52,597 nt of DNA, taken from assembly GCA_021201315.1 (NCBI GenBank), contig JAJQFG010000039.1:1-52597 (forward strand), read 5' to 3'. Positions 1 through 52,597 of this stretch are shown in pieces. The stretch comes from Erysipelotrichaceae bacterium (GTDB taxonomy: Bacteria > Bacillota_I > Bacilli_A > Erysipelotrichales > Coprobacillaceae). A program made the position numbers and the translations under genes. Positions within the stretch are counted from its first letter, which is position 1, and each line of letters starts with the position of its first letter. The notes below the pieces were generated by a model that did not search any database, was not told the DNA's origin, and saw only the letters and a list, made by a program, of their open reading frames with translations.

Positions 1-37
1 CATCTAATTTGATAATTAAAATCTTTGCAACCCCAAA

Positions 38-286
38 TTATTTTGAATTACCATATTTATAATGATAAATTCTACCAAGTTCAAAAGCCGATAAAACATG
101 CCCTATATCACAAGATTTTTGAAAATATTCGATGGCATTTATGATATTCTTATCACAGCCAATACCATCCTCATAACACCTTGCCAAATTAAACAAACCT
201 GTATCATCATTAAATGCAGCAGCTTGTTTATAAAGATCAAAAGCTTTATTTTCATCTTTTTCTAACCCACGGCCATATTCATACAT
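38..286 (-). CDS. Sel1-repeat protein, downstream fragment of a broken gene
   Basis: This 82-residue open frame has two to three Sel1 (TPR-like) repeats with the usual spacing (GRGLEKDENKAFDLYKQAA, CYEDGIGCDKNIINAIEYF). It is in the same frame as the Sel1 gene starting at 973 and is separated from it only by the stop at 368-370. The codons between 287 and 367 still encode Sel1-like sequence (KAHAYYQEASKQN, ALNNLGVMYEYGRG), so this is the tail of that gene rather than an independent gene. The ATG at 286 is internal to a repeat. The frame stops at 38; the sequence below 38 has no clear further repeat, but the window edge prevents a firm end. Confidence 0.5.
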   Translation of the reverse strand: MYEYGRGLEKDENKAFDLYKQAAAFNDDTGLFNLARCYEDGIGCDKNIINAIEYFQKSCDIGHVLSAFELGRIYHYKYGNSK

Positions 287-367
287 AACCCCAAGGTTAT
301 TGAGTGCTCTTACATTATTTTGCTTAGAAGCTTCTTGATAATAAGCATGTGCTTTTTTAAATCTATT

Positions 368-973
368 TCAGCCCCCAATACCACGACTATAACAATAAGC
401 AATATTACATTGAGCTTCACTATAACCATGGTCGGCAGATAATTGATATAATTCAATCGCTTTGATTAAATCTTGTTGAACGCCAAAACCACGCTCATAC
501 ATCAAGCCAAGCGTACACATTGCTTTATAATCATGAATATTACTAGCCTTATCTAATAATTCAAAGGCTTTATATTCATCTTGGACATATTGATTACTAC
601 CATAATAATAACATAAGCCAACATTTCTTAGCTTATCATTTGAGATAGTTTGTTCATTCAGTATATAACCTTTTGATAATAAGCAAAGATCCACGCCTAT
701 AATTTGATGATTTTCTTCAATATAATAATGTATTTGATTAAGATAAGGTGAATCTTCAAGATTAGGATAACTTGTTATTTTATATTGATCAACCATCAAA
801 TGATTAATAACTTTTTCAATATCTTCCTGACAATATAATGTTTTAACTTTCATTAACATACCATTGTCAAAACAAATCCAAACCATATCATCATATTGTT
901 TAACTATATGATCTATATAATATTGATTAAAAAATGGTTCATATAATTTTAAACGTTCTAATAATTGATTCAT
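368..973 (-). CDS. Sel1-repeat protein with paralogous N-terminal domain (truncated)
   Basis: The protein has 201 residues. Residues 1-115 are a domain shared with the larger neighbour upstream (MNQLLERLKLYEPFF against MNKLLERLKLYEPLF; both keep MKVKTLYCQE and HYYIEEN), followed by about two Sel1 repeats. Its ATG at 973 immediately follows the stop of the 998-residue paralogue at 974, so the genes are probably translationally coupled. It ends abruptly in a repeat (YCYSRGIGG). Reading one base differently after a run of five G gives the expected continuation GAEIDLKKA, so the stop looks like the product of an indel. Sel1 proteins are generally scaffolds for protein interaction; no partner is identifiable here. 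Confidence 0.7.
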   Translation of the reverse strand: MNQLLERLKLYEPFFNQYYIDHIVKQYDDMVWICFDNGMLMKVKTLYCQEDIEKVINHLMVDQYKITSYPNLEDSPYLNQIHYYIEENHQIIGVDLCLLSKGYILNEQTISNDKLRNVGLCYYYGSNQYVQDEYKAFELLDKASNIHDYKAMCTLGLMYERGFGVQQDLIKAIELYQLSADHGYSEAQCNIAYCYSRGIGG

Positions 974-3970
974 CTAATTATCCTTTTTCTTTGCGTGTCT
1001 TTTTTTCTTTTTATCAATTAATATTAATAGCTTATCAGCATCTTCCAAATGATTTTCTTGTGCCTTCTTAGCCCAATATTCTGCTTTATCTAAATCCACT
1101 TCACAACCATAACCTTTAAAATAAAAACGAGCCAAATTTAAATAAGCATGTTTATCTTCACCTTTAGCAGCATTATAGAATAATTCAAAAGCTTTTTTAT
1201 AGTTTTTTCTAACACCTTCACCATGTTGATAACAAACTCCTAAATTATTCATAGCCCCAGCATGGCCTCTTTTAGCCGCAATTTTATAATAATGGACTGC
1301 CTTTTTTATATTTTGATACTTTTCATCAGCTTCAAAATCATAAAGAACAGCTAAATTATAAGTTGCAGAAACATGACCTTTATCGCTAGCTATCTTAAAG
1401 TATTGAATTGCTTTTGGGGTGTTTTTTCGTACACCTTTGCCATTTTTATATAGATTAGCTAAAGCATAATAGCCACGAGAATAGCCTGCTTTTTTAGCAA
1501 TTATATAATATTGAGCAGCTTTTTTATAATTAATGCTGACACCTTTACCTATTTCATACATTGTTCCTATAGCAATACATGCATCTAAATTTTCTAATTC
1601 ATAAGATAAATGGTAATAATGCATAGCTTTCTTGTAATCACAATCGCCATTTATTCCATAATCATAAAAACGACCTACATTATATAAACCTCTAGATGAA
1701 TGCATATCAGCTGCTTTTTTAAAATAATCAAAAGCTATTTTAGTATCTTGTTTTACAACAATACCATCTTCATAACACAATGCTAAATTACATAAAGCTG
1801 GTGGATAATCGTATTCACAAGCTTGCTTATAAAGCTCAACCGCTCTTTCCTTATCCATTTCTCCACCTTGACCATACTCGCACATCATACCCAAATTATT
1901 CATAGCTCTTACATAGCCTTGTGCTGCACTCAGTTCATAATAATCTCTAGCTAAAGACTCATTAACTTCTAAACCTATACCTTGTTCAAAACAATAAGCC
2001 AAATTACATTGACCAACCTCATAGCCCAAATCAGCAGCTTGCTGATAATAACGGACTGCAATAACTTCATCTTGTTCAACACTTAATCCATTTTCATAAT
2101 ATAAACCTACATTACATAATGCACGTGGATAACGATATAATGCGGCTTGTTGATATAATTCAAAAGCTTTGTCATAGTCTGGGTCTTTTTTGTTTTCATA
2201 TAGTGAAGCTAAATTACAAATAGCTCTTAAATTCATTTGTTTAGCAGATAATTCATAATAATCTTGAGCTTTTTGTAAATCAATATCAACACCTATACCT
2301 AACTCATAACAATAACCAACATTACATTGTGCAACATCATATTGAAGATTAGCTGCTTTTAAATAATATTCAAAAGCTTTCTTTTCATCTTTTTCTACAC
2401 CAATACCATTTTCATAACAATAACCAACATTACAAATACCAGGTTCATAATCTTGATCACATGCTTCTTTATAATAACTAAAAGCTTTCTTTTCATCCTT
2501 TAAGATACCTCGACCTGTTTCATAACAATAACCTAAATTGGTAGTTGCATGAAGATAGCCTAATTGATGAGCTTTTTGAAAACAATTAAAAGCTTTTTGT
2601 AAGTCTATTTCTACACCGATACCCTCTTCATAATAATTACCTAATTGACAAATAGCTGTAGGATCCAGTAAATTTGCAGCTTTTTGAGTATATGAAAAAG
2701 CAGCTGATTCATCTTTTGTAACACCATAACCATTTTCTAAATGGTAGGCATATTTACACATGGCTGGTGGAAAATCTAAATCAGCACTACGTTTTAAATA
2801 TTCCATCGCTAGCTCCATATTTTCATCTTCTAAAAAGCTACTATATGCTAATAAACCTCGTGGGTGATTTTGTTTGGCAGCTAATAAATAAAGCTCTTTA
2901 GCCTTTTCTAAATCTTGTTCAACACCAATACCTGCTTCATAACAATAAGCCAAATAACAATGTGCTGATGAATAGTTTTGATTAGAAGCCTCTTGATAAT
3001 AAAATACAGCCATTTCCTCATTTTTATCCACACCAATACCAGCTTCATAATAATAACCCACTTGTAACTGAGCAATATCTAAACCCTCATCAGCTGCCTC
3101 ACAATACCAGGAAAAAGCCTGATTCATATCTTTTTCTACACCAATCCCCATTTCATAACAATAACCAACATTATATTTAGCTTGTAAAAAACCACCATCA
3201 GCAGCCTGCTTATAATAATACATAGCCTTCATTTCATCTTTGTCAATACCACGACCAAAACAATAACATTCACCCATATAATATAATGCACGTGGTAATT
3301 CAGCCATAGAAGCAATTTCAAAATACTCAAAAGCACTATTCTCATCCATTTCCATACCTATGCCTTCATAAGCACAATAGGCATAATTACAAGCAGCTAA
3401 CTCGTCACCATGATCAGCAGCCTCCAAATACAACTCTACAGCTTTGACTTTATCTTCCTTTACACCTAAACCAATTTCATACATATAGCCAAGTGAACAC
3501 ATGGCTCTATAATGATGATTAAGTGCAGCTTTTTCAATCAATTCAAAAGCACGATATTCATCTTGAACATAACCATCCTCGCCATTAAGATATGCTAATC
3601 CTAATTTTAACTGATCATCCATAAGTAAAGGTTCTTCTTCATCAACTAATTCACTTACTTCGCTAAGCAAACATACATCAACACCTTTACAAGATTCATT
3701 TTCCTCAATATAATAATGTTCCTCTTGTAAATAGGGTGAAGAAGACAAATCAGGATAGGCATCATTATCATATTGACGCATCAAATGATAAATTGCACCT
3801 TCCACTTCATTTTCTTGGCAATACAAAGTTTTAACCTTCATCAAGGCTTCTTCATCATCACGGCATAAATAAACCCACGCCATGTCTTCATAATTTACTG
3901 CAATATAATCAACCTTCCAAACACCAAATAAAGGTTCATACAATTTTAAACGCTCTAATAACTTATTCAC
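974..3970 (-). CDS. large Sel1-repeat (tetratricopeptide-like) protein
   Basis: The protein has 998 residues: an N-terminal domain of about 115 residues with no recognised family, then roughly two dozen Sel1 repeats of about 36 residues with the recurrent pattern NxGYCYExGIGVExDxxKAxxYYxxAA, and a lysine-rich tail. No signal peptide or membrane segment is visible, so it is probably cytosolic. Repeats of this kind stack as alpha-alpha superhelices that bind other proteins. The start overlaps the stop of the membrane-protein gene upstream by 8 bases, indicating an operon with that gene and the DHH phosphoesterase. The partner is unknown; association with the membrane protein is an inference from coupling. 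Repeats are well conserved, suggesting recent expansion. Confidence 0.85.
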   Translation of the reverse strand: MNKLLERLKLYEPLFGVWKVDYIAVNYEDMAWVYLCRDDEEALMKVKTLYCQENEVEGAIYHLMRQYDNDAYPDLSSSPYLQEEHYYIEENESCKGVDVCLLSEVSELVDEEEPLLMDDQLKLGLAYLNGEDGYVQDEYRAFELIEKAALNHHYRAMCSLGYMYEIGLGVKEDKVKAVELYLEAADHGDELAACNYAYCAYEGIGMEMDENSAFEYFEIASMAELPRALYYMGECYCFGRGIDKDEMKAMYYYKQAADGGFLQAKYNVGYCYEMGIGVEKDMNQAFSWYCEAADEGLDIAQLQVGYYYEAGIGVDKNEEMAVFYYQEASNQNYSSAHCYLAYCYEAGIGVEQDLEKAKELYLLAAKQNHPRGLLAYSSFLEDENMELAMEYLKRSADLDFPPAMCKYAYHLENGYGVTKDESAAFSYTQKAANLLDPTAICQLGNYYEEGIGVEIDLQKAFNCFQKAHQLGYLHATTNLGYCYETGRGILKDEKKAFSYYKEACDQDYEPGICNVGYCYENGIGVEKDEKKAFEYYLKAANLQYDVAQCNVGYCYELGIGVDIDLQKAQDYYELSAKQMNLRAICNLASLYENKKDPDYDKAFELYQQAALYRYPRALCNVGLYYENGLSVEQDEVIAVRYYQQAADLGYEVGQCNLAYCFEQGIGLEVNESLARDYYELSAAQGYVRAMNNLGMMCEYGQGGEMDKERAVELYKQACEYDYPPALCNLALCYEDGIVVKQDTKIAFDYFKKAADMHSSRGLYNVGRFYDYGINGDCDYKKAMHYYHLSYELENLDACIAIGTMYEIGKGVSINYKKAAQYYIIAKKAGYSRGYYALANLYKNGKGVRKNTPKAIQYFKIASDKGHVSATYNLAVLYDFEADEKYQNIKKAVHYYKIAAKRGHAGAMNNLGVCYQHGEGVRKNYKKAFELFYNAAKGEDKHAYLNLARFYFKGYGCEVDLDKAEYWAKKAQENHLEDADKLLILIDKKKKRHAKKKDN

Positions 3971-5621
3971 TTAAAACCTCCAAGGTTAAGACATTTTGAG
4001 AATTTGTACCACTATCTGAATAATCCAAAGAGACACGATCACCACTTTGAATAAAAGGCAAATTATCATTTAAAGTAATCGCAGCTATAAAAATATCATC
4101 ATGATCTTCCAATTTAAAATAATAATAAGAAGTACCATCAACAACAACTTGTTGAATCGTTGAAATTGTACCTGTTAATGAAGCTGTTTCATAACTTACA
4201 TCTTCAATACCATTATCTATTAATAACTGATAATAATTTGATTCAGCAGTTGCTACACTTTCACCAACCGCTACAATTTGATAATTTTGTACATTAACAA
4301 ACGCATATTGTTTAACCAATCCTGCACTATCTTTCAAAGATAAGAAGTATGTCGGTTGTCCACCAGAATTAATGAGAATTGGAAAAGTTGCTTCATAACC
4401 TAAGTTTTGTACTTTACCTTCAGCTGATGACATAGCTGAATATTCTTCAGCACCACTAATCGCATAATAATTAGATTCTTTAGTACGCATATTGACAAGA
4501 ACAAAACCAACATTAGATTCATCACTAGATACAGAAGTTAATCCTGTATAAAGATAAACATCATCATTAAGTGCTAAATAATTATAACCATCTGTGGTTG
4601 TTAAAACACCCTTTTGCGAAATAATACTATTAATATAGCCATTACCATATTGACCCCAATTCGTTAATTGAGTTAATAATAATTCAGCAGGATAAACACG
4701 ATCCACCCAACTAGGCACTTCATCAATATCATAATACTGACTTTCACCACTACAGGCATTTACCAAAACAGCTCCTGTAATATCTTCTCCACCAAATAAA
4801 CCAATCTTATAACTAAAAACTGGTGCAATCCAATAAGGATCTCCATCATCATTAATTTCAAATGTTGGATCTTCAAACATCAATGTAGGATACTTCACTC
4901 TTAAATAACGATTAATATTTCTAAAAAACAAATCACTACGTGAATATTTCATGCCTGATTCTAATCTGACAACTTCACTTTCCTGAGAAACCATATTAAC
5001 ACGAATATAAGCAGGCAAGCCATCGCTTTGATTCGTAAACCATTTAATCAAATCACTATATGATATCGTTGTTACACGATAAGGATTATCATTATAATTA
5101 ATTTGAGAATATTCACTATCCACTTCAAATTGTGAAACATAATCCACAATTTCACCCATTTTACGATCGCCTAAACGCTCAGCACTATCTCTATCAACCA
5201 CAGGAATAGATGAATAACTTATATTTTCAAAATCACTATAAAAATCAGCATCAGTGTTCATATCTAATTGAGATTGATATTTAGAAGCATTAATAATAGG
5301 TGAACTGATAATGTATCCAACACCTAAATAAATACCTAAAATTAACGTTATAACACAACATACTTTAGAAATATTATCAAAACTTAAACTTATAAAACTC
5401 TTTAAAACAATAAAAATAATTAAACAAATACATAAAAATAATGTAAAACTAAATGATCGTAAATTTATCGGTAACAATGCCGAATATTCAATAATGATAA
5501 AAAATAATAATGTAATGATCAATGCTATTATTGTTCCCTTATTACTAGAAGGACTACTAGCTTTAAGATTATTAAAAAAACGATTCCAGGTTTCTATAAT
5601 TCTTTCTTTTATATTAAACAT
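3963..5621 (-). CDS. conserved multi-pass membrane protein with large extracytoplasmic domain
   Basis: The protein has 552 residues. Three hydrophobic segments lie at about 29-48, 56-74 and 85-107, then a soluble domain of about 440 residues contains conserved-looking blocks such as NPYRVTTISYSDLIKW, TTDGYNYLALNDDVYLYTG and VGFVLVNMRTKE. I recall similar large membrane proteins in Clostridia and Erysipelotrichia annotated only as hypothetical or CvpA/Tat-like, but cannot assign a function. The final 70 residues look like a small beta domain. The start overlaps the DHH gene stop by 8 bases and the end overlaps the Sel1 gene start by 8 bases, so all three are probably made from one transcript. 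Membrane localisation is well supported; role unknown. Confidence 0.7.
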   Translation of the reverse strand: MFNIKERIIETWNRFFNNLKASSPSSNKGTIIALIITLLFFIIIEYSALLPINLRSFSFTLFLCICLIIFIVLKSFISLSFDNISKVCCVITLILGIYLGVGYIISSPIINASKYQSQLDMNTDADFYSDFENISYSSIPVVDRDSAERLGDRKMGEIVDYVSQFEVDSEYSQINYNDNPYRVTTISYSDLIKWFTNQSDGLPAYIRVNMVSQESEVVRLESGMKYSRSDLFFRNINRYLRVKYPTLMFEDPTFEINDDGDPYWIAPVFSYKIGLFGGEDITGAVLVNACSGESQYYDIDEVPSWVDRVYPAELLLTQLTNWGQYGNGYINSIISQKGVLTTTDGYNYLALNDDVYLYTGLTSVSSDESNVGFVLVNMRTKESNYYAISGAEEYSAMSSAEGKVQNLGYEATFPILINSGGQPTYFLSLKDSAGLVKQYAFVNVQNYQIVAVGESVATAESNYYQLLIDNGIEDVSYETASLTGTISTIQQVVVDGTSYYYFKLEDHDDIFIAAITLNDNLPFIQSGDRVSLDYSDSGTNSQNVLTLEVLSE

Positions 5622-6540
5622 ATTCTTTTATCCCCTTCAATTCTTCAATCAAATCATTCAACTCATCCAATGTATTAAGCGTAGCACCACTCGCAAAGGC
5701 ATGACCACCACCATTAAAATGACTTGCTACAACATTAACAGGTACATGTCTACTTCTTAAACTTACACGAAAACAATCCTTTTCCTTATACTCAGTCACA
5801 GCCATCCATATCTCAAACTCTTTAAAATCCGCTAAAGTATTCACATAACTAGAGCCTTGCTCTCTTGTAATATTTAATGCTTTTAAATCATCATCACTCA
5901 AATAATAATAAGCAATCTTATCTACTTGATGATAATGATTATAGATATATTTATAAACATTAAAATCTGTCTTATCTTGCATATATAAAGGCTCATATAT
6001 TTCACTAATATTCACACCTTGTTCTAATAAATAAGCCGCTGCTTTAAAAGTATCTGAAGAAGTAGCACTATATAAAAAACGATTACTATCTCCAATGATT
6101 CCTAAATACAAAGCTTTAGCAGCTTCAACAGGTATATCTAAACAAGCATTTTGAAATAATAAAGCAATAATTTCACTACAAGAAGATGCATTCTCCACTT
6201 CTATATTGATATTTCCATAACTATCAACAATAATATGATGATCTATTTTAATAAGCGTATCACATAAAGATATATCGCCATCAATACGTTCTCTATTGGC
6301 AGTATCTACAACGATTCCTAAAGTCTTACCATCCTTTATATGTCCAGCATCGAATTTATCAAAATAATCTAATATATTACTCGTCATATCACCTTGTAAA
6401 ACAATATTTTTATCATTCATTTTTTTGAATACATAATAAAGTCCCAATTGACTACCAAAAGCATCTAAATCAGGATTAATATGACGATAAATAATGATTT
6501 GATCATAGTCATCTATTATATTAAAAATTTTTTCTAACAT
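5614..6540 (-). CDS. DHH/DHHA1 phosphoesterase, NrnA-like
   Basis: The protein has 308 residues, the usual size for NrnA-type bifunctional oligoribonuclease / pAp phosphatases. Visible motifs are an N-terminal RHINPDLDAFGSQ metal-binding block (residues 19-31), VVDTANRERID, the DHH triad at 100-102 and the DHHA1 substrate motif GGGHAFASGA near the C-terminus. Family knowledge: Mn-dependent hydrolysis of short RNA/DNA oligomers, pAp or cyclic-dinucleotide products in the cytosol. It is the first gene of the operon leading into the membrane protein and Sel1 genes. Which substrate is preferred cannot be told from sequence; a pGpG or c-di-AMP breakdown role is an alternative. Confidence 0.85.
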   Translation of the reverse strand: MLEKIFNIIDDYDQIIIYRHINPDLDAFGSQLGLYYVFKKMNDKNIVLQGDMTSNILDYFDKFDAGHIKDGKTLGIVVDTANRERIDGDISLCDTLIKIDHHIIVDSYGNINIEVENASSCSEIIALLFQNACLDIPVEAAKALYLGIIGDSNRFLYSATSSDTFKAAAYLLEQGVNISEIYEPLYMQDKTDFNVYKYIYNHYHQVDKIAYYYLSDDDLKALNITREQGSSYVNTLADFKEFEIWMAVTEYKEKDCFRVSLRSRHVPVNVVASHFNGGGHAFASGATLNTLDELNDLIEELKGIKEYV

Positions 6541-6620
6541 TTATATCACCACAATCATTATACGATAAACAAGTTCTAACATCAAACAAAAAGTATGATA
6601 CATTTATATTTTGCAAATTT

Positions 6621-6644
6621 AAAAAAGAAAGAATTATTCTTTCT
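6621..6644 (-). terminator. intrinsic terminator after SRPBCC gene
   Basis: A-rich/T-rich inverted repeat AAAGAAAGAA / TTCTTTCTTT followed, on the minus strand, by a T run. The right arm overlaps the stop codon region of the SRPBCC gene at 6634. Confidence 0.55.
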
Positions 6645-7029
6645 TTAAAGCATCATTTAAATCACTAAAATATTGTTTTACAATCTTATTAAAACCATTT
6701 TTCACAAACATTGTCTTCTTTTTCATTTCAAAGGCAGCTGTTATATGTAATTTCGTTGTACAATCATCCATAACGTCAAATTTTGCTAACCAATGACCAT
6801 CATACTCATCATTAGTAAAATTAAACTCAAAAACATCATTTTCTATTTTATTGATGATAATAATTGTAGTTTTTAATCCCTGATCATTTATTTCCTGATA
6901 ATGCTTATTATCAATAACTTGACTACTTTGTATATGATTTCGCCAAGATTGATCATTTAAATCAGTAACCAATTTCCATACATTTTCAATCTTATCATTT
7001 AGTTTTTCTTCATTATTGATTATAATCAT
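6634..7029 (-). CDS. SRPBCC (START/Bet v1-like) family protein
   Basis: The protein has 131 residues with the typical SRPBCC layout: an N-terminal beta strand and helix (NEEKLNDKIENVWKLVTDLNDQSWR), five to six strands ending in KLHITAAFEMKKK, and a long C-terminal helix (GFNKIVKQYFSDLNDALKK). The family forms a hydrophobic cavity for small ligands; members related to polyketide cyclase/AHSA1 are common in Firmicutes with no known role. The start at 7029 has a GGAGGG ribosome site 8 bases upstream. It is followed by its own terminator and separated from rubrerythrin by another, so it is likely monocistronic. Ligand unknown. Confidence 0.7.
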   Translation of the reverse strand: MIIINNEEKLNDKIENVWKLVTDLNDQSWRNHIQSSQVIDNKHYQEINDQGLKTTIIIINKIENDVFEFNFTNDEYDGHWLAKFDVMDDCTTKLHITAAFEMKKKTMFVKNGFNKIVKQYFSDLNDALKKE

Positions 7030-7089
7030 ATATCATACCCTCCATGCAATCATTATTGCACGCTAACAAATTTTTTTCAAGTATAAGAT

Positions 7090-7114
7090 ACAAAAAGAAC
7101 GGATAACCGTTCTT
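7090..7114 (-). terminator. intrinsic terminator after rubrerythrin gene
   Basis: Inverted repeat AAGAACGG-ATAA-CCGTTCTT (7095-7114) with a run of five T on the minus strand; its first arm contains the rubrerythrin stop codon region. Confidence 0.7.
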
Positions 7115-7757
7115 AATAATTTTCACACATACGTTCAAAATAAGCTTTTGGATAACCACATACTGGGCAATGATCAGGTGCTTCTTCACCTTCATAGACA
7201 AAACCACATTGACGACATTTCCAGCCTTTAGGTGCATCACCTTTATAAGTTGTTTCATTTTTATAATGTTCTAACAATCTCAAATAACGTGCTTCATGTG
7301 ATTTCTCTACAGCACCTACTAGTTCGAACTTTTGCGCTAATTCTTCAAAACCTTCTTCTCTTGCTTCCTTAGCCATTCTAACATACATATCAGTCCATTC
7401 TTCATTTTCACCAGCAGCTGCAGCTTCTAAGTTTTCAGCTGTTGAACCAATGCCATTGAATTCACTAAACCACATCTTAGCATGTTGTTTTTCTTGATTA
7501 GCTGTTTCTTCAAAAATAGCTGCGATTTGTTCAAATCCTTCTTCTCTTGCTTTTTGAGCAAAATAAGTATACTTGTTTCTTGCTTGAGATTCACCAGCAA
7601 ATGCTTCCATTAAATTCTTTTCTGTTTTTGTACCCGCATATTTTGTTTCTTTGATTTCCTCAAATTGATTTGCAGGAACATGACATTTTGGACATTTTTC
7701 AGGTGGATTATCACCTTCATATATATATCCACATACTTTACATTTCCATTTAGACAT
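7113..7757 (-). CDS. rubrerythrin with rubredoxin-like modules at both ends
   Basis: The protein has 214 residues. An N-terminal rubredoxin-like module carries CxxC pairs at C6/C9 and C22/C25; a four-helix di-iron ferritin-like domain follows with ligand motifs [25 protein letters not shown] and [12 protein letters not shown]; a second rubredoxin module ([22 protein letters not shown]) ends the protein. Rubrerythrins reduce hydrogen peroxide in the cytosol of anaerobes using electrons passed through the rubredoxin iron. Classical forms have only the C-terminal module and reverse forms only the N-terminal one (about 180-195 residues); this one has both. Start supported by a strong GGAGG site. 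It has its own terminator. Confidence 0.9.
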
Positions 7758-7852
7758 TTTTATTACCTCCTATTTTAAGTTATTATACAATAAGTATTAA
7801 AAAAAATAAAGAATGTTGCATTCAATATTTCAAGGGTTTATAATAAACGATG

Positions 7853-7975
7853 TTTATAAGAATATTTTTTGTAGTGACTTTTATAGCATTAACAATTCTT
7901 ATAAAAAATTAATAAAACGTTATATTCAAATGAAATGACAGTTTATATAAAAAATATTTTTTATATTGCCATTTC
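7853..7975. promoter_or_regulatory. two inverted repeats in the rubrerythrin-coaBC intergenic region
   Basis: The 251-base gap between two divergent genes holds a perfect 11-base inverted repeat (TTTATAAGAAT at 7853-7863, ATTCTTATAAA at 7895-7905). A second, longer palindromic stretch around 7930-7975 is centred on an ATAAAAAATATTTTTTAT core with outer arms GAAATG/CATTTC. No convincing -35/-10 pair could be fixed. These may be operators or AT-rich hairpins controlling either flanking gene. Confidence 0.35.
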
Positions 7976-8008
7976 TTTGAAATGGTTATTTTTATGAAAG
8001 GAAAAAAT

Positions 8009-9193
8009 ATGTCAAAAAGAATTATTATAGGAATAACTGGAAGTATTGCTGCTTTTAAAGCTGTACAATTGATAAGTGATCTCATAAAAATGGATTATAC
8101 GATTGATGTTTTAATGAGTGAAAGTGCAACAAAATTTATAACACCAATATGTATTCAATCATTAACTAAAAGGAAAGTTTATGTTGATACATTTGATGAA
8201 GAAAATCCAGCAATTATTACACATGTTGATATTGCTAATAAAGCTGACGCTTTTATGATTGTTCCTGCCAGTGCTCATACAATTGCTAAAGTAGCCCATG
8301 GATTAGCTGATAATATGTTAACATGTGCTTTTTTAGCAGCAACTTGTCCAAAGATTATCGCACCTGCAATGAATGTACATATGTTTCAAAATCCTATAAC
8401 TCAAAATAATATACAAATTCTAAAGAATATGGGTGTTTATTTTGTTGAGCCGCAAGAAGGATTATTAGCTTGTGGAGATATTGGGCAAGGGAAACTAGCA
8501 AGTGAAGAGGCTTTAATTGAAGCTTTAGAATATGTTTTATCACCAAAACCTTTATTAGGTAAAAAAGTTCTTGTATCAGCTGGACCAACGAGGGAAGATA
8601 TTGATCCTGTTAGATATATCACCAATCATTCTAGTGGTAAAATGGGCTATGCTCTTGCAAAAGCAGCCTATGATTTAGGTGCACAGGTTACACTTGTAAG
8701 TGGCCCTACTCATATATATAAGCCTTCTGGTGTAAAAGTGGTTGATGTTACAAGTGCTTCACAAATGTTTGATGCTATTACTGCAATTTCTAATGAACAG
8801 GATTATCTTATTCTTGCAGCAGCTGTTGGTGATTATCGTCCAAAATATGTAAGTAACGAAAAAATCAAAAAAGATGAAGATAATATGATTTTAGAGTTAG
8901 AAAAAAATAAGGACATTCTTTATTTTTTAGGACAACATAAAAAAGAAAATCAAGTATTATGTGGTTTTGCCATGGAAACCAATCATCTTATTGAAAATGC
9001 ACAAAATAAATTATCAAAAAAACATTGTGATATGATTGTAGCCAATAATCTTAAAGATGCAGGTGCAGGATTTGAAACTAATACAAATGTTGTGACTTTA
9101 ATTACTAAAAATCATATAGAAAGTTTAGATATGATGTCAAAAAAAGAATTAGCATTTAAAATATTAGAAAAATTAATGAAAGTTGAGGAATAA
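8009..9193 (+). CDS. coaBC: bifunctional phosphopantothenoylcysteine decarboxylase / phosphopantothenate-cysteine ligase
   Basis: The protein has 394 residues from the ATG at 8009, chosen over an in-frame ATG 27 bases upstream because an AAAGGA site lies 6 bases before it. The N-terminal flavin-dependent CoaC half shows GITGSIAAFKA, the PAMNVHMFQNP substrate motif and the ACGDIGQGKLA loop with the catalytic cysteine. The CoaB half begins at about residue 180 with VSAGPTREDIDPVRYITNHSSGKMG and ends in the dinucleotide-like nucleotide-binding fold. Together they turn 4'-phosphopantothenate plus cysteine into 4'-phosphopantetheine, steps 2 and 3 of CoA synthesis. Two bases separate it from coaX, the enzyme for step 1. 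Confidence 0.96.
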   Translation: MSKRIIIGITGSIAAFKAVQLISDLIKMDYTIDVLMSESATKFITPICIQSLTKRKVYVDTFDEENPAIITHVDIANKADAFMIVPASAHTIAKVAHGLADNMLTCAFLAATCPKIIAPAMNVHMFQNPITQNNIQILKNMGVYFVEPQEGLLACGDIGQGKLASEEALIEALEYVLSPKPLLGKKVLVSAGPTREDIDPVRYITNHSSGKMGYALAKAAYDLGAQVTLVSGPTHIYKPSGVKVVDVTSASQMFDAITAISNEQDYLILAAAVGDYRPKYVSNEKIKKDEDNMILELEKNKDILYFLGQHKKENQVLCGFAMETNHLIENAQNKLSKKHCDMIVANNLKDAGAGFETNTNVVTLITKNHIESLDMMSKKELAFKILEKLMKVEE

Positions 9194-9195
9194 AT

Positions 9196-9975
9196 ATGTT
9201 AGTAGTTATAGATATTGGGAATACAAATATTACCATTGGTGTTTATGATTCAAATAAGATAATAGGGACCTATCGTTTAACCACTGGTCTTCATAGAACA
9301 TCTGATGAATACGGCTTTATGTTATTATCTTTTTTAAATGCTCAATCTATTAATATTGAACAAATTGAAGATATTATTATTTCTAGTGTTGTACCTAAGA
9401 TCAATTATTCATTTACCAATTGTATTCGTAAATATTTTCATAAAAATCCAATATTTGTAGGTCCTGGGGTTAAAACAGGTATTGATATTCGTATTGACAA
9501 TCCTTCAGCTTTAGGTGCTGATAGATTGGTTGATGCTGCTGGTGCCTATTATACTTATGGTGGTCCTTGTATCGTTATTGATTTTGGCACAGCTACGACA
9601 TATGATGTTGTTAGTAATAAAGGAGAGTTTCTAGGTGGTGCTACTGCCCCTGGTATTGGTATTTCAGCCCAGGCATTATCTAGTCAAACAGCTAAATTAC
9701 CAGAAATAGAAATTCAAAAACCTGATAAAATTATTGCTAAAAACACAATCAAAAGTATGCAAGCTGGTGTGGTTTTTGGATATATTGGACAAACAGAATA
9801 TATTATTCAAAAAATCAAAGATGAATATGGTACAGATATGAAAGTGATTTCTACAGGTGGTTTGGGTCGTATTCTTTCTAAAGAAACAAAAATGATTGAC
9901 GTATATGATGTCAATCTAACATTTAAAGGATTAAAAATCATTTATGAAAAAACTAAAAAATATTTATATGTTTAA
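9196..9975 (+). CDS. coaX: type III pantothenate kinase
   Basis: The protein has 259 residues, the normal length for CoaX. Motifs seen are the N-terminal DIGNTN phosphate loop (5-10), GPGVKTGI, GADRLVDAAGAY, DFGTATTYDVV and GGATAPGIGIS, all typical of the ASKHA-fold type III enzyme. It phosphorylates pantothenate with ATP, the committed step of CoA synthesis; type III enzymes are not feedback-inhibited by CoA in characterised members. It follows coaBC by two bases with an overlapping ribosome site, so the two form an operon that ends in the hairpin at 9976-9999. Confidence 0.96.
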   Translation: MLVVIDIGNTNITIGVYDSNKIIGTYRLTTGLHRTSDEYGFMLLSFLNAQSINIEQIEDIIISSVVPKINYSFTNCIRKYFHKNPIFVGPGVKTGIDIRIDNPSALGADRLVDAAGAYYTYGGPCIVIDFGTATTYDVVSNKGEFLGGATAPGIGISAQALSSQTAKLPEIEIQKPDKIIAKNTIKSMQAGVVFGYIGQTEYIIQKIKDEYGTDMKVISTGGLGRILSKETKMIDVYDVNLTFKGLKIIYEKTKKYLYV

Positions 9976-9999
9976 GGAGCTCTACTTGAGAGCTCCTTT
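9976..9999 (+). terminator. terminator between converging coaX and patatin genes
   Basis: Perfect inverted repeat GGAGCTCT / AGAGCTCC with a 5-base loop, starting directly after the coaX stop and followed by TTT. The repeat also contains the last codons of the patatin gene on the other strand. Confidence 0.65.
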
Positions 10000-11259
10000 C
10001 TCATAATATAATAAATATAATAATCTTGACATTAATGTTTCTTTAGAAAACAAATTCATAAATTTTAAAATATCCCATTTAAAACTTTGTGGATAAAGTG
10101 TCATATGCAATAATCTACCAACAATCCCCTTACGATTAATCGTCGCAAAATCATCGAAGAGATTTCCACTAGATTCAAAAGGAATAATATGATAATCTTT
10201 ATCAATATATTTTTCAAATTCATTAAATATATTATCGATAAAATCATCAATTTCGTAAATATAAGTAGGATCTATCTCTAACAGTTCGCCTAACCAATCC
10301 AAAGTAATATACACATAATCTTCTTCATTTAATGGCTGATTTTTATGAGATTCAAGATAATAGTGATTAATAGAAAAATTATCATTTCTTGAATACAAAC
10401 GTATCTTTCTTTCCAAATAAAGAATCTGACTATAAAATTCATGAAACAATGGCGTATCAAATGGTTCAAATGTATATACTACGCCAACAAGATTTCCAAA
10501 ATATTTCATAGCAGTTTGATAACCAATACGCTGATTGCGTTCTATGCTATTCTTATTAAAATCCATAAATGTTCCTAAATTAACATAGGGTGTAGTATAA
10601 ATGACACGAGGACGATTAATATAATATGGATGAGTTGCTTCCATATGCATATCTACTACCAAAACTTCATCAGCACCCATATCAAAAGCCAAATCTATAG
10701 GAACATTATCATAATAACCACCATCAATATATGATTGATTATCGAAAGTATGAATAGGAAAAACTGGAAAGCATGATGCACTTGCAATAAGATAATCAAA
10801 AATGTATTCTTTTTTCATTTCCTTCTTTGTAATCATAACAGGTTTTAATTTTGGATAATTAACTGTACATAAGCCAAAATCAATGGGTGACGTTAATAAC
10901 TTTTCTTCATTTAATAAACTTCTAATAAGTTCTTTAAGAGGTGTAATATCAGCACCTTTTTCTTTTATAAAACTTTTAAAAAATGAAACAGCTAAATTAG
11001 ATTGATCCAACATATCATCAATATCATTAGAAAATCGAGGATAAAAGCCATTCGTAAAAACTTGAGTAATATCTAATTGTTGCCATAAATTTTCCATAGC
11101 TGCAACATCTTGTTGTGCCAACAAGCATCCATTCAATGCCCCAATAGAAGTACCAGTCACTATATGATATTCAATATCCAATTCATGTAAAGCTTTCACA
11201 AAGCCTACTTCATAAGCTCCCTTAGAGCCACCACCAGCTAAAACCAATCCTCGTTTCAT
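9982..11259 (-). CDS. patatin-like phospholipase
   Basis: The protein has 425 residues. The N-terminal patatin domain has the oxyanion motif GGGSKG (9-14), the nucleophile elbow GTSIG with Ser38, and the catalytic aspartate in the DGGYYDN motif (Asp179), so the Ser-Asp dyad is complete. Family enzymes hydrolyse acyl chains of phospho- or glycolipids. Residues about 260-425 form a less typical C-terminal extension without a signal or membrane segment. It lies 9 bases after the malQ-like gene and is probably cotranscribed with it; no functional link is evident. An AGGAG site precedes the ATG. Confidence 0.88.
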   Translation of the reverse strand: MKRGLVLAGGGSKGAYEVGFVKALHELDIEYHIVTGTSIGALNGCLLAQQDVAAMENLWQQLDITQVFTNGFYPRFSNDIDDMLDQSNLAVSFFKSFIKEKGADITPLKELIRSLLNEEKLLTSPIDFGLCTVNYPKLKPVMITKKEMKKEYIFDYLIASASCFPVFPIHTFDNQSYIDGGYYDNVPIDLAFDMGADEVLVVDMHMEATHPYYINRPRVIYTTPYVNLGTFMDFNKNSIERNQRIGYQTAMKYFGNLVGVVYTFEPFDTPLFHEFYSQILYLERKIRLYSRNDNFSINHYYLESHKNQPLNEEDYVYITLDWLGELLEIDPTYIYEIDDFIDNIFNEFEKYIDKDYHIIPFESSGNLFDDFATINRKGIVGRLLHMTLYPQSFKWDILKFMNLFSKETLMSRLLYLLYYEKGALK

Positions 11260-11268
11260 ATCTCTCTC

Positions 11269-13575
11269 CTATTCGATTTCAATAATTTTAAGATGATGAT
11301 TTAAAGCATAAGTATATGCATATGAATCCTTTTTAGTTTCAATATAAACACGATTATCAAAAACATCTTCATCAATATAATTAACACTCTCTGGTACTTG
11401 TACAACCAGTAATTCCTGACAATCTTTAAATGCTTTCGTTTTGATAGTAGTAATCGTATCACTTATATATATGATTTTAACATCTTCGTTATGATAAAAT
11501 AGTTTTTCTCCTAATGTTGTTACTTTATAAGATTGATAATAAGCAGGTATTTCTATCATTTTTTTATTTCCATGGTAAGATATGATTTCAACATTATGAT
11601 TAACGATTTTAAAATCATAGATTGGTTCATCTACATAAGTAAAATGTATATGATTATCTTTGGCTAATTGTTCACCTTTAGAATCTTGATAAATTTGAAT
11701 TTCAAAATTTTCACAAAGATTTTCTAACATTAATGATGTAACATGTAATGGCAATGTTAAAGTTTTAAGATGTTCACAATATCCCAAAGCATTTTCGATA
11801 GTTACTAAACTTTTAGGTAACAATAAGCTTTCTAATTGAATACAATGATCAAAAGTATCTTTACATAAACAAGTTAAAGCACATGATGAAAGGTCAGCAT
11901 TCATTAAGGTTTGACAATTTTTAAAAGCACTTTCTTCAATGATTTCAATGGTTGAAGGTAACTTAATACTTGTTATATGAGCATTATCCATAAAACATCC
12001 ATTTCCAATTATTGTTAAAGAATGATTATGAATTTTTGTAGGCACAATGAGTTCTGCTTTATTACCGCAATATTTAATCAAGCGAATATGATCATCAATC
12101 AACTCATAAATATAATCTCCATAAGTGTATTGTGGATTTTGTGAATCTCTAAGACTTTGATGAATCATCGACTTATATATATCCAATTTCTTATCAAAAT
12201 CATCAAATGAAGATAAACGCCATTCCCAATTAGGTGAACCAATCGTACTTGGAACATTAAAACGACATCCTTTATCACATCCCATCATATCCCACACAGG
12301 AATAACAACTGTCTCAGTTTCTAAATCTAAACAATAATGGATTATTTTTTGATAAACCTCGTCTTCCTTGTAATCTTTTAAAAGACGATTAATTTTACGT
12401 TTATTATAATCATCTAGATCTTCATACCATGAAACAATCGTATCATTATCATGTGTGCCAGTATATACAACAACTTTATTCATATCAAAAGAATCAGAAT
12501 GATGGAATTGGAAAATATACATACCCTTTAAATGATAATAATCTCTTAAATCATAAACTTCTTGCCTTAAATCACCCAAATCTTCTGCCAAAACTGAAAA
12601 ATGATCAAGCTTATCTATCAACGTATCAAACAAAGCATATCCTGGAGCTTCTGCCCATTCACCAATGATGGCTGTTGGTTCACTTGCAGGTATTTTCCAA
12701 TACGTATCAAATCCACGAAAATGATCGATTCTAACTGTATCATACATATTTAAAGCAGCTTGAAGACGCTCTACCCAGAATTTAAAATCATGTTCCTTTA
12801 GATAATCCCAATTATAAATAGGATTACCCCATCGTTGTCCATAAGCACTAAAATAATCTGGTGGCACTCCTGCTACAAATGATGGCGTTCCATCTTCCTC
12901 TAACAAGAAACTCTCCTGATTTGTCCATACATCAACTGAATCCAATCCGACATAAATTGGCATATCCCCAATAATTAAAATATCATGTTCATTCGCATAT
13001 TGTTTTAAATCGTGCCATTGTTTAAAAAATTCATACTGTAAAAAGATATATAGTTCTATTTCCTTTGTTAAAGAAGTTAATGAAAAACTCTTGTCATTAA
13101 CATAATTTTTATATTCTTTTTTCCATTCCGTCCAAGGTAAATCATTATTGATTGTTTTAAAAACCTTATAAATGGCATAATCTTTTACCCAAGTATTATT
13201 TTCTATGAATTGATTATAATCATCGTCTGCTTCAAAATTTTCAAATGCTTCTTGATATAAAGCAAATTTAATTTTTCTAATATTTTGATAATCAACAGAT
13301 GAAGCATCTTCATTATATGAATCAATATACTCAAGCAATCCATCCTCAACAAAACGATCCAAACTTAAATAAATCTCATCTCCTGCTTGAGATGATAATG
13401 GCTGATAGGGTGAATTTCCATAACCCAATGGATTTAACGGCAATATTTGCCATATGTGTATATGAGCTTCAGCCATTTTATCAACAAGCTCATATGCATT
13501 TTTTCCAAAGTCTCCAATACCATATTGATTTGGTAAACATGAAATTGGAAACAATAAACCAGCATCTTTTCTCAT
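11269..13575 (-). CDS. malQ: 4-alpha-glucanotransferase fused to C-terminal leucine-rich repeats
   Basis: Residues 1 to about 490 are a GH77 amylomaltase: SPYQPLSSQAGD, the nucleophile in VRIDHFRGFD (Asp284), the acid/base in LAEDLGDLR (Glu331) and the transition-state aspartate in TGTHDNDT (Asp377). Characterised MalQ enzymes of about 500 residues end here. This protein continues for about 270 residues with BspA-like (LRR_5) repeats, e.g. LTIIGNGCFMDNAHITSIKLP, IEESAFKNCQTL and TIKTKAFKDCQELLVVQVPE. The enzyme moves maltosyl or longer glucan units between alpha-1,4-glucans in the cytosol; no signal peptide is visible. The repeat tail may bind glycogen, another enzyme or the substrate. GAGGAG precedes the ATG. 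Confidence 0.9.
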   Translation of the reverse strand: MRKDAGLLFPISCLPNQYGIGDFGKNAYELVDKMAEAHIHIWQILPLNPLGYGNSPYQPLSSQAGDEIYLSLDRFVEDGLLEYIDSYNEDASSVDYQNIRKIKFALYQEAFENFEADDDYNQFIENNTWVKDYAIYKVFKTINNDLPWTEWKKEYKNYVNDKSFSLTSLTKEIELYIFLQYEFFKQWHDLKQYANEHDILIIGDMPIYVGLDSVDVWTNQESFLLEEDGTPSFVAGVPPDYFSAYGQRWGNPIYNWDYLKEHDFKFWVERLQAALNMYDTVRIDHFRGFDTYWKIPASEPTAIIGEWAEAPGYALFDTLIDKLDHFSVLAEDLGDLRQEVYDLRDYYHLKGMYIFQFHHSDSFDMNKVVVYTGTHDNDTIVSWYEDLDDYNKRKINRLLKDYKEDEVYQKIIHYCLDLETETVVIPVWDMMGCDKGCRFNVPSTIGSPNWEWRLSSFDDFDKKLDIYKSMIHQSLRDSQNPQYTYGDYIYELIDDHIRLIKYCGNKAELIVPTKIHNHSLTIIGNGCFMDNAHITSIKLPSTIEIIEESAFKNCQTLMNADLSSCALTCLCKDTFDHCIQLESLLLPKSLVTIENALGYCEHLKTLTLPLHVTSLMLENLCENFEIQIYQDSKGEQLAKDNHIHFTYVDEPIYDFKIVNHNVEIISYHGNKKMIEIPAYYQSYKVTTLGEKLFYHNEDVKIIYISDTITTIKTKAFKDCQELLVVQVPESVNYIDEDVFDNRVYIETKKDSYAYTYALNHHLKIIEIE

Positions 13576-13751
13576 ACAAATCTCCTCAAATTACGATATA
13601 TTTATTATACATGAATTCCTATATAATTTGTATCATAAAAAATAAAAATATTTGATAATGTTTAAACTATATATCTTTATATGATTTAAAAATGGATTTG
13701 TTTGACAAGACAATAGATTTATGAAAAAATAGATGTAACGAGGTGATACAA

Positions 13752-14273
13752 ATGAAAAGATTGTTAGTAGTCGTTGATTATCAGAATGATTTTGTTTGTG
13801 GTAGTTTAGGATTTGATAAAGCTAAAGAATTAGAAGATCGTATTGTTTATTTGATTAAGGAATATCGTATGAATGGTGATGAAGTTATTTATACGATGGA
13901 TACCCATCAAAGTAATTATCTTGAAACTTATGAAGGTAAACATTTACCAATTGAACATTGTATTGAACATAGTGAAGGTTGGCAATTATATGGTAAAGTA
14001 AGGGATTTATTACAAGATAGCTTATGTTTTAAAAAGAATACTTTTCCTTCATTGGATCTAGCTTATTATTTGGAAGATAAAAAGTATAAGGATATTACTT
14101 TTGTCGGATTGGTTTCTAATATATGTGTTATATCAAATGCTATTATGGCAAAAGCAGCACAATCTGAAACACCTATTCGTGTTGATTTAAAAGGAATAGG
14201 TAGTAGCGATGAAAAAGCTCATCAAGCATGTATTGAGGTTATGAAGTCATTACAAATCGAAATTATCGAATAA
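13752..14273 (+). CDS. isochorismatase-family cysteine hydrolase
   Basis: The protein has 173 residues from the ATG at 13752; the GTG 9 bases upstream is part of the GAGGTGA ribosome site and is unlikely to be used. The fold is recognised from VVDYQNDFVCGSLGF (catalytic Asp), MDTHQSNYLET (metal-binding His in nicotinamidases), LPIEHCIEHSEGW, and GLVSNICVISNAI with the nucleophilic cysteine. Similar short proteins are widespread in Firmicutes and are annotated as nicotinamidase or unspecified cysteine hydrolase. Nicotinamide deamidation for NAD salvage is plausible but not proven by the sequence. It is monocistronic, with ilvE behind its own promoter downstream. Confidence 0.85.
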   Translation: MKRLLVVVDYQNDFVCGSLGFDKAKELEDRIVYLIKEYRMNGDEVIYTMDTHQSNYLETYEGKHLPIEHCIEHSEGWQLYGKVRDLLQDSLCFKKNTFPSLDLAYYLEDKKYKDITFVGLVSNICVISNAIMAKAAQSETPIRVDLKGIGSSDEKAHQACIEVMKSLQIEIIE

Positions 14274-14329
14274 TTTTAAGACTTTTATAAAAAGTTAAGA
14301 ATTTTTTATTGAAAAAACAAAAAAAGATA

Positions 14330-14358
14330 TTGTACACAAATAAAATTGGAGTTATAAT
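14330..14358 (+). promoter_or_regulatory. sigma-A-type promoter of ilvE
   Basis: TTGTAC at 14330-14335, a 17-base spacer and a perfect TATAAT at 14353-14358. The predicted start of transcription lies about 23 bases before the ilvE ATG, leaving no room for a T-box or peptide attenuator. Confidence 0.7.
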
Positions 14359-14387
14359 CTTGATAATTATTAAGGGGGTTTTAATTT

Positions 14388-15452
14388 ATGGAAATTAAAA
14401 TAGAAAGAGCGGCAACGCTTAAAGAAAAACCAGATCAAAATAATCTAGGCTTTGGAAATTATTTTACTGATCATATGTTTATTATGGATTGGGATAAAGG
14501 ACAAGGCTGGCATGATGCAAGAATTGTACCATATGCTCCTATTCCTATGGATCCAGCAACTATGGTATTACATTATGCTCAAGAAACATTTGAGGGATTA
14601 AAAGCTTATCGTAATCCTGATGGGGATATTTTATTATTTAGACCAGAAATGAATGCTAGAAGAATGATCAATTCAAATAAACGTATTTGTATGGCTGAAG
14701 TACCTGAAGATATGTTTATAGAAGCAGTAGAAGCTATTGTTAAATATGAACAAGATTGGATTCCAACTGCTCCTGAGACTTCATTATATATTCGTCCATT
14801 TATGTATGCTTCTGAACCTAGTGTTGGTGTTCATCCAGCTGATAGTTATAAATTTATTATTATCTTATCACCTGTAGGTGCTTATTATCCTGAAGGTATT
14901 GATCCAGTTAAGATCTGGGTTGAAGATGAATATGTAAGAGCTGTTAAAGGTGGTACAGGATTTACTAAATGTGGTGGTAACTATGCTGCTAGTATCGCTG
15001 CGCAAGTTAAAGCTGAAAACCATGGATATACACAAGTATTGTGGTTAGATGGTGTACATAGAAAGTATGTCGAAGAAGTTGGAACAATGAATGTTATGTT
15101 CCTTATCAATGATACTGTTGTAACAGCAGCACTTGAAGGGTCAGTTTTACCTGGTGTTACAAGAGATTCTATTATCCATATCTTAAAAGATTGGGGATAT
15201 AAAGTAGAAGAAAGACAATTAAGCATTGATGAATTAATGGATGCTGCTAGAGATGGTTCATTAAAAGAAGCATGGGGAACTGGAACAGCTGCAGTTATTT
15301 CTCCTATTGGTGAATTATGTTATAAAGGTGAAGAAATTATTGTACATGATTTCAAGATTGGTGAATTAACACAAAAACTTTATGATACTTTAACTGGTAT
15401 TCAATGGGGTAAACTAGAAGACAAATACAACTGGACAAGAGTTGTAAAATAA
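14388..15452 (+). CDS. ilvE: branched-chain amino acid aminotransferase
   Basis: The protein has 354 residues, typical of the larger class of bacterial BCATs. Fold-type IV PLP motifs seen: TMVLHYAQETFEGLKAYR, FRPEMNARRM, KGGTGFTKCGGNYAAS with the likely PLP lysine at 194, EEVGTMNVMF, and TRDSIIHILKDWG / GTGTAAVISPIG. It transfers the amino group between leucine, isoleucine or valine and 2-oxoglutarate in the cytosol. No other branched-chain genes flank it, so it may serve catabolism or Glu balance as much as synthesis. A strong GGGGG ribosome site precedes the ATG, and the gene ends in a strong bidirectional hairpin shared with the citrate synthase gene. Confidence 0.95.
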   Translation: MEIKIERAATLKEKPDQNNLGFGNYFTDHMFIMDWDKGQGWHDARIVPYAPIPMDPATMVLHYAQETFEGLKAYRNPDGDILLFRPEMNARRMINSNKRICMAEVPEDMFIEAVEAIVKYEQDWIPTAPETSLYIRPFMYASEPSVGVHPADSYKFIIILSPVGAYYPEGIDPVKIWVEDEYVRAVKGGTGFTKCGGNYAASIAAQVKAENHGYTQVLWLDGVHRKYVEEVGTMNVMFLINDTVVTAALEGSVLPGVTRDSIIHILKDWGYKVEERQLSIDELMDAARDGSLKEAWGTGTAAVISPIGELCYKGEEIIVHDFKIGELTQKLYDTLTGIQWGKLEDKYNWTRVVK

Positions 15453-15480
15453 AAGAAGATCGCTTAGCGATCTTCTTTTA
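15452..15480. terminator. bidirectional terminator between ilvE and citrate synthase
   Basis: A 12-base perfect stem AAAGAAGATCGC / GCGATCTTCTTT with a TTA loop and T runs on both sides. The arm on the minus strand encodes the last four residues (KEDR) of citrate synthase and the loop supplies its stop codon. Confidence 0.85.
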
Positions 15481-16795
15481 TTTTATAATCTTTTATTTCA
15501 CCAACATATTTAGTAGCAGGACGAATAATACGATTAGAATATAGTTTGTTTTCAATATTATGAGCAATCCAACCAACAGTTCTTGCAATTACAAACAATA
15601 ATGGATAAATATCACTAGGAATACCTAACATTTCATAAACCAATCCACTATAATAATCAACATTGGTAGAAACACGAATACCTTTACGTTCATACATTTT
15701 TTCTACTGCTAAATCAGCAAATCGTTTATAAAAATAATATTTCTTTTCATATCCCTTTTCAATAGCCAATTCTTCACACTTCTTAGATAATATTTCACTA
15801 CGAGGATCACTTAATGTATAGACTGCATGACCAATACCGTAGATTAAACCAGAATTATCATTATAATCCTTATCTAAAATACGATCAATAATCTCATTCA
15901 TTTCATCATCACTAGCATCTAAACCAATATCTCCAATTACTAAATCAAGTTGTTGTTTAACTGCTAAGTTAGCCCCACCATGACGAGGACCCTTTAAAGA
16001 ACCTATAGCTCCAGCCAAACAAGAATAAATATCTGTTCCTGTTGAAGAAATAACAACGTTAGTAAATGTAGAGTTATTACCGCCACCATGATCAGCATGC
16101 AATACTAAAGCAACATTTAATACTTCTACTTCTTTTTCAGTAAATTTACCATCATCTCTAAGTAAAGCTAAAATAGATTCAGCAATACTATAATCAGGAT
16201 TAATATGATGAATAATCAAACTCTCGTCATCAAAATAATGAACCTTTGTCTGATATGTATAACAAACAATACTAGGAATCTTTACAAGCATATTAATGCC
16301 TTTTTCTAAAGTTTCCATAATACCAGTATTATCAGGATCATCATCATAACTATAAAACATCAACACTTCTCTTTGTAATTTATTCATAAGATTTTTCGCA
16401 GGATGCATTAATATGCTTACTTCTAGATAATGAGGAGGTAATTCATAGTAATCACTTAAAAGTTGCTTAAAATCTTCAAACTCTTCCTTACTAGGTAAAT
16501 AGCCAAAAAGAATTAAAAAACAAACCTCTTCAAACATATATCGAGATCCACTATAACCTTCAATCAAATCTTTAACATTAATACCACGATAATATAAACG
16601 ACCATAATCATCAATTTTCTTATCGCCTTCGCGTCTATATCCAACAACATCAGAAATCTTAGTTAAACCAACTAAAACCCCTGTTCCATCTTCATTTCTC
16701 AAACCCTTCTTAACAGAATATGTTGTATAGAGTTCATTATCAATTTCATTTTCTACTAATGACTTTTCAAAAAAATTTTGAATCCTACTTTTCAC
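15464..16795 (-). CDS. citrate synthase
   Basis: From the preferred GTG start at 16795 (AAAGGAG lies 9 bases upstream; an ATG 9 codons further would sit on or before that site) the protein has about 443 residues. Citrate synthase signatures are clear: NVALVLHADHGGGNNSTF, LKGPRHGGAN, and GIGHAVYTLSDPR with the active-site histidine, plus YSGLVYEMLGIP near the C-terminus. It condenses acetyl-CoA and oxaloacetate to citrate. No aconitase or isocitrate dehydrogenase gene is next to it, although in fermentative Firmicutes citrate synthase usually feeds 2-oxoglutarate/glutamate synthesis. A palindrome near its promoter suggests specific regulation. Confidence 0.93.
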   Translation of the reverse strand: MKSRIQNFFEKSLVENEIDNELYTTYSVKKGLRNEDGTGVLVGLTKISDVVGYRREGDKKIDDYGRLYYRGINVKDLIEGYSGSRYMFEEVCFLILFGYLPSKEEFEDFKQLLSDYYELPPHYLEVSILMHPAKNLMNKLQREVLMFYSYDDDPDNTGIMETLEKGINMLVKIPSIVCYTYQTKVHYFDDESLIIHHINPDYSIAESILALLRDDGKFTEKEVEVLNVALVLHADHGGGNNSTFTNVVISSTGTDIYSCLAGAIGSLKGPRHGGANLAVKQQLDLVIGDIGLDASDDEMNEIIDRILDKDYNDNSGLIYGIGHAVYTLSDPRSEILSKKCEELAIEKGYEKKYYFYKRFADLAVEKMYERKGIRVSTNVDYYSGLVYEMLGIPSDIYPLLFVIARTVGWIAHNIENKLYSNRIIRPATKYVGEIKDYKIKEDR

Positions 16796-16825
16796 GCACA
16801 ACATCTCCTTTTTTATAATGGACAC

Positions 16826-16858
16826 ATTATATCATATTTTTGTATAATTGTATACAAT
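16826..16858 (-). promoter_or_regulatory. citrate synthase promoter region with operator-like palindrome
   Basis: A -10 element TATAAT reads on the minus strand at 16831-16826. Upstream, covering the expected -35 position, is a perfect 12-base palindrome ATTGTATACAAT (16847-16858). The -35 itself is weak. A GntR-type or other dimeric regulator binding here is an inference from symmetry and position. Confidence 0.45.
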
Positions 16859-16863
16859 TAATT

Positions 16864-17637
16864 TCATATCCATCCAAAATGTCGACAAGCAAATTCAATA
16901 CCATCATCATAACTATTTTTAGTTACAAAATCAGCTTTTTCTTTTAATTCATCAACAGCATTTCCCATGGCGATAGAAATCCATTCATCCTTAAACATAA
17001 TCAAATCATTATAATCATCACCAAAAACAACCACATCTTTAATATCACCATGAAGATAGCTCATCATCTTATAAATACCTTCATCTTTAGCATCATGCTG
17101 ATATGTTAAATAAGGTGGCTTAAAACGAATATGACCTATAGAATCAAGTAATGTAAGTTTATGTTCATCTTTTTCATCAATCGCAATATATATTTTATAA
17201 ATATCTTTAATATCTTTATAAGTAATATTTTGATTTAAAAAATAACGTGTTGGTTCTTGTCTATAACCTACTTGATTAATAAATAAATCATCAATCATTA
17301 AAACATCGACACTATCACTAGGTGATATTAAAATCCCACATCCTAATGATTGAGCTTCCTCACATAAGGCAACTGCCTTATCAAAATCTAAAGGCCTATT
17401 TTCAATCAATTGATTACTAATTGTAATAGCTGCTCCCCCATTACTTACAATATTAGAAATACCCACTTCTTTAGCAAATGGTGCTGTTTTATAAAAAGCA
17501 CGACCGCTACAAATAGCTACAAAATGACCATTATTTTGTAATAATTGAATGGTATGTTTCGCACTTTCTACTAATTCACCAGTATTTTTATTAGTTAGTG
17601 TGCCATCGATATCAAAGAAAAAATATTTTTTGTTCAT
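16864..17637 (-). CDS. Cof-type HAD-IIB phosphatase
   Basis: The protein has 257 residues. HAD motif I is FFDIDGTLTNKNTG (Asp8/Asp10 region), motif II is ICSGR, and motif IV is VVFGDDYNDLIMF, followed by the usual IAMGNAVDELKEKADFVT tail; the cap between is of the C2B type. Such enzymes dephosphorylate sugar phosphates or cofactors such as FMN and PLP in the cytosol; substrate cannot be set from sequence. It lies 11 bases after the AI-2E-like membrane protein gene, suggesting cotranscription. Confidence 0.88.
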   Translation of the reverse strand: MNKKYFFFDIDGTLTNKNTGELVESAKHTIQLLQNNGHFVAICSGRAFYKTAPFAKEVGISNIVSNGGAAITISNQLIENRPLDFDKAVALCEEAQSLGCGILISPSDSVDVLMIDDLFINQVGYRQEPTRYFLNQNITYKDIKDIYKIYIAIDEKDEHKLTLLDSIGHIRFKPPYLTYQHDAKDEGIYKMMSYLHGDIKDVVVFGDDYNDLIMFKDEWISIAMGNAVDELKEKADFVTKNSYDDGIEFACRHFGWI

Positions 17638-17648
17638 ATTATAACCCC

Positions 17649-18548
17649 CTAAGCTATTATATCAGAATTTAAAGGTGTATCAAGTCTCGTTATGTGATAA
17701 AGAATATTCAGATGTATTGGTGATAAAATAATACCTACAAAACCATAAAAATAAATATGTGCAATCATTGAAAACAACAATAGAAATGAAGGTATTTGTA
17801 TTTGATGATTCATCATTTTAGTTTCAACTATATTTCTTAAAAAACTTAACCAAATAAACATCATCAATACATATATTCCCTTTAAATAACACATTTGAAT
17901 CATATAATAAATCGCCATAGGAATCAAAATAACACCAATGCCAATTAATGGCAAAGCATCTAATAAAGTACTAATCAATCCATAAAATAATGAATGAGGT
18001 ATATTTAAGATATAAAACATTATCCAAACATGAATAAAGCATATCAACATCAATATACCTTGACATCTAATATAAGTTATCATACTTTTATGACATTGAT
18101 CCTTATAATAAACAAATAAACGTATATATTTATAATGCATTGAACGTACCAATAAATAACGTATCTTTTTATAATCTAAAACTAATAAAAAAGTAGATAT
18201 GATAAAGATAAATATTGATAAAACAAGATTTGGCAATTCAGAAAGTATTTGTATAATTGGTGTTATGAGTTCATTACAATACGGAATAGCCAATAATAAA
18301 TCAAGTAAATGATATTGTATTATTTTCTCATAAAGTATATATATTAAAAAAATCATGAATCCCATAAATAAAAGGTATATCATAGCTAAAATTGATATAC
18401 TTAAAGCATGACTATCAAAATAATCAATCAAAGGTTTCATGATTATATAAACTAAAAAAGCAAATAAAAATGGCATAAGAATGGCACTAAATAACTTTAA
18501 CAATATTAAATATATTATAAATAACAATATAATTAACCATTTTTTCAT
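17649..18548 (-). CDS. AI-2E/YtvI-like permease family membrane protein
   Basis: The protein has 299 residues, shorter than the usual ~350-370. It shows a hydrophobic N-terminal hairpin, a central amphipathic region and the family's late block LLDALPLIGIGVILIPMAIYYM, followed by LRNIVETKMM and further hydrophobic segments; about seven membrane helices are likely. The family includes the sporulation membrane protein YtvI of Bacillus and assorted exporters. A pair of Spo0A-like boxes lies 84-105 bases upstream of its start, compatible with a sporulation or stationary-phase role, but those boxes might serve only the divergent gene. Followed by the HAD phosphatase. Confidence 0.7.
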   Translation of the reverse strand: MKKWLIILLFIIYLILLKLFSAILMPFLFAFLVYIIMKPLIDYFDSHALSISILAMIYLLFMGFMIFLIYILYEKIIQYHLLDLLLAIPYCNELITPIIQILSELPNLVLSIFIFIISTFLLVLDYKKIRYLLVRSMHYKYIRLFVYYKDQCHKSMITYIRCQGILMLICFIHVWIMFYILNIPHSLFYGLISTLLDALPLIGIGVILIPMAIYYMIQMCYLKGIYVLMMFIWLSFLRNIVETKMMNHQIQIPSFLLLFSMIAHIYFYGFVGIILSPIHLNILYHITRLDTPLNSDIIA

Positions 18549-18631
18549 CTAATCACCTATTAATGATATGCATAAAAACCTAAAAAAAGCCATTATTTAA
18601 AAAAATTGACAAAAAATTAAATTTTTTTAAG

Positions 18632-18653
18632 TTTGTCGACACCGTTCGACAAA
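18632..18653. promoter_or_regulatory. inverted pair of Spo0A-box-like sites
   Basis: TTTGTCGAC on the plus strand (18632-18640) and TTTGTCGAA on the minus strand (18653-18645) form an inverted repeat TTTGTCGA-6-TCGACAAA. The minus copy contains the Bacillus Spo0A core TGTCGAA exactly; the plus copy differs in one base. The pair lies between the divergent YtvI-like and GGDEF-like genes, 45 bases before the latter. Confidence 0.55.
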
Positions 18654-18698
18654 TTTTAGATTTAAAAAATGTTAACCTATATACAAGGAGGTGAGAAA

Positions 18699-19226
18699 AT
18701 GAAAATCTATAGAAAAAATGATATAGAACATATATTATTAAATCCTGATGAATATTATAATGATCATGATATTTGTAGCAAACTTTATGATTTTTACAAA
18801 TCATTTGATGTTTCACAAAATATAGATAATATCATTGGGATACATATTCGTTATGAGATTCAATCTTATTTGTATGAAATGCATCCCTATGTTTATCGTC
18901 AATTATCATCAATAATATTAGAAACAGTAAAACATTATTTTAATAATGATAATGCTTACATGTATTTTGATGATTCTGATTATTTCTATATTGTATTGTT
19001 TAATGAAACAGAAGAAAATATTTGTCATCAATTTGAAGATTTATATCACGAATGTCAAAGACATATGTTCAAATGTCAAAGTAACCATTATAGAGTTACA
19101 ATGAAAGCTGGTATCTATTTTGCTAAAGAAGATGTGAATGCTTATTATTTATATGATGCATCTAAAAACACATTAGAAAAAGCATTAAAGCACCATCAGA
19201 CTTATATGTCTGTTTCTCATTATTAA
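18699..19226 (+). CDS. putative degenerate GGDEF-like domain protein
   Basis: The protein has 175 residues from the ATG at 18699, which has a near-perfect AAGGAGGTGA site 4-6 bases upstream. No exact family is recognised. The second half has the rhythm of a GGDEF domain: a strand-turn-strand at YMYFDDSDYFYIVLFNE where GGDEF would be (replaced by DDSDY), a helix with LYHECQ, a VTMKAGIYFA strand (compare VTISIGIA) and a final helix DASKNTLEKALKHHQ. If correct it would lack catalytic residues and act as a nucleotide sensor or structural domain. No membrane segment. Its stop overlaps the ATPase gene stop by 4 bases. Confidence 0.5.
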   Translation: MKIYRKNDIEHILLNPDEYYNDHDICSKLYDFYKSFDVSQNIDNIIGIHIRYEIQSYLYEMHPYVYRQLSSIILETVKHYFNNDNAYMYFDDSDYFYIVLFNETEENICHQFEDLYHECQRHMFKCQSNHYRVTMKAGIYFAKEDVNAYYLYDASKNTLEKALKHHQTYMSVSHY

Positions 19227-21379
19227 AAAGGATATTTCTTTTGGCTATAGAATTTATAAATAATATGTTTCAATAAATTAACCAAAACTACTGATACAGC
19301 AAATATCGGAATAAGAATAATATAATTCCAATTGAGGAAAAAATTAATTCCAAAGAAATTTGGTATAACCAATAATATCAAAAAGAATAATATTGTTAAT
19401 ACAGCAGATACAAAAATTCTTATTCTATTAAAAGGTGAAAACACAATATATACAACTAAGAAACTAACAAAACCTGCTGTTAAATAGTAAAAAGTCGATA
19501 ATTGTGTGGTATCAAAATGCAAAATATTACCTAGAATATTAATAAATATCATATCTATAATGATGGTCAAAGCGCAAGGTAAAGCAGTTGTCATGATATG
19601 TTTAGAAAAGCCGCCAGTAGATAAGGTAGATGAACTTTCTAGAGCAACAAAGAAACTAGGAATACCTATAGCCAAAGAACTTATCAAACTTAATTGAATT
19701 GGTGTAAATGGATAGCTTTGGCGCATTGCAGCAAAGATGATACACAAACATGTAGAATAAATAGTTTTTGTAAGATATAAAGAACTAACTTTCTCAATGT
19801 TTGCGATAATAGTTCGTCCTTCTTTAACAATGGATTTCATAGAAGAAAAATTTGAATCCAGTAAAACAATATGGGCGGCTTGCTTTGCTGCATCGCTGCC
19901 AGCTGCCATAGCGATGCCACAATCCGCATCTTTTAATGCCAAAACATCATTAACGCCATCACCTACCATGCCAACAACATGATTATTATGCTGAAAAGCT
20001 TTAATGATACGCTGTTTTTGTTCTGGTTTAACACGTCCAAAAATATGATAATGATCAACAACTTTATATAATTCTTCATCATCTTCAGGTAGTGTAGAAG
20101 CATCAATATATTGATCTGCTTTTCTTAAACCTGCCAGTTGCGCAACACGTGAAACTGTAATAGGATTATCACCAGAAAGAATACAAACATCGACATTATT
20201 TTTATTAAAGAAACGTAAAGTTGATCTTGCATCATCTCTTAAACAATCATGAATAACAATTAAAGCCATTGGATGATTGATATCATCAATCGTTTCACCT
20301 AAAAATAAAACACGATAACCTTGATACGAATAAGAATTAACTCTATCTAAAACAATTTCATTATCAGTTAAAAACTCTGGTGCACCTAAAACAAAGGTAC
20401 GATGATCTTTTAATGTAATAGAACGCATCTTATTTTTAGATGAAAATGGTACTTTTTCAATAATATCAAAATCTTTAATTTTGTCAAATGCTTCACGTAA
20501 AGCTGATTGCGTAGCATTAACATCATCAAAATCATAAGCCATAGACCCTAATATTTCTTCTATAAAAGTATGAGTATATGGTTCATAAGGATAAACACGT
20601 TCAACAGCCAATTCGCCAGTTGTAATAGTACCTGTCTTATCCAAACATAAAACATCAACACGTGCCAAAGCTTCAATGGCTTCCATTTCCTGAACTAAGG
20701 CATTTTTTTGTGCCAATTTACCAACACCTAAAATAAATGATAAGCTCGTAAGAAGAACCAATCCTTCAGGAATCATACCAATAACTCCACCTACGGTTTT
20801 AACGATGGCCATACCTCTATCATTAGGATATGCGACCATTTGTGAAGCAAATAAAATAAAACCAACTGGAATAATAACAACACTTAAAACTTTAATCACT
20901 TTTTCAATAGAATCCTTCATTTGTGATGAAGCTTTATTTTTATGTTTAGCCTTTTGTACAAGCTTAGTTGAATAATTATCATTGCCAACTCTTATAACCT
21001 TACCATAGCCACTACCAGTTACAACAAAACTACCAGCTAATAATTCATCATTATATTGTTTTTTAATAGGTTCACTTTCACCAGTCAAAAGTGCTTCATT
21101 GATCTCCATACCTTGACTATCAATAACTTTACAATCACTACCAATTTGATTACCATTTTCTAAAAATACAACATCATCAATGACCAATTCCTCAACAGGA
21201 ATTGTTTTCATTTCCTGATTTCTTATAACTTTAACCTTAGCAACCGTAACAACACTTAATTTATCAATAACTTCTTTAACTTTAAATTCTTGTATAATTC
21301 CAATAATAGTATTACATAAAACAACAAATACAAAAGTTAAATTTGTAAAATGACCAGTAGAAATAATAATGGCAGCCAA
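19223..21379 (-). CDS. cation-transporting P-type ATPase, main part (frameshifted gene)
   Basis: This frame of 718 residues begins at a TTG within the second membrane segment and covers almost the whole transporter: the actuator TGES motif (EALLTGESEPIKK), the PEGL motif in membrane helix 4 (GMIPEGLVLLTS), the phosphorylation site DKTGTITTGE, the hinge GDGVNDVLALKDAD, and six C-terminal membrane helices. The PEGL motif and layout resemble mycobacterial CtpE (calcium uptake). The true N-terminus (about 53 residues) is in another frame at 21337-21534; restoring one base in a run of six T (minus strand, near 21375) joins FNGMNIF to LAAIIISTGHF in one protein of about 770 residues. As written it would be non-functional. 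Confidence 0.8.
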   Translation of the reverse strand: MAAIIISTGHFTNLTFVFVVLCNTIIGIIQEFKVKEVIDKLSVVTVAKVKVIRNQEMKTIPVEELVIDDVVFLENGNQIGSDCKVIDSQGMEINEALLTGESEPIKKQYNDELLAGSFVVTGSGYGKVIRVGNDNYSTKLVQKAKHKNKASSQMKDSIEKVIKVLSVVIIPVGFILFASQMVAYPNDRGMAIVKTVGGVIGMIPEGLVLLTSLSFILGVGKLAQKNALVQEMEAIEALARVDVLCLDKTGTITTGELAVERVYPYEPYTHTFIEEILGSMAYDFDDVNATQSALREAFDKIKDFDIIEKVPFSSKNKMRSITLKDHRTFVLGAPEFLTDNEIVLDRVNSYSYQGYRVLFLGETIDDINHPMALIVIHDCLRDDARSTLRFFNKNNVDVCILSGDNPITVSRVAQLAGLRKADQYIDASTLPEDDEELYKVVDHYHIFGRVKPEQKQRIIKAFQHNNHVVGMVGDGVNDVLALKDADCGIAMAAGSDAAKQAAHIVLLDSNFSSMKSIVKEGRTIIANIEKVSSLYLTKTIYSTCLCIIFAAMRQSYPFTPIQLSLISSLAIGIPSFFVALESSSTLSTGGFSKHIMTTALPCALTIIIDMIFINILGNILHFDTTQLSTFYYLTAGFVSFLVVYIVFSPFNRIRIFVSAVLTILFFLILLVIPNFFGINFFLNWNYIILIPIFAVSVVLVNLLKHIIYKFYSQKKYPF

Positions 21380-21534
21380 AAAATGTTCATACCATTGAAA
21401 TATGTTAAAGTATGTTCTTTAACAATCTGACCTTTAGTCTTTGAGATATTATCTTTAGATATATTAACTTGACCTTTTTCAATTCGTTCTTTCACTTGTT
21501 GATCATTTAAACCTTGATCCATTATCTTGTTCAT
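21337..21534 (-). CDS. N-terminal fragment of the P-type ATPase (frameshifted)
   Basis: The 65-residue frame has the normal P-type ATPase N-terminus: MDQGLNDQQVKERIEKGQVN, then KGQIVKEHTLTYFNGMNIF leading into membrane helix 1. After Phe52 the frame runs into unrelated hydrophobic codons and stops at 21337, while the expected continuation lies in the overlapping frame. An AGGTGAT site precedes the ATG at 21534, so this is the genuine start of the ATPase gene. Sequencing error in the homopolymer, transcriptional slippage and true inactivation are all possible. Confidence 0.7.
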   Translation of the reverse strand: MNKIMDQGLNDQQVKERIEKGQVNISKDNISKTKGQIVKEHTLTYFNGMNIFWLPLLFLLVILQI

Positions 21535-21619
21535 TCTATCACCTAATTAAAAGTATAACATAAAAGTAGAAATAAAAGATAAAAAAGATGATTTTTATGC
21601 AAAAAGATATTGAATAAAT

Positions 21620-21645
21620 AAAAAAACGTTGATACACAACGTTTT
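21620..21645 (-). terminator. intrinsic terminator after yloV
   Basis: Stem AAAACGTTG / CAACGTTTT with a 5-base loop and a run of seven T on the minus strand, just after the yloV stop at 21654. Confidence 0.8.
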
Positions 21646-21653
21646 CTAATAAA

Positions 21654-23315
21654 TTATTCAACACCAATAATAAATGAATATACAGGTTGTTTCCCATCCG
21701 TTACTTCTACTTCAGATTCAAAGTTTTCAGCAATATAATCTTCAGCCTCTTTAACTTCTTCTTGAGTAACATCTTCACCATAAATTAATGTTATAATTTC
21801 AGAATCTTCATCAACCAAACCATCTAAAGCCGCTTTCAAAGCATCTACTTTATTTGGAACACAAGCTTTTATTTCTTTTTCACATAAAGCCATATATTGA
21901 TTAGCTTTAATATCTAAGCCATCAATAACTGTATCTTTGATAGCAAAAGTTACTTGTCCTGTTTTAACGTTTTTAATAGCTTCATTCATTTCTTTAAGAT
22001 TATCCTCTAATGATACTTCAGGATTAAACATAATACATGCTGATAAACCTTGAGGTATAGACTTAGAAGGTATAACTTTCACATCAACTTCACCTTCTAA
22101 TATATCGACAGTTTGTTGAGCAGTCATCACAATATTAGAATTATTTGGTAAAACAATAACATGTTTTGCTTTCACATCTCTAATTGCCGCAACAATATCC
22201 TCTGTAGATGGATTCGTTGTTTGACCACCACTAACTACATAGTCACAATATAATTCCATAAACATATCTTTTACACCGTCACCAGCAGCCACAGAAATAA
22301 TAGCCACATCTTTTTCTTCTTCTTTAGGAGAAGTTAAAGTTGCTTTAGCCTTAGAAGCAGGTGTATCATTCATTTCAAGAATATGATTATGCTGTTCTTG
22401 CATATTTTCAATTTTTAATTTAATAAATTCACCATATCTTTGAGCAACATTTAGTGCATTTCCAGGTTTTAATGTATGCACATGCACTTTAACAATATCT
22501 TCATCCTGAACAACTACAATACTATTGCCAGGTAATCTTTCTAATTCATTACGAAGATTTTCTTCTTTAAATGCCTTAAGCTTATGAGGATCAATCCTAA
22601 AAATAAACTCTGTACAATAACCATAAGCATCTTCACTTTCATTTTCAACTTCAACCAATACTTCTTTCTTGCTTTCACCTTGGATATCTACACGATGAAT
22701 ACGTTCACCAGCTAGAGCAGCCATAAAACCTGTCATAATCAATAATAAACCAGCGCCACCACTATCAACAACGCCAACTTCTTTTAATACAGGCAATAAT
22801 TTAGGCGTATTGTCCAAAGATATTTCAGCTTGTTTAACAAAATAAGAAAATACATCTTCTATTTCCATATCTTCTTGTACATATTTTACTGTGGCATTAG
22901 ATGATTCTCTAATAACAGTTAAAATGGTTCCTTCAACTGGTCTCATAACAGCTTTATAAGCAACCTTGGCGCCATTTTTTAAAGCCTCTGCCAATTCAAC
23001 AGCATCAATTTCTCTTTTACCTTGAACGGCCATAGAAAACCCTCTAAATATCTGTGATAAAATAACCCCAGAATTTCCTCTAGCACCCATCAATAAACCT
23101 TTAGATAATGTTTTAGCAATTTCTCCAACATTATCAGATTCTAATTTTTCTACTTCTGAAGCACCATTGTTAAATGTCAAAGACATATTAGTTCCAGTAT
23201 CACCATCAGGTACCGGAAAAACATTTAGTGCATCAATTTCAAGATGATTATTATGAAGTACAGTAGCACCCGTTTCGATCATCTTTTTAAACATTTGACC
23301 ATCAATAACTTTCAT
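21654..23315 (-). CDS. fakA: DAK2-domain fatty acid kinase-type protein (YloV/FakA)
   Basis: The protein has 553 residues, matching the YloV/FakA length. The N-terminal DhaL/DAK2 kinase domain shows NVFPVPDGDTGTNM (metal and ATP binding, 31-44), ARGNSGVILSQIFRGF and GTILTVIRES; the C-terminal part has VSGGQTTNPSTEDI and VLPNNSNIV typical of the middle and C-terminal domains. FakA phosphorylates fatty acids bound to FakB (DegV-family) for entry into phospholipid synthesis. A DegV protein is encoded at 29.3 kb. It follows the Asp23 gene by 12 bases, the common Firmicutes yloU-yloV order. Confidence 0.9.
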   Translation of the reverse strand: MKVIDGQMFKKMIETGATVLHNNHLEIDALNVFPVPDGDTGTNMSLTFNNGASEVEKLESDNVGEIAKTLSKGLLMGARGNSGVILSQIFRGFSMAVQGKREIDAVELAEALKNGAKVAYKAVMRPVEGTILTVIRESSNATVKYVQEDMEIEDVFSYFVKQAEISLDNTPKLLPVLKEVGVVDSGGAGLLLIMTGFMAALAGERIHRVDIQGESKKEVLVEVENESEDAYGYCTEFIFRIDPHKLKAFKEENLRNELERLPGNSIVVVQDEDIVKVHVHTLKPGNALNVAQRYGEFIKLKIENMQEQHNHILEMNDTPASKAKATLTSPKEEEKDVAIISVAAGDGVKDMFMELYCDYVVSGGQTTNPSTEDIVAAIRDVKAKHVIVLPNNSNIVMTAQQTVDILEGEVDVKVIPSKSIPQGLSACIMFNPEVSLEDNLKEMNEAIKNVKTGQVTFAIKDTVIDGLDIKANQYMALCEKEIKACVPNKVDALKAALDGLVDEDSEIITLIYGEDVTQEEVKEAEDYIAENFESEVEVTDGKQPVYSFIIGVE

Positions 23316-23327
23316 ACTATACCTCCA

Positions 23328-23684
23328 CTAATCAATAACTCGAATGCCTTGTACATATACATTCACTGCTTCTATATCAACATCCAAAGTAGATTCAAGG
23401 ACATATTTTACCTTCTTTTGCACTTCATAAACAACCTCTGAAATCTTAACACCATATCCCACAATAATATAAACATTTAAGATGATACCAGTTTCACCAT
23501 CTTCTACAACAATCCCTTTTGAATAATTATCTCTTCCCAACAAATCATAAAAGCCATCTTTCATAATTTTCTGGCTAGCCATACCTACAACCCCATAACA
23601 TTCTGTAGCAGCTCCACCAGTAATACTAGCAACAACATCCAATGATAAATTAATATCTCCTAAATCAGTTGTTTTCTTAATCAT
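23328..23684 (-). CDS. Asp23/Gls24 family protein (YloU-like)
   Basis: The protein has 118 residues with the DUF322 signature: GDINLSLDVVASITGGAATECYG, then VGMASQKIMKD, a variable loop, the GIILNVYIIVGYGVKISEV strand-turn and a C-terminal NVYVQGIRVID. Family members are abundant cytosolic or membrane-associated proteins linked to cell envelope stress. The upstream position to fakA and the divergent rpmB is a conserved gene order in Firmicutes. Ribosome site GGAGG lies before the ATG. Confidence 0.9.
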   Translation of the reverse strand: MIKKTTDLGDINLSLDVVASITGGAATECYGVVGMASQKIMKDGFYDLLGRDNYSKGIVVEDGETGIILNVYIIVGYGVKISEVVYEVQKKVKYVLESTLDVDIEAVNVYVQGIRVID

Positions 23685-23955
23685 AATAAATTCCTCCGAT
23701 CAATACACATATATTATATTATAACTTATTTTTTTATTGTTGACAAATATTTCATAATAAATGCAATCGAATTATACCCTACTTCATAAAACTTGTAAAT
23801 GATATTACATAAAATTTATTGAAAATATCATCTATTTCATCCGTATTTTAGAATTGAATGTAATTTATTTTTATAAAAAATGATTGCAATTAATTGAATT
23901 TAATGCTATTATATCTAAGCATGTGAATATTGATTTTAAAAGGATGGTGAAAACA

Positions 23956-24141
23956 ATGTCAAGAAAATGTGAAATCAGTGGTAAAGGACCTATGTCTGGT
24001 AATACTCGTTCTCACGCATTAAATCACACTCGTAGAAAATGGAACGTAAACTTACAAAAAGCAACTATCTTAGTAAATGGTAAGCCTAAGAAAGTGAAAA
24101 TCTCTGCCAGAGAATTAAGAACGCTTAGAAAAAGTGTATAG
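23956..24141 (+). CDS. rpmB: 50S ribosomal protein L28
   Basis: The protein has 61 residues with the full L28 sequence landmarks: the N-terminal [31 protein letters not shown] and [14 protein letters not shown]. The ATG at 23956 is chosen because AAGGATGGTGA lies just upstream and L28 begins at this MSRK; longer in-frame extension is not coding. It binds 23S rRNA in the large subunit. It ends in an intrinsic terminator at 24153. The 271-base divergent gap upstream is AT-rich and holds a TTGACA (23740-23745) without a clear partner -10. Confidence 0.97.
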
Positions 24142-24152
24142 TTATAAAGATT

Positions 24153-24174
24153 GCATCTCTAAGATGCTTTTTTT
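24153..24174 (+). terminator. rpmB intrinsic terminator
   Basis: Stem GCATCT / AGATGC with a 3-base loop followed by seven T. Confidence 0.8.
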
Positions 24175-24177
24175 ATT

Positions 24178-25233
24178 TTATAAAAAAGCCATCATAAAAG
24201 CTGATAAAAAGAATATTGCTGCAACAACAATACAACAAGTAATCATAACACCTATATAATTTATAATTTTATTCTCATTTTTATGAAATATACAATAATT
24301 CCAAATACCCCTATAATTAAAAATAAAGGCAATAATACACAAACACATTATAAATAAAACAATTCTAAAAACACAATCCATCATATATGTCCAAGTTGGA
24401 TCTGTTGCTTCATAAGGATCACAAACAAAACACATATATAAAATCAAAACATAACCACTACCAGCTAGTATTTTAGTCAATAACTTACTATGATTTCTAA
24501 AGCCTGGCAAAGCCCAGGAAGTCTCATAATATAATTTATGATTCATTATTGCATCTTTTAAATCATCAACACTTTGATAACGATTATCTCTATCTAACTT
24601 AGTTGCTTTATCTATAATATCTTTTTCCCAGCCATCCCATCTTTCTGATACATAATCACTAGGAAACTTTCCTGTTAACATCACATTCCATAAAACACCA
24701 AGCGAAAAAATATCACTACGATTATCTGTTTGTTCAAAACCAAATTGTTCAGGTGCAGCGTAGCCATAACTACCTAATATTGTTGTATCTTTATTTTGAT
24801 GATCATCATAAATACGTGAAATATCAAAGTCAAATAATGTTACTTGCTTACCATCATAAAATATATTTTCGGGTTTAATATCTCGATGGATAATTTGATG
24901 TTGATGAAGTATTGATAATGTATCACATAATTGAATAATAATTTCATTACATTGATTTCTATCTAATTCATGATTAAGAATATACCAATCTAATGTTTGT
25001 TGATTGATATATTCTTCAATAATGATAGCTTTATTATCTTGTTGATATATATCAAAAATTTTAGGAATATGAGGTAAATCTAATGATTTTAACTTTTGAT
25101 AAACACTAATTTCTTTAATATGATAGATACGTTCAATATATAGTAATTGATCTATTTCATTTTTGACTAAATAAATAGATTTATTTTTATCCTCTTTCAG
25201 TATTTTAACTCTTTGATATAATTCAATACTCAC
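24178..25233 (-). CDS. membrane-anchored Hanks-type Ser/Thr protein kinase with altered ATP-lysine
   Basis: The protein has 351 residues from a GTG start at 25233 with GGGAG 8 bases upstream. The catalytic domain covers about 1-235: HRDIKPEN at 116-123, LFDFDIS (metal-binding Asp135; the usual DFG glycine is Asp137), GSYGYAAPEQ and SDIFSLGVLWNVMLTG. At the position of the ATP-anchoring lysine the sequence reads LLYIERI, giving Arg35. Three hydrophobic segments at about 255-345 anchor the C-terminus; there is no extracellular PASTA-like sensor. It is divergent from a small HTH-like gene, an arrangement I have seen in other gut Firmicutes; a partnership is inferred. Confidence 0.85.
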   Translation of the reverse strand: MSIELYQRVKILKEDKNKSIYLVKNEIDQLLYIERIYHIKEISVYQKLKSLDLPHIPKIFDIYQQDNKAIIIEEYINQQTLDWYILNHELDRNQCNEIIIQLCDTLSILHQHQIIHRDIKPENIFYDGKQVTLFDFDISRIYDDHQNKDTTILGSYGYAAPEQFGFEQTDNRSDIFSLGVLWNVMLTGKFPSDYVSERWDGWEKDIIDKATKLDRDNRYQSVDDLKDAIMNHKLYYETSWALPGFRNHSKLLTKILAGSGYVLILYMCFVCDPYEATDPTWTYMMDCVFRIVLFIMCLCIIAFIFNYRGIWNYCIFHKNENKIINYIGVMITCCIVVAAIFFLSAFMMAFL

Positions 25234-25294
25234 AATATTTTCTCCCTTGATTTTTCATTAATCCTATTATATCATAACTTTTAGGTGATAAAAC

Positions 25295-25705
25295 ATGACA
25301 ACAACAGAATTATTAAACATTTTAAATGACAATAAAGATATTTCTTTAACCGAATTATTAGAGAAAATACCTGATATCAACTTTGTAGATTATTTAGAAA
25401 TGTTACTGGAAACACATCATACAAGCAAAGCTCAAATCATTAAATTATCTACTTTAGATAGAACTTATGCTTATCAGATATTTGATGGAACTAAAAATCC
25501 CAGTCAAAATAAAGTTCTTATGATATCATTAGCTTTTCATTTAGATTTACATGATACAAATGTTTTATTGACACTTTCAAAAAATCAAACGCTTTATCCT
25601 AAAATAAAAAGAGATGCTTTAATTATATTTGCAATTAACCATCAATATGATGTTATTAAAACCAATGATTTATTACATGAATACAATTATGAAATATTAA
25701 ACTAA
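25295..25705 (+). CDS. small HTH (XRE-like) protein
   Basis: The protein has 136 residues. A central segment resembles an XRE-type helix-turn-helix (HTSKAQIIKLSTLDRTYAYQIFDGTKNPSQNKVLMISLAFHL read as helices around residues 45-85), followed by a helical tail. It is divergently transcribed from the kinase gene across a 61-base gap, and is followed 13 bases later by the HAD gene. It probably binds DNA or is a kinase-linked adaptor; a kinase substrate role is speculation. Confidence 0.6.
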   Translation: MTTTELLNILNDNKDISLTELLEKIPDINFVDYLEMLLETHHTSKAQIIKLSTLDRTYAYQIFDGTKNPSQNKVLMISLAFHLDLHDTNVLLTLSKNQTLYPKIKRDALIIFAINHQYDVIKTNDLLHEYNYEILN

Positions 25706-25718
25706 AGGAGAATATATA

Positions 25719-26489
25719 ATGATAAAAGCAATATTTTTTGATATAGATGGAACATTAGTAAGTTTCAATACTCATCATATACCTTCTTCTACTTTTGATG
25801 CTTTAAAGAAGCTTAAAGAAAATGATATTAAGATATTTATTGCGACTGGTAGAGGTAAAGATGGTTTATTTGTTTTAAATGACTTCGAATTTGATGGATA
25901 TATAACATTAAATGGTCAATATTGTTATACGAAGGATAAAATCATCTATGAAAATACAATTGACAAAAATGATTTAAAACATTTATTAGAGCACTTAGAA
26001 GAACATCCATTTCCTTGTGGATTTACAGAAGAAAATACAAAGTATTTTAATATGCGTGATGAACGTGTGGATGAGATACATAAAATTACACATAATGATA
26101 ATCATCCTGCTGGTGATTGTAGTCAAGTGATTCATCATAAAGTGTATCAATGTATGTGCTTTGTGAATGAAGATGAAGAAAAAGAATTATTGAAAGTTAT
26201 GCCTCATTGCATTGCTGCTAGATGGCATCCGCTATTTTGTGATATTTCCCCTATTGGTGGTACAAAACAAAATGGTATTGATCAATTTTTAAAATACTAT
26301 CATATTGATTTATCCCAAACCATGGCTTTTGGTGATGGTGGTAATGACAAGCAAATGTTAGAGCATGTTGCAATTAGTGTGGCTATGGGAAATGCTAATA
26401 AAGAATTAAAGCAAATAGCTGATTATATCACTGATGATGTAGATAATGATGGTATTGTCAAAGCTTTAAAACATTATCATCTTATATAA
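25719..26489 (+). CDS. Cof-type HAD-IIB phosphatase
   Basis: The protein has 256 residues: motif I FFDIDGTLVSFNT, motif II IATGRGKDG, C2B cap with FNMRDERVDEI, and motif IV MAFGDGGNDKQMLEHVAISVAMGNA, ending KQIADYITDDVDNDGIVKAL. It is a second Cof-type phosphatase in this window besides that at 16.9 kb; the two differ in the cap, so substrates probably differ. It is translated from a good AAAGGAG site and shares a transcript with the HTH gene. Substrate unknown. Confidence 0.88.
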   Translation: MIKAIFFDIDGTLVSFNTHHIPSSTFDALKKLKENDIKIFIATGRGKDGLFVLNDFEFDGYITLNGQYCYTKDKIIYENTIDKNDLKHLLEHLEEHPFPCGFTEENTKYFNMRDERVDEIHKITHNDNHPAGDCSQVIHHKVYQCMCFVNEDEEKELLKVMPHCIAARWHPLFCDISPIGGTKQNGIDQFLKYYHIDLSQTMAFGDGGNDKQMLEHVAISVAMGNANKELKQIADYITDDVDNDGIVKALKHYHLI

Positions 26490-26518
26490 AAACCATGTAT
26501 TTTTTGATACATGGTTTT
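26488..26518. terminator. hairpin terminator between HAD and MORN genes
   Basis: Stem AAAACCATGTAT / ATACATGGTTTT with loop TTTTTG, and T-rich flanks on both strands; it separates converging genes. Confidence 0.8.
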
Positions 26519-26542
26519 TAAAATTCATATAATTATTGTCAT

Positions 26543-28135
26543 TTAATTTTTTTTCACCAATTGATTATTTTGCCATTCGCCTCTATAAATTTCACCACTA
26601 CTATCAATCCAAATACCTTTACCATGTTTTTGATGATTCTGCCAATGACCTATATAAACATTACCTAAATGATCATAATAAAAACCAAAGCCGTCAAAAA
26701 CATTATTCATCCAATCACCATAATATATATCACCATTATTAAATCTTATTAATCCCTTTCCATTAATACAATGATTTTTCATATTTCCATAATAAATAGC
26801 ACCATTATCATATTTTTGATAATGATTTTTTGTATTAACCGTCTTAATCTTATTGACAAGTTGACCAAGATGATACTGGCACTCATAAACATCATTTTCA
26901 CAATACAATAATACATGGCCATCTTTATAATCATCTTTCCAGTTTCCTGCATAAACATCACCATTAAAATGCATCTCTACAGCTTGACCATTGCGTCGAT
27001 TATTTTGCCACTCTCCTAAATAAATACAATCATCTAAAATCATAATACCCTCACCATTCATTAAACCATTTAACCAATGTCCATATAATAGCCATCCTTG
27101 AGGATATTGTAATAATCCTAAACCATTTCTCTGATTATCCTTAAAATCACCAATATAAGTATAACCATTATTTTCATAAAAAACACCAAAACCATCTTTA
27201 ACATTATTTTTCCATTCACCATTATAAACATCACTAGTATGAAATATCATTGTACCATAACCATACATTTGATTATTTATCCATTCTCCTTGATAAATGT
27301 CACCATTATCATATTTTATCAACCCATTACCTTCACAATGATTGTCAACAAAATCACCTATGTAAATTGTACCACTATCATATTGTTTATATTTAAAGCC
27401 ATTAAAAGCAGTATCTTTTCTACCTTTAATAATATCTTTTTGAGTTATATGATTCGTTTTATTGATAAAATTTTGAGCATTATTATCAATCATATTCGTC
27501 CATCCAATACAATAAGCTGTCAAAGAATCAATAACATAATCATCGCCAAAATTCATGATACTATTTTCTAAATATTTTTTAGCATTTTCACAAACTTGAT
27601 CTGGATAGTAATAATCACTTGCCCCAAATAGATGACATGATTCATGAGCAATACCTTTTATTTTTTGTTTATCTGTATCATTTGCTTGAAAAAATATGAT
27701 GGCATATTCATATTTTATATCACTATTTCTTTCAACATTATGAGCATTAGAACGACCGTTTTTATTGAATAAAAATAAGATAGGAACTTCATCACAAGAT
27801 AATTTTTGTTTAAGTGTCGATTGAATGGTATCAATAGATTCATGCCATACATTCATCACAACATCTCTATCCCACTTATGTGCATTGTTATATTCAACAG
27901 AAATAGGAATATAAGTCCGATAACTATATTTTTTAAATTCTAGTGAAATATGATACTTTTTACTTTGTTGTAAGAAAAACTCAACAACACCTTGATATAT
28001 TAGATTAAAATACCTAATATCTTCTTCATACCATTGACTATCGGCATCATCGACAAAAACAATCATATAATTAATTTTTCCTACTAATTTTTGACATATA
28101 CCTGCATTTTTTGCATTTAAAAATTGATTATTCAT
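26543..28135 (-). CDS. metzincin-like metalloprotease domain fused to MORN repeats
   Basis: From the ATG at 28135 (GGAG 8 bases upstream; an in-frame ATG 14 codons earlier lacks a site) the protein has 530 residues. Residues 1-215 resemble a zinc metallopeptidase: IAHESCHLFGASDYY gives the metzincin pattern HExxHxxGxxD (His164, Glu165, His168, Asp174), and SIMNFG (Met194) fits the Met-turn. Asp as third ligand is known in snapalysin. Residues 250-530 hold about 12 MORN repeats (GxxYxGxWxNNxxxGxG), the eighth degenerate. There is no signal peptide, so it may act inside the cell or leave by another route. MORN repeats bind lipids or proteins. The substrate is unknown. Confidence 0.8.
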   Translation of the reverse strand: MNNQFLNAKNAGICQKLVGKINYMIVFVDDADSQWYEEDIRYFNLIYQGVVEFFLQQSKKYHISLEFKKYSYRTYIPISVEYNNAHKWDRDVVMNVWHESIDTIQSTLKQKLSCDEVPILFLFNKNGRSNAHNVERNSDIKYEYAIIFFQANDTDKQKIKGIAHESCHLFGASDYYYPDQVCENAKKYLENSIMNFGDDYVIDSLTAYCIGWTNMIDNNAQNFINKTNHITQKDIIKGRKDTAFNGFKYKQYDSGTIYIGDFVDNHCEGNGLIKYDNGDIYQGEWINNQMYGYGTMIFHTSDVYNGEWKNNVKDGFGVFYENNGYTYIGDFKDNQRNGLGLLQYPQGWLLYGHWLNGLMNGEGIMILDDCIYLGEWQNNRRNGQAVEMHFNGDVYAGNWKDDYKDGHVLLYCENDVYECQYHLGQLVNKIKTVNTKNHYQKYDNGAIYYGNMKNHCINGKGLIRFNNGDIYYGDWMNNVFDGFGFYYDHLGNVYIGHWQNHQKHGKGIWIDSSGEIYRGEWQNNQLVKKN

Positions 28136-28255
28136 GATATTTCTCCATCCAAGTATTATTGTATCAAAATTAATCATAATTTCCTAGTCGTTACCTTGTA
28201 TGATTTTATCAATTTTTGTATAATTGTTAGTAAAGATAACATAAAGGAGAATATT

Positions 28256-29302
28256 ATGGGAAAATTTTGGAAAATATTCATTACTTTAACAATGATGATA
28301 TGCTTATGTGCTTGTAGCAGTCAAAAAGATGAAGAAAGCAATGATGAAATTGATGAAGTTGTAGAAACAAATGAAGAAGAAATAGAAGAAGGTGTTTCAA
28401 CAAGCATAACTTTAACTTTTGTGGGTGATATTACGTTAGGAAATTATGTGGGACAAGGCTATGATGGTTCATTTAATCAAAAGTATCAAAGTGTGAATGC
28501 GTCTTATTTTTTAGAAAATGTTCAAGATGTTTTTGCGACAGGTAATTTGACGATTGCTAATTTAGAAGGCCCTTTAACAGATGCTAGTGATTATCAGATT
28601 AAAACTTTTGCCTTTAGTGGTTTGCCTGAATATAGAGAAATACTTAAAGAAGGTAATATTGATGTTGTCACTTTAGCAAACAATCATTCTCAAGATTATT
28701 ACGATGAAGGTATGGCCGATACAAAAGAGAATTTAGAGGCTGTTGATATTAATTATTTTGGTTATGAAACTACATGTATTGAAGAGGTTAATGGTATTAA
28801 GATTGGTTTTATTGGTTTGTCTTTTCCTCAAGAATATGGTGATTTAACAAAAAGTTTAATTGCCCAGCTAGAAGATGAAACTGATTTAATTGTGATATAT
28901 GTTCATTGGGGTATTGAAAGAGATGAAGCACCTCAAGCAACCCAAATTGAATTAGCCCATACCTGGATAGATAATGGTGTTGATTTAGTTATTGGTTCAC
29001 ATCCTCATGTTGTTCAAGGAATTGAAACATATAATGGTAAGACAATTGTTTATAGTTTAGGTAATTTCTATTTTGGAGGTAATAAAAATCCGACAGATAA
29101 AGATTCTATGATATATCAACATACCTTTACTTTTACTAATGGTGAAGTTACTGATGAAGAATCTAATGTTACTGCTTGTTCTATATCATCTAGTAGTTCT
29201 TCTAATAATTATCAACCGACAGTTTTAACTGGTAGTGAAAAAACACGTGTTGAAACCAAGATAGAAGAACGTAGTGAATTAATTAAAAACATGGTAAATT
29301 AA
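28256..29302 (+). CDS. CapA-family lipoprotein metallophosphatase
   Basis: The protein has 348 residues from the ATG at 28256 with AAAGGAGA upstream; the 44-codon in-frame extension overlaps the divergent promoter region and lacks a site. A lipoprotein signal MGKFWKIFITLTMMICLCAC places the lipid cysteine in LCAC, followed by an acidic linker. The CapA/PGA_cap fold motifs are FVGDITLGN, NLEGPLTD, LANNHSQDYYDEGM, VHWGIERDE, GSHPHVVQGIE and YSLGNFYFGG. Relatives take part in poly-gamma-glutamate capsule anchoring, but no capB/capC genes are nearby, so a phosphatase or wall-polymer role is equally likely. Confidence 0.9.
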   Translation: MGKFWKIFITLTMMICLCACSSQKDEESNDEIDEVVETNEEEIEEGVSTSITLTFVGDITLGNYVGQGYDGSFNQKYQSVNASYFLENVQDVFATGNLTIANLEGPLTDASDYQIKTFAFSGLPEYREILKEGNIDVVTLANNHSQDYYDEGMADTKENLEAVDINYFGYETTCIEEVNGIKIGFIGLSFPQEYGDLTKSLIAQLEDETDLIVIYVHWGIERDEAPQATQIELAHTWIDNGVDLVIGSHPHVVQGIETYNGKTIVYSLGNFYFGGNKNPTDKDSMIYQHTFTFTNGEVTDEESNVTACSISSSSSSNNYQPTVLTGSEKTRVETKIEERSELIKNMVN

Positions 29303-29330
29303 AAATAAGGATCATCAGATCCTTATTTTT
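29301..29330. terminator. bidirectional terminator between capA-like and degV genes
   Basis: Perfect stem AAAATAAGGATC / GATCCTTATTTT with loop ATCA and T/A runs both sides; lies between convergent genes. Confidence 0.85.
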
Positions 29331-30192
29331 AGTCATCTATAAATTGCACACCAGCACCTAACAGACCTGGGCCTAAATAACAACTTAACGCTGCTCCTAT
29401 TTTTGATTCATAACAAACAATATAATCAGGATATTTTTCTAATAATTCAGCTTCCAATTTATTCCTAGCTTCTCTATTTGCACCATCTGCAACCATTAAT
29501 TTAAATTTTTTTCCAGGATTATCTTCAATAATTTGAGATACCAATTCAATGAGCTTACCAGGCACTTTCTTATTACCCCTTACCTTAGCAGGTACTTCAA
29601 TATCACCATTTTCTTTACCAATAGACATAATAGGTTTTAATTTTAGAGTATTTCCTAAAAAAGCTTCGGCTTTTCCTATTCTTCCACCTTTTTGTAAAAA
29701 TTCTAAAGTATCAATTGAAAAGAAAACTGTTGTATTTTCGATTAACTTTTCTGCTTTAACTTTTAATTCATCAAATGATAATCCATTATTTCGATATTCA
29801 GCTAAGCTTATCGCAATTGATTCATTACCTACAGCAGCACTCTTAGAATCATACACTTCTATTTCTATATTTTCCATTTCAGAAGCAAGTAAACGTACTT
29901 GATTGACAGTTCCTGATAAACCACTTGATAACATTGTCGCAATAGCATGTGTATATCCCTCTTCTACCAATTGCTCAAATAAATGAATAATATCACCACC
30001 TGCAGGTGATGCTGTTTTTAATACTTGAGTTTTTTGCATCTCATACACATCTTCTACTTGTATGGTAATACCATCTTGATATTCTTTACTACCACATTGA
30101 ACAACTATTGGTAATACAAAAATACCATACTCTTCCATTTCTTCTTTTGTTAAATCACTACATGTATCCGTAATAATCGCTATTTTTTCCAT
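29329..30192 (-). CDS. DegV family fatty-acid-binding protein (FakB-like)
   Basis: The protein has 287 residues from the ATG at 30192, preferred over an ATG 5 codons upstream because GGGAGAAG sits 5-8 bases before it. DegV landmarks: IITDTCSDLTKEE, the TASPAGGDI loop, ATMLSSGLSGTVNQ, FSIDTLEFLQKGGRIGKAEAFLG and LKPIMSI. DegV/FakB proteins hold a fatty acid for phosphorylation by FakA; the FakA homologue lies at 21.7-23.3 kb. Chain-length preference cannot be read from sequence. Confidence 0.92.
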   Translation of the reverse strand: MEKIAIITDTCSDLTKEEMEEYGIFVLPIVVQCGSKEYQDGITIQVEDVYEMQKTQVLKTASPAGGDIIHLFEQLVEEGYTHAIATMLSSGLSGTVNQVRLLASEMENIEIEVYDSKSAAVGNESIAISLAEYRNNGLSFDELKVKAEKLIENTTVFFSIDTLEFLQKGGRIGKAEAFLGNTLKLKPIMSIGKENGDIEVPAKVRGNKKVPGKLIELVSQIIEDNPGKKFKLMVADGANREARNKLEAELLEKYPDYIVCYESKIGAALSCYLGPGLLGAGVQFIDD

Positions 30193-30309
30193 AATCTTCT
30201 CCCTCATTCCATCCCATAATTTAACATACTTTTATATACTGAATTTGAACTTTTCTTAAAGTAGAAAAGTTCATGATTTTTCTTTCATTCAAATTCAACA
30301 AAAATGGTA

Positions 30310-30337
30310 TTGTTTTATCAAATAATTTTAATATAAT
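30310..30337 (+). promoter_or_regulatory. promoter of the MFS gene
   Basis: TTGTTT at 30310-30315, a 16-base spacer and TATAAT at 30332-30337, about 20 bases before the MFS start codon. Confidence 0.55.
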
Positions 30338-30357
30338 TGAATTATAAGGAGGAAAAA

Positions 30358-31497
30358 ATGAATAATTCAAAATTAAAAATAACAATATTATTACTATCAT
30401 TATTACAAATGGGTTCTATCTTTATGTCTCCTATTATTGGCGATTTAGTAGCAGAATTTTCAATGTATAGTGCAAGCACTTGTCAAATGTTGATGACTTT
30501 TCCTAATTTGGTTGTTGTAATAATGTCTTTAGTAACAGGAAAATTAGATTCTTGTATTTCACGTAAGAACTTAGGTATTATTGCTTGTATATGCGTGTTA
30601 TGTGGAGCTTTAGGATTATTTACATTCCATACCAGTTTAATAGTTATGTATGTTTTTGCAGGCATATTTGGTATTGGAATTGGTATTATTTTACCTTTGA
30701 CTGCAACTTTGATTTCTGTTTATTTTACCGAGGATCAACAAGGTCAGGTTTATGGATTACAGAATTCTTTTGCTAATTTAGGTGGTGTTGCACTTAATTT
30801 ATTAGGTGGTACGCTTGCAGGAATTGCATGGTATTTTGATTTTCTTGCACCATTGATTATTATTCCTGGATTCATTATGGTATTTATGAGTGTTCCTAAT
30901 GAAAAAGGTATCAAAGCAAACGAATCAAAAGAAAAAGCTAAAATACCTAGTGTAGTTTATTTATATGTTGTTATAGCTGCAATATTTGGTATTATCTTTA
31001 ATACTATGCCTACTAATATTTCAATCTTTGTTTCAGAAAATAGTTTAGGCGGTAGTTCTTTTAGTAGTATTGTAACGGCTGTATTTTTATGTGGTGGTGC
31101 TTTAGCTGGTATGTTTTTCAATCAACTTAATAAAAGATTTGGTGAAGTTGTAATAGCGATTGCTTTTTTAAATTTAGGTTTAGGTTTACTTATTTGTTCA
31201 CAAGCAACGATTGCTCCATTATTATTAGCAGGTGCATTTATTGGTGGTTGTAGTATGTCATTATTTATGTCTAGAGTAACTTTAAGCATTAGTGCTAAAA
31301 CCAATCCAGTAGTCACTCCAATGGCTTTATCACTTGTATTATCAAGTAATAACTTAGGTAACTTTATTTCACCTACTGTAATAGGATTACTTCCTGGCAC
31401 ATTGGTTTCTCAAAGATTCCTGATTGTAGGTGTAATTGCACTCATAGGTGCAGTCATAGTTGGATACTTAATGAAACAACAAAACAAAATAGCATAA
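30358..31497 (+). CDS. MFS transporter, 12 membrane segments
   Basis: The protein has 379 residues from the ATG at 30358 with AAGGAGG upstream. It shows the MFS layout with about 12 hydrophobic helices and the loop 2-3 charged motif GKLDSCISRKNLG, and a long G-rich helix GIFGIGIGIILPLTATL in the N-half. No close family signature (sugar, drug, siderophore) is visible. It has its own promoter and a strong terminator, so is probably monocistronic. Substrate unknown. Confidence 0.85.
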   Translation: MNNSKLKITILLLSLLQMGSIFMSPIIGDLVAEFSMYSASTCQMLMTFPNLVVVIMSLVTGKLDSCISRKNLGIIACICVLCGALGLFTFHTSLIVMYVFAGIFGIGIGIILPLTATLISVYFTEDQQGQVYGLQNSFANLGGVALNLLGGTLAGIAWYFDFLAPLIIIPGFIMVFMSVPNEKGIKANESKEKAKIPSVVYLYVVIAAIFGIIFNTMPTNISIFVSENSLGGSSFSSIVTAVFLCGGALAGMFFNQLNKRFGEVVIAIAFLNLGLGLLICSQATIAPLLLAGAFIGGCSMSLFMSRVTLSISAKTNPVVTPMALSLVLSSNNLGNFISPTVIGLLPGTLVSQRFLIVGVIALIGAVIVGYLMKQQNKIA

Positions 31498-31500
31498 AGA

Positions 31501-31530
31501 AAAGAGAAAGTTCAACTTTCTCTTTTAGTT
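31501..31530. terminator. bidirectional terminator after MFS gene
   Basis: Palindrome AAAGAGAAAGTT-C-AACTTTCTCTTT followed by TTAG, between the converging MFS gene and the surface protein gene. Confidence 0.75.
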
Positions 31531-31534
31531 TAGA

Positions 31535-32956
31535 CTATTTATTGAATTTCTTTTTATTTTCAACAAAGAATGCTGCTCCTAACAATGATACTAAAACCAA
31601 ACCTGCATATAATGCGACATTAGAACTATCAGATGTTTGAACATTTCCAATTGTGCTATTTGTAGTTGCAGTATCATCGGTTGTAGTATTTCCAGCTGTA
31701 TTGCCTGAATCAATAGAAGTAGTTTCTTTATTTGATGTAAGCATTGATGTCACTTTTGTTGTACTTGTAGAAGATACAGCATATGTGGAAAACTTATTTG
31801 TCTTAAATGTTATCCATGAACCATCAAAATTTGAACTTAATTTTTCAGCAAATCCATCATGAGTTCTATAAATTGAATATGTAGTATCTTTATCAATCAT
31901 ATCTTCTGGTAAAGTGATAGTAATAGTAATTTCATCTAATAATTGCGTCAATGCTCCAACGTATTCACCATCGACATAAATTGCAAAACTTAAATCAAAA
32001 TATGATAATATAGATTCATTTGAGCTTAATAATGGTTCAATCTTATTTGTATCAGTTTCTGGCGCTGTATAGTCTTCCCCATATTTTACTAATAAATCAC
32101 ATTCAATATCCTGATTATTTTCTAATGCTAATTGAATAGCTTGATAAGTTTCTTCAGAATCATAAACTTCTGCATTTCCAGTAAGAATAGTATTTTCAAT
32201 AATATATTCTTCATCTTCTTCATCCGTAAAAATTTGACCTATTTCAAATTCAACATCATCACCTTTTAAATCAATACCCCAACCATAAATTTGTAAGTAC
32301 TTGCTAATGAATAAATCATCCCAATCATCTACAACATTTTTACCTTCAGAATCGCTAAAATATTCATAACATTCTGTACAATACCAATATTCCAAATTAC
32401 CAGCTTCCGTAGTTGCAGGTTCTTTTGCTTCTACATGTTGTAATGTATGTGTTAGAGGTATAACAAGATCTTCCTCACTTATTTCCACAGTTCCATTTTC
32501 ATCGGCAAAATATGAATCACAAATATAGCATACCCAATATTCAATAACTCCCTCTTCATCACAAGTAGCGTCAATTTTATCAAAATGACTTACAAAATAA
32601 TCTAAAGGTTCAATCTCTTCAACGTAAGTATCTCCACAATTTGAACATGTATACGTTACTTCACCACTTTCAGTATGCGTAGCTTCTTTAGTGATAGTTT
32701 CAACATAGTTGTGTCCTAAAGCAGGAATAATTAACTCCCAATAAGAAACTTCTTCAGTTCCATTTTCATCCAAATAATAAATAATACTTTCAGCTTCATA
32801 CCAATATGCCTTAGTTCCAGAATCTTCACATGTAGCATCAACTTTAGCATAATACACCAATTCTACTTCATCTTCAGCATGTACATTTGCAGGTAATTGT
32901 GCCACTAATGCAAAAGACATAACTAAAACAAGCATTGTTTTCAATAACTTCTTCAT
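31535..32956 (-). CDS. secreted, probably wall-anchored protein with cysteine repeats
   Basis: The protein has 473 residues. A Sec signal peptide (LLKTMLVLVMSFALVAQLPANVHA) is followed by four imperfect repeats of about 55 residues of the ATC..G...YW/YTC type; three carry a CxxC pair (CSNCGD, CYICDS, CTECYE), like repeats common in gut Firmicutes surface proteins. A middle domain of about 150 residues follows, then a Thr/Ser-rich stalk. The C-terminus ends with NVQTSDSSN, a hydrophobic helix and a basic tail, as in sortase-anchored proteins but without LPXTG. Many gut Firmicutes use P/V-x-TGD variants; here the glycine is serine. Function unknown. Confidence 0.75.
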   Translation of the reverse strand: MKKLLKTMLVLVMSFALVAQLPANVHAEDEVELVYYAKVDATCEDSGTKAYWYEAESIIYYLDENGTEEVSYWELIIPALGHNYVETITKEATHTESGEVTYTCSNCGDTYVEEIEPLDYFVSHFDKIDATCDEEGVIEYWVCYICDSYFADENGTVEISEEDLVIPLTHTLQHVEAKEPATTEAGNLEYWYCTECYEYFSDSEGKNVVDDWDDLFISKYLQIYGWGIDLKGDDVEFEIGQIFTDEEDEEYIIENTILTGNAEVYDSEETYQAIQLALENNQDIECDLLVKYGEDYTAPETDTNKIEPLLSSNESILSYFDLSFAIYVDGEYVGALTQLLDEITITITLPEDMIDKDTTYSIYRTHDGFAEKLSSNFDGSWITFKTNKFSTYAVSSTSTTKVTSMLTSNKETTSIDSGNTAGNTTTDDTATTNSTIGNVQTSDSSNVALYAGLVLVSLLGAAFFVENKKKFNK

Positions 32957-33040
32957 TTTAATCTCCCTTCTTATATTTCCGTTTTCATTATGCCCCCCAA
33001 ATCAACACAATTTACATATTTCTGTGAATTTTATGTGACA

Positions 33041-33067
33041 AGTAAAAAAGAGACTAGTTGTCTCTTT
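33041..33067 (-). terminator. terminator of the SWIM operon
   Basis: Stem AAAGAGAC / GTCTCTTT with a 5-base loop and a T run on the minus strand, overlapping the stop of the last SWIM gene. Confidence 0.75.
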
Positions 33068-34697
33068 AAAGTTTTCGTAATTCATCCATTAAAGCACGTC
33101 TATTTTTATATTTCACTTTCCAAACATCAACAATCTCATTTACAACTATGTCTCCACCTTGAATTTGTTTCATCATTCTTAAATAATTCACCCATTCATG
33201 ATAAACTGATCGACTTGCTGTATGTCTTGCTTCTCTATTAAGTTCACTTTGATATTTATCTAATAGTTGTTTTGGATAGATATCTTTTAAATCATCTAAA
33301 TATTTAGTTACTATATATAATCCTCGACCATTTAGTGCATAATCTAATAATTTATCATACATTTTTTCTTCCTTATATAAATCATAAAGATTTTTAGGTG
33401 ATTTATTAAAAATTTTATCTCTTATAGTAATCCATTCTTCATTAGAATATAATGATTTTAATTCCCTATAATAGTCCAAATCAACTCTTGTATTATCAGT
33501 TATTATTATATATAACTGCTTTTTATATTGTTCTGTGTTACCTGTTAATATATATAATTCTATTAATTGTTTACGATAATCATCAACAAGTCCAGGTCTA
33601 TCGGCATCCAAATCAATAGATTCTAACAATATATCAATAGCTTTATCATATTCCTGATTATCAATATATATAGAAACATACATTTTTCTTATGAAAGTAT
33701 AATTCCAATATTTTTCACAAAACTTATCAATATCTTCATCAGGATAATTTAATTCCATCATAATTTGAATACGATATTTTAACCATTCTTGAATATTTGA
33801 ACGAACATACCATGGTTGTTTCATATCTGTAGATTGTTTGATTTTATCATCCACAAAAGATAATTTTTCTTTTAAATATTTTTCATCTTTAAATCGTTTC
33901 ATAAAAATATCTTTTATATAATCATCTAAATAATCGGAATGATTATCTAAATGACTGACAAACCATTGAAACATTTTATCAGTGGTACTATTATCACATT
34001 GATTAAGTATTTCATTCCATATATTAATACATTTACAAACTATACTCCCACTATCTCCACCAGAATCATCCATATCCACATCACAAACTTGCAAAAATAG
34101 ATAAACTGATACATCAAATGCTTCATCATAGCACTTTGAATTAATCATCATTTTAACATCTTCATTCAAAAATTTTTCCATATCAATCGCAAAATTTGTA
34201 GCTTCTAAATAATCTATATAATGATAACGATCCATATGAGATTGAATAATATGATCTACTTGATTTTTATATTCTTGTATATCATCTTTTGTTATTTCAT
34301 TATTTACAAAGGTTTTAAATTTGAGTGCTAAATTATTATCGTTATCTAATACATATAATAAAAAATCTCTTATTTGTGAATTTGTAGCTTGATCAATAAT
34401 ATTCTTGTTGTTTATTGATTCATTATTTGTCTTATTGTCTTGCATATGTTGTAAATAACTTTCCCATTGATATAATACAGCAGCCATATGTTTACAATTG
34501 TTGCCATATGAACAATTACAAGACATATGACTAACATGGTTGTCATGCAACGTTATTTTTACTTGATAATCTTTGCTACCAACTACTTTAGCTGTTATCA
34601 AATCATCCGAAACACTAAAATCCTTAACATGTCCATTAATATAATAATCAAATCCTCTATTCAATATTTCACTCCAAAATTCATCTTCCCAATCCAT
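33066..34697 (-). CDS. SWIM zinc-finger protein, full-length paralogue 5
   Basis: The protein has 543 residues. It starts with the array's shared motif MDWEDEFWSEILNRGFDYY, followed by the SWIM finger CxC-x5-CxH (Cys60, Cys62, Cys68, His70). A mid domain carries DNDNNLALKFKT and DMDDSGG, and the helical C-terminus ends WKVKYKNRRALMDELRKL. The whole protein is predicted helical after the finger with TPR-like pairs. SWIM domains bind DNA or proteins; no catalytic domain is visible. It is the last gene of the array, 9 bases after paralogue 4, with GTAGGAGTG upstream. Confidence 0.85.
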   Translation of the reverse strand: MDWEDEFWSEILNRGFDYYINGHVKDFSVSDDLITAKVVGSKDYQVKITLHDNHVSHMSCNCSYGNNCKHMAAVLYQWESYLQHMQDNKTNNESINNKNIIDQATNSQIRDFLLYVLDNDNNLALKFKTFVNNEITKDDIQEYKNQVDHIIQSHMDRYHYIDYLEATNFAIDMEKFLNEDVKMMINSKCYDEAFDVSVYLFLQVCDVDMDDSGGDSGSIVCKCINIWNEILNQCDNSTTDKMFQWFVSHLDNHSDYLDDYIKDIFMKRFKDEKYLKEKLSFVDDKIKQSTDMKQPWYVRSNIQEWLKYRIQIMMELNYPDEDIDKFCEKYWNYTFIRKMYVSIYIDNQEYDKAIDILLESIDLDADRPGLVDDYRKQLIELYILTGNTEQYKKQLYIIITDNTRVDLDYYRELKSLYSNEEWITIRDKIFNKSPKNLYDLYKEEKMYDKLLDYALNGRGLYIVTKYLDDLKDIYPKQLLDKYQSELNREARHTASRSVYHEWVNYLRMMKQIQGGDIVVNEIVDVWKVKYKNRRALMDELRKL

Positions 34698-34706
34698 ATT
34701 TCACTC

Positions 34707-36341
34707 CTACAATTTACCTAATTCATCCATCATTGCTGGCCTATTTTTATATCTTACTTTCCAATCATCTGCTATTTGTTGTGCAACTTTCTCTCCACCA
34801 TCTATTTTTTTCATTCTTCTTAGATATTGAACCCATTGACGATATCTATCTCTTGAGGCACTATAATAAGCCATCTCATTCAATTCTTTTGTATACTTTT
34901 CTAATAATTCTTTTGAATACTTATCTTTTAATACATCTTCATATTTAAAAACCATATCTAATCCTTCATCATTTAACACAATATCTAATAAACGATTATA
35001 TAATTTTTCTTCCTTATATAACTTATCAATATGACAATCATCAGATAATATCATAAATATATCTTCTCTTACTTCTAACCATTCTTTTTCATCATATAAT
35101 GCTTTTAACTCTTTAAAATCATCAACATCACCAGGATTATTGATTGTTACAAGTAACATCAACTGTTTTTTGTATTCTTCATTATTTCCTATTATATGAT
35201 AAATATCTTTGAGTTGATGTCGATAATCAGTAACATATAGATTACTTTTAGATATTTCAATACTTTGATTTAAAGCTGCAATAGCTTTATTATATTGTTT
35301 TAGATCTATACAATAGGAGATATATAATTGAGATATTTTAGTATCTTTATAATGTTCTAAATAGTATTGTTCAATTTCCTCTTTTGAAGTATTCAATTCA
35401 ATCATGACTTTATAATAATCACTACTCCATTTAGAATATATATAATCATAATATCCAAATTCTTCTATACGAAAAGCGTTTTCCATTTCTTGTTTGGTGA
35501 AATCTAACTTTTGATGAAGATATTTATCTTCTTTAAAATGATCCATTAAAAATTCTTCAAGATAATCTTCTAAATATTCAAAGTTACAATCCTCTAAGTA
35601 ATCAATAAACCATTGAAACATTTTATCCTTAGATGTTTCATCCATCATCTCAAGAATATCATCCCAAATAGATACACAAGTCATCACAAATGTTGTTTTT
35701 TCACCACCCGAATCATCCATATCTAAATCATTAATGGTTTCAAAAGCATATGTATATAAATCAAAAGCATCATAGTAACACTTAGATTGCTTAAATAAAT
35801 CAATAGTTTCTTTTAAATATTTAATAACATCATTCATAAAATCAAAAGCATGGTAATAATCAATCATTCCATAATCCATATAAGAATCCCTTATATCATC
35901 AATTTTTTTCTTATAGTCTCGCATATCATTATTCGATACTTTGTTATTAACCATGGTTTTAAATTTCAATGCTAGATTATTATCATTATCAAATAAATCT
36001 AAAAGGAAATCCTTTATTTGTTTCTCTGTTGCTTGATTAAGTGCTTCTTCAATAGTTATATCATCATCTTCAATCATATAATCATCACGACATTCATCCC
36101 ACTCAAAAAGCACAGCTGCCATATGTTTACAATGGTTTCCTTTAGTAGCGTACGGACAAGTACAAAACATATCAATAATATGATTTTTATTATATTTGAT
36201 TTTTACATCATAATTTGTATTACCTATGACGGTCGCACTTACCCATTTATTTGTTACACGAAAATCTTTTACACGATTACTTATATAATAATCATGACCT
36301 CTTCCTAAAACAAGATCTCTAAATTTATTTTCCCAATCCAT
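34707..36341 (-). CDS. SWIM zinc-finger protein, full-length paralogue 4
   Basis: The protein has 544 residues, colinear with its neighbour throughout: MDWENKFRDLVLGRGHDYY, SWIM ligands Cys60, Cys62, Cys71 and His73, then LNQATEKQIKDFLLDLFDN, DMDDSGG and the terminal WKVRYKNRPAMMDELGKL. The insertion between the second and third ligand is two residues longer (x8) than in paralogue 5. The start codon lies within the last 17 bases of paralogue 3, with AAGGAG just upstream, indicating coupling. Function unknown; diverged duplicates suggest relaxed or divergent selection. Confidence 0.85.
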   Translation of the reverse strand: MDWENKFRDLVLGRGHDYYISNRVKDFRVTNKWVSATVIGNTNYDVKIKYNKNHIIDMFCTCPYATKGNHCKHMAAVLFEWDECRDDYMIEDDDITIEEALNQATEKQIKDFLLDLFDNDNNLALKFKTMVNNKVSNNDMRDYKKKIDDIRDSYMDYGMIDYYHAFDFMNDVIKYLKETIDLFKQSKCYYDAFDLYTYAFETINDLDMDDSGGEKTTFVMTCVSIWDDILEMMDETSKDKMFQWFIDYLEDCNFEYLEDYLEEFLMDHFKEDKYLHQKLDFTKQEMENAFRIEEFGYYDYIYSKWSSDYYKVMIELNTSKEEIEQYYLEHYKDTKISQLYISYCIDLKQYNKAIAALNQSIEISKSNLYVTDYRHQLKDIYHIIGNNEEYKKQLMLLVTINNPGDVDDFKELKALYDEKEWLEVREDIFMILSDDCHIDKLYKEEKLYNRLLDIVLNDEGLDMVFKYEDVLKDKYSKELLEKYTKELNEMAYYSASRDRYRQWVQYLRRMKKIDGGEKVAQQIADDWKVRYKNRPAMMDELGKL

Positions 36342-37539
36342 ATAATACTCCTTGTAATTGATTTAATTCTTCTAATAAAGCATATCTATTCTTATATCTT
36401 ACTTTCCAATCATTAATAAGTTCAAAAACTGCAATGGAACCACCTCTAATTTGTAACATTCTTTTCATAATATCAATTAAATTACGATAATCTCTTCTAC
36501 TCCTGCATGATTGAACCATAACATTCAATTCTCTTGTATATTTACGTAATAATTGTTTTGGATATTTATCTTTTAAATCTTCTTCATAGTTTTCTAATGC
36601 AACTAATCCTTCCCTATCAATAACATATTTTAATAATCGATCATATAAACCTTCTTCCTTATACACTACAGCAATATAATCACTATCCGATAATTCTAAA
36701 AATATATCTTCTCGTATTTCATTCCACGCTTCTTGTGTATATAATGATTTTAATTCTCTATAATCATCTAAATTATTAGGATTAAATTTTATCAACAACT
36801 TAAGCTGTTGCTTATATTCTTCAATACTTCCTAATAATTGATAAATATCTTTTAATTGATGATGATAACTTGCAACTAGCTTTTGATTATACTTATCTAA
36901 TTTAATGGAATGATTAAGAGCAACAATAGCTTCATTATAATTGTTCTGTTTTAAAGATAAATCAATATATGCTTGACGCATCGAATGATATTTCCAATTT
37001 CCTTTACAATATTTCATGAGCTTGTCATCGGAATATCCTAAATCATACATAACTTGAAGATGATAAGATAACCACTTTGATTTTTGAGAATCATTATGTC
37101 TTATAAAATTAACTTTTTGTTGAGTAAACTTGAGTTTTTCTTTTAAATAGTTTCTTTCTTTAAAGTGCTCCATGAAAAATGATACCAATATTTCATCAAC
37201 AAAATCATTACTACATTTATCTACAAACCATGCAAATATCTTATCACTTACTTCTTTATCACAAATATTAATAATTGTATTCCAATTATCCAAACATATT
37301 TGTGATAACATTGGTATATCTTCAGCATCTTCAATATCAATATAATTTATTTTAAATAGTATATAAGAAGATAATTTAAAAGCATTATAATATTGTTTTA
37401 AATCTATCATTTCTTGGATATTTTCTGTTAGAACCTCTTTAATATCAGAAACAAAGGAGTCAACAAATTCATAAGGAATATAATAATCATAATTCATATA
37501 AGTATCAATAATACTATCAACATAATCTTTATTATTCAT
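36325..37539 (-). CDS. SWIM-less C-terminal paralogue 3
   Basis: The protein has about 404 residues from the ATG at 37539 (GAGG 5 bases upstream; the ATG at 37563 would overlap the previous gene and has no site). It aligns with residues ~150-540 of the full paralogues: HLKERNYLKEKLKFTQQK, LDDYRELKSLYTQEAWNEIREDIF and WKVRYKNRYALLEELNQL. It has no zinc finger. Its N-terminal ~100 residues duplicate a section that also ends the 201-residue gene upstream, so the two are not just a gene cut in half by one frameshift. Confidence 0.75.
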   Translation of the reverse strand: MNNKDYVDSIIDTYMNYDYYIPYEFVDSFVSDIKEVLTENIQEMIDLKQYYNAFKLSSYILFKINYIDIEDAEDIPMLSQICLDNWNTIINICDKEVSDKIFAWFVDKCSNDFVDEILVSFFMEHFKERNYLKEKLKFTQQKVNFIRHNDSQKSKWLSYHLQVMYDLGYSDDKLMKYCKGNWKYHSMRQAYIDLSLKQNNYNEAIVALNHSIKLDKYNQKLVASYHHQLKDIYQLLGSIEEYKQQLKLLIKFNPNNLDDYRELKSLYTQEAWNEIREDIFLELSDSDYIAVVYKEEGLYDRLLKYVIDREGLVALENYEEDLKDKYPKQLLRKYTRELNVMVQSCRSRRDYRNLIDIMKRMLQIRGGSIAVFELINDWKVRYKNRYALLEELNQLQGVLYGLGK

Positions 37540-37546
37540 AATAACC

Positions 37547-38152
37547 TCAATAAAAATACTCATTCAATAATCTTTGAATCTCTTCACTCAAATAAGTGTA
37601 TGATCTTTCAGCACATTCTTCCATCCATAAATTCATCTCATTCATAAGAGGATCATCTGCATAAATAATGATTTCTTCAAATATTTGAATACATTCATTT
37701 ACTATTTCTTCATTATCTACTTTATCTAATATATAAGCGGTTAATTCAAAAGCATCTAAATAATTATCATGATTCATCAAATCATTAACATCCTCATATA
37801 TAATATTTTGTATTTTTTCAATGAAATTTTTAGTTTTATTACAACAACATTGATCAACTTTCCTTTTATAAGTACTAAGCTTACTTATGTTTGTTGGTAT
37901 ACCTCCATAATGTTCATCTAAATAATGCATAACTGCAGCTATATGTTTACACTTTTCTCCATAATAACAATTACATTCCATATCTACTATATGATTATTA
38001 CTTATATGTATTTCCACATCATATTTATGTGCTCCAAGGACTTGTGCATTTACAACTTCACCATTTATTTGAAAGTTTCTTACACGTTTCTCCATATAAT
38101 AACCATAACCCCTATTGACAACATCTTCATCAAATAAATCTTCCCAGTTCAT
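37547..38152 (-). CDS. short SWIM zinc-finger protein, paralogue 2
   Basis: The protein has 201 residues: MNWEDLFDEDVVNRGYGYYMEK, SWIM ligands Cys60, Cys62, Cys68 and His70, an unusual KRKVDQCCCNKTKNF with three adjacent cysteines, then a partial helical region (YLDAFELTAYILDKV) ending at LLNEYFY. The long C-terminal part of the full proteins is missing. It follows the first gene by 9 bases and is 7 bases before the next preferred start, so it should be cotranslated with a SWIM-less partner. Either a truncated remnant or a separate DNA/protein-binding subunit. Confidence 0.8.
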   Translation of the reverse strand: MNWEDLFDEDVVNRGYGYYMEKRVRNFQINGEVVNAQVLGAHKYDVEIHISNNHIVDMECNCYYGEKCKHIAAVMHYLDEHYGGIPTNISKLSTYKRKVDQCCCNKTKNFIEKIQNIIYEDVNDLMNHDNYLDAFELTAYILDKVDNEEIVNECIQIFEEIIIYADDPLMNEMNLWMEECAERSYTYLSEEIQRLLNEYFY

Positions 38153-38161
38153 ATTATTTTC

Positions 38162-39532
38162 CTATAATCTTTCTAATTCTTCCATTAAAGCTTTTCTATT
38201 ATGGTATTTTATTTTCCACTCTTGTACTATTTCATCTACTATCTTTTCTCCACCATCTATTTCTCTCATTCTTATAAGATTAGTTACCCAGCTACGATAA
38301 GTCTCCCTATAAGCTGTATTCTTAACTCTTTCATTAAGTATTGATTGGTATGCTTGTAATATTTGTTTAGGATATTTATCTTTTAAAATATCATCATATT
38401 TATATAGATAAGTGAAATTATGTTTATTGATGACAAATTCTAACAATCTATCATAAAGTTTCTCTTCTTTATATAATATGTCAAAAGGATAATCATCAGG
38501 TAATATTAAAAATATATCTTCTCTTATATCTTTCCATTCATTATCAGTATATAGTGATTTAAGCTTTAAATAATCATCAAGATTACCAGGATCGTCAACA
38601 GTAATTGAATACCATAGTTGTTTCTTATATGCTTCGTTATCATCTAACTTAAGATATATATCCTTTAATTGTTGACGATATTGAATAATATCTTCCTTAT
38701 TTGTATCTAATTGTAATGATTCTTCTAATATAAGAATAGCTTCATCATAAAATTGATGATCTATACAATAAGTGATATATTGTTGACGAATAAATGGATA
38801 GTGCCAATAGTCTTTGAGATATTCATGAATTTGTTCATAAGAATAACCCAATTGTTTCAAAACTATAATACACATGTTTCCCCATCTTTGTATGCGAAAT
38901 TCATCTTTATATCTTTCATGATTTTCTTGATATAAATGTTCACTCAAATACATTAATTTATCCTCAAGATAATTTTTATCTTTAAAATGATTCAAAAAGA
39001 ATATATCAATGTAATAATTTCGTAATGATCTATCCAAATAATCCTTTAACCAATGATATATATATTCAATTGTTTGTTTATCACATTTATCTAAAATTTT
39101 ATCCCATAATGATATACATTCACTATTAAGATGATCTCTTGTACCTTTTTCATCATATATATCAGAAGGATTAATTTTACTAAATATATAAGAGGATAAG
39201 ATAAAAGCCTCTTTATAATACTGCTTATCAAACATAGCATTCTCATAATTCCTTAAAAAAGATAACAAATGTAATAATAAAGCAGAATAATTCTTACTTA
39301 ATATGCGATTATTCTTACCTTTATAATAATCAAAGATTTCATCTACACAAGATAGATATCTTTTCATATCCGAAGAAGAAATAGCTTTGTTGATACTTAA
39401 TTTAAAATCTAAAGCTCGCAATTGGTCATTAATAAGGATACTATATAAATAGTTTTTAACATCTTTTTCACTAGCATTGATTATAATATCTTTTAATGTT
39501 TCATTATCATTTATATCGTATTCGTATTTCAT
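38162..39532 (-). CDS. SWIM-less paralogue 1, first gene of the array
   Basis: From the ATG at 39532 (AGGTGAT 6-8 bases upstream; in-frame ATG/GTG codons 6 and 9 bases earlier overlap that site) the protein has 456 residues. It aligns with the full proteins from about residue 85 (LKDIIINASEKDVKNYLYSILINDQLRALDFKL) through the conserved tail WKIKYHNRKALMEELERL. It has no zinc finger, and none was found in the ~350 bases upstream. It is the promoter-proximal member, with the promoter at 39550-39578. Confidence 0.8.
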   Translation of the reverse strand: MKYEYDINDNETLKDIIINASEKDVKNYLYSILINDQLRALDFKLSINKAISSSDMKRYLSCVDEIFDYYKGKNNRILSKNYSALLLHLLSFLRNYENAMFDKQYYKEAFILSSYIFSKINPSDIYDEKGTRDHLNSECISLWDKILDKCDKQTIEYIYHWLKDYLDRSLRNYYIDIFFLNHFKDKNYLEDKLMYLSEHLYQENHERYKDEFRIQRWGNMCIIVLKQLGYSYEQIHEYLKDYWHYPFIRQQYITYCIDHQFYDEAILILEESLQLDTNKEDIIQYRQQLKDIYLKLDDNEAYKKQLWYSITVDDPGNLDDYLKLKSLYTDNEWKDIREDIFLILPDDYPFDILYKEEKLYDRLLEFVINKHNFTYLYKYDDILKDKYPKQILQAYQSILNERVKNTAYRETYRSWVTNLIRMREIDGGEKIVDEIVQEWKIKYHNRKALMEELERL

Positions 39533-39549
39533 ATTCATCACCTATCCAT

Positions 39550-39578
39550 ATTATAAAGAATAATGACAATAATCACAA
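39550..39578 (-). promoter_or_regulatory. promoter of the SWIM array
   Basis: On the minus strand TTGTGA (39578-39573), a 17-base spacer and TATAAT (39555-39550) lie about 20 bases before the first start codon. Confidence 0.6.
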
Positions 39579-39750
39579 ACAATATTGAAAATAAATCACT
39601 CATAAAATAATCATGATAAGATATTATTTATGAATATTTTATTCTAATGAAGATTGTAGAATTGTTTTCAATATATATTTTGATAAAATAGGATTGTCAA
39701 TAAACAAATGACCCTAAAATATTTTTGACACAAATATGCTTTATTGGCAT

Positions 39751-39780
39751 GGCTTAGATTATATCTAAGCCTTTTCTTTT
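39751..39780 (+). terminator. terminator-like hairpin in the leader of the PTS gene
   Basis: Perfect stem GGCTTAGAT / ATCTAAGCC with loop TAT, followed by TTTTCTTTTA on the plus strand, about 145 bases before the EIIC gene. No gene precedes it on this strand. The 385-base gap 39542-39926 otherwise holds two promoters and AT-rich sequence. Confidence 0.6.
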
Positions 39781-39862
39781 ATCCTATTAGGTTAAAAAAA
39801 GTCATAAAAAAAATTTTTTTTCTAAAAAAATGAATAGATTAAACCAGAATATTGCAGAATTA

Positions 39863-39890
39863 TTGAGTAAATTATTCATTCAGTTAAAAT
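39863..39890 (+). promoter_or_regulatory. candidate promoter of the EIIC gene downstream of the hairpin
   Basis: TTGAGT (39863-39868), a 16-base spacer and TAAAAT (39885-39890), 37 bases before the start codon. Moderate match only. Confidence 0.4.
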
Positions 39891-39926
39891 AAACATATAT
39901 CATAAATAAAAGGGAGGAAAAATGAT

Positions 39927-41381
39927 ATGGACGCTTTTGCTGACGTGATGGGACGCGTAGGTGCTTGGTGTGGACAAAACAAATATTTGTCATCAATCAA
40001 GAACGCATTCCAAGATTACATGCCTGCCACTATTTCTGGTGCTGTAGCCGTATTATGGACTTCAGTATTAGTAAATGATAGTACTGGTTTAGGCGTATTT
40101 TTCTCACCAATCATGGTATTAGAACCATTAAATAGTATTTTTAGTGCAATTAACACTGCTACTATTGGTTGTATTGCCGTTGGTGTATGTATGTTAGTTG
40201 GAGAAAATATTGCTTTAGCTAATGGTGAGCAGGGAACTTATCCTGCAATTTTATCTTTTATGATGTGGTTTACAGTGACTCCTTATTCATGGAATATTGG
40301 TGATATGGCAGCCTATACACCTGCTGTTGAAGGTACAATGGGTGCCCAAACTTCAACTGTAACCATTAGTCAATTATTAGAAGAAGTTTTGAATTCAGGC
40401 TTTGTTGCTGAATACAATACATATTCTACAGATGTTTATGCTGATGTATCTACTGCATTCTCATTAGGTGATTTAGGAACATTCTCAGCTATTCAAACAT
40501 CTTACATGGGTGCAACTGGTTTATTTACAGGATTATTAATTGGTATCTTAGGTATGGAATTATATTGTGCTTTACGTAAAATAGATGCCTTAAAGATTAA
40601 AATGCCTGACCAAGTCCCTCCAGGAGTTGCTAAGGCATTTGAAGTTACTATTCCTACTTGCTTAGCTTTAATTATTGTTGGTGCAGTAGGATGGTGTTCA
40701 ACAACATTCCTTGGATTAGACTTGAATTCATTAATTTCTACATATGTACAAGAACCATTGAAACAAGTTATTGGAGCAAATATCTTTGCTGTCATAATTC
40801 TATACATTATCATTATTGCATTCTGGATGGTTGGTATTCATGGTAATAACATGGTTTCTGCAGTTAAGGAAGCAATCTTTACACCAATGATTGTAGAAAA
40901 TATGTCTGTATTTGCAGCAACAGGAAATGCTGCCGATGCACCTAACGTATTAAATATGACTTTCTTACAAATGTTTGGAGAATGGGGTGGATCTGGTGTT
41001 GCTTTAGGTTTATGTATCGCTGTTTTAATTTTTGGTAAAAAAGAAGATACAAAAGCTATCGCTACATTGTCTATTGTTCCAGGTTTGTTCAACATTAACG
41101 AAACTGTTGTATTTGGTATGCCAATGGTATTAAATCCTATCCTTGATATTCCATTTATTATTGCACCATGTGCATGTCTTGTAGTAGGTTATATATTAAC
41201 ACTTATTGGCTTCTGTCCTAAATGTGTTGTGCAAGCTCCTTGGACAACACCACCAGTTATCTTTGGTTTCTTAGCAACAGGTGGAAGTATTATGGGCGCT
41301 GTATCACAACTCATTGTTATGGCTATTGGTACACTTATTTATATTCCATTCTTATTAATTTATGAAAGACAAGAAGCCTAA
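39927..41381 (+). CDS. PTS EIIC component, lactose/cellobiose family
   Basis: The protein has 484 residues with about 10 hydrophobic segments and no fused IIA or IIB domain. Family blocks are MPDQVPPGVAKAFE, FWMVGIHGNNM, PGLFNINETVVFGMP and the C-terminal APWTTPPVIFGFLATGG, as in CelB/LacE-type permeases. It imports a beta-linked disaccharide or beta-glucoside while phosphorylating it, using IIA/IIB encoded elsewhere. The start at 39927 lies 9 bases after GGGAGG. It converges on an RpiR regulator across a shared terminator, and a 6-phospho-beta-glucosidase is 6 kb away; together these suggest beta-glucoside use. Codon use is cleaner than in surrounding genes, hinting at strong expression. Confidence 0.93.
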   Translation: MDAFADVMGRVGAWCGQNKYLSSIKNAFQDYMPATISGAVAVLWTSVLVNDSTGLGVFFSPIMVLEPLNSIFSAINTATIGCIAVGVCMLVGENIALANGEQGTYPAILSFMMWFTVTPYSWNIGDMAAYTPAVEGTMGAQTSTVTISQLLEEVLNSGFVAEYNTYSTDVYADVSTAFSLGDLGTFSAIQTSYMGATGLFTGLLIGILGMELYCALRKIDALKIKMPDQVPPGVAKAFEVTIPTCLALIIVGAVGWCSTTFLGLDLNSLISTYVQEPLKQVIGANIFAVIILYIIIIAFWMVGIHGNNMVSAVKEAIFTPMIVENMSVFAATGNAADAPNVLNMTFLQMFGEWGGSGVALGLCIAVLIFGKKEDTKAIATLSIVPGLFNINETVVFGMPMVLNPILDIPFIIAPCACLVVGYILTLIGFCPKCVVQAPWTTPPVIFGFLATGGSIMGAVSQLIVMAIGTLIYIPFLLIYERQEA

Positions 41382-41386
41382 TTAAT

Positions 41387-41412
41387 AAAAAAGAGCGAAT
41401 TCGCTCTTTTTT
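41387..41412. terminator. bidirectional terminator between EIIC and rpiR-type genes
   Basis: A 26-base perfect palindrome with arms AAAAAAGAGCGAA / TTCGCTCTTTTTT; the T run doubles as a tail for either direction. It includes the last codons of the regulator. Confidence 0.8.
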
Positions 41413-42214
41413 AGTATTGATCCATCTTGTTAAATTTTTTAGCAATTATTAAAGATGATAAAAATGTAATAATATACTGATTAGAGATTAAAGAACTTAA
41501 AGCATTAACATATTCAGAATCTGTTTGATCAACGACTAAAACATCCTGACATATTTTACTAAGTTTATCATCATTGTTATTTATAATACCAATACTATAA
41601 AATCCATTATCCTTTATTTTTTTAGCCACATGAATAATAGTTTCATTTTCATAAGTCACATTCATAAATATAGCTACATGCGTTTTATTATCTTTGATGT
41701 TTTTCATATAAAAATCATTAATATTTGTTTGAAATGTACAATTTAAACCGATAGATTGTAAAATATACTGAAACTGTAATCCGCATATTTCACATATTCC
41801 ACTTGCATATATATCAATAGTATGAGCATTTAGTATACGATTACAAATTCTAGTAATAGTATTACGATTCAGTAGTATATTGGTATTACTTATAGATTTT
41901 TCATATAATTTATTTACCATCTGTTTTGTATTTTCATAAGAAGTACATTTTTCTAATGGATTTTTTTCAAAGTAATCATTTGTTTTATAATATTCATATT
42001 TTTCCATTGACAATTTCATAATAAATTCTCTATAGGATGGTATTCCTATTTTTTTGTATAATCTTACTACTGTAGATTGTGAAGCATATGCTTTTTTCGC
42101 TAATTCAGTACTTGTCATATTTTCTATATTATTTGATTCATCTAGAAGATATCTGGCAATTTGTTTTTCTGTATCAGTTAATTTCTTTTCATCTAATAGT
42201 TTTTCTATAATCAT
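41411..42214 (-). CDS. RpiR-family (HTH-SIS) transcriptional regulator
   Basis: The protein has 267 residues from the ATG at 42214, which has GGAGG 7 bases upstream; an earlier in-frame ATG would span that site. The N-terminal HTH_6 domain is clear: LTDTEKQIARYLLDESNNIENMTSTELAKKAYASQSTVVRLYKKIG. The C-terminal SIS sugar-phosphate domain begins at about 105 (IYASGICEICGLQFQYILQSIG). RpiR regulators sense a phosphosugar and act on nearby PTS genes; the convergent EIIC gene is the obvious target, though no operator was identified. Confidence 0.88.
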   Translation of the reverse strand: MIIEKLLDEKKLTDTEKQIARYLLDESNNIENMTSTELAKKAYASQSTVVRLYKKIGIPSYREFIMKLSMEKYEYYKTNDYFEKNPLEKCTSYENTKQMVNKLYEKSISNTNILLNRNTITRICNRILNAHTIDIYASGICEICGLQFQYILQSIGLNCTFQTNINDFYMKNIKDNKTHVAIFMNVTYENETIIHVAKKIKDNGFYSIGIINNNDDKLSKICQDVLVVDQTDSEYVNALSSLISNQYIITFLSSLIIAKKFNKMDQY

Positions 42215-42338
42215 ATAATTTCCTCCAATTTTTATTGATTTTATCATTATTTATATGATTATGTTAGAATTTTAGTGAGTTTGATGAATAATATGCAATT
42301 TATTTTACAAATATTTATTTTTTTTTGAAAACTTTTAT

Positions 42339-43205
42339 TCATTTGATACTTAAACAATCTTTTAAATACTGATTAAAAGTATCACTATTTGGATGATTAA
42401 TCCATGCTTTAACTTCTGGTAAGGGATATTTTTGATAAATATATTTTCTTTGTTTGATAATATTACTTATAAACTTATCCCAATCTTCAATATTATTTCT
42501 TTTTTGATGAGGATAATGGATAGCAACTGCATTTCTATCTAATTGAATCCTTCTACCACTCAAAAATATTCTTAAACCCAACTCGCTATCCTCACATCCC
42601 CACTCATTAAAGTTTTCATCAAACATACCTATATCCAATAATACCTCTCTTTCTACTGCCACCAAACAAGTCGAAAAATAAATCCAAGGTGCAGGCCATG
42701 TTGTCAAATCATCACCTGATGCTTGATAACCAACTTCTCTACGATCAAAATATTGATGTTGTTTCATATTTTCAATGGACTTATCAATATCATTGATATC
42801 AATCAAATCTTTTATCTTTTCTTCATAATCATTAGAAAAGCCATAAACATAACCTATATATGCATGATGTGTTTCTACTATATTTTGATATAATGATGAT
42901 AATGTATGTGTTCCTAACAATACACCCGTATCAACAAAAACACATATATCACCTTTAGCATTAAGTATGCCCATATTTCTAGCTGTAGCTGCTCGAAAAC
43001 CTTTATCTGGTTGATAAAAATAACGTATAGGACATATTTGCTCATACTTTCTTACAATACTTAAATTATCCATATATGATCCATCATCACATATAAGAAT
43101 TTCATAATCTTTAAAATTACTTTGAAATATACTTTGAATCGTCATATTCAAAGCTTTAACATCATTATATGTAGGAATAATAATACTTATCTTATAATGT
43201 TCCAT
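42339..43205 (-). CDS. family 2 glycosyltransferase
   Basis: The protein has 288 residues. GT-A motifs: ISIIIPTYNDVKALNMTIQSI at the N-terminus, ICDDGS, the metal-binding DTG in VFVDTGVLLG, and a C-terminal galactosyltransferase-like NEWGCEDSELGLRIFLSGRR block as in chondroitin-polymerase-type enzymes. No membrane segment, so cytosolic or peripheral. Its ATG follows the MFS stop directly, so the two are one operon. Acceptor unknown; a role in modifying an exported or membrane product is possible. Confidence 0.88.
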   Translation of the reverse strand: MEHYKISIIIPTYNDVKALNMTIQSIFQSNFKDYEILICDDGSYMDNLSIVRKYEQICPIRYFYQPDKGFRAATARNMGILNAKGDICVFVDTGVLLGTHTLSSLYQNIVETHHAYIGYVYGFSNDYEEKIKDLIDINDIDKSIENMKQHQYFDRREVGYQASGDDLTTWPAPWIYFSTCLVAVEREVLLDIGMFDENFNEWGCEDSELGLRIFLSGRRIQLDRNAVAIHYPHQKRNNIEDWDKFISNIIKQRKYIYQKYPLPEVKAWINHPNSDTFNQYLKDCLSIK

Positions 43206-44396
43206 TTATTCACCTTCTAACCATTGTACTTTCTTATCTATCACAACATGATCAATCAACCAAATACTACCATCAATAATCATTAACAAGCCGTATGCAT
43301 TGATTGGTGTCATTAATTGACACAATATTAAAGCAAAGCTTAAACCTGTAATTCTTCCTAATGCAATAGGAAATTCACTAACTGTGATATATTCATAAGG
43401 TGTTAAAGTTGTAGCAGCGAAGTTTGATAATTGATATTTCATGGATTGATATATGGTATTATTCCAACAATATATCAATCCCATCAATATATAAAATATG
43501 ACTAACATAATGAAACTCTTGGTTGCTCCTAACAATACACATATTACAAAGTATATGATTGATGCTATTAGATGATATTGCTTTTGGTTATTCCTAATGA
43601 TATGACTAGCAATACATATGGAACTAAAAATACCTATAAAAGCCATCAATGAATTACAATTACCAATAATTTGTTCACTGTTGATGATAGTATAAGCAAA
43701 TACTGTGAATATTTGATTATAAATGGATTCTCTAACACCATTAGAAAAACTATAATATTTAAGTGTATCCCAATATTTATTATGTTTCACTTTTAAAGCT
43801 TCAATCATTCTAATATCCTTATTTTCATTAAAAGGACCGATATTTCTAGATATCATCATTCCTAATACAAATAACAAAACTGCAAAACTAAATAAAATAT
43901 AATAACCTGTTAAAGTGGTGAATCTCGCAATTATAAAGCCAGAAACAGATGGAGTTATAACACCAAAAATATAACTAAAAGAATGTTGATAAGAAAAGAA
44001 TCGTCCTTGTTCATTTTCACTTACAAGTTTGCCTATTAATAAATTAAAAGAAAAATAATAGAATCCCTGCCCTATGCCATTAAATATACCTAAAGGTATA
44101 AGTAATGTTGATGCCTCTTTTTGTAACATGAGAATACTTAAATAATATAAACTTGTAGAAATGATACCAATATCTAATATAACTTTGAGATCCAACTTAT
44201 GAATAAGTTTGGTACTAGTTATAAAAGTTAATAATAATGCTGTATAATTCAATATATTTTGAATAATGATAAATCCTATATTATTAGTCAGTCTAATAAG
44301 ATATACATTTACAAATGTCATAGCAATATTTGTACCAGCTAAATACAACATACCAACCAATAACAAATACCTTGTTTCTTTTGATATATATTTCAT
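43206..44396 (-). CDS. MFS transporter in operon with glycosyltransferase
   Basis: The protein has 396 residues from the ATG at 44396 with AAGGAGA upstream; the ATG 36 bases earlier lies in the operator. About 12 hydrophobic segments are visible (LLLVGMLYLAGTNIAMTFVN; GIFNGIGQGFYYFSFNLL), with an N-half conserved YQHSFSYIFGVITPSVSGF block. No drug or sugar signature is recognised. The promoter is embedded in three palindromic operators, implying control by a repressor, as for an efflux pump. It is immediately followed by the glycosyltransferase. Confidence 0.85.
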   Translation of the reverse strand: MKYISKETRYLLLVGMLYLAGTNIAMTFVNVYLIRLTNNIGFIIIQNILNYTALLLTFITSTKLIHKLDLKVILDIGIISTSLYYLSILMLQKEASTLLIPLGIFNGIGQGFYYFSFNLLIGKLVSENEQGRFFSYQHSFSYIFGVITPSVSGFIIARFTTLTGYYILFSFAVLLFVLGMMISRNIGPFNENKDIRMIEALKVKHNKYWDTLKYYSFSNGVRESIYNQIFTVFAYTIINSEQIIGNCNSLMAFIGIFSSICIASHIIRNNQKQYHLIASIIYFVICVLLGATKSFIMLVIFYILMGLIYCWNNTIYQSMKYQLSNFAATTLTPYEYITVSEFPIALGRITGLSFALILCQLMTPINAYGLLMIIDGSIWLIDHVVIDKKVQWLEGE

Positions 44397-44410
44397 AATC
44401 TTCTCCTTAT

Positions 44411-44487
44411 AATAACATATGTTACGTAACAAATGTTATTATAAATTCAATTCAAAACAAAGTCAATATATAAAATAACATTTGTTA
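44411..44487 (-). promoter_or_regulatory. promoter with three TAACAWWTGTTA operators
   Basis: On the minus strand a promoter TTGACT (44466-44461), 17-base spacer and TATAAT (44443-44438) controls the MFS gene. Three 12-base near-palindromes of the form TAACAWWTGTTA lie around it: TAACATTTGTTA (44476-44487) upstream of -35, and TAACAAATGTTA (44427-44438) and TAACATATGTTA (44413-44424) just past -10. The last two share a 30-base palindrome with one mismatched pair. This layout fits a repressor binding site. Confidence 0.7.
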
Positions 44488-44500
44488 TTTATTGAATATA

Positions 44501-44527
44501 AAAAGACTTATACATCTAGTATAAGTC
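44501..44527 (-). terminator. terminator of the lipoprotein/DUF4352 operon
   Basis: Stem GACTTATAC / GTATAAGTC with a 5-base loop and TTTTT on the minus strand, just after the DUF4352 gene. Confidence 0.75.
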
Positions 44528-44541
44528 AATCTATACAATTT

Positions 44542-45138
44542 TTAATACAAATTAATAACACCTTTTTGAGTTCCCCAAGAACCTGTTTGAACTTGAAGTT
44601 GTAAGTCCTTATTATCTATTGTTTCTTGTGTAATATCAAAGCAAATATCACCAGTTAGACTTGCATCTGGATTAACAGATTCGTAAATAATATCATCTTC
44701 AATATATAAAGCTGCTGACGTATCTGTTTCATATTCTTTTTCACCTAATAACAATTTAAAATAATTATCAGATACTGTAATAGCAGAATCATCATTATTT
44801 TTGATTGTTATATTAACAATGAAATACATTTCCTGAGCTTCGGTATTAATATATTCTGATCCAATAGTTTTAGCAGAGTCAATAGAATTAACTGTATATT
44901 CTAAATCTCCTACACTAATTGTATCACCAATATGATAAACAACTTCCTCTTCGGTTTTACTAGTTTCTTCAGTTGTATTTGATGAACTTGTTGTACTTGT
45001 ATCATCACTATCTCCACTAAATAACATACATAATACAAAACAAGCAACTAATACAATTAAAACCCATTTTAAAATATTTTTAATACCTTTTTTCTTTGAT
45101 TTCCCCTCAGTTTCAACTTTTTCTTTTTTTAACTTCAT
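44542..45138 (-). CDS. membrane-anchored DUF4352-type protein
   Basis: The protein has 198 residues: a basic N-terminus, one membrane helix (WVLIVLVACFVLCMLF, about 26-41), a Ser/Thr/Glu linker, and a beta-rich extracellular domain of about 125 residues (YHIGDTISVGDLEYTVNSID, MYFIVNITIKNNDDSAITVSDNYFKLL, LTGDICFDIT) typical of DUF4352/telokin-like Ig folds. Third gene of an operon with a lipoprotein and a small membrane protein. Function unknown; such domains often help surface binding or assembly. Confidence 0.8.
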   Translation of the reverse strand: MKLKKEKVETEGKSKKKGIKNILKWVLIVLVACFVLCMLFSGDSDDTSTTSSSNTTEETSKTEEEVVYHIGDTISVGDLEYTVNSIDSAKTIGSEYINTEAQEMYFIVNITIKNNDDSAITVSDNYFKLLLGEKEYETDTSAALYIEDDIIYESVNPDASLTGDICFDITQETIDNKDLQLQVQTGSWGTQKGVINLY

Positions 45139-45152
45139 AATATCCTCTCCCT

Positions 45153-45320
45153 CTATTGTTTTAATTTCTTTATTCTTCTATTCATTAATATAAATTCAAT
45201 ACCTGAAAGTAAAGCTGCTAAAGCGCCAACTATACAAGCAATACCAATATCACCAAACATAATCATTCCCATTGCTAATCCAATAACACCTAAAACAATG
45301 AGTAATATTCCAATAATCAT
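45153..45320 (-). CDS. small membrane protein (about 55 residues)
   Basis: An open frame of 55 codons (57 if the ATG at 45326 is used; AGGAG is 9 bases before 45320 but only 3 before 45326). It has two hydrophobic helices (MIIGILLIVLGVIGLAMG; IACIVGALAALLSG) and ends with the basic tail MNRRIKKLKQ. It sits snugly between the lipoprotein stop (45333) and the DUF4352 start (45138), with no spare space, which argues for a real gene in the operon. No homologous family is recognised. Confidence 0.6.
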   Translation of the reverse strand: MIIGILLIVLGVIGLAMGMIMFGDIGIACIVGALAALLSGIEFILMNRRIKKLKQ

Positions 45321-45332
45321 AATCATAATCTC

Positions 45333-46244
45333 CTAAGGGTTCAATGTTACAGTTTGATTGTCAACATAATAATCATCTAACCAATCTTCATTATTATAAG
45401 CAGTAAGCTTAAATTCAATTTCTTCAATATCTTCTATACCGTTATCTTCTAAATCTGTATCATACCAAGAAATTGTACTAAAAGCACATTTGCCAGCACT
45501 TACTGTAGTTGCATAAACAGGATCTATCATATAACCATTTACTGAAGCACCATCTACACTAAACATTACTTCGGTATCTGTTTTATTCACTAAATATAAA
45601 TTAACACCATATCCCCAAGTATCGTCAGGATCATACCCAATAACAATTACTGTTACATCATCATTATCTACTAAAATATTATCAGTATCTTGTGATTCTC
45701 TTGTAAATGTAGTTGCTTTATCTTCACCATATGGATAAACATGGACAGTTTCATTAGCAACAGCATCCTCTTCCCAATCATCACTATTATAAACTCTAAA
45801 AGTCAACTCAATATCAGTAAATTCATCGATACCATTTTCTTCTAATGTTGTATCACTTAAAAAACTAATTTCTTCATTAGATTTCTTTCCAGCTGCAACT
45901 TCAGTTGCAAATAATGGATCACTCATCGCACCATTGACAGAAGCACTTTCTACAGAAAACATATATGTCACATCTTCTGATTTATTTTCTAATTCAGCAG
46001 TTAATGTATAACCCCAGAATCCGTCTTCATCAATACCATTGATAACAATGCTACAATCATCATTATCAACCACAGTTAATTCAGTAAATGTAACCTCATT
46101 ATCAGTTGTTTCAGTTGTATCACTACTACTATCACTTGAACTTGAATCATCACTGCTACAACCAACTAATGATATCATCATAAAACATGCTAAAAAAACA
46201 ATAAAAAACTTCTTTAAACAACTATTAAAACTTAATTTTTCCAT
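45333..46244 (-). CDS. lipoprotein with tandemly duplicated beta domain
   Basis: The protein has 303 residues from the ATG at 46244 (AAAGGAG 8-9 bases upstream; the ATG 42 bases earlier has no site). Lipobox LVGC after a clear signal peptide, then a Ser/Asp linker. Two copies of a ~115-residue domain follow: VVDNDDCSIVINGIDEDGFWGY... matches LVDNDDVTVIVIGYDPDDTWGY..., and VESASVNGAMSDP matches VDGASVNGYMIDP, each ending in a YNxDDW/YNNEDW strand. An internal duplication is evident. It is attached to the outer membrane leaflet face. First gene of an operon; role unknown. Confidence 0.82.
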   Translation of the reverse strand: MEKLSFNSCLKKFFIVFLACFMMISLVGCSSDDSSSSDSSSDTTETTDNEVTFTELTVVDNDDCSIVINGIDEDGFWGYTLTAELENKSEDVTYMFSVESASVNGAMSDPLFATEVAAGKKSNEEISFLSDTTLEENGIDEFTDIELTFRVYNSDDWEEDAVANETVHVYPYGEDKATTFTRESQDTDNILVDNDDVTVIVIGYDPDDTWGYGVNLYLVNKTDTEVMFSVDGASVNGYMIDPVYATTVSAGKCAFSTISWYDTDLEDNGIEDIEEIEFKLTAYNNEDWLDDYYVDNQTVTLNP

Positions 46245-46276
46245 AATTTTTTCTCCTTTGACTATTATTATATATG

Positions 46277-46324
46277 AAAAAAGCATTTATTTGGTATGCC
46301 ATCAGCATACAAATAAACGCTTTT
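46277..46324 (-). terminator. long-stem terminator just before the lipoprotein gene
   Basis: Stem of about 19 pairs (AAAAGC, one mismatch, TTTATTTG, a bulged G, TATGC / complementary arm) with loop CATCA and six T on the minus strand. It lies only 33 bases before the lipoprotein start codon and directly upstream of a TATAAT (46272-46267), so it could attenuate that operon or terminate the gene upstream. Confidence 0.65.
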
Positions 46325-46348
46325 ATAAAATAATTAATAAATCTTATC

Positions 46349-46447
46349 AATACCTATAAAATTATTATTATCAGTCTTATTTAACGCATCCCAAAGTATA
46401 GGTATTTCACAATCAACTTAACATGTTTGAACAATCAAACCTTTTTT
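46349..46447. other. structured intergenic region, candidate leader RNA or ncRNA
   Basis: A perfect 10-base inverted repeat AATACCTATA (46349-46358) / TATAGGTATT (46397-46406) encloses 38 bases. On the plus strand it is followed by GTTTGA-ACAA-TCAAAC (about 46425-46440) and CTTTTTT, a terminator-like hairpin; on the minus strand it precedes the long-stem terminator. No known riboswitch class is recognised, and no open frame fills the 239-base gap. Confidence 0.4.
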
Positions 46448-46483
46448 GAAACAATAATTTTTAAGACAGAAAACTATGGAATA

Positions 46484-47338
46484 TTAAAGCTGCAAATGTT
46501 TCCAATCAACATGTCCATAACTTTCTTTAAACTTATTAAAATCCTCTTGGCTCATATATCCAAGTTGATGATATTTTTTTAATACATCTTGTTTAAATTT
46601 CTCATTTGATAAAAATTTTTCCTGTATATAGTTTTCAACTTCTCTAATAGCTTGTTTATATTCTTTACTTTTTTCTTTATCATCATAAATGATATACTCA
46701 TAAAGTAACGCTAATAACATAGCTTTATGTTCTTTTTTAGTTGCTTTTTCTGGATCACAATAATAATTACAATAAGCATCTATATAAATAGCATCACCAA
46801 TGATATTTTCAACTTTTTCATGAATAATTGAATATATTTTAAATGTTTTTTGTTTACCTAAGAATGTATTAACACAATTCCATACTTTCATTGAAAACAT
46901 ATTTAAAATACTCTTATAACCATCATAATCCATTATTGTACATGGTTGATTTAATATTCTTAAATCTTCTTGTCTTATATGTTCATCTGCCATTGCTGAA
47001 AATGATAACATAAAAAAGGCAGCCCATGGATATAAAATAACACATGAATAATAAACATTTTCATCATCACCAATATATACTATGCCTCTTTGTCCATTAT
47101 AAGCTTCTTTTAAATCACCACATAGCATCATCATATAATTTTTTAATCCTCTATTATTTTCAAGCAATGCATTTTTTTCAATATCATCGATATCTAATCT
47201 TGTTTTCGTATATTTTTCTAGCATATCAAAATGTATATCACAAACAACACTTACAGCATCATATAATTCTTTTAAGTCATTATAGTCTCCTATTATTCTT
47301 ATTCCTAAACAATTCTTTGTATTTTCCAACATTAACAT
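46484..47338 (-). CDS. uncharacterised cytosolic protein, DUF6904-like
   Basis: The protein has 284 residues from the ATG at 47338 with GAGGAG about 9 bases upstream. The N-terminus NCLGIRIIGDYNDLKELYDAV resembles, from memory, a DUF6904-type domain (I cannot verify this). The middle part contains a hydrophobic VILYPWAAFFMLSFSAMA stretch too short for a clear membrane protein, and the rest is charged helical. No catalytic motif is seen. It is flanked by terminators and divergent structure, so likely monocistronic; codon use is like its neighbours. Confidence 0.55.
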   Translation of the reverse strand: MLMLENTKNCLGIRIIGDYNDLKELYDAVSVVCDIHFDMLEKYTKTRLDIDDIEKNALLENNRGLKNYMMMLCGDLKEAYNGQRGIVYIGDDENVYYSCVILYPWAAFFMLSFSAMADEHIRQEDLRILNQPCTIMDYDGYKSILNMFSMKVWNCVNTFLGKQKTFKIYSIIHEKVENIIGDAIYIDAYCNYYCDPEKATKKEHKAMLLALLYEYIIYDDKEKSKEYKQAIREVENYIQEKFLSNEKFKQDVLKKYHQLGYMSQEDFNKFKESYGHVDWKHLQL

Positions 47339-47382
47339 AATAATCAACTCCTCTATGTAGTATAACATAAATTGCGATAATT

Positions 47383-47402
47383 AAAAAAGCCACAATTGTG
47401 GC

Positions 47403-47404
<2 letters not shown>
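47383..47404 (-). terminator. terminator of the 6-phospho-beta-glucosidase gene
   Basis: Perfect palindrome AAGCCACAA / TTGTGGCTT with six T on the minus strand; the stop codon at 47403 lies in the stem. Confidence 0.75.
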
Positions 47405-48908
<1,504 letters not shown>

Positions 48909-48944
48909 TTATATAACTCATCAATTAAAATTGAAATATTATTT

Positions 48945-48974
48945 AAGAAAAATAGAATCAAAATGATTCTATTT
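48945..48974 (-). terminator. terminator after AAA-ATPase-like gene
   Basis: Stem AAATAGAATCA / TGATTCTATTT with loop AAA and T run on the minus strand. Confidence 0.75.
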
Positions 48975-50534
48975 ATACTGCACTATCTTACATTGATGTT
49001 TTTTATAATCAGTTTGACTGCTATCTGGATTATAAGTTATACCTACTAATAATTTTTCTTTATAATCTTTAACCTTATCGATATAATTTTTATTGATAAT
49101 TTGATCAATAGCTTCCTGAGGTGTACCTTTAACCTTTAATTCTATAATCATTACTGGCCTATTAGATCTTTGCGGTATAAATATCATATCACAACGACCT
49201 TTGCCTGTTACTTCTTCACGTCTAACTTTATAAAACTTTCTGGCATATATATAACAAACCGTTAATAAACAAGCTAAACTGTTCTCGTCGTTATAATGAA
49301 ATAAATCAACTTCTTTATCATGTGCTTCTTCAATCATTGATGCCAGTAACTCTTCATCTTTATCTTGTGTTGCTTTTAATATCAGCTTACTTTTCTTAAC
49401 TATTTCATGATAGTCACCCATATCTTTTCGATTAAGTATTTTTTCAAACTTCAGCATCAGTTCATGATTAGGAATAGTAAGATAATCATCATGATATGTT
49501 AAAAATCCAAATATAACCATTGATGATAGTATTTCATCTCTTGTATCAAGATTATCATCTTTATCTAAATATTCCATTAAATCAACTTCCACAGGAGTAC
49601 TAGATATTAATTGAATCATATCATCTCTAACATCATCAATATTATCCTCTATGCAATCTGCAATCTCACTCATCGGACCTGTAGATGTCCAATAATTATC
49701 ACAATATCTATTATCAAAAGCATTTCTTACACTACGTGGATTAAACAATTTTTTTCCATTATTAGTATAATAACCATCATACCAATATTCTAAATCAGAA
49801 TATTTTATATCTGGATTTTGATTACATAAATGTTTAACTTCATCCTCAGTAAAGCCAAAATATTCATTATATCTTCTATCATTAATAAAATTATATTCTG
49901 TAAAATTATTTAAATCTGATCCTGAAGAATGTTTCACAATTGGTAAAATACCTGTCATATAAGCCATAACTACATAAGTTTGATCTTTGATAAGATCTCT
50001 TAAAAATTTAAAGTATTTCTTTTCATCACTTTCTTCCATAAAGTCCTCATAAAGAATACTATCCCATTCATCTAAAATAAATATGAACTTATCATGTGTC
50101 TTATAAAAGCAATCAAAAATATTATCATAAGATTCTATAGTAATATTATATTTTGATTTCAAATCATTTTTTAATTTTTCTTTTATAGGATTGATGTATT
50201 CACTATATGATGAACAGTCATCTTCCATACGACTAAAATCTATATAAATGACATTATATTGATTTAAATGTTCTTCATAACTATCGCATTTGGATATCTT
50301 TAAACGATCAAATATATCTTTAGTGTTATATTCTTTACAATAATAAGCCGCCAACATATTGGCGTTAACAGTCTTTCCAAATCTACGTGGACGGGTAATA
50401 CAAATATCATGCCCTAATTCATTTCCTACTGCAGATGCCATTTGATCAATCAAAAGGCTTTTATCAACATATAGTGGATTTTGAACAATCTTTAAAAATC
50501 TTTCAACAGGTATATCAACATTCAAATAATACAT
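48969..50534 (-). CDS. AAA-ATPase-like / PD-(D/E)XK nuclease-like protein
   Basis: The protein has 521 residues. The N-terminal AAA-ATPase-like domain has the P-loop ITRPRRFGKTVNANMLA and Walker B FILDEWDSILY; the C-terminal restriction-endonuclease-like domain shows GRCDMIF and the ELKVK motif of the PD-(D/E)XK fold. This two-domain family (PF09820 plus PF08011) is very abundant, often multi-copy, in gut Bacteroidetes and Firmicutes; its biology is poorly known, with proposed defence or mobile-element links. It is the sole copy in this window, is flanked by terminators, and shows no insertion signature. AAGGAGG precedes the ATG. Confidence 0.85.
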   Translation of the reverse strand: MYYLNVDIPVERFLKIVQNPLYVDKSLLIDQMASAVGNELGHDICITRPRRFGKTVNANMLAAYYCKEYNTKDIFDRLKISKCDSYEEHLNQYNVIYIDFSRMEDDCSSYSEYINPIKEKLKNDLKSKYNITIESYDNIFDCFYKTHDKFIFILDEWDSILYEDFMEESDEKKYFKFLRDLIKDQTYVVMAYMTGILPIVKHSSGSDLNNFTEYNFINDRRYNEYFGFTEDEVKHLCNQNPDIKYSDLEYWYDGYYTNNGKKLFNPRSVRNAFDNRYCDNYWTSTGPMSEIADCIEDNIDDVRDDMIQLISSTPVEVDLMEYLDKDDNLDTRDEILSSMVIFGFLTYHDDYLTIPNHELMLKFEKILNRKDMGDYHEIVKKSKLILKATQDKDEELLASMIEEAHDKEVDLFHYNDENSLACLLTVCYIYARKFYKVRREEVTGKGRCDMIFIPQRSNRPVMIIELKVKGTPQEAIDQIINKNYIDKVKDYKEKLLVGITYNPDSSQTDYKKHQCKIVQYK

Positions 50535-50602
50535 GATATCATCCTCCTTATATTCATTATAAACTATTTTGCTTATTTAATCTATCATATTTGTATAAAA
50601 CT

Positions 50603-50628
50603 AAAAAAGCATTGATATAATCAATGCT
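50603..50628 (-). terminator. terminator of the ribU-flavoprotein operon
   Basis: Stem AGCATTGAT / ATCAATGCT with a 3-base loop and six T on the minus strand, directly after the flavoprotein-ferredoxin gene. Confidence 0.8.
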
Positions 50629-50630
50629 AA

Positions 50631-51230
50631 TTAAAATCTTTTTTCAATCGTTTGTTTTGGACATATCTCAACACATCTACCACAATGCGAACAATGATTT
50701 TGATCAATCACTACTGGCTTTCTAGATATATCTATACATTTTTGTGGACAGACAGAATAACATAGCTTACATCCAATACAATCTTTTCCTACAAAATATC
50801 CATGTATCTTTTGAGTAGTATCACCGATTGTAATGCTATCTCTTGTTACATGAGATGGATCACTAATATCAAAATATTCTCCAGAAGCTTCATATAATCT
50901 AAATACCTGTAAAGCTTTTCTGGTATCATTAGGATATATTTCTTTCATATATTCATTTTTATCAAACATTGCATCTAACTTATCATATCCAATATTTTCA
51001 ACATATCCTCTTAAAGATATTGATATTTTATCTTTTGTAGCTGATAAAGAAATATATTTTTGTTCCATAAGCTGTTTGTAAAATTCTTTACCTTTAGCTG
51101 TTAGAAAATAAACACCTTGATCATCATAGAGCATCATATCAATAACTCTGGTAACTGGTTTATTGTCATTATCTACTGTAGCAATCACTGTTGAATGTAT
51201 GTCATTCACTAATATATCTAAATAATTCAT
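50631..51230 (-). CDS. FMN-binding split-barrel protein fused to 2[4Fe-4S] ferredoxin
   Basis: The protein has 199 residues. Residues 1-135 form a pyridoxamine 5'-phosphate oxidase-like split barrel (HSTVIATVDNDNKPVTRVIDMMLYDDQGVYFLTAKGK); the C-terminal 55 residues carry two clusters, CIGCKLCYSVCP and CSHCGRCVEICP, each for one 4Fe-4S. It probably moves electrons between FMN and iron-sulfur centres in the cytosol; partner unknown. Its ATG lies two bases after the ribU stop, so the FMN riboswitch controls it too. Confidence 0.9.
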   Translation of the reverse strand: MNYLDILVNDIHSTVIATVDNDNKPVTRVIDMMLYDDQGVYFLTAKGKEFYKQLMEQKYISLSATKDKISISLRGYVENIGYDKLDAMFDKNEYMKEIYPNDTRKALQVFRLYEASGEYFDISDPSHVTRDSITIGDTTQKIHGYFVGKDCIGCKLCYSVCPQKCIDISRKPVVIDQNHCSHCGRCVEICPKQTIEKRF

Positions 51231-51232
51231 GA

Positions 51233-51847
51233 TTATAGTTTTCCTTTCAATATAGATGATAATCTTTTATATACAAGCATAGTCACTATACCAATCATAA
51301 GTCCTTTTACTAAGTTAAATGGTATAGCATTATATAATACTATATCTAATTTAGAATTGATAAAAGGTATAAATGCACTAAATGATTGAATCAATTGATC
51401 TAGTGGCATAAATGTTTCAAAAAGAGGTAACAAAACAAAATAATTCATTATTGCTGCCATAATGCTCATGACAATACTACCTACAACAATTGAAATCCAA
51501 GCTGTTGTCTTTGTTTTTTTATATTTGTATATCGTTCCAGCGACAAATACAAAACTTTCTCCCATAACAAAATTCGCAAATTCTCCAATACCACCTGTAG
51601 ATGAAGTTGTTAATTGAAGCAAGTTTTTTATAAATTCAATCATCAAAGCTTCCATTGGACCATACGCAAAAGCAATGATTAATGCAGGTAAATCTGATAA
51701 ATCAAATTTTGCAAATGATGGTGAAAAAGGTACTGGTAGTTCAATAAAAGCTAATACAAACGAAATTGCTGTGAAGGTAGCAATCATGGTTATTTTTCTT
51801 GTTGTTAAGTTACTTTTTGTTGATGTTTTTTGTGTTTGAATCTCCAT
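51233..51847 (-). CDS. ribU: riboflavin ECF transporter S component
   Basis: The protein has 204 residues with six hydrophobic segments, an N-terminal LAFIELPVPFSPSFAKFDLSD, and the RibU-type motif KFDLSDLPALIIAFAYGP. The S component binds riboflavin and joins the shared energising module (EcfA, EcfA', EcfT) encoded elsewhere. The FMN riboswitch ends about 44 bases upstream, which supports the riboflavin assignment strongly. Start at 51847 with AAGGAG 5 bases upstream. Confidence 0.93.
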   Translation of the reverse strand: MEIQTQKTSTKSNLTTRKITMIATFTAISFVLAFIELPVPFSPSFAKFDLSDLPALIIAFAYGPMEALMIEFIKNLLQLTTSSTGGIGEFANFVMGESFVFVAGTIYKYKKTKTTAWISIVVGSIVMSIMAAIMNYFVLLPLFETFMPLDQLIQSFSAFIPFINSKLDIVLYNAIPFNLVKGLMIGIVTMLVYKRLSSILKGKL

Positions 51848-51890
51848 AAATCTCCTTATGAGATATGATTGAAATTAAGGAAAATCCTTG

Positions 51891-52000
51891 TCATATCTTC
51901 TTTCATCCAGACTATACTGTTGGTAACGGAATCCCACCGTTTCAGCGTTAGCGCGTAGACTCTACTGCCAGTCAGGAATCACACCCTGCCCCGAAGAACA
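51891..52000 (-). promoter_or_regulatory. FMN riboswitch (RFN element)
   Basis: The minus strand reads the conserved RFN blocks: TCTTCGGGGCAGGGTG, ATTCCTGACTGGCAGTA, the junction near ACGCTGAAACGGTGGG, and TCTGGATGAAAGAAGA closing P1. Downstream, no T-tailed terminator is seen; instead TCCTTA (51881-51876) can pair with TAAGGA (51858-51853), which includes the ribU ribosome site. FMN-bound P1 competes with an alternative pair (AGATATGA / TCATATCT, 51898-51891 with 51868-51861). This suggests translational repression of ribU when FMN is plentiful. It lies only 15 bases behind the preceding gene. Confidence 0.93.
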
Positions 52001-52015
52001 TTAATAATTTTTTAA

Positions 52016-52411
52016 TTAGAATTCGTATGGTGGATTACCTGAAAAATCAGCAATTAAACCATGTGCATCTTCTAAATAGAATACTTCAAAAATAGGATTT
52101 GTAGCTTCTCTATATTGACCTTTAACAATTGGATTTTGAATGCACATTTCTTTTGCAACCATATTGTCTTCAAATACAGCTTTACCATGTAAACGAATCC
52201 AAGCATATTCTGGACTTGATACTGAAATTTCAATTTCAGCATTTTCTTGCATATCTTTATAAACTTCTTTTGTGTTATTAGTGCAGAACCATAATTTACC
52301 ATCCATTTCTCCACTAAACATAAATGGACGACATTTAGCCTTTCCATCACGACCTACAGTTGCTAAATACTGTACAGGATTTGCATTTAAAAATTCTACT
52401 ACTTTGTTCAT
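52016..52411 (-). CDS. pyridoxamine 5'-phosphate oxidase-family flavoprotein
   Basis: The protein has 131 residues: MNKVVEFLNANPVQYLATVGRDGKAKCRPF, FSGEMDGKLWFCTNNTKEVYKDM and AWIRLHGKAVFEDN, the common short split-barrel that binds FMN or F420-like cofactors. Substrate unknown; relatives include NimA-like nitroreductases and haem-degrading proteins. It precedes the FMN riboswitch by 15 bases and may share transcription with ribU. Its promoter carries two operators, so it is likely repressor-controlled. GGAGG precedes the ATG. Confidence 0.88.
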   Translation of the reverse strand: MNKVVEFLNANPVQYLATVGRDGKAKCRPFMFSGEMDGKLWFCTNNTKEVYKDMQENAEIEISVSSPEYAWIRLHGKAVFEDNMVAKEMCIQNPIVKGQYREATNPIFEVFYLEDAHGLIADFSGNPPYEF

Positions 52412-52437
52412 TTTAATTTCCTCCGTCTTTATTTATT

Positions 52438-52502
52438 GTTGTAACATTTCTTGTTACAACTAGAGTATAGCATCTGTTTGTTGTAATGTCAATAGTTACA
52501 AC
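52438..52502 (-). promoter_or_regulatory. promoter with two 23-base operators
   Basis: On the minus strand a perfect TTGACA (52492-52487), 17-base spacer and TATACT (52469-52464). Two palindromes with 9-5-9 geometry flank it: GTTGTAACA-5-TGTTACAAC (52438-52460), downstream of -10, and GTTGTAATG-5-AGTTACAAC (52480-52502), overlapping -35. Centre to centre is 42 bases, four helical turns. A dimeric repressor, perhaps MarR/TetR-like, is likely; its gene is not in the window. Confidence 0.7.
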
Positions 52503-52597
52503 TAAGAATTTTAAAATTATTTCATAAAAAAACGTTGATTGTTAACCTTAACTTTTCACAAAAAATAACTAAATCATAAAATTTGAACTAAAACGAG

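Follow-up and report, generated by a model that had tools for sequence, protein, structure and literature searches.

The window, i.e. the whole stretch of 52,597 nt analysed here, contains at 26543-28135 on the minus strand an ORF of 530 amino acids in which a metzincin-type protease domain (residues 1-214) is followed by a C-terminal array of MORN repeats. The coordinates, the start and the description of the ORF given in the original prediction are borne out. There is an alternative in-frame ATG at 28177, upstream of the ATG at 28135. The latter is the better start, because a GGAGA box precedes it (TGGAGAAATATC-ATG) and it lines up in the alignment with the start of the homologue in Massilimicrobiota timonensis An13 (genome G003). 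Among the window ORFs of at least 100 residues, HExxHxxGxx[HD] is found in this one only, and its conservation across the 63-row alignment described below rules out a motif that arose by chance. The features of the locus are:

26533 to 28150, unstranded: segment missing from two sister species (blastn of window 21000-31500 against L159 and L161; ORFs)
26546 to 27371, minus strand: MORN repeat array, about residues 255-530 (Pfam, register search, Foldseek)
27372 to 27493, minus strand: linker with two short helices, about residues 215-255 (secondary structure of the model, alignment A5)
27494 to 28135, minus strand: metzincin-type catalytic domain, residues 1-214 (AlphaFold, matches to solved structures, 63-row alignment)
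27551 to 27562, minus strand: Met-turn region SIMN, residues 192-195 (sequence position; M194 invariant)
27614 to 27646, minus strand: zinc-binding motif HESCHLFGASD, residues 164-174 (motif position, invariance, metzincin consensus; PMC12237041)
28140 to 28147, minus strand: likely ribosome-binding site GGAGA (sequence; upstream of ATG 28135)

Homologues were collected stepwise by profile searches, first those of G003 and G015 (same family of genomes) and then four further ones from the order. An alignment-based scan of genome_contigs gave 135 confirmed relatives, while a peptide-pattern scan of the same contigs with the single sequence gave none; 80 relatives were kept and 63 rows make up alignment A3. 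Although the other rows are only 18-35% identical to the window protein, H164, E165, H168, F170, G171, D174 and M194 are invariant, and W35, E143, A163, L167, A172, Y176 and G211 are conserved in at least 90% of the rows. HESCHLFGASD together with SIM had been read as a metzincin signature with Asp as the third zinc ligand, and the invariance of HExxHxFGxxD and of the methionine in all 63 rows upholds this reading. In the metzincin consensus Asp is rare at this position, with snapalysins and thuringilysins as known examples, and several metzincins have a 'tyrosine switch', a tyrosine that follows closely on the third ligand (PMC12237041). By analogy, H164, H168 and D174 are the predicted zinc ligands and E165 the predicted general base, and Y176, two residues after the last ligand, is the presumed tyrosine switch.

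Residues 1-214 were modelled by AlphaFold on alignment A3 with a pLDDT of 92.5 and a pTM of 0.91. In a fold search with this model the best 50 PDB entries by Z are all metzincins. The top match is ADAM17/TACE (Z 12.3, rmsd 3.9 Å, 173 residues aligned, over residues 18-214), and snake-venom adamalysins, other ADAMs and ADAMTS are also found among the best 50. The fold of residues 1-215 had been set beforehand as the test, and its outcome is a metzincin fold. Such a fold match implies that the motif residues are clustered in space. The HExxHxxGxxH/D motif, a downstream Met-turn methionine and the catalytic-domain fold, on which assignment to metzincin clan MA(M) is based, are thus all present. 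A match to M10, M12 or snapalysin folds had been named as support; among the listed folds the adamalysin type is the closest, while the resemblance to snapalysin is one of sequence and is confined to the motif. In a sequence search against the PDB snapalysin is the only metzincin neighbour, with the motif alone aligned and E about 1. Note that structures of snapalysin (M7) and of the M64 igalysins are absent among the listed fold matches, an absence that does not amount to exclusion.

No curated Pfam or NCBIfam model scores above its cut-off for the catalytic domain. Reprolysin_4 (Pfam M12B) reaches 14.3 bits against a cut-off of 22, so that the score of the adamalysin/reprolysin model lies below its threshold. 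Matches of residues ~21-75 to transthyretin/hydroxyisourate hydrolase (Pfam Transthyretin, NCBIfam) are also below cut-off and occur in one member only; we attribute them to chance.

The C-terminal half is clearly recognised as MORN. PF02493 matches with E 1.3e-26 and 91.3 bits (cut-off 22.5), and eight stretches are significant singly. A simple register search finds ten clear repeats starting at residues 258, 281, 304, 327, 372, 395, 448, 471, 494 and 517, the spacing being mostly 23 residues and the last repeat being cut off by the C-terminus of the protein. A weak repeat at 350 can be added, and residues around 418-447 form a degenerate stretch, so the earlier count of about 12 repeats was a fair one. 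In the structure model matching strand pairs run to the C-terminus, and Foldseek matches the array to Toxoplasma gondii MORN1 with E 1e-22. The linker is partly conserved among the three MORN-bearing members of the family (alignment A5). A search of the window genome found no other MORN protein.

The wider family to which the catalytic domain belongs has the signature HE[ILM]LHLFGAxD[LFY]Y and is homologous to the window protein over the whole domain. It is found in Bacillota, Bacteroidota, Spirochaetota and Planctomycetota. Its members match Reprolysin_5, M6 and related models of Pfam and NCBIfam only weakly; TIGR03296, the NCBIfam M6 domain, is matched weakly by 37 of the 63 members (best E 7e-6), the window protein itself not being among them. 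According to a crude test, a hydrophobic stretch lies ahead of the domain in 69 of 80 loci, and 26 of those 69 have a lipobox-like motif. The members therefore appear to be mostly secreted or lipoprotein-like, and they lack MORN repeats save for one clade of three. A tblastn search of plasmids revealed no relatives, and viral contigs contained two of the secreted type only. Weak matches in the phylum search were for the most part M6-like proteins with a signal and the motif HExGHLxGLxDYY, in which no clear MORN array is seen. The analysis has also uncovered, in gut Bacillota and Bacteroidota, a broad group of secreted metzincins for which no curated model exists. In one locus (L012:2-748) a protein that looks FHA-like by eye is encoded directly upstream of a membrane-anchored family member.

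Among the family members found, MORN fusions occur in three species only: the window protein, a Lachnospiraceae MAG protein of 366 aa (L044; 67.6 bits to MORN) and the M. timonensis An13 protein of 347 aa (L005/L052), in which the repeats are visible at 14.4 bits, below the Pfam cut-off. The number of repeats varies among the three. In the neighbourhood of the Lachnospiraceae genome 397 genomes were sampled; 18 have a match and MORN is present in that genome's own protein only. None of the three MORN members has a signal peptide, and there is no hydrophobic stretch upstream of their domain. For the window protein this agrees with the original prediction, which had reported no secretion signal: neither a signal peptide nor a hydrophobic N-terminus is seen.

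In the tree a single clade (99/85) unites the three MORN members; it is nested in a clade of ten (97/87) together with seven members that lack MORN. The open frames of these seven start with signal-like or hydrophobic N-termini. The simplest and most likely history is a single fusion accompanied by loss of the signal; the direction from a secreted to a MORN-bearing form is suggested by the rarity of the fusion, not by the root of the tree. The window protein is about 30% identical to its homologue in G003, as compared to 81% for a housekeeping-type DAK protein (window 21654-23315) in the same two genomes. This difference is consistent with horizontal movement or with fast evolution of the MORN-metzincin.

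Two sister species (G021 and G022) share the gene order of the flanks, with 82-85% DNA identity and with genes for an L28-like protein, a kinase, a 136-aa protein and a HAD phosphatase on one side and for a PGA_cap protein and DegV on the other, and the MORN-metzincin gene is absent. Since the neighbours are conserved without it, the gene is a single-gene accessory element. It has probably moved horizontally and stands alone, outside any conserved operon with its neighbours. A functional tie to the neighbouring Ser/Thr kinase was considered and rejected, as the kinase is conserved in the sister species that lack the MORN-metzincin. At the corresponding site the sisters have an unrelated ORF of 103-115 aa with no Pfam match (L159:5395-5706, L161:3493-3840), and G022 has a glycoside-hydrolase-like gene between PGA_cap and DegV. 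The site may be a spot where small accessory genes are exchanged.

Our best explanation, to which we give about an even chance of being correct, is that an accessory stand-alone gene here encodes a zinc endopeptidase which is active in the cytosol and is docked to a partner or a substrate by its MORN array. Within a mostly secreted metzincin family, one lineage would most likely have shed its export signal and acquired MORN repeats at the C-terminus. The zinc ion would be coordinated by H164, H168 and D174 and the water activated by E165, while Y176 and M194 would play the supporting parts usual in metzincins. The long MORN sheet would act as an arm for docking: by binding a partner protein, or less probably a membrane lipid, it would direct the protease to a specific substrate inside the cell. 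Retained activity is suggested by the invariance of all catalytic residues across the diverse 63-row alignment, and a cytosolic location by the absence of a signal. Docking to protein is preferred over lipid because the well-studied MORN1 of T. brucei, a eukaryotic protein, does not bind membranes (PMC7725318). Since the number of repeats is variable and those of G003 are weak (14.4 bits), a conserved specific docking surface is only putative. Computation establishes the fold, the conservation of the motif, the fusion, the lack of a signal peptide, the single clade and the accessory nature of the gene; zinc binding, activity, residence in the cytosol, the docking role and the target are predictions. 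Most characterised metzincins act outside the cell or on its surface. If signal loss and the gain of a docking array are true, we have here a rare case of the metzincin fold turned inward, and a testable example, small and confined to one gene, of the use that bacteria make of MORN repeats, about which little is known so far.

The protein shares with ADAM17, adamalysins and ADAMTS the fold over residues 18-214, HExxHxxGxx[H/D] and the Met-turn. It differs from them in sequence (about 10% identity), in having Asp instead of His as the third ligand, in the lack of a signal peptide and the presence of a MORN array, and its scores do not reach the cut-offs of the Pfam M12B (Reprolysin) models. With snapalysin (M7) and thuringilysin (M6) it has the Asp ligand in common (PMC12237041), but both of these are secreted enzymes that lack MORN repeats. 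On the side of the repeats, MORN1 of Apicomplexa and trypanosomes and the junctophilins resemble the array in their MORN sheet fold (E 1e-22 to 1e-14), but these are eukaryotic proteins without a protease domain. A bacterial protease fused to MORN had been called unusual. This is only partly so, as bacterial MORN-metacaspase fusions were tabulated already in 2016 (PMC4933709). They likewise join a protease to MORN repeats in bacteria, but the protease is a cysteine protease of another fold and the repeats, one to four in number, are N-terminal (PMC4933709). MORN and metzincin together were not found in the literature searched, most subscription journals being outside its scope, nor as a Pfam or NCBIfam family. 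While MORN-protease fusions as such are on record, the MORN-metzincin appears to be unreported so far.

A link of the MORN-metzincin to NTPase conflict systems is a rather unlikely alternative, suggested by two related loci. In G003 the gene is separated by 110 bp from a preceding run of same-strand genes for DO-GTPase1, GAP1-M, a HerA-like protein, a nuclease, a YezG-like protein and a transglutaminase; the run also holds zinc-ribbon/FNIII-like and DnaK-like genes and fits the GTPase-centric conflict system described by Kaur et al. 2020 (PMC7159879). In the second locus (L163), the top match lacking MORN among the genomes sampled around the Lachnospiraceae genome adjoins a TIR-AAA NTPase and a second signal-less protein, with the motif HEFGHVLGLGD. 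The accessory nature and patchy distribution of the MORN-metzincin gene would agree with such a link, and the window genome carries two GAP1/DO-GTPase loci of its own. However, contig C121 carries the window gene, whereas GAP1-M and DO-GTPase1 are matched on C132 and C83, in loci without the protease; the transglutaminase has remained in the GTPase locus of this genome and the protease has not. The window gene sits among genus-conserved genes that occur without it, the Lachnospiraceae member has no conflict-system neighbours, and PADLOC-DB gives no match for any of the three MORN members. Only the G003 homologue adjoins a GTPase-system cluster; the window gene is not part of one. We therefore treat the conflict-system link as a lead that the window locus itself does not show.

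Several details of these loci are worth recording. The stretch of about 21-42 kb on G003:C48 (L052, L125, L128) looks like a complete GTPase-centric conflict locus, with two GTPase genes, GAP1-M, a zinc-ribbon/FNIII-like gene, two DnaK-like genes and a HerA-like ATPase, after which come the nuclease, the YezG-like immunity protein, the transglutaminase and the MORN-metzincin. The GAP1/DO-GTPase loci of the window genome are L139 (G000:C132) and L140 (G000:C83), and C132, with its transglutaminase, resembles that of G003. The HEFGHVLGLGD protein (L163:2614-3687, plus strand) has no signal and by eye has Sel1-like N-terminal residues, so it is possibly another repeat-protease fusion; opposite to it, near the TIR-AAA NTPase, a membrane-anchored relative of the metzincin family is encoded (L163:1-957, minus strand). 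A broader and speculative picture, which we hold to be doubtful, is that of a repeat-guided intracellular metzincin with a signalling or suicide role in bacterial conflict. Such a protease would be the metalloprotease counterpart of the MORN-metacaspases; it would have arisen once, from secreted metzincins of the gut, and spread between gut bacteria of the Erysipelotrichales and Lachnospiraceae types.

It is quite improbable that the protein, released through lysis or exported without a signal, works outside the cell as its secreted relatives do. Most relatives do have signal-like or lipobox-like stretches, but all three MORN members are without a signal, and MORN proteins with solved structures are intracellular. 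We give little credence to autoinhibition, in which the MORN array would block the protease until a ligand binds and so replace the propeptide of a secreted enzyme: a cytosolic protease would need control and the window protein seems to have no propeptide-sized stretch before the domain, but we obtained no structural sign of the array covering the cleft. Very unlikely is a scaffold protein whose metzincin domain binds without catalysing. Some conflict systems do often contain inactive peptidase domains (PMC7159879), but here no catalytic residue varies in any of the 63 rows, those of the three MORN members included.

Two other repeat regions were noticed in the window. At 33066-39541 (minus strand) there is a tandem array of five related ORFs in varied truncation that looks like local duplication; three of the five match the SWIM zinc finger with scores that lie close to the Pfam cut-off or exceed it. 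The gene at 974-3970 (minus strand) codes for a protein of 998 aa in which 20 Sel1 repeats are significant, and a shorter paralogue adjoins it at 368-973.
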